Assembly: GCA_037039685.1 (NCBI GenBank)
Contig: JAWNGF010000004.1
Coordinates: forward strand, 1,922,001 to 1,986,000
Reading direction: 5' to 3'
Origin: Ceratobasidium sp. AG-K
Lineage: Eukaryota > Basidiomycota > Agaricomycetes > Cantharellales > Ceratobasidiaceae
Length of the DNA: 64,000 nt
Shown: piece by piece, positions 1 to 64,000 of the stretch
Layout: every line of letters starts with the position of its first letter
How positions within the stretch are numbered: the first letter of the stretch is position 1
Notes under the pieces: generated by a model
The model's input: the letters and a program-made list of their open reading frames with translations, nothing else
Database searches by the model: none
What the model was told of the DNA's origin: nothing
Made by a program: the position numbers and the translations under genes

Positions 1-144
1 TTTATGATATAGCGTCCTGAGAAGGGACACTCTCACTCGATTACGAGGCTCAATTAAGTGTGTTGCTGGGTTCAGACATCCTATACTGCTCCATCCCACC
101 CCCTGTGTGCTCCCCGTTCCCTAGTATCCCCTTAAAGTCAGCAG

Positions 145-1438
145 ATGGTCGTCGAGAGTCTTTCCCATCGTGTGGCGCCAGCATCAGCCACAGCAATACC
201 CCAGCACACCCCAGCGTCCGCTCCTGGGGTGCCACCGACCACCCTGCCCCAGTCATCCCAATCCTCGTCAATGCCAACACTCTCGGCCGCGCTCCCCCTA
301 TTGAAATACAAGAAACGCTCACCACGAGCGGTCCATTGCGAAAAGCTCCGCAAAAGGCGAAAGGCTTTGGACTCGAAGCTCCTCACAGCAAGAAACAAAT
401 TTGTGGGGGAAATTGCCGAGCTTGGAAAAGAATTCCACAAGTCGCCACTCGAAATCCAATCGTGCGCACTTGTAAAGAACAAGTTCGGTATCACTAAGAG
501 GAAGATCAATTCGTACAACGCCTTCCGGCGTATGCAGAGTAAACAGCGAAGTAAGTGACAGTGTTATATCATAAACTACTCGAAGCTAAAACATGGATTG
601 TCAAAGAGGAGGCTAGCCAGTCTCAAAGCTTTGATGCAACACAGAACGACTATATATCCTACCGCGATGCTGATCCCGAAGTCATCCAGGCCGCACGTGA
701 GGAGATGGAGGCCGAGCAGGAGGCAAAACGGGGACATGTTCACAAAAACCCTTGTGCACGCGCTCAACACTCGGACAAGGTCATTCGAGCATTTGACGTC
801 ACAGTGAGTGTCTCTCAACGAGGGGGTTTCAAAAAGTTCAAATGGAAGCATAGGTCAAAGAGCTTAATTTCTCATGCGAAATTGAAGCCCTCTGTTTCTA
901 TGTTAACGGAAGTAATCGTGATCATCCAGTCCTTCAAGCCGTTTATACGACAAAAGGACTTGAGTTCTTAGAGGGCCCAATGAAGCTTAATATCAACAAC
1001 TTCCTGCTGGATTTTCAGACGTTTGCACAGACGGGGTCCAAAGGTATGTATCTAACATATTTATTGGTTTATTGTTGCCTAATGAGTACAGGCATTGCCA
1101 AGAGCCATAAAGACCTCCAATCTGAGTTGAGGGCACAGGTTTCTTTGCTGTTGCTCCAGAGTCTACATAAGCCTCTCCATATAGCAATCAGTCAAGCTGC
1201 CAATTCATTGGAGTAGAAGACGCTGCCCACCCTAATGAGCGAATTGGGAGGATGAAATATGCCAACTTCAAGGAACATGTGTGCTGAAAGTACGGGGTTA
1301 ACTTGGTGGGATGGCCGGAGGATATTGGAGCGATTCGTAATCCAAGCACCATAGGTAACAAGGACCTTCTTAAGCTCGTCACGCAGCTCAAGTCCGGAGT
1401 GTGCCACTTTGAAAAGGCGCCTCACAAAGATACTGAGT
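145..1438 (+). pseudogene. Decayed transposon-associated hypothetical protein
   Basis: A spliced plus-strand frame starts at the ATG at 145 with a Pro/Ser/Thr-rich stretch and a basic segment. It continues through an acidic helix (DPEVIQAAREEMEAEQEAKR, near 675-735), an exon from about 866 (LNFSCEIEALCFYVNGSN), a GT-AG intron at about 1045-1091 and a final part to 1438 (KYGVNLVGWPEDIGAIRNP). The ending resembles a hypothetical protein I recall as common in transposon-rich Agaricomycete genomes, often with a [KE]YGVxxxGWP block; that link is from memory. An in-frame TGA at 1285-1287 interrupts the last exon, and the first junction (after 551) cannot be phased cleanly, so I call it a pseudogene. 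No function can be assigned. Confidence 0.45.
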
Positions 1439-2610
1439 AGGGCGCAAAGGTTAGAAATGGTGTACGTCATTTGTCACCAAGTTAGAAGTGTGCCAAACTG
1501 ACTGGGGTCTCGCTCAACAGTGGACATCATTCCCCTATCAATTACCCTGTACGCCGCTGCATAGTTTTGGAAATTTGGGGGGTTTCTTATAAGTATTCTT
1601 GAGGCTGATCGTATGCCCTATGAGCAATTTTTGGACCATTACCCCTCCTTACTCAAAAATCGATTATTTTGATGCCCACGTAGCTTTTGTTTACTGTAAA
1701 CTTCGCTAGTGCGCGTACACAAATGCTATTTAGCAGATTATTCAGACTCGTGCGCGATACTTGCCCCAAGCCATAAGAAAGCCGTCCAATATCGCAGCAC
1801 ACGCCGGTATAGCCAAGGCATAGTATTACTGACATTAAATCAAATTGGCCCGTATGTAAATTACAAGCCGTCCGAGCCTAAGAGAAGAGATAATAATATT
1901 CTAAAACGACAAGGCTTATGATATAAATGAAACCCTCCAGCTTTATATCCTGGGATGGATCGAAGCTACCTTGGCAACGCGCTGGACACACTGGAAAGGT
2001 TTCCGTATAGTGGCGACGCTCAACAAGCACGAGGGAGAGGGCAGGACATGGGGCGGGATGCAAAGGCACTGTATGGGAAAGGATTGAGGGGGTCGGTTGG
2101 ACGTTGCGTTTGGTCTTGTTTGCATCCACAGTGATGTTCCAGTTTGGCGATAATGTACTGATAGCTTGTAAATGCTAGATGGTTGCCCTGGAGTGGAAAG
2201 GTAAGACTCACCTAGTTACTCACCATGACGTAGGTAGTAGTATAGTTCCCCTGCCTACTTGTTCGACGGACGGCACCCGAGATAGCCTGCTAGTGTACAA
2301 GGACACATGATAATCCACTACACGAGCGCTTGGTACTGATTGGCGAGCTTGTTCAAGTTGAGCATGGTGCGGAGTGATGTTATCGTGTCTGCCGCCCGTG
2401 TCGTAATGCACGTCCAAATGAGAATTTAAGCACAACGAAACAGTAGATGAGGAAGATTACATACGGTAGATGTCCAACAGACCGGATATTGGTCGGCAGT
2501 ACCGGCAGCAGTGGCGGTAACAGAGTCGGTGGCAGGTGCGGGGAAGAGATTGTGCACCTGTCAAGGTGCATTCAGTTGAGTTATCCAGTCGATATATCCG
2601 GTCGTCTAGG
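1439..2610. other. Intergenic, no gene recognised
   Basis: AT-richer sequence with only short open frames and no recognisable motif or splice-linked frame. Confidence 0.5.
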
Positions 2611-2643
2611 GCAATTTTATCGCAATTTTATCGCAATTTTATC
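2611..2643. repeat. 11-bp tandem repeat, three copies
   Basis: Three perfect head-to-tail copies of GCAATTTTATC at 2611, 2622 and 2633. This is a minisatellite-like run with no gene around it. Confidence 0.9.
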
Positions 2644-3096
2644 GACCAGCAGTGAGGTGGTGGCAGCGGCGACGATGACGGCAACAGGAATGGCATTGGG
2701 GACGGGTGCATGGACAGCAACAATGGGGCATGTGACATGCTGAGCCATGTTGCTGTAGTTAGGCGCTGCTGATCAGCCTTGGCCGGCGGCCAAGTGGTGT
2801 CCTGGTGCCCTTAGCGCCGACGAGCGCTCCCTGTGTGTCGACGGACAACAAAAACGGAAGGAAGAAGCCGGCGCCAAGGGCGGGCGGTCAATGCTGACAA
2901 AAGCCGTAGAGTGTGCCGGGTGTTAGCGCCAGGGGCATGGAGAGATGAGTGGGAGATGCGAAGATATTGGTGGTTTTGACACATATCTGGGAGATATCGC
3001 CGGAGATGCAAAAATCCTAGGAAACACAACCTTATTAGCCAAAAAGCCCCATCAGACCTCCTCAGCTAATAAGCATAGGGTCTGGGTGAGGTACAG
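2644..3096. other. Intergenic
   Basis: No supported gene. It leads directly into the TRK-derived fragment, whose left edge is near 3097. Confidence 0.5.
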
Positions 3097-3546
3097 GTGT
3101 GTCTGGTGTTGCAACTCCATCGTCCGCAGATGGTGCAAAGCGCAAGGGATTGGCTCAGTGCCTAAGAACCAATACAATCCGGCGCGTTGAGACCGCCCTG
3201 CAACCTGTAGATCCGATGGGGGCAAGGGCAAGGGCTGGCAAGTAGGGAATGGACATCGCTTGGCCGAAAAGGACCCAGAGTATGGACATGGAGGAGGGGT
3301 TCAGCATATCACTACTAGCTTGTCAGGCTCTAAAACTTGGTACAATAGGAGCGAGTCACTTGACCAAATGTTGTTGCATATGGAGTTTACAGACTCTCTC
3401 AATGCCATTCACCACACTTCCATACCAACTCTCAAACAGTCGGACCATGATGCGGCCCCACCTGCGAACCTTGCTCCCACCCCGACTGGATTACATCTCG
3501 CACCATTTATGGAAAGTCCAGGAGAAATCAGCGACGATGGAAGTCA
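3097..3546 (+). pseudogene. Truncated copy of TRK transporter linker region
   Basis: This stretch matches the long cytosolic-loop exon of the TRK gene in this window (part of 35354-36403, opposite strand). Shared peptides include DSLNAIHH, ANLAPTPT and LHLAPFMESPGEISDDGS. The upstream part matches around the codons for GVATPSS and DGAKRKGLA but is broken by frame changes and a deletion. Similarity starts abruptly near 3097 and stops at about 3546, right after the GDDGS-type end, without the exon's true donor. It covers only hydrophilic linker with no pore segment, so it cannot make a transporter. It looks like a segmental duplication about 32 kb from its parent, in inverted orientation. Confidence 0.8.
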
Positions 3547-4683
3547 CAGGGAGTCGTTGGTGGATAAAATCGCAAGGATACTGGACTTATTGCTGAATAA
3601 TGACGTTGAAATAATATTATCTTTTTGGGCTAATATTGCGGTAATTACAGAGTTATTACAGGAGAAAAATATATGTCCTAGTCAATCCAGCCAACCAGGA
3701 ATTGCAAGTACGCATTCCGACTGCAGGTACCAGCCTATCTAAAACCCTCAAGTGTGCATGAGGATCATGCACATGTCTGCGGCCACGTTCACACTCCAGA
3801 TTATTTTCTCGAGTAAGCAATCACTTGTGATCACAGGTAAACTGTGCTTATTTAGACCAGTGTGGGTCTTGGTTAATATCAGTGCAATTCAATGACACAC
3901 ACGCACACAATACGTACAGAGTATCAGCGGTCAATAGCCTGGTAAAGCACGGTGGTTAGCGAGAGTTGTTCGGTCCCACAGCAATGAAACTTAATTGCCA
4001 ATGTGATAACGAGGAGCAATGTTGGACATACGGTGCACCCCAGGCTTGCTGGATTTTGTGGACTTGGCATTGGTTTGGTGTTGCTATACTGTCAGGTAGG
4101 ATAACTCAATTTGTCTGATACAACCATAGATGATGAGGACTCAACATTGTTGGGGATGTTGATTGTAGTGATTGTGATGGTAAGACTGAAGGGGTCAACG
4201 TCAAAGTCTAGTTCGACCTGGCAATCTTGATTTTAATGCACATGCTACCTGTGGGGCTGGCAATGTGGAGCTCATCGGGCCACTGGAGGAAGTGTTGGGA
4301 GTTAACCTAACTCCGTGCGGGGAGGTAATAGAAATCCCGTCAAGGACTTCCAAACCAGCCCTTTTCGGACAGCTGCAAGTCCCGATCCAGGGGCTGAATT
4401 TGATCAACGTAGTCCAAATGATCCCAAAATGGCCGAAATAATCCATGACTCGGACATCGCGGAAGTCCTAGACTACTCAGAAGTCCAGGGCGAGGACTCA
4501 TGAAACGCGCTAATTTGGAGTTGTAATTAATCCAGCCCAGGGCTTTAAAGGCAATCCCGAGTTGGACGGGTAGTGCTCCGCCATCGAGACTTCGCTGGAC
4601 TATTTAAATTTCCTTTTATGGACCTCGCACATAGCTTATTCAGCTCATTGATCGCGCTTAAGCTTCTCTGGGTGTAGTCAATA
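3547..4683. other. Intergenic, no gene recognised
   Basis: Short frames only, with no motif or paralogue seen. Confidence 0.5.
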
Positions 4684-5014
4684 TACCAAAATTTAGCATG
4701 CAAATTCACCCTAGGTTGCTCCGAAAAACAATCAAAGAAGTACCAACCAGGGGTCAAAATCATACCAAAACCGCTATGCCAATAATTAGGATAAAAGTGT
4801 CCATATTCGGTATCACGACTTTTCAGCCTTTTTAGCGATTTTCGATCCGATTTTGACCTTTTTGTTGCGCTATCGCATTGAATCTAACTGATTTTAGGAC
4901 CATATCTTGTTATCTTTTAGTGCAAATTGCGCCACACAGCAATGAGCAGTTTAAAAAAAAAGTAACATTATAGCTAAAATTCGATGTGGTTTTACAAAAA
5001 GGAAACATTGGAAC

Positions 5015-6254
5015 CTAGTCGCTGTTGTCGCTACCAGCGCCAGCGCTGCTGTCGCTGTCGCTGTCGCCGCCCGGCGCGCCGCCACCGCCGCCGCCGCCAC
5101 CCGAGCCGTTGGAGGAGCCCGCTTCCGGTTCACTTTCCTCGTCGGTCGTCGTCTGCCCACTCGAGGAACCCGAGCTGTTGCCCGATGGTTTGCCATGCTT
5201 CGCCGGCAGCTTCTGGGGTTTCTTTGCAGGTTCCTTCCCTTTCCCTTTCCCGCTCTCCTGCGCTCCGCCTTCTTTGTCGTCTTCGAGCTCGTCCACCTTG
5301 GGTTCATCCTCGGGGTCTTTTGGCGGCGGTCGCATCGTCGGTCTTGGAGGGTGGACGAGCAATCCTTGCCCTTGTCCTTCGACTTCTTCTTGTTTGTTGC
5401 AGGGCGCAGGACGTGGTCGGGATTGTCCGCCAGCTTCGATGCGCGCTTCACGTTGAAGTGGTCAGCGACCAGCCACTCCGTACCCCAGTTGTTCTCGAGC
5501 TTGTGGAGCTCGGGGACCTCTTCCTCGATCTTCGACAGTCAGCATGGAACTGCACCGTAAGCTGAACGCACTCACCGCCGCGTACAGGTTGGATAATTGG
5601 TGGGGCTTCTGATTGGACATTGTTTTGTCCATTTGAAGCATTTTCCCTCCCGACAAACCGCATACAATGGCCTGGTAGACTCGATGAGTGGTGCACAAGG
5701 AATACACGCAAAAAAATACTTACATGGATAGCACGCCAGCGGCGCTTGTGCTTTGGTTCACTGAGTCCGATAGCCTCGCGAAGCGAGGCAATGGTGATCT
5801 TGCTCTTGTGTGTTGGTGCGGGAATGAGGGCGGGGGGCTCTTCATTGTCGGCAGGCTTCATTGCGCTGAGCTTTGCCTTGGTTTCTGCGAGCTCGGCCAT
5901 CAATTTGAGGAGCGATTCTAAAGCGATTCGATGTCAGCTTGTGTGGTCGGAATTGTAAGATGTGGAGGGAAACAAAAAGAACAAAAAAGCGAGGAACATA
6001 CCTCGCATCTCAACCTCGTGAGTCGACTCGTTTTTGTTCTCTACCATAAGCACGTCATCTTGGTCTTGTGCCCACTCCTTACGGCGTTTCGCATCGGCCT
6101 GCTTCTTTGTTTTGCGGGCCTGGTCAATGATGCCGTGGTGTTCCTTTGCTTCCTTCAGGCGCGTCGAGTCCTTTTTCTTTCACGCGGAAGTGTGTTGAGA
6201 CGAAGGGGCGGAGGGAGGCGGCTTTTTTTTGGTCGCGCCTTTCGAGCAGCCCAT
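5015..6254 (-). pseudogene. Transposon accessory gene, damaged
   Basis: Spliced minus-strand gene. It starts at the ATG at 6254 (MGCSKGATKKK) and runs through a charged coiled segment (RLKEAKEHHGIIDQARKTKK). An intron follows (donor GTATGT, acceptor TTTAG), then MAELAETKAKLSAMKP and LREAIGLSEPKHKRRW, a second intron with GTAAGT donor, and an exon ending NLYAA. A third intron leads to ELHKLENNWGTEWLVADHFN and an acidic, Ser/Gly-rich tail (SDSDSSAGAGSDNSD) that stops at 5015. The order of a nuclear-looking charged N-terminus, an LREA(I/M)GL block and an NNWGTEW block resembles accessory proteins I recall from Agaricomycete transposons. An in-frame TGA at 6180-6182 and a frame change between about 5360 and 5400 indicate decay. 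It is divergent from the transposase. Confidence 0.55.
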
Positions 6255-7226
6255 AGCGAGCGCGAGTCGTTAGGGTAGGGACGGGAGTCGTTGGGAGTGG
6301 GGGGGGGGGGCGTAGGTAGCGTGGTCACCTTGAAGGTGGAGCGAGTGTACCTGTTGCGTGAGCTCGTAAGCGAAAATGCTAGAAATGCGCAAGAAATGCG
6401 CAAGGGGGAGTGCTTACCGAACGCAGGGGAGCGGCGGTCGTTCGCCACGGGGAGGTGCGGATGACTTCGGGAGCCCCGCCTCTGTGTGTCTGCCATCTTA
6501 TGGTGGCGTGAATGAAGGGAGGCCACCGGCGCTTAGCCACTGATTGACATAAACATTGTGTCAGACAGTCACATGAGCCTTGGGCCTTAGGCATTTCTCA
6601 CCCATGATGACGCAGTGCCGGCCTCGAAATTGGTACAACATCGACCAATTTACGGTATGTCTCACCGCCGCCACTTCTGCCACCGCCTGCCAACCTAGAA
6701 GGTGAGTCGCCAGTTTCATTGTGACATCTTTTGCGACTGATTTCCAGTGCAGCAGGGAAGCCCACAGGTGCATGCATGCTGGTGGAATCGACACACTTGT
6801 CGCATACGATATGCTGATTGGGTTGGAAAGCCTCTTGCTGGCAACAGGTACGTATCCTCCTGCCTCGCATTTGTGCTCGCTCACTTATCTTACTTCGTAG
6901 TTGTCTTTTGTTACAATCGCGCAATCTTGCACACGGCAATCTACCCCACTTACGACAAATCTGCCGCCAGAAGCCATATACCCCCGCCTCCGCTCATTTG
7001 GCATCTGTATGAATGCATTGGTGCTGGGCGGGCAAAGTGAGTATGTCATGCATTCTGTCTCGCAATCGCGTATGCTGACTCGGTTATTTAATCGCATTTT
7101 CTCTTAGTGTCACCCAACATTGAGTTGTTGGTGGCTTGCGTCAGCTTTGCGGCAGCTGGTTGAGCATTACTGGTGAGTTGAGGCTGTTTTTTTCAGTCAT
7201 TGCCCTGCTAACTGAGCCTCAGTCGA
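6255..7226. other. Spacer between divergent transposon genes
   Basis: Lies between the starts of the accessory gene and the transposase. It contains a G homopolymer near 6300 and only short frames. It is presumably the divergent promoter region; no specific motif was identified. Confidence 0.4.
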
Positions 7227-8225
7227 ATGGTGGCCCAGAAGCTAACCTGTCCACTGTGTCATGGTTGCTTCTCCTCAAAGACCGTGCGTCGCCATGTTTG
7301 TGGCTGATGCACGCAATCCATGCACCTGGCACATTGGCACGACACTGCCGTGCAGCAAGTGCTGAATCCGATTCAGCAACATGCTCTGGCAAAACAACAG
7401 CATTGTAATTCATCTACCCGCACACCTGCACCCGCTTGCACCCCCACTCCTGCACTTCCTCCGCCATCATGGAACTCTCCGCCACGCACTGCCACTCCCC
7501 CTCCCAATATACCAATGCAAGACCCAGGCAATGAGACTGAGACCGTAGCCGACCAGGCCCTTCGGCACCCCGATTTCGCTTTTGACACCCCTGGTGCTGG
7601 CCCTTCAAACACAGCTGGCTCCAGTTGTGCTGGTTTTTTTGACACGGAGCTATCGACCGCCTATGAGCCACCAGCTGATGGCCCCTCTTTTGCCAAGAGC
7701 ACGCACTGGCTCGAGGGCATGTTGGCGCGAGCCGTGCTGGAGCAAGAGATTGAAGCAGAGGTGGCTCGCCACGGAGGTGAGTATTCTATTATCCTACCAA
7801 CTGATTTAGAGGCTAAACCTTGCAAAACAGGCTGCAAACTTAGTGAACATGATATGCATATGATTCAGGGCTTAAACTTCAAGGTAGACTCTGATCCAAC
7901 CACAAAAGCTTACAGCAAATTACCTCGCATGTTCTCCAAGCTCACTACCCTACCCGACTACGACACTACTCGCTGTCAAGTCGCCTGCCTATCTGGGATT
8001 TGTGGGGTCCGAATCAACTGCTGCATCAACTCATGTATCACGTTCACTGGGCCATACAAAACCTTGACCGAGTGCCCTTACTGTGGCAAGAGTTGGTATT
8101 GTTCGCAACAAAACCAGACCAATCACCTGATCCCCCACAAGCAATTCCAGTATTTACCCCTAATCCCTCAGCTTGTCAACGCCTATCTTGACCCACAGAC
8201 CACTCATCTCTTTGGTTATTGTAGC

Positions 8226-8230
8226 AATCG
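8226..8230. repeat. Target-site duplication, left copy
   Basis: AATCG directly before the 5' LTR; it matches 13061-13065. Confidence 0.9.
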
Positions 8231-8499
8231 TGTTGAATATATACAGTCTTATACGTAGATATATGCGCATCACGTGATTGTGTCCACATGAACGCACGCT
8301 TCGCGGAAGTTTTACCCTCAGTTCTCTACTCTCAAGTAGCACGAGCTGAGGTATAGTTTAGTTTTTACTTTTCTTTTCTATCGCTTATATTTCCTGTAGA
8401 TACAAAACTATCTAGGTATATATATGCGAGTTCTCTACTCTCAAGTAGCACGAGCTGAGATACAAAACTATCTAGCTCGGCACTGCGCTTATCTCAAAA
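8231..8499 (+). repeat. 5' LTR (269 bp)
   Basis: It begins TGTTGAATATATAC and ends TATCTCAAAA. The right edge is set by the target duplication and by the primer site that follows at once. It has TATA-like runs near 8236 and 8416-8425. A 30-bp block (GTTCTCTACTC..GAGCTGAG) occurs at 8321-8350 and 8430-8459, and ATACAAAACTATCTAG at 8400-8415 and 8460-8475. In the first copy the two blocks are separated by 49 bp with GT..AG ends (8351-8399); in the second they abut exactly. Confidence 0.95.
8351..8399 (+). other. Intron-like segment inside the LTR
   Basis: It starts GTATAG and ends TTTCCTGTAG after a pyrimidine-rich stretch, 49 bp, a normal intron length for this genome. The downstream repeat of the flanking sequence lacks precisely this segment. 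The same arrangement is in the 3' LTR at 12912-12960. Confidence 0.6.
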
Positions 8500-8513
8500 G
8501 GTTATGAGCCCTG
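8500..8513 (+). other. Primer binding site, initiator-tRNA anticodon type
   Basis: GGTTATGAGCCCTG starts right after the LTR. It is the reverse complement of the anticodon stem-loop of fungal initiator tRNA-Met (CAGGGCUCAUAACC in yeast), not of the tRNA 3' end. This is the half-tRNA priming mode known from Drosophila copia. The first ATG of the polyprotein (8504) lies inside it. Confidence 0.75.
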
Positions 8514-11500
8514 GTAGCGTCAAAAGTGAAGAACCAGAGAACCCAGAAAACGCTGTAAACGTTACTACTACTACAATGGCATCGACCGACGCTTACCTTA
8601 GCAAGAAAACCTACGAGATCCCACTCCTGAAGGACGACGGATCCAACTATAGCTCATGGAAGTTCCGCCAAACGACGGTCCTGCGAATTCGGGGACTGCT
8701 CAAGATCGCGTATGGCACAGAAACGCCGCCTGAACCGCTCACCGAGACCGAGAAAAAGGACTCTGCCAAAGTATCAGCCAATAAAATCGAAATTGAACAA
8801 TGGCAGAAGCGAGACGACGACGCATTCGCTCAGATTACCCTGAATATGGAAGACGGAGCGATGGCCGACGTGATCGAGACGACATCGGCGCACGAAGCAT
8901 GGACGAAAGTTGTCGAACGCTGGGAAGGAAAAGGAATGCAATCGCTATCCTTTTACTATCAGCAATTCATGAGTGCAAAAATCGAGGAGGAAGAAGACTT
9001 ATCTGCCGGGTTTAACAACATCCGATCGATCGCCTCCAAGATGAAGACACTCGGAGAAGCGGTGACCGACCTTATGCTCGCGCAAGTCTTCATGAATGCG
9101 CTCCCCCCGTCCTATGCGATCGTCAGCACGGTCATCCAGACATCCACTCAGACCGGCCTCATCACGCCCGACATGGTTGTCAAAGCGGCATTAGCTGAAG
9201 AAGAACGACGGAAGACAGGAGGCGGACTCACAGCGATGTTTGCTCAAGCCCCAAAGCCAAAATCCAAGAAACCGAGCGACCCGAAAGGGAAGAAAAAGGC
9301 CAAAGGCCCCCTATGCGACAACTGCGCCAAGCCCGGGCACACCAAGAAGGAATGCTGGGCGAGAGGAGGCGGAGCCGAAGGGACCGGACCACACCAAAAG
9401 CGACGAGCCGCTAAGTCAACCGAATCAAGTAACGCACCTAAAACCGAATCGGCAAAAGTGGTCCTCACAGCCGAAGAACCCGATGATATGCCATCGATAT
9501 ATGCGATGCCGGCCGTGGACAATCAGTCAGCTAGAGACACGTGGCTGCTCGATTCGGGAGCGTCAAAACACATGACCCGAAATCGAGAATGGTTTTCGAC
9601 TTACCGACCTCTGGTACCACCAATCGCCGTTCGAGTGGGCGACGGGAATATGATAAATGCGACCGGAATCGGCCGTGTCCAGCTTACGCTACGCAACGGA
9701 ACCCGTAAGGAGACCGACATGTCGATCGACAGTGTATTGCACGTACCGGGACTTCATGCCAGTCTGATGTCCGTCAAACAACTCGCCAAACGTGGCACTT
9801 TTGTTCTTTTTGGCAAAAGTGAGGCAAGACTCCTGGCGAACGATGGCCGTGGACCCGAGATCGGCTACGCACGCGAGTTAGGCGTCGAACTTTACCGACT
9901 AAATGCGCGCGTTAAACACGCAGAACCGACCGCCCATGTTGCCATTGTCGAATCGGAGAACCTGAACGATGAGGATGACCTAGAAGCGAGCGAATTCATC
10001 GCATATACGGCCAGTCACATCGCCCGAGCCGATCTACATACCTGGCATCGTCGCCTAGGACACATAAACTACAAGTATGTCCTAGATATGGTCAGAAAGG
10101 GCGTCGTACGAGGGATGGACATCGTAGGCAGTCGCTTACCGCCGCAATCACAATGCGAGCCGTGCCTCAAAGGCAAGCAAACCCGCGCCCCATTTCCAAC
10201 GTCGACAAATCGAGCGTCCGATGTACTCGAGTTACTCCATAGCGATCTACACGGGCCCGCCGCCGTTCAAGCCATTCAAGGTTATCAGTACTTCGCTGTC
10301 ACGATCGACGACAAGTCCCGCAAGATATTCGTTCACTTACTTAAGCATAAAAACGACTACGCGAATCACTTCAAGGAGTTGAAACCGTCAATCGAGAATC
10401 TGACGGGCAAGCGGATCAAGCACTTACGAACGGACGGCGGAGGCGAATATGCATCAAACGCTTTCGAAGCATGGCTGAAATCGCACGGAATCGAGCACCA
10501 GAAGACCGAGGCGGATTCTTCAGCGAGCAATGGCATAGCAGAGCGAGCGATTCGTACGTTAAACGATAGTCAACGAGCGATGCGAGCGGATGCAGACTTA
10601 CCCGACAAATATTGGGGACTTGCAATCATTCACGCCGCATACATCTGGAATGTAACGCCGAAACGATCGCTTGACGGTAAAACCCCGGACGAAATTTTCA
10701 CGGGCAAGCTACCCGACGTCTCCCGACTCCGCACCTTTGGCTGCAAGGCATGGGCTCGAGTACCCAATGGTCAACGTACCAAGCTACAGGCAAGATCGAT
10801 CGAGTGTACTTACCTCGGATTCGCCCCAAATCGAAAGGCGCATATTCTCATTCAGCGCTCGATCGGTCGCGTAATCACCTCACGTGACGTCGTATTCGAT
10901 GAGGGAGGCGAGACGCGACAACGCGTGATAATTGAAGATTTCGAGGACGAGTTCCCAGAACAAGTGGGCGATCAGGAGCACCAGAAGCCAACGCCTGAAA
11001 TCATCATCGAGCCAGAGCCAGTAAGCCGACAAGAATCTGATGCCGAGCCGACGAGCAATTCCCCCATCGAGCCAGAGCCGCCAGCGAAACAGCCTGAGCC
11101 TCCACGTCGATCAGGTCGAGCTACTAGACCGCCACTACGATACGGAGCTGAAGTGGGCGCGCAGAACGAGACTGCCACGCGAACCGATAAGCCGACGACC
11201 GAGAGCGCCCTAAATGCGCTAATTGAACATCCCCCCGACACCTATGCCGAAGCTATGGCACGACCAGACGCCAATCTATGGCTCGAAGCTATGATCGAAG
11301 AAATCAAATCGATTACCGAGCATAAAGTTTGGAAACCGGCTGATAGACCGACTCACAAAAGGGTCATCAAATGTCGCTGGGTGTACGCATATAAGCGCGA
11401 CGTCGATGGCGAAATCCTCAAATACAAAGCCCGACTCGTCGCCAAGGGTTTCCTTCAAGCTCCAGGTGTCGATTATGTTGAGATCTCGTCGCCAGTGGCC

Positions 11501-12757
11501 GCATCGGACGCATATAGGGTGCTTTTCAGCATCGTCGCGAGCGAAGACCTCGAGCTCCTTCAGCTCGACATCAAAACGGCGTTCCTACACGGCGTCGTCG
11601 AGGAAGAGCTCTACATGGAGCAACCCGAGGGATTTGCCGAAGGCGATCACGTCTGGCAACTCGTTAAAGCGTTATACGGTCTGAAACAAGCCGCTCGAGC
11701 ATTCTACCTTCGACTTAAGGAGGTTCTCGAAGCGATCGGATTCACGAGAACCGAAAGCGACCACGCCGTATTCATTCAGCGGGATGGCGATAATTTAGCG
11801 ATAATTTTAGCTCATGTGGACGACATGCTCCTAGCTGGCAAACCTCTCTCGTTTCTAGAGGAAATCAAGTCGAAAATGCGCGAATCGTTCGACATTGTCG
11901 ATCTAGGCGAGGCACGCATGTTCGTCGGAGTTGAAATCGAGCGCAATCGCGCTGCTGGCACGCTCAAAATTTGTCAAAAACGGTACATTAGCGACATATT
12001 AGCTCGATTCAGCATGACCGAGTCCAAGCCATGGGATACACCAATGGCAGAGTCACCAAATCTACCCAAACTCGACGCTCCTACTGTCGATCGGACGCTC
12101 TATCAACGTGGAGTCGGATCGCTCATGTATGCGATGATTTCAACTCGTCCCGACATCGCTTTCGCGACCGGATTGCTTGCCCAACACGCCGCTAATCCTG
12201 GCGACGAGCATTGGTCAGCATTCAAGCGGGTTTTACGATACCTACAAGGCACGAAGGCACTCGGGATCGTGTTCGAACGATCCAAATCGTCAGACCCAAT
12301 CGGGTATGTCGATTCCGACTACGCTGGCGATCCTAATACAAGTCGATCGACTACCGGTTGGATCTTCCAACGAGCCGGAGGGAGCGTTGCTTGGTCATCA
12401 CGTAAGCAGCCGACAATTTCCTTATCGAGTACCGAAGCCGAATACGTCGCCGCTGCGAGCGCCGCCCGCCAATTAATTTGGCTTCGTCAATTCCTTGACG
12501 AACTCGGATTTTTATCGAAAGGTCCGACAACCTTGCTTACCGACAATCAATCGAGTATCGCATTAGCCAAGAACCCGGTCAATCATCAAAATACAAAACA
12601 CATTCGAGTAAAGCATCATTTTATTCGAGAAGTAGTCGCACTTCGCGAAGTCGACCTTCAATTTATTCCGACCGACCAACAGGTCGCCGATGCGCTTACC
12701 AAACCACTCGGACGCGTCAAATTCCCCGGTTTCGTGACTGGGATGGGAATGTTTTAA
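8504..12757 (+). CDS. Copia Gag-Pol polyprotein
   Basis: One ORF of 1417 residues with no frameshift between gag and pol. In order: a Gag region (SNYSSWKFR near residue 47); a CCHC zinc knuckle C271/C274/H279/C284; an aspartic protease with DSG at 350-352; an integrase zinc domain H515/H520/C551/C554 and catalytic D581, D644, E680 (D-x35-E); copia reverse transcriptase blocks (LDIKTAFLHG, LYGLKQAARAFY, HVDDM with D1106/D1107); and RNase H (VDSDYAGD, D1270; STEAEY, E1311). All catalytic residues are present. The first ATG (8504) overlaps the primer site. Met25 at 8576, in a good context (ACAATGG), may be the real start. Confidence 0.95.
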   Translation: MSPGSVKSEEPENPENAVNVTTTTMASTDAYLSKKTYEIPLLKDDGSNYSSWKFRQTTVLRIRGLLKIAYGTETPPEPLTETEKKDSAKVSANKIEIEQWQKRDDDAFAQITLNMEDGAMADVIETTSAHEAWTKVVERWEGKGMQSLSFYYQQFMSAKIEEEEDLSAGFNNIRSIASKMKTLGEAVTDLMLAQVFMNALPPSYAIVSTVIQTSTQTGLITPDMVVKAALAEEERRKTGGGLTAMFAQAPKPKSKKPSDPKGKKKAKGPLCDNCAKPGHTKKECWARGGGAEGTGPHQKRRAAKSTESSNAPKTESAKVVLTAEEPDDMPSIYAMPAVDNQSARDTWLLDSGASKHMTRNREWFSTYRPLVPPIAVRVGDGNMINATGIGRVQLTLRNGTRKETDMSIDSVLHVPGLHASLMSVKQLAKRGTFVLFGKSEARLLANDGRGPEIGYARELGVELYRLNARVKHAEPTAHVAIVESENLNDEDDLEASEFIAYTASHIARADLHTWHRRLGHINYKYVLDMVRKGVVRGMDIVGSRLPPQSQCEPCLKGKQTRAPFPTSTNRASDVLELLHSDLHGPAAVQAIQGYQYFAVTIDDKSRKIFVHLLKHKNDYANHFKELKPSIENLTGKRIKHLRTDGGGEYASNAFEAWLKSHGIEHQKTEADSSASNGIAERAIRTLNDSQRAMRADADLPDKYWGLAIIHAAYIWNVTPKRSLDGKTPDEIFTGKLPDVSRLRTFGCKAWARVPNGQRTKLQARSIECTYLGFAPNRKAHILIQRSIGRVITSRDVVFDEGGETRQRVIIEDFEDEFPEQVGDQEHQKPTPEIIIEPEPVSRQESDAEPTSNSPIEPEPPAKQPEPPRRSGRATRPPLRYGAEVGAQNETATRTDKPTTESALNALIEHPPDTYAEAMARPDANLWLEAMIEEIKSITEHKVWKPADRPTHKRVIKCRWVYAYKRDVDGEILKYKARLVAKGFLQAPGVDYVEISSPVAASDAYRVLFSIVASEDLELLQLDIKTAFLHGVVEEELYMEQPEGFAEGDHVWQLVKALYGLKQAARAFYLRLKEVLEAIGFTRTESDHAVFIQRDGDNLAIILAHVDDMLLAGKPLSFLEEIKSKMRESFDIVDLGEARMFVGVEIERNRAAGTLKICQKRYISDILARFSMTESKPWDTPMAESPNLPKLDAPTVDRTLYQRGVGSLMYAMISTRPDIAFATGLLAQHAANPGDEHWSAFKRVLRYLQGTKALGIVFERSKSSDPIGYVDSDYAGDPNTSRSTTGWIFQRAGGSVAWSSRKQPTISLSSTEAEYVAAASAARQLIWLRQFLDELGFLSKGPTTLLTDNQSSIALAKNPVNHQNTKHIRVKHHFIREVVALREVDLQFIPTDQQVADALTKPLGRVKFPGFVTGMGMF

Positions 12758-12791
12758 ATCTTTTCATTTTTCGTCTAATCCTGAGTGGGCG

Positions 12792-13060
12792 TGTTGAATA
12801 TATACAGTCTTATACGTAGATATATGCGCATCACGTGATTGTGTCCACATGAACGCACGCTTCGCGGAAGTTTTACCCTCAGTTCTCTACTCTCAAGTAG
12901 CACGAGCTGAGGTATAGTTTAGTTTTTACTTTTCTTTTCTATCGCTTATATTTCCTGTAGATACAAAACTATCTAGGTATATATATGCGAGTTCTCTACT
13001 CTCAAGTAGCACGAGCTGAGATACAAAACTATCTAGCTCGGCACTGCGCTTATCTCAAAA
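12792..13060 (+). repeat. 3' LTR (269 bp)
   Basis: Base-for-base the same as 8231-8499 as far as I can read, including the internal duplications and the intron-like segment. Confidence 0.95.
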
Positions 13061-13065
13061 AATCG
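13061..13065. repeat. Target-site duplication, right copy
   Basis: AATCG directly after the 3' LTR. Confidence 0.9.
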
Positions 13066-15097
13066 GTGCTGAGACAGGTGCTTTGTCTCAGATATTTTCA
13101 ATGGTCAGCATTATTGGCGACTCTGTGGGATGCGTGTCATGGTAGCAGGGTGGTTGCTGCTGCATGTATTCTTCTTGCAACCAACCGACATTGCTTTGGG
13201 GCTATCAACCAACAGTTTTGGGCCCTTTGAATTGCGGAAGAAGACGTGCTGGCCCCTTCTTGCATTCAACTACAATGTCCCGCCCCACCTCCGTTTCCAG
13301 CTCCAACACCTCCTCTGTCTTGGTGTTATCCCCGGCCCAGCTCAACCAAAAGAGCTGTGTACATTTCTTCAGCCGTTCCTCAACAAGCTTGAAGATCTCA
13401 CAGTTGGTGTCCCTGCATTCAATGGAAACAAACAGCGGGTGTTCAACCTGCACACATACTTACTTGTATGTTTCAGGGATATGCCCACCATTGCTAAACT
13501 CATGTGCATGAAAGGACACAATGGCAAGAGCCTGTGCTGTGCATGCCAGCTACGAGGTGTTCGCAATCCGCAACAGAGTGGGCAGGGCTCTGGGGCCGAT
13601 AATTGCACCAACTATACTCCTCTTGCATGCCCATTTGCCCTGGGGCGCCATGATCCATGACAATACGACCCCCTTGATCTCCCTCACCGCACACATGAGG
13701 AGTTCCTGCGACATGCTCAACAAGTTGAATCCGCGCCCAATGATGCAGAAGAGAGCCGTCGCTCATGCCACTATGGCATCAACTTGCTCTTGCCTCTTTT
13801 GCAGCTCACCTCCATTGATTTCCCTGGTTCATTTCCACATGACTTCATGCATGCAGTGTTTGAGAATGTCATTCCAATGCTCATCAGTGTCTGGACCCAA
13901 TCAAAAACCTTCAAGACATTTGGAACAGGGCATGAGGATTACATACTGCAGCCGGATGTGTGGCAAGCAATTGGAGCAGCATGCGTGGCCAGTGGGGACA
14001 CCATCCCTGCTGTATTTGGTTGCCGCGTGCCAAACCTTTCTGCGGACCGTTACCAATCAACATCAGAGAGTGTGCTCCTTTTTGCGATGCTCCTCGCACC
14101 CGGCCTGCTTTGCAAGCAATTCACACGCAATGTCTATTATCATCACTTCATCAAGCTCATTTGTCTCATCAACCTTTGCCTCAACCTTGTAATCCAACAT
14201 GTTGACATCGACACCATCCAAAAAGGGTTTGCTGGTTGGATAACCGAGTTTGAAAGGTATGTATACATTTGTATTGGGCATGCCTAACTACAGCTCACAC
14301 TTGCACACCAGGCTGTACTATCGTCACAAGCCAGACTGTCTTTGGGTCTGCATGCTTCCCATCCATTCACTCCTTCACATTGCTGATGATATTGAGATGA
14401 TGGGCCCCATGTGGTGTTATTGGGCATTCCCAATGGAGCGGTTCTGTGGTGCACTTGTGCACACAAAGAAGAACCCACAGTTTCCATTTGCAAGCCTTGA
14501 TTGGCATGTCCTTGAAGTGGCACAACTATTGCAGGTTAAGTTTATCTACAACCTGACCAAAGAGCTGGACCTCAATGACTGCTGTGGGAACATGGCCACT
14601 GGGACAACATACAATGGGTACAAGCAATTGGTATTTGTTCAACCACAACAATCATCCCTGGTCCATGACCACATTGCAAAAAAGCTTGCTGCTTACCTAA
14701 GTGCAATTGCTGATGTTGAGAAGTCAGCGGTAAGCCAACACCTGAGGTGGTGCGAGTTTATCCATTGGGGGAAGATGCAACAGGTCCACAAGCTTACCGG
14801 TGGCGACATCATTCAAGGCCATGCCCTAGAGCCAGAAAATGAGCGCGCAAAACAAGATGCATCATATGTCAAGGTACGCCCATCTCAAATCACTCCACCT
14901 TGGAGTGCAATGCTGACTTGCTGCTTACAGTATCAAACCCACATTGACTGATGCAATCAGCAAAAGCCACAACCCATGAACTGCACTGTCATGGGTTACA
15001 GTTGAGTCAAGTACTTTGTTGTCATTGACAGGGATGTCGCAACCTGCTAATGCCTATGGTTGACGACCGCTAATGGCCTTTGAGATGTGGAACAATA

Positions 15098-15530
15098 TGT
15101 GATAAGTCTTCTAAGACTCTATCACTAAGGTGGACGAACGCTAGTCTTGTCAGTACAAGTCACTAACTCCTAAGTCCAAGTGGCCGCGCTAAAGGCTAAG
15201 TAGCCAAGTGCCTCTGATCACACTGCAGGGAGAGTTGACGAGGCGAAGCAAGCTGGGGATGACCATGCTTGCAAGCCAGTATATATACTCAGAAAGCAAG
15301 TGAGTCATAGTATATACATGAGTCACAAGCCTGAGTCAAAGTCCAAGTCATAAAGGGGCTGCGCAGGCCAGCCAATTGAAAACAGCATGAGTCATATGAC
15401 TCATGGTGACACATCATCCATACACCTTACTAAACAAGGGAGAGGGCGCAGAGGAGAAGAGGGGCGCTTAAGGCGCCAGTGCAAGCCACGAGTCCGCAAA
15501 CAGAGACAGAGGGAGGGACGGGTCACGACA
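15098..15530 (-). repeat. Probable solo LTR
   Basis: It separates two coding parts of the transposase. Read on minus it begins TGTCGTGACCC, carries a cluster of bZIP-type sites upstream of GTATATATAC (15279-15288), and ends CTTATCACA, so it has TG..CA ends and a promoter layout like a Ty3/gypsy LTR. The flanks (CAATA and AGGGA) do not form a target duplication, so the exact limits, or how this LTR became solo, are uncertain. Confidence 0.55.
15301..15403 (-). promoter_or_regulatory. Cluster of five Gcn4/AP-1-type sites in solo LTR
   Basis: TGAGTCA occurs at 15301, 15319, 15332 and 15388, and TGACTCA at 15397. The last two form a perfect 18-bp palindrome (ATGAGTCATATGACTCAT, 15387-15404), two abutting Gcn4 consensus sites. 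On minus all lie just upstream of a TATA box (15279-15288), as expected for an inducible LTR promoter. Confidence 0.6.
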
Positions 15531-16240
15531 AGGGAGTTCTTCCAGGAGGTGGCATGCAGCATTAGCAACAACAAGCTGCTCCCCTTCCTGGGACCACTGG
15601 CCCTTGCTGTTGTGTTGCCAATCCCATCATTCAAACGGCTCCCTGATGCAAACATTATCATGTACACACTTGCTGGGAACAAGCTAGCTCCCGAAGAGAT
15701 TGTTGATGTTGGAGATTTGCAATGCCTTGTCGGGAGGGTCCAAGCACATGATGGGACATGGTTTGTTGCTGACCAAACAACTGTTGTTGGCCGGCTGGAT
15801 CTGGTTGAAGCACTTGCTGACACCGAGTAGGTTTTCCAACAATGCCAAACTCCTGCAAGTTCTGTACACTTCATTGGATTTGGCTTGGTGCCCTTGAGCA
15901 TGGTGCTACAACAACCATACACACGAGCTCACTTCTATCTGGCCAACTGCCCGTGTCCCTCCCTCCCTGCTTCACTTGGGTTTGTTCTCAAACTGTTACA
16001 TTGTATAGATATTGTATTATAGTAAAATTTGTACTTATGTTTACAACTTGAATGAGCAAAGGTGTCAATGCCAAAAATTGGCATCAATCGTACCAAAAAT
16101 CGGTATTGCGCTTGGCTCTTGAATGCCAGGTAGGGTTCATACCAGTTTTTGGCAAGTACCAAAACCGCGGAAATGGTATGAATTATACCGAAAGTGGAAA
16201 AAAGGTCACATCTACCGAAAAATTTAGTATATAAGGTTAC

Positions 16241-18284
16241 ACCAGAGTAATTGTCTCATGTGTCCGTGATATATGTCGTTTTTTTTGTCCGTACAACTCA
16301 TAATTGCGGTACATGTTCAGACTACGGTTGACATGACGTGTCCTAAGCACCCAACAAGACAAACAAACATTACGAGTGCTCCATATATGAATGACCTCAC
16401 ACGAGATGATACTATTGGAACCACGACGCATCACAAATAATATACCACCAACCACGAGCTAAACTTGATCACTCACGCGCGATCGTGGCTACTCGCTGCT
16501 CTCGGTGTTTATGGCAGAATGCTCATGACCACTCGCACACTCGCCAATTCAAGTCACGACCGCTCGTGGGTCAAACCAAAGGGGCTCGCGAATACTCGTG
16601 CCACTGGCGGGTTTATAAATAAAGTAAACGAGCCGTCGTTAGGAACGCAAATCTCACGAGACCTCGCGGGGTCTCGTGAGATTTCAGCTTTTTGCTGACG
16701 TACAAGCTGATTATAAGCTAAATACCATCCAGCATTCTGGATTAGCACCTCACAAGTTGAATAGAACCATTTGTACACTATGCTACTAGTTATTCCGGGT
16801 TTGCAAGCAGAAGCTTTCACATGACCACCCATTTCCGTTAGCCCACTTCCAACCGATCATTGGTCTGCACAGATTGTGATGTTTAATTTGGGTATTTGAG
16901 ACATGACTACAATACATGTGCATAATCAAACAGAAACAAAGAAAACACGAGTGACACAGTCAGTGAATGCGACTGCTACATAAGAGTTAAATGCTACAGT
17001 ATAATAGTTGTGTTAGTTGTTAAATTCCCGCTTCGGGGAGGTTGTAGAGCTCACTGGCATTGTCATAGCAACCGTTACAAGGTAGCAAGATCGACTATAG
17101 TGGCAAAGGTGAGTAATGACGAGTCATAGCTCTCGTTCAGTGAGCAAACTTACTGTTGGACATAGGGAAAAACCTTGCAAGTAGGCGAGCAAGCACTAAA
17201 GTACGTCGCTGAGTGAGCTTATTGCAGTTGCCACAAGTCATTTACTCACTTTGCGGCTTGAAGGGCGAGGACACGAGCCGATGAAGAGGTGGCGGGATGA
17301 AGCAAAGGGGTGAAGGTATGCTTGCTTAAAAGATGAATACGTGATGGCCCGTGCGCATCAGACCTTGGAGTATTCATTACCAGGGACCTCCGAGTGGCCT
17401 TCGGCCACATGACACAACTCGTCCCGTTGGAAACCTGGACTTGTAGAATCGCTCTAAGTCCCTCCTACACCCCTCCTTGTTTGGCTGGGAAGACTCAGCC
17501 TTGATACCCCCACAACAGCAGCTTGGGAGGGCATATACACGCTGAAAAGCTCACCGTGAGTTTGTGTTATCGATCTCAACCCACTGCCTTGCTCACCTTA
17601 CCCGATGTGGCGCCCAACTTCACCCCACAACTGGAGCACATCCTGGTCGCTCTTCTGGTGCAGTACGGTCGCGCTTGATGAGGGAACTAGACAAACGGGT
17701 GCGTAATACGAGATGCGCAGTGTAGTGCATCACCAACCCTTCCTACAGTCAGCACCAGTTTGGCGGTAAGACAGGCGGGTCGTCTGCCTGCTAGTTTCCT
17801 GGTCTGTCAGTTGGTTACTGGGGTGTGATACACACACGCTTGCTCATGTATTCTTCAATATTGTATATACGCAATATATTTGTCAATTAGTGCCTAATTG
17901 GATTCGCCGTGTCCTAGAAGCCAAAGTCCAGTCTCGAATTGAGCCATATCGAAATGGGGGGTCAGTTTCTAGGGCCAAACAGCAACAGTCCCGGGTTAAT
18001 TGTCATGAATTGTGTGCCATTGTGAATTAATTGAGCGACACAGTGGTTGAAACAGGCTGCATTATCATTCATGAGTCCTAATACACTCAATTTAGCATTG
18101 GGACTTACACAGCGAGCTCAGTTAGCACTGTTTGAATCCAATTACATCCCCGAACGCGAGTTAAATGCTGATTAGGGCTATCCTATGATGGTTCCTTGTT
18201 GATTAGGACAGCTTTGCTTGGCTAGGATCTGTAGTCCTAATTTAGCACTGCGCTTTTTACTGACGCTAACATAGGGTGGCATAT
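16241..18284. other. Gene-poor stretch
   Basis: No gene seen. It contains many CTCG/CACG-rich words around 16450-16620 and one strong hairpin (separate entry). Confidence 0.5.
16649..16684. repeat. Perfect inverted repeat, 15-bp arms
   Basis: AAATCTCACGAGACC, a 6-base loop (TCGCGG), then its exact reverse complement. It may be a transposon end or cruciform. Confidence 0.9.
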
Positions 18285-19058
18285 TTAACTCACCCAGCCG
18301 TCGACATCAGACGGACCACTGGCGCTTGCCTCAGGTCCGGAACTTACACCGGCTTGTTGTGTGTTAGCTTCGGGCAAATCGGGTGTGGGGCCGAGCTCGA
18401 AGTCCGACACATCGGACGATTCACTACGGGCAACTGAACCACTAGTACTGGGTTCCCAGAGGTACGGCGATCCAACGGCAGAACCTAGTGGATTCGACTC
18501 GTAGGCCGTTGTCGTAGGATCGGTTGGGCTGTCATCGTCGGATAGGTCGCCAGGATTCTGTAGTGCAGTGAGCCAATTGATAAAACTGTTAATATGGCCA
18601 GTTTCGGCGAGTTTGTGCTATTCCAGTATCATCGATAGGTTCTGAGAGGGGTCTCCTGAATCGGAATTATCCAACCCGAGTGCTGGAAGAGTTGCATCAA
18701 CCCAGACGTCGTCTGTAGCTGCACTGTAGACATCCTGACCCAGGTCGGTGACTCGAGTACTAGGTTCGGACGCAGAAATAGTCACTTTTGCTGCAGCTTT
18801 CGACTTTGAATCCTCAGATGGGGGGAACCTAGTTGGTTTATTTAAGACGACCGCTGATTGACTAGAAGAGTCCGGTGCGTCTTGCGGTCGTGAGTTTCGT
18901 CGAATCTCGAGCTGTTTTGCTACTGGGTCTAACCGGTCTTTGCACCGCTTGTAAGCTCTCGAGTTGGCCATGGCTCTTGCGTGCGTTCGACAACGTAGGT
19001 CACATTTCCGGAGCTTATCGCTCAGTTTGAGGCACAAAATATGAGTGAATTGACTAGC
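18285..19058 (-). pseudogene. Damaged Ser/Asp-rich hypothetical protein
   Basis: On minus one frame runs about 257 codons from an acceptor-like CAG near 19058 to a TAA at 18285. The only break is a TAG at 18618-18620, which one change from CAG would explain. The start is basic (LRKCDLRCRTHARAMANSR) and the rest is Ser, Asp and Pro rich (PGDLSDDDSPTDP, SDFELGPTPDLPE). A GTGAGT just before the final TAA could be a donor, so the gene may continue downstream. No ATG was found, so a 5' exon is missing. No family is recognised. It could be a pseudogene or a real gene with a nonsense allele. Confidence 0.4.
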
Positions 19059-21307
19059 TGGTAAAGATTATTGTTACGGGACCTGTTGCAGGCATTACTC
19101 TACGCTTCAACCCTGTTATCTTGAACAAATGTTTCGAGCAAAGGAGGGATAAAATGGATTTCTACACAATGCGAAGTGAGATGTATCTTACAAAATAATT
19201 TCTGTTTCCACTTCTAGACAGCCGGTTGCGTTTTCATTGGTAGCGGCCGGCATGCCTCATAATTTCATAGTCGGTTAGCATGAGCCAGCATCGGTAAGTG
19301 CGATATCCGCTGATCCACAAACCCACTTGCCAGTAAGCATCTGCAATCACGGCGCAAGTCCACAGTTTGGGTTAGTGTAAGCAAGCACACGGCGTGCGGC
19401 ATAAATTTACAGCGTGACGGGTACAAAAAGCCATTCGAGTCGTTGCGGCGCTTACCTTGTGGGTTTGCATCGGTTTGCCAGCGACCAGTTTGCAGTGTCA
19501 AACTTTATACGATTTTGCTTACAGGATCCGGTGCTAGGTATGAACGTGGCTGTGCTCTGCACCGTGCCTGGCTATGGCCTGAGTCTTTCAAGGGGTTAGC
19601 GAGGTTCGCATCTGCGGAAACATAAAGCATTTGAAAAATGTTGCTCAACCAGTCCGATTCCTATTTTGTGGGGATTTCACTGGTTACTGCTCTGCGACAT
19701 AATATTTACATAGGACAACAACCTATGCTTACAACCCATCCGCCTTTGTATTCTAGATGCTTCCTGGTGAGCAGCAAAGCCGGCTGGTACTCACCGACCA
19801 CTGCGAGCACCGCTCGCGATACGGTTGTGCTCTGATGTCTCTTCAGGTATATGCAGAAGTCGGGAGTTTTTGTATGTTACGGGAGGAAGACCTTGGTCAG
19901 TGTTTCTGGTAATAATTCTGTCACCTCGGATCCATCGGGCACTGCTATACTGCTAAACCTATCAGGGCACTCGACAGTCCCGGTGGGAGCCACACTTGGA
20001 TTAGCATGTGTCCAAATGCTCCACGTTCTGGACCCTCGGACCTGTCAGAAAAATTGGCTTAGATATGGGGGGAGTGACCTTCGCGAGGGAGGCGATACCT
20101 AGAAGGTTACCCTACGATCCTTTATGACTCAAATATCACGTTAGCCCTCACTGGATCACGATCTTCCCTTGCGATTGTGTCGTTACATGATGGATGGTTG
20201 TGTGTACATTTCCCCAGTCATCCAACCTGGTCCCTCTGCTTGCGTTTCCGACGTTTGAAGAGTAAATCGGATCTGGCACGTCTTTCATAAATTTCAACTT
20301 GAAGAATGGAAACTAGTTCCCAGTTTGATTCCTTGCAGCGCGTGGGGTCGATCCTCAACGTCAGTGGCATTCGTTTAAAGGACTGTTGAATGGAATCCGC
20401 CGCCCATCGTTTGCACTTGTGTGTGCCAGTGCTGGGGATGGCAAGTTGTTATCGGATCTTGCGCGTTTCAGTCTTCATTGGTGCTTCCACGTGGGAAAGA
20501 TGGAGAAATCGGCCGTAACTAGCGGTCCTAACCCCTTTTGTCTTTTCTGATGGAGCCGAGACTTGCACTTGCAAACTTACGTGTGTAAACAGAGATGGGT
20601 GCTGCGATAAGTGAATCCGCCGGCCTTACGTTGGCCGCCCTGCCATCCATGCCAGTCATGTCCGCTTAGAGCCTTAGCACGAGACGACTGAACTGGGACT
20701 GAATCGAAAGATCGAATAAATGGAACACACTCACTGATCCCACCCACCAACTACACAAATTGTTAAATTGACCCGTCTAACTCAAACCCACACCCAAGAG
20801 AAGGATGCCGGCATCAAGAATAAGCTATATATCTATTTTCGTCGCATGCCAGAAACCGCTTGAACATCCCTATATCGTAGGAGTTTGTATGCGTCATCAA
20901 ACAGGTCCTAAGAGATCATATATGGCAATCAACAAACGAGGTGGTTTTCGGAGCCTGGGTCCATCTTGAAGTGGCATATTGGCTTTCGGCCGGGTTGAAT
21001 GATTCAAAGTGTTGTGCTCCTCATCAAAAGGTCAAGAATTAGCATTAGGCCTCAGTAACCAGCAGCTCGAAGCCGAAATTACGCGCCATGGGGCTACGAA
21101 TTACGCATCCGAGTCAAGTCGATCACCGGATGGGGGGATTTAGACTCTGGATGCAGTCCCAGTTCTTCGGTAGAGCGCTCGCAGTGCATGTGCTCGGGGC
21201 TATAAAGGCTCCTGCGCTACCCTTAATACGAATGTCGAGAACTGTCTCAGGCTAATTCTCTCCGTGTCCGTCCCAATTGAACATCCTCTGCCTACTAGCA
21301 AGTTACA
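19059..21307. other. Intergenic, no gene supported
   Basis: Several short frames (for example 19851-20102) but no splice-linked frame, motif or paralogue. Confidence 0.45.
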
Positions 21308-21966
21308 ATGCCCGTCGCACAACCTATTGCTCAGGTCATCCCCCAGTCTGCGTTTGTCCACATGCACCTGCCGAGCGAGCAGGTCCGGCGGTGGCCGGTA
21401 CTTGAGTCCATTGCCAATGTACCAAGAGAGATTGAACTGTTCTTTCTCCAAGATCTTGGCCACGATAGACATACTATCATGCCACGCGAAATATCCCAGT
21501 GGATATTAGTCTCGAGACTCGTAAGTATCATTTACGCCTTCTGTCGTGAAAGTTTACCAAACGGCGGTTGTTACTCCGGACGTTCATCAAAGGCAATAGT
21601 ACTGCTCCTGTGAGCCTTCTGGCTGGTCGAAGCGTGCTAATATAACCATCGTTGAGCAGTGCCTCTGTCATTCAAGTTGCCGCAGCAGGAGTACGGTCAA
21701 CCCTTGGAAAGACTCAAGTAATCTTGGCCGGGTTGACTGTGATGATACTCTTAAGGGGATCCAAGCTGGTTCAAAGAGCATACACGCCTAATGCAAGCAT
21801 AAGGGTACGACACGCTGTCCACTAGCACGTTTCTTTGGGCCTTACACTCTTGTGCACCTAGGACGAACTGGTCATCTATAGGCGACGTATACTTGCTATG
21901 GCTGCGCTGCAAACCATGTGCATGGTCGCATATCTGCTTTGCATCGTTCAGGCTACGTTATTCTAG
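21308..21966 (+). CDS. Small hypothetical membrane protein
   Basis: Three-exon model: 21308-21609, 21660-21804 and 21862-21966, joining in frame to 183 residues. Both introns are short with good ends (GTGAGC..GAGCAG with a GCTAAT branch-like site; GTACGA..CCTAG). An extra 72-base in-frame intron at 21521-21592 (GTAAGT..AAAG) is possible. The N-terminal half is soluble (PREIELFFLQDLGHDRH). The second half has hydrophobic segments (AIVLLLLASVIQVAAAG, TQVILAGLTVMILL, AALQTMCMVAYLLCIVQ) and ends in a membrane span. No family is recognised. It lies tail to tail with the WW-like gene at 22423. Confidence 0.5.
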
Positions 21967-22422
21967 AGCCTTGATGAATGCACATGTACAATCGAAACAA
22001 TTCAATTTCCTTGTTTGTGAACGGAGGAGATGGGTTTTCTTGTATTAGTGCTGCCGCTCTCGTGAGTACTCACAGACAAAACAATACGTGAATGACGCAT
22101 CATTGTACGCTAAGAAAGGCACGTCAGTGTAGGATTTTGGACCTCAAACAAGCTCGGCCACATCGCAACACAAGGACTAAGGTCCGAATACTCTGAACGA
22201 CTCGTGCACGCGAACTCGCGGATGGGCAACAAGTGTATTTATCATAAGCAAGACCCAACACGGGCTGATACAGGACGCAACTTGGGAGCAGGCACGAGCT
22301 CGAATCAAATACCCACCGCCAAAACGCATTATGGCACCCGGAAGGGTCTCAAGGTTAATCATAGGCCTGGTATGCTATTGGACCAAGTAAGATAAATGTT
22401 AGCGTTGGTAACGGTGGAAGGA

Positions 22423-24717
22423 TCACGCTCCAGTCAACCCACCGGGCGGATTTTGCAACTGTGAGTGGAGGTTTGCAGGTGGTTCATCCAGTGCATATAT
22501 CGGTGGTTCATCATTCGGTAGGACAATGGTGCGTGCAACTGGTGTCTGAGGATGGCGGTGAGCCAAGCCAAGCCGAAAGGGCAAACGTTGCAAGTCCGAG
22601 ACGACCAAGTCTACACCGCGTGCGTGGACATACACTCCTACTACCAGGAAAATCGTGACGAGGACGTGAGTATATGCGCCCGCAAGTAAAAGGATGGTAG
22701 AAAATAGATGGAAAACAATTGCAGCACAAGTAAATCCGAACGACCACATCACGCCAGCCCAGGGCGTGCTATACCTGATCGACAACTCTTGGAGCCCAGT
22801 CTGGTGACTTTCATATAGTTGGAAGTAGTTGGCCTAAACGTCATAACGTTAACCAGAGCGACGGCAGGATGTATCGGTACTTACGGCATGAGCAGCATAC
22901 TTCCCCAGAGCACGATGTTCCCGCATCAGGTGCAAACTGTATACGCCGCACGCGCCGGCTAAAATTGCTGAAAGCCCGCAAATGACCTTTGCCACGGTGC
23001 TTACGCCGTCACCAGCGATAAAAGCCATGTTAGATCTGTAGGCGGATGTAAGATCAAATGTGCAGGAACATAGGATGGATACACTCACGCCCACATCACT
23101 CCAGCCTACACCACAACGAAGTACAATCCCCAATGAAAGTAATGACAATCAGCTGAGCTGTACTAATCGGTAATGGCAGGTCCTAACATACCGCGATCGC
23201 AGCACCAGTCCACTCATCGTTAAGATCTTTGAGTAGGGCGCGCCAATGGTGCGTGTATATGATCCTGTCAACCCAGAGGTTTTCGAGGCGGTTGAGATGA
23301 ATTACAGGGCCCCCTCCGTACAGCGAGGATTGATACAAGTACCCCGGCCCACGAGGTGGGTGTCGTCTGCCTTCGACCGTTGCTGTGCGATCCAGGCGAG
23401 CACCAAACTGACCATACACATTAACATTGCGGCTATGGACTGAAGGCGGGTGGTTATTCAAAGCCAACTAGATCATAAGGATGTTCAGTGCTAACCTAGT
23501 AATCCCATGATGCGAGCTACGTGGTAATAGGCAGTCAACAGCTGGACGGCGGGCATATCAAGGATTTGGATTTACCAATAGACCAATTTAGATACAACAT
23601 ATGGCCGGACTCAGCCGCCTTGTCAAGCCCGAGCAAGTACGCTTTACACTCTTCAGTCGTGAAAGGGCTGGTCGATCCCTCAGACGTCATATGATCTAGG
23701 TAAGGACGAGTCAGAACAAGCAAAGTGCAGTGACTGCGAGTCTTGCCTAGCATGCTGCTCGCAATAGCGCCTTCAAGTTCGGCCCGGGTAGCCCCCAAAT
23801 GATTTTCATTCTTAGGCATGTACTCGGCATGCGTCCAGTATTCCTCATACAGCAAAGCACCTGCGATGTCATCAACCCCCATTATACATTCCACGACCCA
23901 ACTCACGAAGGTGTAACTTGTTACGGACGTCGGAAATGCCAAGATCCGCAGTCGTTCGCTGACGTAGCCAGCAAATAGTCCGATTAGCGTGATCCACCAG
24001 ATAGTAGCGGCACGTGTTTCCCCCCGAACAATCAAGATAAACATCGAACGCAGCGGCGTCTGGGAGAACCCGATCTCGGAGGATAACAAAAGTGCGATGC
24101 CATTCCATCAGACGATCTAGCACATTCTCGTGACGAATGTACATCTCGGTAACAAGCTTCAACTCAGGGTTGTAGAAGTACGGGCGGCTGTTTTGAGATT
24201 GGTGTCACCTAGTGAAAAGGCATGACCGTGAGACTGACTAACTTACCCTTCCACTGGGTGGTGATATTCATACCAACCTTCACGAACAGGCACGATGTGA
24301 ATATCCGCATGCCTACCAATGCACCATTAATGGAAAGCGTGAGGCGTCAATCAATCTCACATACTGGTCGTGTTCTTGAGTCGCGTGCAGGACCCCGGTC
24401 TCGACGTAACGTTTTTTTCGGGGACCTCTGGAGTTGCGCTGTCAGGCTGCGGGCGCTCAGAGATAAGGAGCGTGCACTCACGCGTTAGTGTCGTCGTATC
24501 TATTCGTCTGGCTCGGTAACCCTTCCCACAAGCGAGGATTGTACGCCATCGGATCAAAGGGCACGGGCAAGTCAGCGTTATTGGGCGTGTTATGGAGGAG
24601 ATCATGAGGGATGTCGGACATAACGAGTCGGTCGTTCTGGGACAGCGACCATGGCAAGGGATGAGAGTGAAAGTGACCATCGTCAGCCGATCTCCTGAGA
24701 TGAATGAACAGACATGC
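22423..24717 (-). CDS. WW-domain membrane-associated protein (family member 1)
   Basis: Eleven exons join in one frame (at least 575 residues): 24482-24717, 24365-24427, 24247-24312, 23907-24187, 23747-23860, 23576-23695, 23496-23516, 23192-23439, 23089-23105, 22885-23035, 22423-22833. Exons 3-4 make a WW-like module (REGWYEYHHPVEG then RPYFYNPELKLVTE), followed by YYLVDHANRTICWL, EEYWTHAEYMP, and a C-terminal set of hydrophobic segments (around GAAIAAGVMWASNMAFIAG, VICGLSAILAGACGVYSL and SFGFTCAAIVFHLF). The intron at 23696-23746 uses a GC donor (AG|GCAAG). The first exon or exons are not resolved. Two related genes lie at 45.1 and 47.7 kb. I recall this kind of WW protein as expanded in Agaricomycetes; its function is unknown. 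Confidence 0.75.
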
Positions 24718-27700
24718 CTAGGGTGAATAACTATCTGCCAAATGTACCACGGAGGTTTGAGCCTTGAAGACAATAAATAGAGGGGAGACAATGCTGAACT
24801 TTGGTGGGTGAACCCGGCACAGATAATAGCTCCAACAAGGTATAATCGTAAGCATTCAAAACAGTCCCGAGCTGAGCCGCCACCTTACCGTTCTTTTACT
24901 GGAGACTGAGGCCTAGTATTGTATAATCGCCAAACTACACCAACGAATAAAGTCTCGGTGAGGGACGGCAGAGCTTGCGTTCCAGGACCGTTACTTTTCA
25001 GAGGTGAGAACTGCCAGGGGTAATTTTTAATCCACGTTTCATATTACAAGGGACTCTACCAAAAGGTCGGAAGTGATTCGGTGATCCGCACCTACACCGG
25101 ACACAGAAAATCGATTGGCGCCTGGCGTTGGATGCAACTGCTTCCTTTTTTGATATTTCCTCCAATGAGTCGTTCGCGAGCGGTGTGAACGAATCAAAGC
25201 TCAGAGCTCCAGGTGGTGCTTTCTTGTGCACTGTACTCGAAACCAAAACCAAAGTCAGCCCGAGTCCTAGCCGCATCCGCTCCCAGGGTACCAAATAAGC
25301 AACGAAGAGCGATCTTGCTGTTAGGTACAGCAAAGAGCGTATTCTTTTAGAATTCAATCCCCGGATCAAGAGGGGCAGATGGGGCCATGAGTGTACGGGA
25401 ATCGGAGAATTCTTATATTTCGTGTTGGTTTGTATGGGTGAGCGCTGATTGAGGGTCCGATGTCCGACCAAATTATCTTGTATTGCCGTTGAATTCTTAG
25501 GACATTAGTTACTACATGGTGTAACGGTGGTGGTTCAGCAGGCACCACCTGCCACCACGTATACTGGAAGGTACGTGTTTTCAGGTAGGCGGGCCGACTC
25601 GGCTGGTTGTGTGCAACAACTCGGTCCCATATTAGCTTGGCTCCCGCCGTGAAACTAGCTCGGTTATAACCGCAAAATTAATGGATAGTTCTAGCTAGCG
25701 GTGATACTATTCTCTCCTACTGGTTTTGTTGGTCAAACAATGGGGCGCAGGCCATTATAATAATCATCTCACTTACCCTCAACCAGAGCGCAAATGCAAA
25801 CCACGACATGCCAACCGCTTGTTCAATGTCAATATCGCAATGCTACCCCCCAGCCACCTAAGAAATATGCCCACAATAAATGTCCGATTGTATGCTGGTG
25901 ATTCTTGTGACCTCGCTTATCGTCCCGATCAATCCTCGACGGATACTTTTCACGTGTGTTTGTATGCTACGAGGAGATGACGTTATTTATGCAATTCGGG
26001 ACTCTGCAATTTAAGTGGGAAACATATGTACTTGCCTGTGGATGTAGAAACATGCTATGGTAAATCAATTAGAAGATCTCCACAAGGGCTGTATGCGTCG
26101 AGAGGGCGGGGAAGAGAAGGCTGATACGGGTGCGGTTGGTTCAAGACAGTTAAGAGCATTCGATTACTATGTATATATGGCTCCTGTTAACTGTCGCATC
26201 GACCGGGGGACAACCGCTTGAACATCCGAATCGAGGGCCTTATATAAGGCGCAGGAGTGAATTTGGGGGATTCGCACGGCGTGGGCCTACGTGCTCCCGA
26301 TATATCTACGTCTATTCAGCTATTATCTCCTATGTATTCTGTTGAATCGTCCATCGAATGAGGTTGCGGTAGATGCAATCGTCTCGATGGGTGGAGGTTT
26401 CTTTGAGAGATCGCCAAGTTAATTGATTCCTTACCAATGATGTACTGCGACTATGGCATTACTAATCAGAGTGGGGCATACATAATAACAGTGGCTACAT
26501 GGATCTGTCTGCCAGGAGTTCCATTATGAATTTTTGCAAGGACGGGTTAGAAGCTATGTCATGGTTAGTGAAGAAGAGTCGAGCTTATTGTTCGCGAGTA
26601 TCGAAGTGCATTTTTCCTGGCCGAGAGCTACAATATATTTATTCAGAAGTAAGGCGATGTTCTGGGTCAAGACGTTTATCCCACATGCCTCCGGTTGAAA
26701 ATACTGTCGTGATCTCTCCGTTAATTTTGAAAATGCACCTGCGCTCCCTATTATTCCACACTGTTCGGCCCTTCTCCTTCCCAACTGACATCATGGGGTT
26801 GAACTCCGCTTTGCACCGGGTAATAGCATACTACGTAATATAGGAGCTACTGGAGTGTCCTTATCATCACCCAATCCATCTGCACATCGTACCTATTGGG
26901 TAAAGCTTATAAATATGGGTCAGCTTACTCTTATAGTGTAAGCATCTCATTGTGAGATGGTTAACCACGTTTGGAAATAAGGACTTACTTACGCACCGAG
27001 GTGTGACTGGCTGGTATAGTTCGAGAGATGCATGGAACGGTAATCGGACCTCTTGGCGACTACACACGGAAGTACTGCACGAGAAGCCACGAGGACGGGA
27101 GCCACTCCCACCAGGCAGCCTCATGTAGACGGAACCTTCAACTATGAGCAGACTTTGCGAACAGCCTCAAAAGCCTCAACCCCTTTGTATGTTTACTGCA
27201 ATAAGATAACGGTATACTCCCGGTCAACTCGCGCCGTGCCTCAATGTAGAAAAAAAATCCTAAACCGGATCAGTTATTTCTTCGGGCTATTCATGCCCTG
27301 AACTGTAATTCCATTGTCAATTACCGCTGAGAGGGGTAGCTGAAGGTTGCGCACTCGGTTTTTGGGTGGGCGAAAGTTTCGGAGGCGGCCTCGTTGAGTC
27401 AGGAGTGATATACGTTTTTACTGGAGGTGACAAGTGTGCAGCTCTGGTTACGTCCGTAGCACCAGTTTAGAAGCAGCCCGCGTCATCCCCAAATGACAGC
27501 GAGTTCATTACGGAAGTGAAACACGATATAAGAACAGGGGGAAGAGCGGGTTGTATGTGTAAAAGAAAAGGGGGGGGGGACAATTGAGGGGCAAAACACG
27601 AGCGCAGCGCCAGAAGTAAGTGGCGCAGGCGAGGTGAGAACACTAGCGATTAATTAAGGGTGGCAGGATCCTGGGGGCTGTAGAAACGTAAGTAAAAATG

Positions 27701-29383
27701 GGAGGTCAGATTCGAGTCAGCGCAAGATCCTGGCCCTGTATAAAACAGGCAGGTGATTCGTGAGGTGCGATCAACCGTGGCTTGTATCTCCAATTATACA
27801 ATTCCACGCCCCACTGTATCACTAAAGGTTAAATTTAGTCATTGACCCTGGTGGTCGGACAATAACAGCCATATTATCTTACTAAATGGGGCCCTCTGAG
27901 TCGGTAGGGTGACAGAAGCAGCCACTGGTACGATCTACACACTACGCGGTAATTAATTACGAATATCTGGCAAGTACGGCCGCAAACCACCGACCACATG
28001 GTGCTCCTGGAACAGCAATTTATTCAATGTACGCGTGAACGCGCCTGGTGGCGAGACCAAGTAAGCCATAAGCGCTAAACGGCTGCGAGCGAGGACTGGC
28101 AAAACAACTTTGAGGGATAAGGCGATATTGGACGGTCCAATGCAACGTTATGTGGAAACAACGCACTGGTAGAAGAGAAAGGCAACACGGTCAATTAAAT
28201 GATAATTGACAGTGGTTTCTGTTGCTAAGCTTGGTAATGATGCAAATAAATAGTGTATCAGGACCACTCGGATGCTGAACATCGAGGAAAAGGAATGCCG
28301 GAATATTAAGAGGCTAGATAAATAGAAAAGAATATTGGAAATGAATTATGTTAGCGTATGCATGAGCTACGAGCGCGCATACACACAGCTACGGCTTACT
28401 CTAACAAACTCGGAGATTTGCTTTTATTATTCGCTCGTCTGCAAATGCGTCTAATTGTATTTGCATTGGCATCAACCATTTATATTAGTAATAGCTCAAC
28501 GTCTCATCTAGTTTGGTGGGAAAATCCCATGGTTACCTGTCATAGTCTACCACACATCATCCGAGGAACACGGTCAATACTTCTGTCAAATTCAATCAGC
28601 AATATTCATGCTCGATAGGGTCTAATGGTGGTCTCAAAGCCTTCATCAATTGTGCGTTCGAGATCATCTTCGGCACTGCACAGCATCCACCCTAGTTCAG
28701 TTGAGTCGTACAAACACTCCGCTAAACAGTAAAGTATAGGCAGGGCTATACATTCAGTATTACAGAATTGCTCTGGGATTGGACCAACACCATAGAACTC
28801 GAGAAGTCGTGTGAGCTAGTTTGAGCATCACGTCATCCGCCTCACTACACTCATGACGGTCATTGGGCAATCATACTTGAATATGTCAATTGGCATGTAA
28901 AGAGTGCATGCTTTTATAAGCGGCCACAGACTAGAAATACCACCTATTGGACGAGGTCTGCGCCGCTGTCGCGGCGCTCATCGAGTAACCATCACCACAA
29001 CAAATAGACCTGCCCGGATATGACTGAAACAACTGGGGGAATATCGGTGATAATCGCCTCAGTCGGTGTGAGATACGAGGTCGCAAAACTGCGCTTCATG
29101 AGTGCTGTTAGTTGGGCCGGCTAGATATCTGTTGTCAAGGACGGCCCAGGTCGCGTCGGGTTCCTACAGGCGGGTCAAGCGCTGGGCGCTTGGAAGCGGC
29201 GAAGAGCCACTCTCGCCCGCACTTCAACAATCATCATTACACTCCCGAACACATGGCGCGATGTGACCCTTCTGTATGGATGTTGCCTCATCATCCGTCC
29301 CATTCAATTACCATGCCTCGAGTCCCAATTATTTCAGACAGAGGGAGCCTTCTGCTCACATCGCCCACCACTTCCGTCTAGCT
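24718..29383. other. Long intergenic stretch
   Basis: Probably holds the unresolved 5' exon or exons of the WW-like gene at its left edge. Frames at 24998-25471 (minus) and 26499-26843 (plus) show no recognisable domain. A run of G (27570-27580) and otherwise unremarkable sequence. Confidence 0.45.
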
Positions 29384-32015
29384 ATGCAAGCATCTACGCG
29401 ACGCGGAAGACAGGGAATAGAAGCTGGTCGATTTCCCACCATTAGTCCGCGTACGATAGGGCCCGATATTAGCGATCATTCAGTCGCGTGCCGTGTCGTA
29501 GAACTCTCCCTAACCATTGCGGAATTGACCCCCCAGGTCGAAACGGATATCAGGGAGCTGCTCGAGATTATTCTAACCCAAGGCCGATTTGAATACGCAT
29601 TCCAAGTGGTTGCTTATGCTTGTGCGCTGGAAAAAGAAAGTGACGCTCGACTGCTGGCTCTAGTCTTGGACTTAATACTACAACGAATCAGGGATGATCC
29701 TCGCGCCGAAGTCCATGACTGCGTTAGGCTTTGCCGCGTCATTGGGACAGAAGTTCTGCCCACTTTGCAGGATGGAAAAACCCTCGATTTAGACGGAAAA
29801 CCAGTCGTCGGGACAAGCCTTTTTCGTCTCTACTTACTTGACCGCTGTAAACTCTTCATGCAGTCAATTTGGCAGGCTAAAGAATACGCCGTTTCCCTAT
29901 TGAGCGAGTCATCGGAAAGTTCAGAAGCAGCTCAAATTGCCGCAGCCAAGTGGATAAATTTTATGGAGTTCATTGACGGGCTGTTCGGGCAGTATGTACT
30001 TGGGGAAGATATCGTCCACGCTGTAATCGATCAGCAAATGTCTTCCGTAAAATGGACAAATCGGGAGCTTAACAAAATCCTCGACATTCTGAGTCCGAGC
30101 CGGCGATTTGCACAGCTCTGCAAGACCAGCGGTTGCATGGATAGCTACTGTTCTCGTGTACAAGGGTTGGAAAAAACTGGTGCACTCGACCCTGAGATGT
30201 ATACTCGGCTAATGGTTAGTCGTCACAATTTTACAATACCGCCACTAACGGTAACGCACCATAGTCCTGCTTCGCTCGCTTCAACAGTCCCACAGTAGCA
30301 ACGGATTTCGAAACCCAGTCCAAACTAGAGCCCGACAAGGTGAGCCAATCGAGAAGTTGCATATTTCGAAAGCTTAATATCCATCAGAATGAGATACACA
30401 CTCATCCTCTTGTACATAATACTGCTAACATAAGCGTACCATTAGAAAACACCACTGGTTCCCCAGTAAGCTTTCCTCTTAGTTGGTTAAGTATACGTTT
30501 CATTAAGTAATACAGGCACCAAACACTACTCCTATTCCCCAGTTTGATCCGGTTACGCTCCAAGATAACAAGCTTCATGTCGATGCTACAACGGTGAGTC
30601 TGGTTTAAAAAACGGGGTTCTCTTTCCATACTCATATAGATACCAGCCTCTCACTGCTGTAATTGCTTTCTTTACCCAAGTCGCCCAGCCGCTCATTGCA
30701 AACTTTACGTCTGAACTGGAATCTGCAACGTTTTCGGAAAATCCAATTTCGGATACGGCTATCTCCGAGGTCTGGCGAGCGACATTGCGTAGAGGCGCGC
30801 ATGTAGCTGTCAAGTGTATCAAGTCCACAGTGTCTGGGAATGACAAGGCGGTCAAGGTATGATATATTTGCCTAAGCCGATAAGCGGACTGGTTAGTTCA
30901 AGGCCTTATTGACGTCGCAACAGCACACAGCGAGAGAACTCGCCGCCTGGTCGCAACAGCAGCATGTGAACGTACTTCAGTTGCTTGGGGTCGCGCTATA
31001 CCGAGGCAAATTGGCGATGGTGTCCGAATGGATGGAGCAAGGAAGCGTTACAAATGTGGTGAACCAAAGTCCGGAAGTAAACAGGCACAGCATCGTATAT
31101 ATTCTCGTCTCCACCATGATGCAATGCTGACATTCATTTACGGGTAGTGCGTGCAGGTAGCTAGAGTAGTCGCCTGGCTACACAGAAAAAGACTGGTAAG
31201 TAGCGAAAACTCCATTCAATGACATGAGAGTGATTCGTTGCTCATCACCCATGGAATGTCATAGATACATGGAGACCTCAAGGGGGTAAGCTCATCATGC
31301 ACGTCGTGCCCATGGTGGTACTGAACTTATTAATGTTGGAATATTCGGTAGGCAAACATTCTAATGTCCAATGATGGAATCCCGAAGGTGACAGACTTTG
31401 GGCTAACGGTGATGAGCGAGGGTGAAATGCAATTTTCAGAAACCTTTGCCGGTGGAGGAACAATGAGATGGATGGTACTTCGATTCCTGTGAACCGATTG
31501 TTATGAAACTAAGTAGACCACAGGCTCCGGAACTCTTCCAGGACAACGCTAGAAAGTCGTTCAAGACCGATGTGTATGCATTAGGAATGGTGAGTGCACA
31601 TCCCGGATTAGTAGATTAGGGTACTAAGCTGCGGTTTATGGGGCTGCTAGACACTTCTTGTGCGTGAGGCCTTTTTGTCATCGACCCAAAGAAGTTGACT
31701 GACCTTATGTGCGTGCAGGAGATATTGACCGGCCAACATCCGTTCCCAGAAATCACGAGTCCACAACGAATCATTAAAGCAGTCTCATTGGATAAACAGA
31801 TACCAAAGCGCCCAGGATATTTGGCTGAAAAGACCGCGAAGAACAACGTGTTTTGGGATGCGATGGTCAGATGCTGGGTATACGATCCGGACCAAAGAGC
31901 CACGGCTGAGGAGGTGGAAATGTTAATAAGTTCCGCTGAGGATACAGCTCAAGGATTAATGAAATCAGTAGCTGCCAAACGTGATAGTATGTGTTCGAGC
32001 TGTACATTGGCTTAG
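29384..32015 (+). CDS. MIF4G domain-protein kinase fusion A
   Basis: Ten exons join in frame to 636 residues: 29384-30214, 30265-30339, 30516-30593, 30647-30856, 30924-31094, 31157-31195, 31265-31285, 31352-31474, 31524-31589, 31719-32015. The start is set by match to paralogue B (RRGRQG follows within 12 residues). Residues about 55-270 match the eIF4G middle domain (TDIRELLEIILTQGRFEYAF; DGKPVVGTSLFRLYLLDRC; INFMEFIDGLFGQYVLGEDI). A kinase follows: K384 (HVAVK), IHGDLKGAN with D472, DFG with D490, APE with E519. The Gly loop is absent (ISDTAISEVWRATL). It ends C-S-S-C-T-L-A, a CaaX-like Cys cluster. HGDLKG is common in fungal TKL-like kinases. It lies tail to tail with TRK, 106 bp apart. 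The fusion suggests a link to translation control or membrane signalling (inference). Confidence 0.85.
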
Positions 32016-32121
32016 CCGTATTTATCACCATAAGTTGTTCGAGCGCACTAAAGACAGATTACAGCAATAAAAACCGAAAGGCAATAAAAATAATACACAA
32101 GATCAATAAGGAATCGCACAT

Positions 32122-35100
32122 CTAGTTTCCAGTCCCAAGGGCAGCAAAAGTAGGTCGAGGCGAGGCAGTGACACTAGTGACCGGGGTCAACACCTCGTGA
32201 ACGGGGGACAGCAATGTATTCGTTCGGTGCTTTAAATCCACGCCGTGTGCGGGAGCGCGGCTGGTGGAGTGTGCGTCGTGTGATGGGCCCGTCTCGCCGC
32301 TTGGACGTGTACCGGCAAAGTCGAACCCGAGGGGGCCGTGACCTTGTGCGTGTGACTGGCCAATATATTCACGCGGCAATACGACTATCACAGGCGTCAG
32401 ATCTTGCACCTAGCGGAGATTTATCACGTGTACTGACCTGCACGATCAATGGCATGGGGCAGCCCTCTGTGACGCCCTCTGAGCATGACAATGCATATAA
32501 CCAGTTTAGATAATGGCTTGAGAGCACCGGAGAAAGAATAATTGGCCTGTATCATCATGAGCATAATGACGTGGGCAATTTGGATTCGGCACTTACATCC
32601 GGCAACCCCAAAGAGAGACCAACCGTCCCGTAGGCTGAGACTAGCTCAAAGATGATCGTGAAAACGTCGAACCAGCCGTTTGATTCCGGATTCATGAGTT
32701 CTCCTCGCTAAGTTCCGAGGGATTAACATTGGTGATACACCCGGAAGAACCTACTTACCTCAATAATGCACAGAAGCCATAGTGCAAAAGCAAGCCACCA
32801 CATGTCTGCCCGTCATGTCAATCATTGGCAGGGTGATGAGCACCAAAGCGGACGTACCGAACGACAGCTGTCTTCTAGCGTGCCAGGCGAGATAACTACC
32901 CCATGCGTGCATAGGTCCGCCAGACGGATTTGGTTCTTCCTCCTCCTTTTGATTGTCATCGAGGTAAAGACCAAGTGATTGCTCTTCGTACACGTTTGTG
33001 GAACGGACAGATATCGCGACTAGGAGCAATGTGTAAGGGACGGGGTTGACAAAACGAGGAAACCGTCTGCTTACTCGGGTACACTGCAACATACCTGGAG
33101 GCAATGCGTCAATCAGTATGCGAACGTAAATCCCTCAAATAGGCATAACACATACATCATTGTTACATACAAAACTCTGTTCGCGAAGCCCGTCAGTATT
33201 AGTCAAGGTTGTAGCTGAGAAGCTTACTTTACTGCGGGCGCAAGGGCAGAGAGGGAGACAGTTGCGAATCCAGCAGCTCGGACCGCGGCGGCTTGGAGAA
33301 ACCCAATAGCAAAGCGAGTCCCAATAGGAACTGCTTCGATGACTTCGTTTCCGATATCGAGCACCATGAAAGAAACCCAATCCGTGATAACCATGCTAAG
33401 AAGCACGATCAGGAGGAACCATGTTTGATGACTGGGGAAAAGGTAGATAAAGCACCGGCGCGGGTGGTCTAGAAGGAAGGATAAAGTTTCATGCATCCGC
33501 TGGCCCACAATCTTGCTTAAAAGCCATCTAAGGTACGATCAGTCGGGGAGTATATGCGCGTAAGTTCAACAAACTCACATGAAAAACCTCAGGCTGTTTC
33601 AAAAGGATCGATATGGTCAAACTCAATTCGGATGTCTATCAAGTCACCGAGATACTTACAAGATAGGCTAGACAAGACAGTATCTTATCAGTATCTGTAT
33701 AAGATAACTCGGTCGAGTACTCACAAAAGCGGTGTTCCCAGCTAAGATTAAAAAGAACATGATCACTATCATAGGATAAGCCGTTTGAAAGGGAATCATT
33801 GACTGGTCGATGAGCGACATTCCGGTATTCGTGTAAGAAGAAACGCATTGAAACGCCGCAAACCTTGAAAGACAAGGAGCTTCAGCTTTGCGAATTGCAT
33901 AGCGCTGCGAACAACACGTACCATGTCGGCGGAACAAACCGATGTTGCTGGGGTTCACTGAAAACTGGGGCCCATTTTCCCATGCTCGAATAGGGTGCAA
34001 TGACCACGAAGGCGAGTAACTGCGTGAGAAGGTGGTACTGTGGAGTCATCAGTCAGACGTATATCACGCCATTCAAAAAGTGCATTACCCCTCCAACTAT
34101 CCAAAGCAAAGCACCGAGCGCCCGATATTCCACACCACCAAGTTCATCTTGCTCTTCCTGTGACAAATCGTGGAATTGCGAGTTGCGCCCAACAATCGCG
34201 TCAAAGGAGATGTACGGAACCTGGCGAGGCTCTGCATGTACACTCCCTACAGTTAATGTGCGCGTTAAAGTCAAGGTGTTTGGGAAGAAGCGCCGGATAG
34301 CTCTGCCTGCAAGCTCATGCGGCATAGGGAATCCCCCATAACCCGATTGGTTGGTGGGTACCTGGGTGTTGGGGGTGACTCTGGCTGTTCCATAAGACCG
34401 ACCAGTTGCTGTTCTTGGGAAATAAGCAGTGGAGACTGAGCCCATTCGAGGTCCTACAGGGAATGAAGTGGTTAGCGCCAACCCGAAACGGGGAAACGAG
34501 TAAGGATCATCGTCGCATCGGCCTCGTGGTTTGTCGGACAATAACCTCCCGAAGATTGACCAGCAATCAAACGAGGTCAACCTCCATTATGCAGGATAGG
34601 CAAAGCCCACGACCGCCAATCTCACACCCAGAGCAATCGAAAACACTCACTCCCAGTACTCCCAGCCCTCGCCCGTCCATACGTCGGCCCGTGCCCCGAA
34701 CTGCTCGCCCCACCTACATTCGCACTACCAGTGTCCCCCGCATCCGACCCTGCACCCCCACCCATCGAGAAATTCCGGAACCGGGTCCGCTCCCGTTCGC
34801 GTTCGGAATTGACGCCCGCAGACTGACGTCTGGTCCCTGCTCGTCCACGCACCCGAGGACTTTCAACAAACTCGATCGTCTGAGTTCGAGGGAAGTCGCC
34901 CGTGCCGGATGCGGTGGTGGGTTCTCGGAGTGTTACGGCTTCGCTTATTGAGCGCTCATGACCAAATGAGACCGAGGCGTGGTCCATGTCTCGCGGGCGG
35001 TTGGGGGAGAGGCGATCGTCTCCGAGGGTACCTGGGTTGACTCGGATTGGCGGAGGTTTGAACCGGACGGGACTTGACGAAATCCTTGTGCCTATGATCG

Positions 35101-36515
35101 GAAACGCAGTCGAAGTGAGGAAGATAAATTATGACGGGTGGGTCGTAGGGTGAATTTAGGGCATCGGAAAGGATACGTCAGCGACAATGAGGGTGTCAAA
35201 CAAAATATATACTTACGAGGAGAATTTTGATCGTCCGTATCGATTGGAGACAGACCTCCCGACCTCGAAAGTATAGGGGATCCATTCACACCAAAACTAG
35301 ACAAATTGAATCATGTCAGCATAACACCCAGGGCAGGTCAGAGGTGGACTTACCTCGCTGAGTGAGCCTCGGTTCCTTCATCGGTTCCCACATCGCCATC
35401 AATACGTCGCAGAATCCCACTTCCATCATCGCTGATTTCTCCTGGACTTTCCATAAATGGTGCGAGATGTAATGCAGTCGGGGTGGGAGCGAGGTTCGCA
35501 GATGGGGTCGCGTCATGGTCCAACTGTTTGGGAGTTGACGTGGAATCGTGGTGAATGGCATTGAGAGAGTCGTCGAACTCCATATGCGACAGCGTCCGAT
35601 CGGGTGAATCGCCGCCGTCGTATCGAGTTCGAGAGTCCGATGAACTAGTAGCAGCATGCTGAACCTCTTCTCCGTGCCCGTACTCTGCTTCCTTTTCGGC
35701 AGAGTGATGTCCATTCTCGACTTCCCGGTCCTTGCCCTTGCCCCCCTCCTCATCCACGACCATTCCTCCGAACCTGCCCATCGGATCCACACGCTGCGGG
35801 GCGGTCTCGACGCGCCGGATCATATCGGTTCTTAGGCGCTGGGCCAATCCTTTGCGCTTTGCACCGTCCGTGGATGATGGAGTTGCAACGCCAGACACCG
35901 TGCTCGTTGGGGACTTGCCGGGTGGGGCAGTGGGGTACACCCGGTTAGCGAGACGTCTCAAGAAGCCGGGCCGAGTGGATATTTTCTCGGGAATGTCGGG
36001 GAGATTTGCACCGGATGCAGGGGGGTTGGCATTGTTGTCTCGTGAAAGCGAGCGTGAAATGGAAACGGTCCGGGCTCGCATTGCTGCGATTATACCGCCT
36101 TGTCGTTCTCGTTTACGTTCCTCGGCAATGATGTGGGATAGTCTGTTTTGGAAGAATCGTCGGCGGGTAAAGACAATGACCCAGGAAACAATGACGGGGT
36201 TGCCGATGCACATGAGGAAGAAAAGTATGCCCTGTTGGAAGCCAGTGAGCTGGGAGAGGTCGATTGTTGCCAGGCCGGTGACTGTCATCGCACTGATGCA
36301 GTTGAAGAGGGCATCGATAAAGGGTACGTGATATCGGCCATTGGCGGCATAAAATATAGTTGCGGATATAAGAGGTGTGAATGTAAAGAAGAGAACATGG
36401 ACTCTGTTCGACGATTAGCCTTCACATCAGGAACCGGGAAATGAACTCGAACATACCTAAAAAAGTTGAGAGATTCGTAGAAACGCAACCAGGCCGCGGT
36501 GAGAGCGTTGGCCAT
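32122..36515 (-). CDS. TRK1: TRK-type potassium transporter
   Basis: Multi-exon minus gene with first exon 36457-36515 (MANALTAAWLRFYESLNFF), then 35354-36403, 35217-35296 and further exons to the stop at 32122. The four TrkH pore signatures are visible: SAMTVTGLATIDLS, SSYTNTGMSLIDQ, VRAAGFATVSLSAL and SAYGTVGLSLGLPD. Typical membrane segments surround them (GILFFLMCIGNPVIVSWVIV; ALGALLWIVGGVMHFLNG), and the late block VMLRGRHRGLPHAIDRA is a hallmark of fungal TRK. The long charged loop between the first two pore units is usual for fungi. It should import K+ at the plasma membrane. A piece of the loop exon is duplicated at 3097-3546. Not every intron was phased by hand. Confidence 0.9.
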
Positions 36516-38798
36516 GCCCTGGGGCAGAGTATCGATGGGTGGCAGATGCGGGGAACGCGAACCAGTGAATGTGTGACAATAAATAGTCCACGTGTGAATA
36601 CAGATACAAGTAAGGCAAGCTGTCGAATATGCCGGGGTCTAGATCAGGAAGGGCGAGCTCGAGGTCCAAATGAGTCTCGATCGGCACAAATTTTCGCAAG
36701 TAGTAGTGTAGTGTATTATAAGGGGTCCGTATGTTGGTTGGGTGCACACGATAGGGCAACTATCATGGGCTCTAAGAAAATGGGCTGGGCAATGGGTGGT
36801 GGTTTGAACGAAGCCAAGCAAAGAGAAACGTGCATGGATGCCCCACAGCACCCCTGTCTATCCTGTCGTCACAAGGCCCGCCCTATCTTCCCCGCAGTGA
36901 AAAACGCGATTGGTTCAGCCACACAACCCGAAAGACGGCGATCGTCCTCCCGACTGGATAAATAAAAATACAAGATGATTTACACCGGCGACAACTCAGG
37001 ATGTCGTCATTAGACAAAAATATGTGGCGGGCCATTACGTCCGGGATATCGCGGCAAGGTCTAATTTTGGTTTCAAACAAATTGGAAAATCAGGGCTTGT
37101 CATCAAACGCGATTTCCCCAACTGAGCCCGATGACAAACAACTCTTGACGACGCGGCGGCGCAACAACGGACTCGAGCTCAAACTTGCCATGGCTCGTAT
37201 GGGCTGAGTTGTCTGACTTGAACATCGCTGCGGCGAGGTGACGGAGCGGTGGCGAGCGCGTGTGGGGCAAGTTGATGATGGCTGAAACACCTCACGGGGT
37301 GTGCGACGTTTTCGCTGTTCGAGATGTAAGCATTTCAGCAGCGACAGACGTTACACATATCCGCTGTCAATGTGTAATCTCCATGCACTTGTCTCCACTC
37401 GACTCCACATCTTGCAATCAAACTGATTATTCGCTGGCAGGTCGGGCGCCGGCGACGGGATCGTACCCACTAAGACCCGATGTATACGACGGCGATGATC
37501 GCCCTGCACCCTCGTTCCTTGTTCTGGGCATTCATGGGACCTTCTCACCGTGTGGCGAATACGGTGTAGAGCGCCTAGCAGAATTCGCGCATTCACCGAG
37601 GCCTGCTATCGCCTCGCCAAGTATACCCTTGCCTAGTCAAGCCAGCCAAGACGTGCCAATGTCTTCGAAGATCATCCAGGAGTCAGGGGCGCCTAATATT
37701 ATCCTTCACCGGGCTGCAAGTTGGGCTCATCATTGGGACGCGGCCAGCACGTCCCGGAGCATGATTGGGAGTTATGCGCTCATGTTTTACAGGTGCTCCA
37801 TCTTCTCACGTTCCCCTGAGGTCGAAAGAATACATTATCTTGGCTTCTTTTCCTCCTCGCCTCCCCACGATTCCAACTTCGCAGGCCGATGTACGGATTG
37901 AGCAGAGCTCGCAACACGACTCTACCACGCCTCCTTCTCGGTATGGACATAGTCCGAGCCTGAATGGAGAGGCGGAATGTTGACATCTTTCACGTAGATT
38001 TGGAGGCTATTCATGGATTGAGCTGCTGTAGCAGGGTTGGGAATGACTGAAATCATGATCACAGAGTGGCATTCCCCGCACTGCCGCATGTATAAATACC
38101 GTGATTACTATTTAATTTAGGATCATGTGTATCCCTTGCACTTATGTCTAAAAGAGATCCTACACGAGGCCCGAGGATAAGAGAGGAGAGCAGTGTGATA
38201 TATAAATGAGATGGTGGCTCATGGTGGCAAGATTCGGTTGTCTAATGGGCCAAACGTAGGTCATTTTAGCATGAGCGATTATTTAGGAGTCAGGTTAAAT
38301 TATCTAAGCGATAACATATCAAAAGACGATGGATTATATATGGGATGCAGTGGTTTAACCACTGGGAGCACGGGCCGTATCGGAGGCCAAGAGCTAGAAG
38401 AGATGACCGATACCAAGAATTTAGTGTTCTACTGTAATTCAATGTGAGTCAAGTAATCGTAATATTTACTCACAGTGCTGGCAGAGCATAAATTTAGCTT
38501 CTTTGCTTACCTTTCGCCGTAACTTGTTATTCAGCACGTTGTTCCGTAAGTAGAATTTTACCTTACGTCTGTAGAACTCTCGGCGTTACACCTGGGACCC
38601 TATTCACGTTGCACTTCAACGATCATACCACGTCCACTGACTCCGGAATTACTCAAGTTCCAATGTGATTGAGCGACTCTTACCGATGTCGTCTAGTCAT
38701 CCCCCACAACTCGAAGCCATATCGGACGCGAGCGTCATAACAAATGGTGTAGTTGGGCAAAAAATGGCAGACGACGCGTCTGGCCTACTCGTCCAATA
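36516..38798. other. Intergenic between TRK and kinase fusion B
   Basis: Presumed promoters of both genes. A 213-codon plus frame at 37260-37901 has no recognised motif and was not accepted. Confidence 0.45.
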
Positions 38799-41486
38799 AT
38801 GCACGCGCCAGCCCGACGCGGAAGACAAGGCCTCGCCACGAACCCCCCTCCCACCAATCGCACACGCACGACAGTCGGGCCCGATATTAGCGACTATTCA
38901 GTAGCCGATCGTGTCGCGGACCTCTCCCTTACGGTCGCGACTTTGACCCCTCAGGTTGAGGAGAATATAAAACGCCTCCTCGATGAGGTTTTGGTTCGTG
39001 GACAATTTGGCGACAACGCAATTCAAATCGTAGCCTATGCTTGCGCCCTGGAAAAGGAGAAGGACGCTCGTTTGCTCGCATTGATCCTGGATCTGATGAT
39101 GCAGTGGCTCAAGGACGATCCGGAAGCCGACGTTTACCACTGCGCTCGACTGTGCCAGACTATTAGGTCCCAAATTCTTCCAACAATGCAGGACGGAAAG
39201 ACGGTCGGGTCGGATGGGCAGCTAGTTGTTGGTGTTCGGCTCTTTCGCACGTACCTACTTGGCCGTTGTCAAAGTGCGACGGAGCACATATGGAAGGCGA
39301 AGGAGATGGCAACCTCCTTAGTGGATAGGACTCCAGAACACGCCGAAGCGAGTCGCTTAGAGGTGACCAAGTGGATCAACTTTGTTGAGTTCGTCTACAC
39401 ACTTTGGGGAAGCTTCGTTCTTGGGGAGTCTGTCGTCCATGACATCATTGAGAGGCAGTTCACCTCTATGAGACCAACGGACCGGGAAATCTACAAGGTT
39501 CTCGCACGCATCGGGCTTGGAACAAGATTCTCACGCGAACACAAAATGGAGGGTCGGATGAATGCGCATTATGTTCGATTACAAGAGCTAGCGCAGAATA
39601 AGACGACTGCGCCGGAGGTGCGGGAATCCATACTGGTATGTACAAACCGTCATTGAGGCTTGGATAGTAACCGAAGCCCGCATACAGTCTTCTATTCCCA
39701 AAGTTGAGGCTGCCTTAAAGGGCGAAGGAATCGTGAGTCAGCCTCCGGTAGGATTAACTAAGGTTAGTTTGTTCGGAAATCGAACGTTGTTGCCTGCTGA
39801 CATTTGGGGGATTGGCAGGTTTCGGATGCTTCTCACCCTCTGGTTCCAACAAAGAGCAATCCGCTGCAAGTTGGCAAGGATCCGGCAAATATTGTAGGTC
39901 CTCAACGCATTGTCCAAGTTCTTGTCTGAGCTTCCTCGTAGATTGCGCAAGCACCCAAAACTGGAGTTGTTCAGGTCAGGTGAAGGACTCGCCTTAATAC
40001 CGTTCACCATAGTTGATACCTATCTCATTAGGCCGCCGGGGAACCGAACGTACCTTCTTTCGATCCCAGCTCTCTCCACAACGGAAGGTTCCAAGTCACG
40101 GCTTCCACAGTGAGTAGTCTTTTCTTTACCGCACAAGTTATTGAGCCCCCACTCCCATAGCCCTTGACCTGGGTGGTAGCCTTTTTTACCCAGTTTACTG
40201 ATGCACCAGTGCACGACTTTACTGCTGAGCTCAAGTCTACATCTTTCTCTCTAGACGAATCCGTGCCCGTACAAAGTAGCCAGCTTTCAGATATTTACCG
40301 CGCCACACTGAGCACGGGCATGAAGATCGCGATCAAATGCGTGCGGACGGCAATATCTGGAAACTCAAATGTAGTGAAGGTAATACTGAAAAAGAATTTG
40401 GAATTAGTTAGGCGGCTCACTGCTTTATCAAGCATACCGTCGCGGAACTCGACGCCTGGTCAAAGCTGCGCCATAAGAACATACTCGAGCTATTGGGAAT
40501 TGCTTTATTTAATGGACGCCTGGCGATGGTTTCCCAATGGATGGAGAAAGGAAGCATCATCCCAGTCGTGAACAGTAGACCCGAGTTGGACAGATATGCA
40601 TTGGTGGGTTGTCACTGGTATAGGGCTCGGGGACATTAGTATTCTCATATTTGGAGCAGTGCCTACAGGTAGCTGAAGTTGTTGCGTGGCTACACGAGCA
40701 AAAATTGGTGCGATATCATGGCATGCATGCTGGACTGGTATTGACTGCATTAATTTACGTTAGATACACGGGGACCTGAAAGGCGTAAGTAATGGGATGC
40801 TCTGCGTTTCATTGGATGTTGAAACAGGCGTATTTTCAGGCAAACATACTCATGTCAGACAACGACACTCCAAAGCTAACCGATTTTGGGCTATCCATTA
40901 CTCAACAAGGCGTGTTCAATTATTCGACCACATTTCAGGGCGGGGGAACAGCGAAATGGATGGTATGCCCATGTTGTGGTATTAGGGATTAAACATACTG
41001 ACATTTGCCTAGGCCCCCGAACTAATGGGGGAATATCCCGCCAGAAGTTACCAGACGGACGTGTACGCGTTAGGGATGGTACGTTTGCTAACTAAATATG
41101 CGGTTTGGTTTCTGACCAAGCCGACCTTGTGGCAATTTCAGACAATACTTGTAAGAGAGTCGTGGGTTTTTTTGTAGGCGCTAATGCTCGTGGGATAGGA
41201 AATCCTAACAGGGAGGGAGCCATTCGAGGAAATCACAAACACTCTTGAAGTGGTCCACGCAGTTCGGAGCGAGAAAAGACTCCCCAGGCGTCCCCAGTGC
41301 CTGTCCGAGAACACGAATCGCAACAAGTTATTCTGGACAGCGATGCGCCAGTGCTGGGCATATGATTCCGGGAAGCGACCGCCAGCGGTGGATATCCTGG
41401 AGATATTGCGCGATGCAATCGGGAGTCCGGATAGCGATTTGAAGAGCGACGGGAAGCGCAGTAGCTATTGCTGTACTTTTGCATAG
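38799..41486 (+). CDS. MIF4G domain-protein kinase fusion B
   Basis: Eleven exons join in frame to 653 residues: 38799-39635, 39688-39732, 39819-39893, 40032-40109, 40161-40379, 40433-40603, 40669-40707, 40764-40784, 40840-40962, 41013-41078, 41199-41486. Six of the last seven exons have the same lengths as in paralogue A (78, 171, 39, 21, 123 and 66), so the models support each other; B has one extra linker exon. The MIF4G part shows DGQLVVGVRLFRTYLLGRC and INFVEFVYTLWGSFVLGESV. Kinase residues: K404 (KIAIK), IHGDLKGAN with D492, DFG with D510, APE with E539. The Gly loop is again missing. It ends S-S-Y-C-C-T-F-A, so the C-terminal Cys motif is conserved. Confidence 0.85.
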
Positions 41487-41718
41487 TCCAAAGGTTTGCA
41501 CCCATGCTTTCCCAGAAGATTGGATTCTCTTGCATGCCGAGGTATCATGTTCATTGATGAATGCGCTACAGTAATTATATATCTAGGATACATTAACTGT
41601 GGGTATCGACTATCATATAAATAAGCTAAGCAATATAAATAAGCTACGCCACTCATATCCTCCCCTAGTAGTCACAGTTAGAATGGATTAATGATGAAAG
41701 ATGAGATTTGTGAGGAAG

Positions 41719-43973
41719 CTAGAGACTTACTCCGTTGCCAGTTCGTGAACCCCCATATCGGTAGCCGGAATCATTCGTTTCTCCATAAGCGTCGATTATG
41801 GAATCTACACTCATACGTAGCATACCCAAGCCGATAGCCATTCGAGGCGTAGAAGCCGGAGCGATGTCGTCGGCCATAGGCGCTAGCATCGTTGAGGCCG
41901 GAGGTTGATTCCGAGACGTAGCTCCAGGAGTCATGTCGATCGACGCTGCCTGGTCGGAGACCTGTGGATTGTTTCGGCTCGGAAGGTTTGGCCCCGTGTC
42001 AACCTTTGGGATCCCCCGATGTCGCATGTCAATCGTACTCGACGAACCAAAACCACCTGGAGCACGAGGAGAACGTAACACGGCAGACACTATCCCCTGC
42101 ATTGGGATATTTCGAACGGTGCTAGGATTGAACCCGCGGTCCCGAACGGTGGTCTGACTGGTGTTTGCGGCAGGTCGACCTCTATACTCTCGCAAACCAA
42201 CGCCAGCAAACTGATTGGGTTGCTCCCGTACCACAGACACTGGTGGACGCCGAAGATTGAGCTGGGGTGTATATGTCTTCTGTCGGGTAGGCGGTGGTGG
42301 TTTCCGAGCTTCGGATTGTTGACGCAGGAGCTCCGAGGGTAGCGCATACACGCCCTTTCCGTAATTGTAGGCTGAGCTTCCTCGACGCTCGTTTGCTATC
42401 TTGGTTGAAAGTATGTTTGCCCCGCGTGAATCGAGGGAAGCCGAACTGGAGCCAGTTTTAGAGAATCTTCCGGGAACTCGGAACAGGGAAAGCACAGAGT
42501 TACGCCAGGTCGGACCGGGGGCCGGTCTAGGCGGAATAAGAATCGAGTTGGGTTTTGATAGCGATGCATCTTTGGCACAAAGTCAAGGGTCGATTAGAGT
42601 AGGTCATCATCCGAGAATTGAACGTCCAAGGGTAATACGGGTTGGCGAGTCAGTGGCTACGCAGTCTCAAGGGTAGTATGCTCACCGGTGGAAGCCCGGG
42701 TGCGATCGCGGGGTCGGGGCGGTTGGAAGGACCCGGGGAACGCAAAGTGTTGAAACAAGGAGAGTATTGGCCTAAATCCAGTATATTAAAACTATCGTGC
42801 AAGCGACATCGGAATGAATGTACGTACACTAATCCTATCGAGCTGGCCACAATGATCTGTGACGAAAGTGGAGGGTTGTAACCACCACCAACCAGATCCT
42901 GAATTACCATAAAGTGGACGTTGGCGTAGAGTAGGGGGCAATTCGCATTCGGTTCGAGCCAGCCAAGGTTTCACGGATTTGTATATAAAGGTATTGAGAC
43001 GATATTGAGCACTTGTGCGACGCAGTATATGGTAAATTGAGATGGAATTACTTACAGCCAAGTGGTTATCGTTCATGTCCAATAAGAACCTTAATCCCCT
43101 GCTCATGCCGTCCTGGCCGTTGAGAAGTAGGTCAACGGTGAGTGCGACAAGGAACGAACCAATCGAGGCCGTAGAGAAAATCTAAAATACTTCTCAGTAG
43201 GGTCTCCATATAGCTTCCGTGCCACTTACCATACCCTCGCGTCGCTTGAATATAACGCTAAGGCTGCCCAATAATGCGCCCGCCGCAATGATGACAATAT
43301 TCACGAATGCCAGCTGCTGATTCAATCCAGGCGGAACGAGCAGTCCAGGGCGTAATATAATGCCCCTGGTGGCAACTGATGCACCGCCTAGGGCGCAAAT
43401 AGCTGCCATCGCTGGGAGGACGAGGAGGCGAAACGCGCCACTAATTACGCCAACAAGAAACGCTGCTCCGGTGATGAGGATGAGCACCATATCGGACATG
43501 GACTGCGACGAGGCAAAGCCAGCCTCAGATATTGTATTTATCAAGGCGACCCACACTGTGAAAATGTCAGTTGACGTCGAATCGGTGGATCGTATAAGAC
43601 ACTTACTGGCAAAAGCCAATACAAGCCCCCCTCCCAATGCGGTTGTGACTCTCCAAAGCCTCACTCCAGCTATGCCAAGAGGTAACCCAATTGTAAGTGC
43701 CGCGATAGCCCATATCATATTAGGAGCCGAGAATATTTGGCCATTGATTAATCCACCACCATCCGAAGCTAGTACTTGCGGGACGGGCGCTCCAGTGATG
43801 TCGTCGAAAACCGAGACCTTGAATCCGGGCATGGGGATGGGGCGAACAATCGCCCGTGGGATCAGAATCGGACTGGCCCCGGTACATGTGGATATGATAA
43901 GGGTAACGAAAGCGAGCTGTAAGACCCGTTGGCTTTGGTGGCGGGGAATGGTAGAAGGAGTGACGTCCTGCAT
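41719..43973 (-). CDS. TMEM198/DUF4203-like multispan membrane protein
   Basis: Exons 43607-43973, 43230-43555 and 43056-43181 join in frame, followed by one ending at 42828, then 42686-42771 and 41719-42569. A signal-peptide-like start (LQLAFVTLIISTCTGASP) is followed by about seven hydrophobic segments (MIWAIAALTIGLPLGIAGVR, DMVLILITGAAFLVGVISGA, LLVLPAMAAICALGGA, NIVIIAAGALLGSLSVIF, STASIGSFLVALTVDLLL). Then come FKRREGM, NGQDGMSRGLRFLLD, YNPPLSSQIIVASSIGLV and a long Ser/Pro/Arg-rich cytosolic tail. The layout matches fungal TMEM198/TM7SF3-type DUF4203 proteins, whose role is poorly known. One exon near 42900-43000 is not fixed. It is tail to tail with kinase fusion B. Confidence 0.75.
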
Positions 43974-45132
43974 AAGGCCGTATCTTTAAAGGAAGGTGGG
44001 TAGAAATAAAGCAACAGCGTAAATAAGCAAAGAATGGCGGGTACAGTCAAGTAGCCCAACCGACCCAACTAGGACAGCACAGTGAGGAAATGTGGTTTGA
44101 GCCTCGTCGAAGCCGACAGATAGCTCAAGCGGCGAATGAGTGTGTTTGCTGGGTGATCCGGAAAGGATGTGATGTTCAAATATACTCTCTCGAGGCCAGC
44201 ACGAGGAGGTGAGCGTCCGGGTCCGATCCCAACAGGCAGCCAGACTGAAAGCGAGTCTGGTGGCGACCTGCAAGTGAGTGGCAGTCACGTTGAGAGCGGG
44301 CGTCGACGCCGTATTTCCCGGTGGTCGAAAGAAACAAAGCACCCAAGGATACTAATTTACCGTCACTAAGAAACATTTCGAAAGTCAGCTAAATTGCTTC
44401 GACGGCACTCTTGTTGTGGTTGGCAACCCAACTGCTTCCTGTCACGTGCCCCTTCGCATCATGTTACCCACAGTCCACAGGAGGGCAACAAAGTGTTCAA
44501 GCTCTGAAGCTTATTGTACTACGTAGCAAACCGATGATAAAACATTACACCAGCAAGACGATGGTATCGACAGGCAACACCGGATGTGTAATTTGGGATG
44601 TAGGACGAACTAGCGAGCTATCTCCCTAACAACCGTGGCACTACCTCTAACGATGGTACTGTACAGCATACGGATAGTTAGTCAATTCCATTAATAGTCG
44701 GGGTAGGGCTCCCTGCCAGAGGATCGAATCCGAGAAATGAACGAATAAAAATTCCCGTTATTACAAGCGGGAAGTGGCTATGTTATTTGGACGCGATAAA
44801 TCATACATGACATCAATTTACACGAGCGGTCAATCTAAAAATGCAGTAAGCTTCTGGTGTATGTCGGACAGATACAAATCTAATTCGAATTATATACCCA
44901 TGGTATGGTATTCAAGATTCAGTTCGAGTTATGGGGTGGTGTGCTGTTTTGTGACGAGGGCGGGGATGGGGTAGTTCTACCTGTGTGGACGCTATTGTGT
45001 GGCGAGGGATCCGGGGTACCCTGGTGATCTCGAATAACTCGGTGATCTTGAATAATCTGGGCCGTGGTCCGACTGGTATTCCCGTGAGCACGGTTCAGGT
45101 TATGGGTAAATCTAGGCATTCCCTGGTTTATA
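43974..45132. other. Intergenic
   Basis: No supported gene. It includes the upstream region of the TMEM198-like gene. Confidence 0.5.
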
Positions 45133-46199
45133 TTAGGTCGGGATATATGCGTTTGAATTAGAGCGTTGACTGGACTTACTACACCGGCGAGCGATTTCAT
45201 GATCTTGCACTTGAGAGATAAGTCGGGTTTATAAAATTGGGGTAACGAGTATTTTAGTAGATCGCTATATGTTCCAGCTGGTAACTCTCATGTTTACTGC
45301 GGGATTAAGCGTTCTGGTTCTAGAACATACCGATCACTACTGTTTGTTGCTCCTGCAGAACCGGAGCAGACTTGACGCCATCTAATTTGCTTCTATAATT
45401 GAATATATCTGTCTGCGACCAATTTATATCGTCTTTGAAGTGGTTAGCTAATAAATTTCATTGGCTCTTAGGATGAAAGGGCCTACATTGACCCCCTGGC
45501 GCAGACATCCGATCCAGGAGATCACTTGTCTCGCGATAATCATTTTGGGAACAATGAAGATGAGCGGGAAATCGGCTACGGTGGTACCAATACTCGGCAG
45601 CATCTCTCATCTGTGCTAATAGGGCAGACATGAAGTCAACACATCAACAACGACAAGAAATAGTGGCTCACGGTCATTGACATCTGAGTATTGTGGAGCA
45701 GTTCCATCGAACCATTTGACTGTCTGCGTAGAATGGTCGGCGACATAGTATGCCCATTTTGGGTTGGCGGTCGATAGACATCGAATGACGATCACAATAT
45801 CCATGGGGTTCTTTCGGAATGAACAATCACTCGAGCTCAAGCTCCGAGATATCGAGAGAGTTGCTTGAAGAAACGTCTCGAGGACCGAGTTGTCATATAA
45901 GTTGTTAATAGTGAGGAAGTTGAGGTATTTGTGGTATCGGTAAGAAGAACCGTGGTATAATTGATGATGTTGAAGCTCCAACCCCTGAGAAGAACTAGGC
46001 GTACTGTTAGGCCTTACATTAGGTCATCACCGGAAACCACAAAACACATACTTGGGCATGCGTCGACTCTTATCTAAGCATCTGAGTATGATACAGGTTA
46101 GTATGCGTGTATAGGAAGACATTATAATCACCTTTTCCCTTGGTCTCCCAGTGAAAAACTGGGAAAAACTGGACGGGCGCCTCGCAATTGGTTGGACAT
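45133..46199 (-). CDS. WW-like family protein, short form (member 2)
   Basis: Proposed exons 46132-46199, 46052-46081, 45672-45984, 45493-45615, 45331-45432 and 45133-45209. It starts MSNQLRGARPVFPSF. The third exon holds a WW-like module without the first Trp (LELQHHQLYHGSSYRYHKYL) and WAYYVADHSTQTVKWF, equivalent to YYLVDHANRTICWL in member 1. Next come AAEYWYHRSRFPAH and a short hydrophilic end, so it lacks the C-terminal membrane region of member 1. The junction between the second and third exons gives PKGW in one frame and the conserved module in another, so a one-base shift or an unrecognised splice site is possible. Function is unknown. Confidence 0.5.
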
Positions 46200-47674
46200 G
46201 ATTGAAGAGAAATGAGAAGCAGGTGAGAGAAATATAACTAAGAATATATCTATAGAATGTCGTAGAGTGAAGGAATCGTTTCAGCGAAGTCGTTGCAGCA
46301 AGGAGGTCTGTGGCGGGGGCACTCATATATACGAGACCATATTATAGAAGTGGCGACCGCCCAGTGTCGAAGAATCAAAGCGATCAAATGCCTATATTAA
46401 GTTCATTGAGAGGCATGCGGGAACGTACTAGCACCAGTCGCGGAAATCGAAGAGCAGTGGGTTTGAAATGGCTGGAGGCGCAATCATCACGATCACCGGG
46501 TTACCCTGCACCTGGAGTCCCCTTCCGAGTACTCTGGTCCGTGTCGACGGGATTGTGAAGACGAAGAAAGTACCCGTATATCCACGCCGGCACGGCGGTG
46601 TACGTGCCCCAGGGGGCGCAAATATAAGTCAGTGGGCTCAGGGGGCTGCTTGTCTCCAACAACCACTAGGTGTAACGGCTTATGTGAGGGCCAACTTGAA
46701 GCTCAAGGCTGTTGAAGTATGTAACATAGATGGTCCTCAAGTCCCAGCCGAAATTCGCAGTCGCCAAATTGCAAGTCAAAACAAACCTGTCCTTGATGCG
46801 ATCAGGGATGGGATCGCAACCCCTCGAAGGCGAAGCGAAGGAAAATACTCTAGAGGATGTCAGTGGTTTGCCGCCAGTGATACGGGTGCAATTTTAACTT
46901 TATATGTTAAGGTTGCACGCTTAGTCGGGCCGCCAGTCGTCGTTAAGTTCGAGCCGACACAAGGGCGCCAACGCTTGCTACGGCCGACCGTGATAGGGCA
47001 GTTCTCAATTCCATATTCATTGAACCAGAAAGCGAGCGCCTCTTGTTGTCAATTTTTAAATTTTGCTAATAATTGCGATTATGTACTCCTGATTAGTTAT
47101 ATGGCAGAACTACAACACCTGAGGAGACCAACCAATTCTGCATAATCCAAGTCTCATAACCTTTATTCGCTACCCGCATTCCAGCCAACTCGGCACCTTA
47201 CACCCGACATAACTAAGTCTGGGTTGGGCTCTGCGGAAGCATGCCGCACGGAGGCATCCTCATGATCATCTTCATGCTCCGTAGCTCCAAAAACGCCGGT
47301 AAACTGCGATCTCATCGTCAGTTAAAATCAAGAGAGGCACAACGTCTACACCCACAACGCCTATGAAGCTTTGCAGAAGGGTTGACCGAGGTGGAGTCTC
47401 GACAGGAAGGCATTCTTTCGAGGAAACATCGAAAACGCTCAGCATTATCCTGGCTGCTAACCATGAGGTTAAATTAGGGTAGCGGTTCAACAATTAACTT
47501 GCCGACTGAGAAAGTCGCATACATGTCGATGTTGTTTCGGTCGAAACGACTTAGGAGGTAATGAAGGGATATTTCACGCTCCGGATGGGGTATGTCTGAA
47601 AATTCAACTGGCGCTCCTTGTCAGAGAGGTTCCGAATAAATGTGAACTAGCTGTGGCTCACGGCGTTCCCTTAC
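46200..47674. other. Intergenic; possible decayed 3' end of WW member 3
   Basis: A plus frame at 46468-47145 (225 codons) shows no domain. On minus, near 47530-47610, SLHYLLSRFDRNNIDMYATF may be the downstream part of the WW-like gene at 47675 but could not be joined with confidence. Confidence 0.4.
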
Positions 47675-48307
47675 GAGCTTGCGAGCAAGACTGCAAGCGT
47701 CATCATAGGCTCTGGATGTGCACGGTCGGTGAGTGGGGAACACAGAAACATGGTACCAGTATTCGGCTTCACTCTGCGTGGGCCCATTGTAAATGCCAAC
47801 TTCGGCAGGTAATTTAGCACAAAGACTCGTGCCCCAAAGAAAAAATCAATATACCATTCTCTATCCCCGGAACGCCCTGTAAATGTGCAAAAGTATCGAT
47901 GATTCGTCCATGTTCATGATCAACCACATAATAGTAAAATCCTAACTCGGTAGGTGGCAGGTCATGAAGAACCACAACTACCTCATGCGAGCCAAGGCTA
48001 ACATTGTGAGCCTCTAAACAACGGTTGATCTGACTCTTGGCGTGTTGGAATGATATATCTACAGCGCGGTGCTTAACATTGCAGGGCGTCAAAAAATATT
48101 CGTGCTTAAAGTAAACCCGACCATCATGAGAGACATGCTCCTGATACCCATTCGTCAACCGATCAAGGGTGGCGGCCACAACGGGATGGTCAGCGCTATA
48201 CGCGAGTTCACGTACGTGAAATTTAGAAACGCATGCCTCTCTGGAAAAGTATAGCACACCTTTCAAGAGAACTTCCTTGTGCCAGACTGCAGTCGGTGGC
48301 TCAAAAC
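47675..48307 (-). CDS. WW-like family protein, partial (member 3)
   Basis: Two exons join in frame: 47855-48307 and 47675-47799 (intron 47800-47854, GTATAT..CCGAAG). It carries the family pattern: NGYQEHVSHDGRVYF (WW-like, first Trp replaced by Tyr), FYYYVVDHEHGRIIDTF, then SEAEYWYHVSVFPTH. The 5' exons (upstream of 48307) and the 3' end are not resolved. It is most similar in layout to member 2, 1.5 kb downstream, so the pair probably arose by local duplication. It could be a pseudogene. Confidence 0.5.
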
Positions 48308-49163
48308 CTAGTCCAGTGGTAACGTGCTATTGTGCTCACCAACATCCCAGTACCCCAAGCGCCTCGCGTGGCAGGGAGTACCTCCCGCAACTATGGTGCG
48401 AAATAGGACAGCAGATCTCCATTGATATCGAATGAGTTGAAGGGAAACAGATGAGAAAGGGCCAACTGGTTACAGGCGTCACTAGAGGGCAGAAGTACTC
48501 TAGTAGGCCTGTGAGAAGTTGAGGAAATAACCACGCATACCGCCCGTGAATATATATGAGCAATCGATCATACTTTCACGGAAGTACGATGGGCAGGTTT
48601 TGCACTTTTTTAAGGGCCTTCAATTTGGGGGAGTTGCAGGAAATTGCCTGTTCGCCTTTTTGTATGATTCCGGATGAGTACAAGCTGCGCACGAGGGGTA
48701 GATGAGGTCCAGGTGGTAATCAGAGCTGCCCAATCTGCCTAATATGTTCCATTGAGGAGCAGATGTTACGGGAAAGGCTCTCGGCTAGGACTTTGAGTTC
48801 AGGGGACAGGAAAGGGGCTTGGGCGACGATTCTAGTGCTGCTTTTTGCGCCACCGTTTTCGGTCGTTCCCGCCGCGACGAGATCTTACAGGGAAGCAGTC
48901 CTTTCCTTCGTCTTTGCATCGTTCTCCCAGATGGGTTGTAGTAGGGATTTGCAGGACATGTGGATACGTCGCTCGCCGAAAGGCAGGGGGTTTGGAGAGT
49001 AAATTTATCTTGTCTGGGTTATACTGCACGTGACACTCATAACGTCATATTTCTCACTGTCTAAATTAAACTTATAATTCCGTTTCTACACGTGACGTCA
49101 ACGGCGTAGTTTCAAACGACCATTGTAGTTCGCCTCACTACATAGCGATACTGGGCCGGCCTA
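48308..49163. other. Intergenic
   Basis: No gene identified. A short plus frame at 48763-49002 has a hydrophobic run but no support. Confidence 0.45.
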
Positions 49164-51166
49164 ATGCTCGGGCTACCTAACCTACGAAGAAGAGGGAAAC
49201 CCTCCACTCCTCCAACTCCAGAAGCCGATGCGGTTCCCGAGGTACCAACCCCGACCGCTGGTGAGGAGAGCGTAGTTGTTTCACTCGACACCATTACAAA
49301 ATTGCAGAAACATAAATTTCAGAATGCTAGAGGAAGGCTCGATGTAAGCTTTTTGGTCATGGTACACAGTTCACCTTCACGTTGTGTGACAGGAGTGGTT
49401 TATCGGCAAACGACGTGTATTATTTCCACTTGGCTTGGCGCGTGAGTTTCAATCACGGCGCACAACATTTCGTTGCTGAGATTGTTGAGAACTTTAGTCG
49501 GTATACTAGCATCATTCTTTATCCTTTCTCCTCTACCTCCGAACATTGCACTCCTCCTCGAAGAGTATGACCTGTCCAGTCTTACCCTCCCTGGTCTCGA
49601 ATTCGAATGGGGCCAGATAACCGAATCGATATCCAAGTCAACTCCCCGGAAGCTTTGGGCGGAAAGTAACGACTTCGAGTTGGCACGGCTTTGAAAGAGC
49701 AAGGCCTGGAGGCGGAAACACCCAGTTATCCTTATACCTGGCATCGTCTCGACAGTAAGTATCTCACACTATCTCTCAAGTAAGTCTAAATTCATTCTCC
49801 GTCAAATTTAGGACTTGAATCCTGGACCACGTCGCCCGATTATCGACCGTACTTTCGCAAGCGCCTTTGGGGCACCACTACTATGGTCCGGGCAGTAATA
49901 ACGGACCGAGAGCGCTGGATCGCGGCACTCATGCTCGACCCCGATACAGGCTTGGATCCCCCCGGTATCAAGGTCCGCGCTGCGCAAGGACTAGATGCCG
50001 CGAGCACTTTTATGCCAGGTAGGCATATATTTGACCGTGGTCACACGATAGGTGTTACTCACCTCGTGGCCTGCAGGATATTGGATTTGGTAAAACCAGG
50101 CAGCTGGCGACATATCACGCACGTACTAACCTTATCGACTAGGTCTAAAATTATTGAAAATCTGGCTGTAATAAACTATGATACGAACAACTTAAACATG
50201 GCCGCATATGATTGGAAGATTATCATAATATAATTTAGAGGTTAGAGATGGTTACTTTTCGAGGTACGCATTCACATTTAGCACCATGCTACCTTAGCTC
50301 CGCTGAGTCCTCGTAAAGACTCAAAGCACAGGTTGAGACATTCAAGTATGTACATCACGGATGAAACGAGCATTAGGGGTTAATCAGGATGTAGGAAACG
50401 ACAAGGGAAGAAAGTTGTATTAGTTAGTGCGTAGCTTTCTTGATTGGAGATTAAGGAAGCTAGCTCGATTGACCCTTCCTTGTTTGTATCAGGTCATAGC
50501 ATTGGATGGAACTGTGGTCATGGTAAGCTGAGTTTCAACTACGCCTCATTGTGCTATTCTGACTTGATTTAGTATTTGTATTTCTCGAGTTCAAGATTCT
50601 ATGCACGAAGGCTGACTTAACAACTCCGTAGCTTGAAAAGTGGTCGAAGCGCCAAGCTACGGGAACGGCGACCAAACTGGGTGGAGGTAAGTACAGCGCT
50701 CGACCGAGCATATGTCAATTCATCTTCGTTACAGGACCAATATTGAAGCGTTCGTTAATGTCGCTGGGACCTTGCTGGTGCGTCATCTTTCCGTGCCTAT
50801 TGTCGATGCAAGATCAAGAACTCCCATATTGAATACAGGGTGTTGTAAGCGCTAGATAACCACGTCGAGATATGATCGTCTGATCTCTGATCCAAATACA
50901 TAGCCCAAGGCAATGGCCGCATTTGTATCTGGCGAGATGAGAGATACAGTGGAGATCAACCCTGCAGGAAGCATATGGTAAAGCATTCCCATTTTGTTGC
51001 CACAATGACTGATTAGTCCTATTTTATCAGTACTTGAAAAAGGGTTCGCTCAATCAAGGATGAGGTATTTCGTTATCGCTAAACGCAAACTCGTGCATTT
51101 TACTCTCGCAAAGAGCGTGCCAGGTTATTCCGTAGCTGGGCAGGAAGCGCGAGTATGTGGATCAAG
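49164..51166 (+). pseudogene. Phospholipid:diacylglycerol acyltransferase (LRO1-like), decayed
   Basis: It starts MLGLPNLRRRGKPSTPP, with a single membrane span (GILASFFILSPL) and then clear PDAT blocks: LEFEWGQITESI, KHPVILIPGIVST, ESWTTSPDYRPYF, LWGTTTMVRAVITDRERW, LDPDTGLDPPGIKVRAAQGL, WIWSKIIENLAVINYD, NIEAFVNVAGTLLG, AFVSGEMRDTVEINPAG, LFRSWAGSASMWIK. These are hallmarks of the ER enzyme making triacylglycerol from phospholipid and diacylglycerol. Damage: an in-frame TGA at 49692, a one-base loss at the next exon junction (before GLESW), a one-base gain plus TAA after AAYDW near 50217-50230, and two single-base losses near 50645-50690. The lipase serine sits in S-H-S-I-G followed by a shifted frame. 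The C-terminal third is not recognisable. Introns remain, so it is not a retrocopy. Confidence 0.75.
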
Positions 51167-52196
51167 GTAAGGTCTTTTTGCCGACCTTCTCCCGAACCCG
51201 TTATGCTTGGGAGCGACAAACGGACTGGCTCAGACTTCGGCCTCCCTCATGCGCGCGGTTCGTACTGTTTCATTCGAACCCGAATCAACTTGCCATACTC
51301 ATATCCATGGCGTGGGAATTTACAGATTGGACCCGCGATCACCACCGCGTTATTCGCCTTGTCCGCAAAGCACGGCTCGTTCTTGGTTTATCTCACTCTT
51401 ACGGGGGCCACTGGGCTTTGTATCAGTGCTAGCATGCTTATGCGCGCCGAGTGGACCAGCGCCACGAGCTCGGGTGTGACGAGGCAACAATCACTTCACT
51501 GAATTCAAGTGGCAGTCATTAGAAGTTGCCACTATCGTCTAAAGTATTCCTACAAATTTTGTATTATATCTGCACGCAGCTTTAGATCATCACTAGAAGC
51601 CTTGATATTGTATAATGCGGATCCTGGTCCGTCTCTCCGTTGCGGATCTCTGTCTTTAGGCCAGACCAGTTTTCGTGACTGGTGCTGAAACCGTCACCGG
51701 GCTTCATTTGCCGGCTCTCAAAAGGGAACTTCGATAATAATTTAGATAATATGCATTATGGGTGGGCTGGTTGGAGCGTCATAACAAATTGTGCATGACG
51801 AAGTTCTGTGATCTTCCCGATGATGATGCGGCAATGTTTCAGACGGAATTTGATGCGCGGAGGATACATATGGGAGGAGCGAGCTGCCGAGGGATCGACC
51901 GGTGAGGGCGCTTATACGTAGCCGCGCGTTCCGCGACCGATACCCCTATATTATTGGCGTAACTCTTCACCCCAACCAGCGTTAGCTAGCGATCGGTCTG
52001 TTCTGCTCTGACCGAGTGCTGACGTGTGATACCCGGTCACGGCCTCGGCAGCTTTTGCCCGCTCTGTATATCGATTCACGTGTTAGATAAGGATTCACGA
52101 TCTCAAACCTATTCTATAAATTCTCCTGTTCACAAACCACTCGTACTTCTTCTCAACACACTTCATCCTACTCTCGAATCACCACCAGCTTTTAGG
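51167..52196. other. Intergenic, including eroded PDAT 3' end
   Basis: Weak traces of the PDAT tail may run to about 51500. The rest is the upstream region of the glucosyltransferase gene. Confidence 0.4.
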
Positions 52197-55100
52197 ATGA
52201 CGTCTGAAGGGACCGATTCCGCGACGTCTTCCCGTTCATCGTCTCGACACCGTGGCAGCGAACCTAGCCGCCGCTCGAGTACTTGGTCAAACACGATTGA
52301 TCCCAATGGCGGAGCCACCTCGGCTGGTCAACCATCTCTTTTCCGAATCTTGAACGCAGCAGCGCAGTATAGCCAAATCTTGAACGAAGACAGCTCAGAG
52401 TCGGATTCGGATGGTATCGAAACGCCGGCCGCCGTCTCGGTGGCCGATGTCCCTGGCGTCCAAATCGAACTAGCTCCAAGCGATAACTTGGAGCACGACG
52501 CGTTTCCCTCTCCCGAGACTGCTCTTGCCAACCTTGCTTTGCATCCTCATGCTCGCTCTCGCGCCGGCTCAACGGCGTCCTTGCAGCGGTTTGCTCAATA
52601 CGCTACCAACATGACCCCAGATATCAGGGCCAAGGAGATTCCAGAAACCGAGCAGAGTGCGGTCGATGGGATCCCTCAAACCCCCGCTACTCGCGACCGG
52701 AGCAATATATCCGATCACGCGGTGGCTTTGAGGATCTTGCAGCACGAATTTGGCCAGCTCACGTTGCCCGGTGAGGCTGAGGAGATGATCTTGGTATGTT
52801 AATTTCCCTATTCGAAATTAGGTTAATTTTTGGAATAATGAGTTTGTTGATATTTGCTAGGAAGTGGACGGCGCTCTGTTTCGGGATGTTACAATTCTTG
52901 GTGTCATTCACCTTACCACCCACCGTCTGACATTTCATGCTTCACTCCTCCCGGATACTGAGCCAGAAACGCCGACTGGGGCCAAGTCGCCGCAAGGATC
53001 ATTCGCGAATCCCGATGGCCATGTAATTAAAGCTGGCTCCGCAGTTGTCATTGAGCCCCGCACGGGCATCTTACACCCTCCTAAGCGCCGTCGTGTCTGG
53101 CTCGAGTTGTCGCACGACATGATAACGACTTATCCTGATGCTAGCGACGAGGGTCGCGTAAAGCCGATTAGGAGCATACTTTGTGAGTGGACTGAGTTCG
53201 AATGGGAACGAAAGCTCACCTCGCACTCAGTAATGGGCGTGAAAGACATCGAACCGCACGATCCTACTCACCCTAGGCGACTTAGGCTTCGTTTATCCGT
53301 CATGGAAGTCGATATTATTGCTGAATGCGAGTTTGACACCGAAGAGTCTACCCACGAGTGGCGGCGTGAAACGTTGGGTATGTCATGTACCAAAACGTGC
53401 GGTGTACTTTAAATCCTAACCTATACCGTAGCGGCTCTTTATATGTACCGCCATCGCCGCAAAACTTTGATCGGTCACGGGAGCGAGAAGAGTTTAAGTG
53501 GCCAGCCCGAAGATGCTCAAACCGAATCACGCGGCGTTCGAATCTGCGTCCCTCTGGCACTGATACAAGAGTACCAATACGAGTGGTGGGCGGCATTCGC
53601 TTCCATTCTCAGCATTGCGGTCGAACATAAACCGTCTTCTACCTCGAATGGATTTCGCGACGTGATCGCGCCAGGTGGTCTCGACAACGCTGTCAAGACC
53701 TTGCTCAAAACCGCCCCTTCCCTTGAAGAGGCTTCTGCCCCGGCTCCTAAGCCAAAGAAACGAGAGTCCTTTACTGGAATGTTCTGTCCTCAGTCGACCC
53801 CTCAGACGGTGAACCTTTCCCCCGTGACCTCTATCTCGACGGATGGGTCCTCGCTTCCCGACTCATCACCCACTAGTACGAGGCGTCACGTTCCACCCTC
53901 TCCTAGCCCTTGGCTTCAAATAAATCCCTCTAGTTCCGAACCCGAAGGACTCGCTCAAGTTCTCCACCTCTCGGTTCTGCAAGGCGACCCTAAATGGGAA
54001 AGGTTTGATAAACTTATCAAGACTCGTCGTGAGGCCGGCGCGCCTCCTAACGCCCAGGTTGTACTTGACTGGGGTGAACTAGTCTTCGATGAGCATATGC
54101 AGGAGAGTGAAGAGGGGAACGAAGCCAAAGAAATGAAGGTCGAATCTCCCGCGCCAAGTCAAATGTCAAGCGCAGAGCGGAAGATCCGAAGGTTATTTGC
54201 CATTGATGATCAGCATACAGTCTGGAGTACGTATTGGGCCCGATGATATTACTTTGTCTAACCCTGGTTTTCTAGTTGCTCGCTGCAGGATATGCAAGAC
54301 TATATCGTCTACGACCTACTTCGTTATCTCAGATCGCTTCGTATGCTATTGGGCGAAGTCTTTCCGGACTCAAGATACTCGGTATCGCTTCCCGGTTTCA
54401 TCCATCCGGGGAGCTGAAACTGAATACGTCTACGCTCCGCGTGTATATGGTCTTCGCCTTCAGATTCGTGGACAGCACGATCTCACCTTCGAGTTTAGTT
54501 CGCGCGAGCTCCGAGACGATGCACTCGCACGCCTCAAAGTCATAGCAGATGCCAATCTCGCCAGTGAAAAAGGCCCCACTCTCAGCCCAGGATCTGAGGT
54601 GCAAACACCTCGCGTAGAGCGCTCCCCGTCCTCAATAATCACGACGCCAGACTTTTCTTCTTCGGTCGACTGCGTTTCCAACGCCCCCGCCTTGTTTTCT
54701 CCCCTAAGTCGGACGATGGAGCGCATGAGTCAAATTCACGTCCCTCCAACGTTGATATCCCGACTCCCCAAGCCAATCAACGTTCCCTCTTCGACGATAG
54801 TTCACATACCATCTAAGCATTTTGTCTGCTTGACGATCGGCTCACGCGGGGATGTTCAACCATATATTGCTCTGGCTCGAGGCTTGATGGCTGAAGGACA
54901 TCGAGTTACGATTGTGACTCACGAAGAGTACAAGGATTGGTGTGAGGGGTGGGGCGTGGCTCATAGGACTGCGGGTGGAGATCCCGGCGCTTTGATGAAG
55001 CTCAGTGTGGAGACTCGAGTACGTAATCACGCTTTATCGAACCCCAATGCCTTATAACGGGACCGTCGAGTATAGATGTTTTCTCCCCAGTTCTTCAAGG

Positions 55101-57007
55101 AAGGCCTATCACACGTCAGTACTTTTTCCATCGACTTGGACCGCCTTTGACCTCTTTCCATGATTTTAGTTCAGGGACTGGCTTGACGAACGTGAGTACC
55201 TCCAGACTTATGCATTAAACCAGTCGGTTAAATCCATTACAGTACTACTTGATTCCTGGAAACAGTGTCAGGATGCAGACGTACTAATCCAAAGTCCATC
55301 TGCCATGGCCGGAGCGCACATTGCGGAAGCTCTGAGTGGGTGACTCTGGTATAGATTTTTGCCCGGAGACTAACAATAATGCAGAGATTCCTTTCTTCCA
55401 CGCATTCACTATGTATGTTCCTCGTGATTCAAGTCGATTTTCAACTAACTCTCAGCCTAACCTAGGCCGTGGACAAGGACAAATGACTACCCGCATGCCT
55501 TTATGACGCCCCCAGTAGAGATATCTGGATCGTTCAATTACTCTACTGTGAGCCGATTTTTTGTTTTGCGCTTCTGAATGTGGGATTGACCGTCGAGTTT
55601 AGTATGTTGTCTTTGATAGTGTTTTTTGGCAAGCAACTTCTGGCCAAATCAACCGTTGGCGCCGAAAGCACCTCGGCCTACCCAACACTGACATGGCGCA
55701 CCTAGCGCAAACAAAGATTCCATTTATATACAACTTTTCGCCCGTAAGTCATTGGTTCTCGCCCTCAAAGTCATACGTTCCAACTGCTTACTCGCGCATA
55801 TAGGCTGTCGTCCCCAAGCCGCTCGATTGGAAGGATCCCATCGTGATTAGCGGATAGTAAGTCCCAACCAAAAGAACACCCAACAGTCAACTTATTACCT
55901 ATGGCAGTTGGTTCTTGGATGACGCCGACCTCAACTGGAAGCCTTCCAAAGAACTCACCGATTTTATGGACAAGGCTCGCACGGACGGCAAACCGCTGGT
56001 ATACATTGGATTTGGCAGCATTGTTGTTCCGAACCCCAAGGCTATGACTAGGAGCATCGTCAAAGCTGTACTCAAGAGTAGGTGTCCCCCTTCTAGAACG
56101 TCGCACAGGGTTAACCCACTCACCAATTAATTGTTCGACAGGCGACGTGCGGGCCATCTTATCCAAGGGCTGGTCGGCCCGGATGAGCAAGGAGACTGGG
56201 CCAGAAGTGGAGCTTCCTCCTGAGATCTTTTCGGTAAGACCTATAATCTCAACATGGCTACATGATTTGAACGTGGATTTTTGTTTTAGGTTGACAAGAT
56301 CCCACATGAGTGAGTCCCAACTAAGAATTTGCTGCTTCTCAGCTGTTCTCACACCGCTTTGACGCACACAGCTGGCTCTTCCCCAAGATCGACGCCGCAT
56401 TGCACCATGGGGGAGCAGGAACAACTGGTGCCTCTCTCCGGGGTAAGAGCTTCATCCCTATTTCGTAGTCGTGTAATTTTTCTAACCGGGTGTCCCCTAG
56501 CTGGAATACCTACACTTATCAAGCCGTGGTTTGGGTGAGTAAATCCTATTTGCCCGCATATCCGCCGAGACTAACATGAACATGGCCCGGCAGTGACCAA
56601 TTCTTCTGGGCAACCCGCGTTACAAAGCTCGGCGCAGGCCTTCGAGTATCAAGTCTCTCGAGCTCCGACTTGGCCGATGCTTTGAAGCGGGCGGTGTCGG
56701 ATAGGTCAGTCGAACTGTTTACCTTACGAATATTCTCAGACTAAAGGTGTGCATGATATTTAGGGTCATGAAAGAAAAGGCCGCGGCCGTTGGGGAGAAG
56801 ATTCGTTCGGTAAGTTGTTGCTGGAGCGGAGTTGGAAGTAAGGCCTGATTGCTCATGCGTTGTGATAGGAGAATGGCGTGGCCAACGCTATCCGGGCCAT
56901 CTATACATATCTTCCTCGCGCGTGAGTGTCTAGGCCGCCTCGTCCAATAAGATGATCGAGACTAACCTGGTTTGCGTTGCAGTGGCCAAGATCGCACGAC
57001 GCTCTAA
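52197..57007 (+). CDS. ATG26: Sterol 3-beta-glucosyltransferase (ATG26/UGT51)
   Basis: Twenty exons join in frame to 1243 residues (first 52197-52793, then 52861-53377, 53432-54226, 54276-55018, and sixteen small ones to 56983-57007). Start chosen: [10 protein letters not shown] after an in-frame upstream ATG at 52026 that lacks conserved sequence. Order: Ser-rich N-terminus; GRAM-like and PH-like regions from about residue 200 ([31 protein letters not shown]); a second GRAM near 640 ([12 protein letters not shown]); and a family 1 glycosyltransferase from about 820 ([76 protein letters not shown]). It transfers glucose from UDP-glucose to ergosterol. In some fungi it serves pexophagy. It appears intact. 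Confidence 0.95.
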
Positions 57008-57416
57008 TTACTGAAACAAATGAAGTAATAACGTCGAATAGACCATGCACCCCACCATGTTTTTCTATTTATGCGACTCGGCTGTACCGCTGCGTTATAG
57101 GTTTTCTCTCAGGGCTAGCATGTATACATATGTTGGTGTATCATTTTACTTTAATTCATGCATTGAACAAGGTCCATGAAAAATGTGTGCATTTTTAATA
57201 CATCCATAAAGAGAACGGCTACGAAGTTTGGTACAGTGCTTAAGATATAATTAAACATCATTGTTGCAAGGAGAGTTGAGCTTAGCGTGCGTTCAACATT
57301 CGTAACACCTATCACAGCACGCCAATCATTAATTGAAGGATGTACAAGAAAATCGATACAGAAAGCTTGACTGGGTATTCAAGGTATAATTTGATCGAAA
57401 TCACGAGTAGGATGAT
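57008..57416. other. Convergent spacer
   Basis: Lies between the 3' ends of ATG26 and the Gly-rich protein gene; nothing else seen. Confidence 0.6.
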
Positions 57417-58652
57417 TTAGAACATTTTCAACATCCAGAGTACCAACCACAACATTCCAACGAGGTTCAAGCTACCGGCGGCGTTCAGCGGCCCGGGTGC
57501 AGCGTCCATAATGGGTACCGCAGCTCCTATAGTCTCGTTGAGGCAGTTCAAGAACGTCTGGTTAGTGCCAACCGGGAGGGGCGTATCAGCGCTCGGAGGC
57601 AGGGCATCGGTACTATTATCCGCTGGAGAATTGGAGGGTAAGCTCGCAGAATTATTATACGATGTGAGGGCGAGCATGAACGACGAGGATCGGAAATACT
57701 GGACGGCTTGTTCAACGTGAACAGTCGAGTTATTATCCTTTAAGGAAATTGTCAGTTGTGTGCGCCATTGAGTAAGATTGGAAATATGACCCACATCAAC
57801 CAATGTTCCAGTCGCGTTTACAACTGAACATGACTCGACCAAGGCTTCCATAACCGCCGCAACCGAGTCGGCATCCCCAACGATGTAATAGGAGGCTGTG
57901 GCATTGTTGACCGGAACGGTGGCATTTCCGCCTGAACCGCTCTCGGGCGGCCATTCGCTGGACCTGACCAGGGCTTGTTGCATCGGCCCACCGGGTCGGC
58001 TCGAATTATTGGCTGGCCCGTACTCTCGATAGCCGTAGTACCCGGCACCAGCGCCAATGGGAACAAATACTGGCCAATAACCAAAAGGGAAGCCACGGCC
58101 CGCAACGGACGACCCGCTGCCATAAGTGTACCCACTTCCGTATCTGCTATTTCCGTACACTTGTTCGCGTGATCCGCCACCAATGGACCGCCCAGCAAAC
58201 GTGCCAGAAGAGATAGTTGTGGGTGAACCTCCACCTCGGCCATACGACGAGGCACCTCGGCTTCCGCTGGCACCTATACAGCACTGTCAATAAAAATAAA
58301 TAAAAATGGAGTAAACTGGCGCACCGTTGAACGATACTCCCCCGCGGGATCCGCCGCCGCCTCCCGAACCACCTGATAAACTATGTTATCAGCCCTCGGA
58401 GCTCGATATCCCAACCCCCTTTTCAAAGCCGTCCCAGCCATTGCTTCCAATCAATCTACTATAGTTGTGAATGACCTTACCGCTGCTTCCGGATCCACCG
58501 CGGCCCCCGCCACCTCTGCCTCCCCCACCGGCCCTTGGTATCAGTCTGGAGTTGATTTCCCGGATGAGTTCATGGTTCTCTCGCTTGTCTATCTCATGAT
58601 AAGATGCGACTTCGTATCGTTTTTCAGCGGGCAAGGAGAACGAGAACCTCAT
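57417..58652 (-). CDS. Gly/Ser-rich C-tail-anchored protein, copy 1
   Basis: Exons 58481-58652, 58325-58372, 57795-58273 and 57417-57737 join in frame to 339 residues. A charged N-terminus (YEVASYHEIDKRENHELIRE) leads into a Gly/Ser-rich region. Next is a motif-rich core (YGSGYTYGSG, GRGFPFGYWPVFVPIG, EYGPANNSSRPGGPMQQALV), an ASYYIVGDADSVAAVMEAL block, an LALTSYNNSASLPSN block and a hydrophobic C-terminus (LNLVGMLWLVLWMLKMF). There is no obvious signal peptide, so tail anchoring is likelier than a GPI anchor. Asn-x-Ser/Thr sites are frequent. The intron at 57738-57794 is in frame and confirmed by copy 2. No function is known to me. Confidence 0.8.
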
Positions 58653-60290
58653 GTTACGGCAAGCAGGGGTAAATTGGTGGGCTGCTGAACCACAGGAAGT
58701 TTATATCACGGCGAGGTCAAAACGTTCCATTCTGGAAGCTCCACATGTTCTTGGCTCGGCATGCACAGCTTTCGGTCACGCTTCCCACAAATCGGGGATC
58801 GACGTCAGGGCGCCCCGAGGTTCCACAATATAAGCTCGTGCCGGAAATGATCCGGATACACAGGACAAACGACCGGATGGGCTGGCATCTACCATGATCC
58901 TAGCGTGGAAGTGGGATCGAATCGTCAAGACATATAATCGGTAATACAGTGCTGGATCTCAAGTAATCAAACTCCCTGCTCCCTTCAGCTTGCAGGCGTG
59001 GCAATGGCGGAAGTATGGAAGCTGTAACGTCAAACATCTAGGACATCTTGAGGGCATTGGGCAAGTGTCGGTACATAAATTAAATGGTACAGAATGATAA
59101 GCTACAGCGAACCCTCACCAAGAAGAACAGGGACAGAATAATAGTATGCTTGTACCTCAGAATCGAGCGGGGTGCTTAGAGTAGCCTTGATACCATTGCC
59201 CAATAATAAATAACCTGGTGACTTTCGTGATTTAACCTACATGTATGCAGTTAGCAGGAGTTAGTGGAAGCAGGTACTTACTTGGTTTACTAATAATATT
59301 AGTAGGCCACTTTGACAGTCTCCAGGGTTGGGTTGATGGGGGCCATCTTGGTCATTGTTCTCAGAAAACGATGGCAAGAACCAGCCTCGGAAGTTGATTC
59401 AGGTAGCGAGTTATGTCTCTTGTCGGGATAAATTTGAGAATTTGTTCAGTGATGGAAATACATACAACGATGATAAGTATGCGGCACAGATACAAGCTGG
59501 AACTTGTCTGCGTCAGCACTTACTGTAACTGAACAGATAGTTGTCATTGTACTATCACTACTTTCGTTACAACGTTAGTGAAAACTTGTGAGTTGGTAGA
59601 TTAAATCCATTGGGCATATAGCTACTGAGCTCACAACGCACTGGCACCTATTGGGAGCTTGTCTGGAGTTTTGAGGGTATATGTATATATAGGCGTACAC
59701 GGTTCTGAATACTTGAACTCGTAAGGCCCCGAGTAGAAAACTGGAAGGTAAACTAATCTGGACAGTGGAGCGGTTTGTTCGGCTCCAATGCCTACTTCTG
59801 ACTTGCTGGTAGAGTTCCGATTCACTCGCTCGGACCTGAGTTGAGGTGTGATCACGAGATAACAGGTTAGCTGTGAGACATCGCGGAAAGTGCAGGAAGA
59901 CTGCGTAAAACATCGCCGTGCGAGCATGGTGTTCATACTCTTCCCAGGGGAGGGGAGAACCTGAGTGGATGTACCTAATCGAAGCTGATGCGGATGCACA
60001 GGATAAACGACCGGATTGTTCGTTGGTATTCCGATTGTACCCTCGGCATGCGAAAGGAGCTAGGATTGTTAAGGTGTGATATGTGAAATACAGTGTTAAC
60101 ATAAGGAAATCCCAGACTTTATGAGAATCTCGGCTGGAGTAGGATGACTGTAGGTTGTATGCGTGACGAAAGGAGGGGTATGGAAGTAGTAATACACAAA
60201 TAATCAATTTACAGTGGGTTGTACGGGGAAACCGAAGGGTGCATTAGAGAAAAATCGAGAACTCCGAGACCGAATGACACGAAACAAGAA
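58653..60290. other. Intergenic between tandem paralogues
   Basis: A minus frame at 59575-60207 (210 codons) has no domain or paralogue support and was not accepted. Confidence 0.45.
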
Positions 60291-61474
60291 TTAGAAGAAT
60301 TTCAATGACCACAAAAGGACCCATAGTAAACCAACAAAATTCAACCCATTGAACGAATACGGTGGCGCCGGTGTGGCAGAATTTGAGAAATTGGGAGTAT
60401 CTGAATCCATGATAGGGATGGCCGCGCCAATGGTTGTGTTTAAGCACTCCAGCCAGTGCGTAACAGTACCGGCTGGCAGAGGGGTGTCGACAGTCGCAGG
60501 CAGTGCCGCCATGTTATCGTTCGCGGGAGCATTAGAAGGGAGACTGGCAGAGTTATTGTACGAGGTGAGGGCAAGCATGAATGACGAAGATCGGTAGAAC
60601 TGAACAGCTTGCTCGTAGTGAACCTTCAGGTTTGTCTCCTATATTTACAATTAGTGGTTGTCGCGAGAGGATGAGATAGAGGACTCACGTTCAACAGAAC
60701 ACCAACCGTGGGGACAACGGAACATTTTTGAACCAGTTCTTGCATGACGAAGGATACGGTATCTGCATCTCCAACGATGTAGTACGAAGCTGATTCGTTA
60801 TTGTTGGTCTGTCGACTGTCCGGCCATCTTCGTTCGTTAACCGCGGGCCAGTTGTTTGCCCGAACGAGAGCCGCTTGCATTCCTCCGCCAGGACGGCTCG
60901 AGTTGTTCGCTGGGCCATACTCGTTATGGCCGTAATATCCATATCCGACGGGGATATATACTGGCCAATATCCATAGGGGAAGCCTCTTCCGGCAACGTA
61001 GGATCCACCACCGTATGTGTATCCGCTACCGTACCGACTGGTACCATAGACTTGATCTCTCGTGCCACCGCCGACAGTCCTTCCCGCAAATACACCCGAA
61101 TTTATCGTGGTACGACTTCCCCCGCCATTGCTATAAGAGGAAGAACCTCGACTGCCTAGCAAAGGATATGGTTGAGTTGACGCGTTTGAAAATGATGTAG
61201 TCAGCATACCTCCTCCAAAGGAGACGCCGCTCCTCGAACTTCCGCTCGAATTTCCGTTTGTGCCTCCATTACTTGAGCCTCCTCGAGAGCCCCCGTTGCT
61301 TGAAGAACCTTTCCCTCCGCTGCTGCCGCCTCCGCCCCTACCACCCCCACCCCGGGGACTTCGTGGAACGATCCGTGAGCTGAGCTCTCGCAATAACTCT
61401 ACATTCTGTCGAGCATCTACTTCTTCGACTCGCGACTCGCGGTATCGCTTGACGTTAGCTGTCGAGAAGCGCAT
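60291..61474 (-). CDS. Gly/Ser-rich C-tail-anchored protein, copy 2
   Basis: Exons 61210-61474, 60689-61155 and 60291-60638 join in frame to 359 residues. The intron at 61156-61209 is 54 bases and open, and is recognised because copy 1 lacks its translation. It shares every block with copy 1: KRYRESRVEEVDARQNVELL, YGSGYTYGGG, GRGFPYGYWPVYIPVGYG, EYGPANNSSRPGG, ASYYIVGDADTVSFVM, LALTSYNNSASLPSN and a hydrophobic end (LNFVGLLWVLLWSLKFF). It has a longer Gly/Ser tract (GSSSNGGSRGGSSNGG). Same strand as copy 1 with a 1.6-kb gap, so a tandem duplication. Confidence 0.8.
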
Positions 61475-61946
61475 CCAAAATTAGGGACTGATACGTGAAG
61501 GGGAGTCAGACAACGGCGGTCGAAAGGGTGGAAGTGCTAGTTTTTACCTTGGGGAGAAATGTGCTGACAACCGAATCTGATGGCAACCATTTATATTTTA
61601 CCGACTTCGGGCGTCTAGCACCTTGCCGCCCGCGTGCGTGCCCGAGTAATAGATTGACTAACTTGTCGAATTTTCGGTGAGAGCTCGCGCGATGCATAGC
61701 CGCAGTGGCCCACATGGAACCTGTGATTTCCTTGCTTGGCAATGGCGAAACCGGTACCTTTAGGCTTCCTTCCGTCAAATTAAATCACAGGACACTAGTT
61801 GGCCTCGCCAACTGTGCTTGAATTCGGAAAATGTAATCAATAAACAAGGAAGTCCTCAAATACACGTGAACGCACTGCATAGACAGGTTATCCCCCTGAC
61901 GAGCCGGACCGCCCGAGTTTGGTCGGCAACCACAAATCATGATACG
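61475..61946. other. Intergenic
   Basis: Upstream of copy 2 and downstream of CTK3; nothing recognised. Confidence 0.5.
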
Positions 61947-63336
61947 CTAGCGGAAGCCTTGTCCGTTAATAGGCACCGTGCGCCCAGACTCAATTCCGGC
62001 CTCCAGTGGCAGTCCCTCTACATGCCCAGAATGAACATCTGACTCATCCTCATCCCAACACAGGTTCCATTCTTCATTCACCGCATCTACGTCATCTTCA
62101 TTCCAATCGCTCGTTGTCTCCCATGCTTGCTCGAATTCGATGTCCAAGGCGGTCTCTTGCGGATCTTCACCACCGGTGCGGCTGCGTTGCCGCTGTCGCT
62201 CGCGCTGTGCTTCGGTGTACGATTTCCGAAGCGCGTGTCGAGGAGGAAGATGTTTAGACGCTGGCGGGGGCATTCCTCCCGCCCCAATGGTTATATTGGA
62301 ATCGAGTTGGTGGGTTGGGACTATAGGCGAGGTCAGATGGGAAGACATGATTGGCGAATTCGGAGATGTAGGACCGGGATTCAGAGGAAGAAGGCGAGCC
62401 GTGGGGACTGCCGACGCAAGGCGCGGCGCGTAAGGTTGTCCGACTCGAGTAGGAACATTCCAACGACGCTGGCGGAGCAATTTGTGCTAAACGTGTCAAG
62501 GGGCTCGTGAGTCACGAGAGTGGTTAGAGCGGAATAGTTTTACCCGCTCACGGTCTTCTTCGATCCGTTTGAAGATTTCATCTCGCTCCGCCGCTGAAGT
62601 GTTTGAACGGGTTGCAGGGACATCTTTGAGGCTGCAGTGCCCATATCAGAGCCATAAAATAGCCATGAAGCAATAAACACGTACGAGGTCTTTTTGATAT
62701 CTAGCGCTTCTACCACGTTGGAGACTGCGACTGGGTCGAGTACGCGCTTTGTCTGCCACGACTCTAGAATCTAACAAAAGTACATAACTACCTGGGAGCT
62801 TTTGAAAAAAACAACCAACCTACCTGTCTGGCACTTTGAAAGTTTATGAGTCCATCTCGCGAGTTTGGCACGACGCATTCGACGATTTTCTCCAAGTCGC
62901 GTGTAACGTATTCAATGTAGGGCGCCTGTGATGAAGAAGCGGTTGCGCCGGTCTGGTGCAGTAACGCCGTCTCGCATAGATTGTCTAGTAGATGTAGAAT
63001 GTTCATCCTAGTGTTAAGAGACCCCTAAATAACGTAGATGTTAGTACAGGGAGCACACCTAACGCCGCTCCAACCTTTTCGCATTCTTCGAGCACACAGT
63101 CCCATAAATCTTCGCCGCAGCGCGTGAAATGTTTCAGCGCATACCCGACTACCTTCTGGATCGATTGCTGGGACCTATTTTTTGGGACCGTGGGTGAGTG
63201 CCAGGTCGAAGTAGGGCGGACGTTCATATATCCGGGATATAACTTACTAGGTGCCGCGACAATAAATATGTAGTACTTACGCGTTCAACTTCCTCAAGAG
63301 TCCCAGAAACTGCATTCGTACTTCGAATGGATCCAT
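61947..63336 (-). CDS. CTK3: CTD kinase subunit gamma (CTK3-like)
   Basis: Six exons join in frame to 356 residues: 63281-63336, 63075-63174, 62824-63024, 62685-62770, 62544-62631, 61947-62486. The N-terminus is a CID-like helical domain: MDPFEVRMQFLGLLRKLNAS, QQSIQKVVGYALKHF, EDLWDCVLEECEKGSLNTR, MNILHLLDNLCETAL, IEYVTRDLEKIVECVVP, LINFQSARQILESWQTK. Then comes a basic linker (EERRR-like, KLLRQRRWNVP) and a variable tail. This is the pattern of Ctk3, a subunit of the kinase complex that phosphorylates Ser2 of the RNA polymerase II C-terminal domain. The gene looks intact. It is adjacent to the tandem Gly-rich genes and on the same strand. Confidence 0.88.
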
Positions 63337-64000
63337 ATTGTGAAGATGATACAGCAGAAATCGCTTGGTAGGGAAAGCAGCAGGTTGTGGCGGGGACAAA
63401 TATAGTACAAACAAATGGGCACGTGCGTTTTACTTCGAGTGGCACACGACGCCACACGTGTTGCATACAACCAACTACGATTCACGGCATGTTACTTATG
63501 CACAACGTTAATCATGCGTTTTTCTCTCTTATTCCTTCTTAATATTCGTGCTTGGATCTTAATTGGTTCGCTCCGCGCACTATATCGAACAGCCCAGATG
63601 GAGCGGTAGCCCATGTATGGTTAGTGCCAACGACATACACGGTTATAATGCGCTGTGCCGCATACTCTATTGACATGGCGTACTCATCTACCATACCAAC
63701 TTGAGTTTATTGGGCGTGGAATTCTTCGCGTTACAGGTTTAAGCGCCGATGATTCAGTTTACCATTCGGGACCCGAGTCGGTTGCTTCTCGGCGCAAACC
63801 GCAGTGCTAATTGAGGCTCGTAAGGGCTCGTTTACGCAAACGAGCCCTTACTTGCACGTGCGGTTTTCGCTGAGTTGTCATGGCCCTCTACACCGCTGCC
63901 CCCTTGACACCTGGTTTCCAGCTTGAGTGGGGTCCAGTCGGTTTCCTGCGTGTGATCATTTGGGATTCTGGAGAAAGCGCGCATATCAGGATTCCAACAA
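63337..64000. other. Intergenic at window end
   Basis: No gene seen. It holds the hairpin at 63820-63851. Confidence 0.5.
63820..63851. repeat. Perfect inverted repeat, 14-bp arms
   Basis: GTAAGGGCTCGTTT, a 4-base loop (ACGC), then the exact reverse complement. It shares AAACGAGCC with sequence beside the hairpin at 16649. Confidence 0.9.

Follow-up and report, generated by a model that had tools for sequence, protein, structure and literature searches.

Two genes of Ceratobasidium sp. AG-K, designated A and B and lying within the window (the whole stretch of 64,000 nucleotides that was analysed), belong to a family of protein kinases in the Ceratobasidium lineage whose N-terminal part arose from a single eIF4G exon, the one encoding the MIF4G (HEAT-1) domain. 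The eIF4G-derived domain looks to have been reshaped from protein synthesis into a recognition module on an apparently membrane-anchored kinase.

Structure of genes A and B

The features of both genes and of the region between them are as follows.

29384..32015, + strand: gene A, a MIF4G-kinase fusion of 642 amino acids in 11 exons, with GT..AG at every intron and all introns in phase 0
29384..30214, + strand: gene A exon 1, eIF4G-type MIF4G domain, its end falling at the codon position where eIF4G has its intron
30265..30593, + strand: gene A linker exons 2-3 (30265-30339 and 30516-30593), exon 3 being 78 nt long, as is exon 5 of B
30647..32015, + strand: gene A kinase exons 4-11, with VAVK, HGDLKGAN, DFG and APE and a glycine-rich loop without its glycines
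31651..31659, + strand: gene A 9-nt microexon (TLL), with TIL at the same position in the related protein P0001
32001..32012, + strand: gene A C-terminal CAAX-like box CTLA, with an upstream Cys (CSSCTLA)
32500..36414 (span approximate), - strand: Trk-type potassium transporter-like gene between A and B, from ORFs, with a TrkH match below cut-off
38799..41486, + strand: gene B, a MIF4G-kinase fusion of 680 amino acids in 13 exons
38799..39635, + strand: gene B exon 1, eIF4G-type MIF4G domain (AlphaFold2 pLDDT 85.2, pTM 0.80)
39688..40109, + strand: gene B linker exons 2-5
40161..41486, + strand: gene B kinase exons 6-13, with IAIK, HGDLKGAN, DFG and APE
41142..41150, + strand: gene B 9-nt microexon (TIL)
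41472..41483, + strand: gene B C-terminal CAAX-like box CTFA, with an adjacent Cys (YCCTFA)

The original prediction had placed both genes correctly, and its junctions 30214/30265, 30593/30647 and 40109/40161 were right. Its ten- and eleven-exon models were corrected to 11 exons for A (831, 75, 78, 210, 171, 48, 21, 123, 66, 9 and 297 nt) and 13 for B (837, 75, 75, 33, 78, 219, 171, 48, 21, 123, 66, 9 and 288 nt), the counts being raised because each gene has a 9-nt microexon that had been missed. A 48-nt exon also replaced a 39-nt exon in both, and these corrections were guided by the independently annotated protein P0001. All exon lengths are divisible by three and every intron of A and B is therefore in phase 0. 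The predicted kinase motifs HGDLKGAN, DFG and APE were found in both genes, whereas VAxK held for A (VAVK) but not for B (IAIK). Within the transporter-like gene, ORF 35350-36414 gave a weak match to PF02386 (TrkH), under the Pfam cut-off.

Identity of the N-terminal domain

Scores against Pfam PF02854 were 16.1 bits for A and 20.3 bits for B, with a gathering cut-off of 30.8; the related protein P0008 scored 30.8 bits, exactly at the cut-off, and P0001, P0002, P0003 and M1909 had no PF02854 match listed at E 0.1. The MIF4G domain of A and B is not callable from Pfam alone. The N-terminal exon is nevertheless a MIF4G domain of eIF4G type, as settled by profile-profile comparison with the genome's own eIF4G (probability 99.7, E 3.2e-27), by a family-profile search of the PDB in which the best six matches were all eIF4G or DAP5 (top match 3.5e-10), and by fold comparison, the AlphaFold2 structure predicted for B exon 1 having the HEAT fold of eIF4G HEAT-1. 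The eIF4G structures in the PDB were reached by the family profile only and not by single exon 1 sequences, that of A giving no match and that of B chance matches only (E 1.1 and 1.5). The top profile and fold matches share the all-helical HEAT fold of the eIF4G MIF4G/HEAT-1 domain (yeast eIF4G1 in 2vso/2vsx, human eIF4GI/II and DAP5), so that the domain assignment of the original prediction stood up to both profile and structure comparison. In the PDB profile search and among the genome matches, the domain is closer in sequence to eIF4G than to other MIF4G proteins, and the end of exon 1 is shared with the exon of the genome's own eIF4G. A whole-protein AlphaFold2 model of P0001, built from a three-row alignment, was unusable outside the MIF4G domain (mean pLDDT 45.7, kinase part mostly below 50).

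A family of MIF4G-kinase genes

Exon 1 of A had 15 matches in the genome, of which seven were family members, two eIF4G, four eIF4G-like and two stop-bearing remnants. Kinase exons lie downstream on the same strand at all seven family loci, although at M2979 a gap of about 4.3 kb separates them from the MIF4G part. Such pairing exceeds chance and, with like exon patterns at these loci, bears out the original prediction that the fusion is not an annotation artefact. Four further relatives, P0001, P0002 (a partial record), P0003 and P0008, were independently annotated as single MIF4G-kinase proteins. Two other genomes also contain relatives. The ten fusions compared comprise subfamily II, with eight members, and subfamily I, with M1909 and P0008. 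The family sits near an eIF4G gene, and one contig holds the donor eIF4G, degenerate copies, an eIF4G-like copy beside a kinase remnant, and finished fusions. Some members may be dead: M2979 is interrupted as above, and the reading frame of M1913 is broken in exon 1, no GT follows its HGDLKG exon, and Lys replaces the expected catalytic-loop Asn.

Kinase domain and C-terminal tail

The kinase part matches PF07714/PF00069, with PF07714 scores of 119.6 bits for A and 118.3 bits for B (cut-off 23.1), and has HGD in place of HRD. The catalytic Lys (K425), the alpha-C Glu (E444), the catalytic Asp (D516) and DFG (D534-G536) were invariant in all seven sequences aligned. The glycines of the GxGxxG loop are absent from A, B, M2972, M2979, P0001, P0002 and P0003 (7/10), the loop being partial in M1913, M1909 and P0008. 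A conserved FFTQ segment precedes the kinase domain. Among the best 60 of 2494 matches, the nearest solved kinases included EGFR, TYK2, CTR1, B-Raf and RIPK1, a mixture of tyrosine and TKL kinases. In these matches, in PF07714/PF00069 and in HGD for HRD, the fusions resemble the expanded TKL- and TK-related kinases of Agaricomycetes, as these are presented in the portion of PMC3937382 drawn on here, a likeness by nearest sequences and not by a kinome tree; they differ in adding the MIF4G domain, the FFTQ segment, a CAAX-like tail and a degenerate loop (in 7/10).

The CAAX rule demands Cys at -4, an aliphatic residue at -2 and an X accepted by farnesyltransferase. All seven complete subfamily II tails end in C-T-[LFVM]-A and satisfy this rule, with a farnesyltransferase-type X, whilst neither subfamily I tail (M1909, P0008) does so end. 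Subfamily II is thus predicted from its tails to carry a lipid anchor. Ras/Rho and GRK1/GRK7 are prenylated signalling proteins; the fusions share with them a Cys-aliphatic box at the C-terminus, accompanied by basic residues and additional Cys, but differ in that their lipidation is predicted only.

The eIF4A-binding face

The eIF4A-contact signature LNKLT (T773 region of human eIF4GI) was kept in all five eIF4G-type rows (human, yeast and three own loci) and in none of the ten fusions. Human position 779 is D or E in all eight subfamily II members and positions 779 and 783 are both acidic in five of them, A and B being acidic at 779 only. According to the available text of PMC7470955, human eIF4GI lost eIF4A through the double change Q779D/Q783D, and likewise through S767D, but neither Q779E nor Q783E alone eliminated activity. 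Among the eIF4G-type rows, too, residues 767 and 779 are not constant, and 783 is already E in yeast eIF4G. The argument from this face is incomplete for A and B because only 779 is acidic, single changes are tolerated and 767 and 779 vary in eIF4G. A pattern match for the eIF4E-binding motif YxxxxL-phi, run without a positive control, found it in none of the ten sequences, two of which are incomplete. The fusions differ from eIF4G not only in the attached kinase but also in the loss of LNKLT and in the eIF4E motif not found, and their N-terminus extends only about 50 residues ahead of the MIF4G domain.

Locus copies and apparent exchange of parts

A block of the window downstream of gene A has a near-identical copy.

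32048..51193: inverted copy at C4:2950511-2969912, aligned in two pieces with 98.9-99.4% identity

Homology ends 33 bp past the gene A stop codon, and the gene content of the two 99%-identical locus copies, both from one assembly, differs at gene A. The inverted copy may stem from a second haplotype, from a genuine segmental duplication or from a misjoin. Between gene B and its copy, seven of eight codon differences fall in exon 1, four of them being amino-acid changes, with no differences in kinase exons or introns. For two further stretches of the window C4 has two copies each, at 99% identity with a different centre in one case and at 70% in the other. Pfam gave no name to the neighbouring ORF 23535-24107, and the idea that the divergent block is a mating-type region was for that reason set aside.

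MIF4G and kinase parts appear to have been swapped among family members, in groups chosen for testing after identities had been seen. Support for swapping is not uniform across trees: the MIF4G tree without eIF4G rows did not resolve A and B, and resolution was poor in the kinase tree that included distant outgroups, where a clade of A, B, P0001, P0002 and P0003 was not rejected (p 0.27). The kinase tree was rebuilt without distant outgroups and later with P0008 added.

Discussion

The reading we favour, with a probability of roughly 0.6, combines capture of an eIF4G exon, a predicted membrane tether, a MIF4G docking or sensing surface and a changing array. An eIF4G gene would have been duplicated and the copy joined to a kinase through the eIF4G intron. 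The C-T-[LFVM]-A box of subfamily II, with neighbouring Cys and basic residues, would be prenylated and perhaps palmitoylated, and the predicted lipid would tether the kinase to a membrane. The MIF4G domain would retain its scaffold fold with an altered eIF4A face, and so may now offer a surface that docks or senses a different ligand and that, when occupied, would steer or activate the kinase. The array is presumably still changing by duplication, loss and swaps of MIF4G and kinase parts. The degenerate glycine-rich loop, the M1913 and M2979 defects and the missing CAAX box of subfamily I were counted against this explanation.

A more specific proposal, which we hold tentatively, is that the MIF4G domain is an integrated decoy. 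Part of eIF4G, a host factor to which certain viruses attach, would have been turned into the sensor of a membrane-tethered kinase; it would mimic eIF4G for parasites such as mycoviruses, or for non-self variants, with binding triggering the kinase, and the cluster near eIF4G would act inside the cell as an array of antiviral or allorecognition receptors diversifying by MIF4G/kinase swaps. A duplicated host factor joined to a signalling protein, with variable gene content, is the form taken by plant NLR integrated decoys (PMC4759953, in part), and the wheat tandem-kinase fusion Lr9 likewise has an extra domain fused to a signalling module (excerpt of PMC10260399); the fusions differ in being fungal and without an NLR, and their ligand and immune role are putative. 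Fungal het genes are described in a section of PMC10197012 as highly polymorphic and often linked, and the gene A difference between locus copies, the apparent swaps and the exon 1 changes in B are consistent with the decoy proposal, although the copies come from one assembly and eight differences are few. Norovirus VPg binds eIF4G HEAT-1 near residues 914-919, off the eIF4A face (PMC4703368, in part), and His918 is kept in 10/10 fusions and Glu914 in 7/10 whilst LNKLT is lost; however, both residues are also kept in the genome's own eIF4G and may be structural, and yeast eIF4G has F and G at these sites.

It is unlikely that these are translation-control kinases, whose MIF4G domain would still bind eIF4A, eIF3 or RNA and bring the kinase to initiation complexes, there to phosphorylate initiation factors. 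The fold is of eIF4G type, and kinases acting on eIF4G complexes exist, Mnk acting on eIF4E. The variable interface and the tolerated single changes noted above also suit such a role, and subfamily I, without a CAAX box, comes nearer to it. Against it stand the lost LNKLT, the acidic residues of subfamily II, the eIF4E motif not found and the predicted membrane anchor. The original prediction offered a docking module or a kinase that senses or controls translation; the former is still the best reading, whilst the latter, through eIF4A as the usual partner of eIF4G, is less well supported. The proposed origin from the nearby eIF4G gene, the CAAX tail, the apparent swaps and the differences between locus copies were not part of that prediction.

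That the genes are functionless relics of unequal exchange near eIF4G is improbable. The broken frame and lost splice donor of M1913, the interrupted M2979 and the stop-bearing MIF4G remnants nearby would fit decay, but A, B, M2972 and M1909 have open frames with replacement changes far fewer than synonymous ones, a contrast of pS with pN only, saturation of synonymous sites having precluded dN/dS in 29 of 30 pairs, and relatives occur in two other genomes. Although exon 1 by itself forms a long open frame, wrong joining of a MIF4G-only gene to an adjacent kinase gene is very improbable, since order, strand and exon patterns agree at seven of seven loci, the introns of A and B are all in phase 0, and four proteins were independently annotated as single fusions.

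Among the matches listed, literature on MIF4G with kinases (Rhizoctonia; kinase domain architecture) and on Ceratobasidium eIF4G did not describe this pairing. Models of basidiomycete somatic incompatibility rest on ascomycetes, according to part of PMC8229728. The family presents a traceable capture of one core translation factor exon by a kinase. If the antiviral or allorecognition proposal is true, the array would represent fungal immune receptors of a class that does without NLRs, and if the MIF4G domain is a decoy or docking module these genes would be a directly testable candidate for basidiomycete non-self recognition.

A family of MIF4G-kinase genes

The window spans positions 1922001-1986000 of contig JAWNGF010000004.1 (C4), in an assembly comprising 53.6 Mb in 17 contigs. 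When the whole genome was searched with exon 1 of gene A, which encodes an eIF4G-type MIF4G domain, 15 matches were obtained, C4 being the sole contig represented. These corresponded to two eIF4G and four eIF4G-like sequences, two stop-bearing remnants and seven family members:

Gene A: window 29384-32015, plus strand, MIF4G-kinase fusion
Gene B: window 38799-41486, plus strand, paralogous fusion
B': C4, 99% copy of B
M2972, M2979, M1913 and M1909: C4, further fusion-family loci

Kinase exons were located downstream on the same strand in 7/7 members (in M2979 after a gap of approximately 4.3 kb), and fusions were present in two other Ceratobasidium, bearing out the original prediction that A and B join MIF4G to a protein kinase. 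A protein database of 5.8 billion entries contained P0001 and P0008 from Ceratobasidium sp. AG-I, and P0002 (record marked partial) and P0003 from Ceratobasidium sp. 392. P0008 has a MIF4G score at the Pfam cut-off as well as a kinase domain, and probably shares one scaffold with P0001, the longest contig listed being 1,416,649 bases for both. Four of the seven proteins in one search (P0004-P0007) matched 26-40% of the query, with MIF4G not listed. As such searches detect only relatives with common short exact words (one scored the best 7994 candidates), the fusion may range more widely than the Ceratobasidium genomes found. No published description of the pairing was found among the papers listed in searches of the open-access literature.

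The predicted loci and architecture of A and B were correct, but the models lacked a 9-nt microexon and gave 39 nt for an exon of 48 nt, as judged from the P0001 annotation. Guided by this independently annotated protein, the microexon was placed inside the kinase part of both genes, where it encodes T-[IL]-L. Exon lengths are 831, 75, 78, 210, 171, 48, 21, 123, 66, 9 and 297 nt in A and 837, 75, 75, 33, 78, 219, 171, 48, 21, 123, 66, 9 and 288 nt in B, and every intron is phase 0. In 30/30 pairs pN was 0.17-0.56 despite saturated synonymous sites (pS 0.74-0.86), indicating that both domains have been maintained by selection.

All 7/7 aligned members carry the kinase Lys, alpha-C Glu, HGD Asp and DFG unchanged. 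The glycine-rich loop is degenerate in 7/10, being partly retained in M1913, M1909 and P0008. M1913 has Lys at the expected catalytic-loop Asn, lacks the GT after its HGDLKG exon and has a broken exon 1 frame. A and B may plausibly be active kinases.

Relationship to eIF4G

The genuine eIF4G gene is present at C4:1871556, some 80 kb away from gene A, and two eIF4G-like copies occur at C4:1886972 and C4:1892942; in all three a phase-0 intron terminates the MIF4G exon. The end of exon 1 in the six distinct fusions of this genome coincides with the aligned eIF4G exon end, with a GT donor. M1909 and P0008 (subfamily I) separated from the remaining fusions (subfamily II) in both MIF4G and kinase trees, each with starred support. 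Because both subfamilies occur in this genome and in AG-I and both domain trees split alike, the fusion probably predates this divergence.

Two eIF4G-like genes with intact LNKLT and MIF4G exon boundary, their reading frames ending shortly past it, are found in the C4 stretches L003 (C4:3064649-3068290) and L006 (C4:3058681-3062319) and their mirrors L004 and L005. Downstream of the L003 gene lies a kinase C-terminal remnant, nearest to M1909 (50% identity); its exact peptide was absent from L004 in the same search, despite 99.6% identity between L003 and L004.

Features of the MIF4G domain and C-terminal tail

Human eIF4GI numbering was anchored on the printed letters of 8huj, and 12/12 residues named in papers agreed. 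LNKLT (769-773) is intact in 5/5 eIF4G-type rows and 0/10 fusions. At position 767 the fusions carry E, R, W, T or L; human and yeast have S, the eIF4G of this genome A, and the eIF4G-like copies D and G. All 8/8 subfamily II proteins have D or E at position 779, and five of them (M2972, M2979, P0001, P0002 and P0003, not A, B or M1913) also have an acidic residue at 783. In the excerpted text of PMC7470955, eIF4A binding failed for human eIF4GI S767D and Q779D/Q783D, and single Q779E or Q783E kept some activity. In yeast eIF4G these positions read A779 and E783. Loss of eIF4A binding in the fusions is therefore likely, though with less certainty for A and B than for those members that have the acidic pair.

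His918 is kept in 10/10 fusions and Glu914 in 7/10; an excerpt of PMC4703368 describes norovirus VPg binding to the face of eIF4G that holds these residues. Because the eIF4G of this genome also retains both, their retention may be structural.

C-T-[LFVM]-A ends 7/7 complete subfamily II tails, directly preceded by an extra Cys and basic residues, and 0/2 in subfamily I. We take this to be a CAAX box with palmitoylation-type neighbours, and the tail is therefore a predicted membrane anchor.

A changing array in two copies

Window 32048-51193 is inverted relative to C4:2950511-2969912 (98.9-99.4% identity). Homology ends 33 bp past the gene A stop, where the second copy has M2972 and M2979 in place of gene A; window 1-29383 gave only two matches (69% and 79%; >150 bases, E<=1e-10) to the second copy up to C4:2992500. 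Window 23493-24573 is only 70% identical to C4:2991273-2992360, while the block on the opposite side of gene A shares 99% identity with its counterpart.

Gene A appears chimeric. Its kinase clusters with M2972/M2979 (95/99) and its MIF4G domain with B (92/91, not starred); grouping of A and B kinases (p 6e-4) and of A, M2972 and M2979 MIF4G domains (p 3e-5) was rejected, the tested groups having been picked once identities were known. Support was weaker in other trees: without eIF4G rows the placement of A and B in the MIF4G tree was unresolved, and when distant outgroups were included the test did not reject a kinase clade uniting A, B, P0001, P0002 and P0003 (p 0.27). Eight codons distinguish B from B', seven of them in exon 1 (four amino-acid changes) and none in the kinase exons; their introns (645 nt) are likewise without differences. 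The exon 1 copies are:

B exon 1: window 38799-39635
B' exon 1: C4:2962329-2963165

Tested C4 stretches were found twice at about 99% identity, with one at 70%, and kinase matches on C8 and C12 were paired with equal scores. The doubled stretches may be a pair of haplotypes merged in a single contig, or recent duplications of large segments.

Fragments of the Trk-like gene are repeated next to MIF4G-kinase genes. In L071, which adjoins M1913, such pieces (L071:8264-8978) match window 35891-36072 (89.6%) and 2569-3099 (94.7%). An ORF at window 3191-3742 appears by eye similar to the Trk-like ORF, the pieces on this side spanning window 2569-3742; perhaps transporter and MIF4G-kinase gene were duplicated together. 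Other neighbours are:

Window 8459-12757, plus strand: 1432-aa open frame, gag-, integrase- and reverse-transcriptase-like, copia-type retrotransposon (by eye)
Window 57417-58286 and 60626-61480, minus strand: two ORFs with common RYGSGYTYG and GRGFP[FY]GYWPV, the former without a Pfam match

Possible function

The boldest reading, of fairly low probability, is that the MIF4G part acts as an integrated decoy directed at parasites or at non-self. Direct translation control, put forward in the original prediction alongside a docking role, is disfavoured for subfamily II but may apply to subfamily I. The docking role fared better: the fusion is most likely a membrane-tethered kinase in which a former eIF4G scaffold provides a docking or sensing surface.
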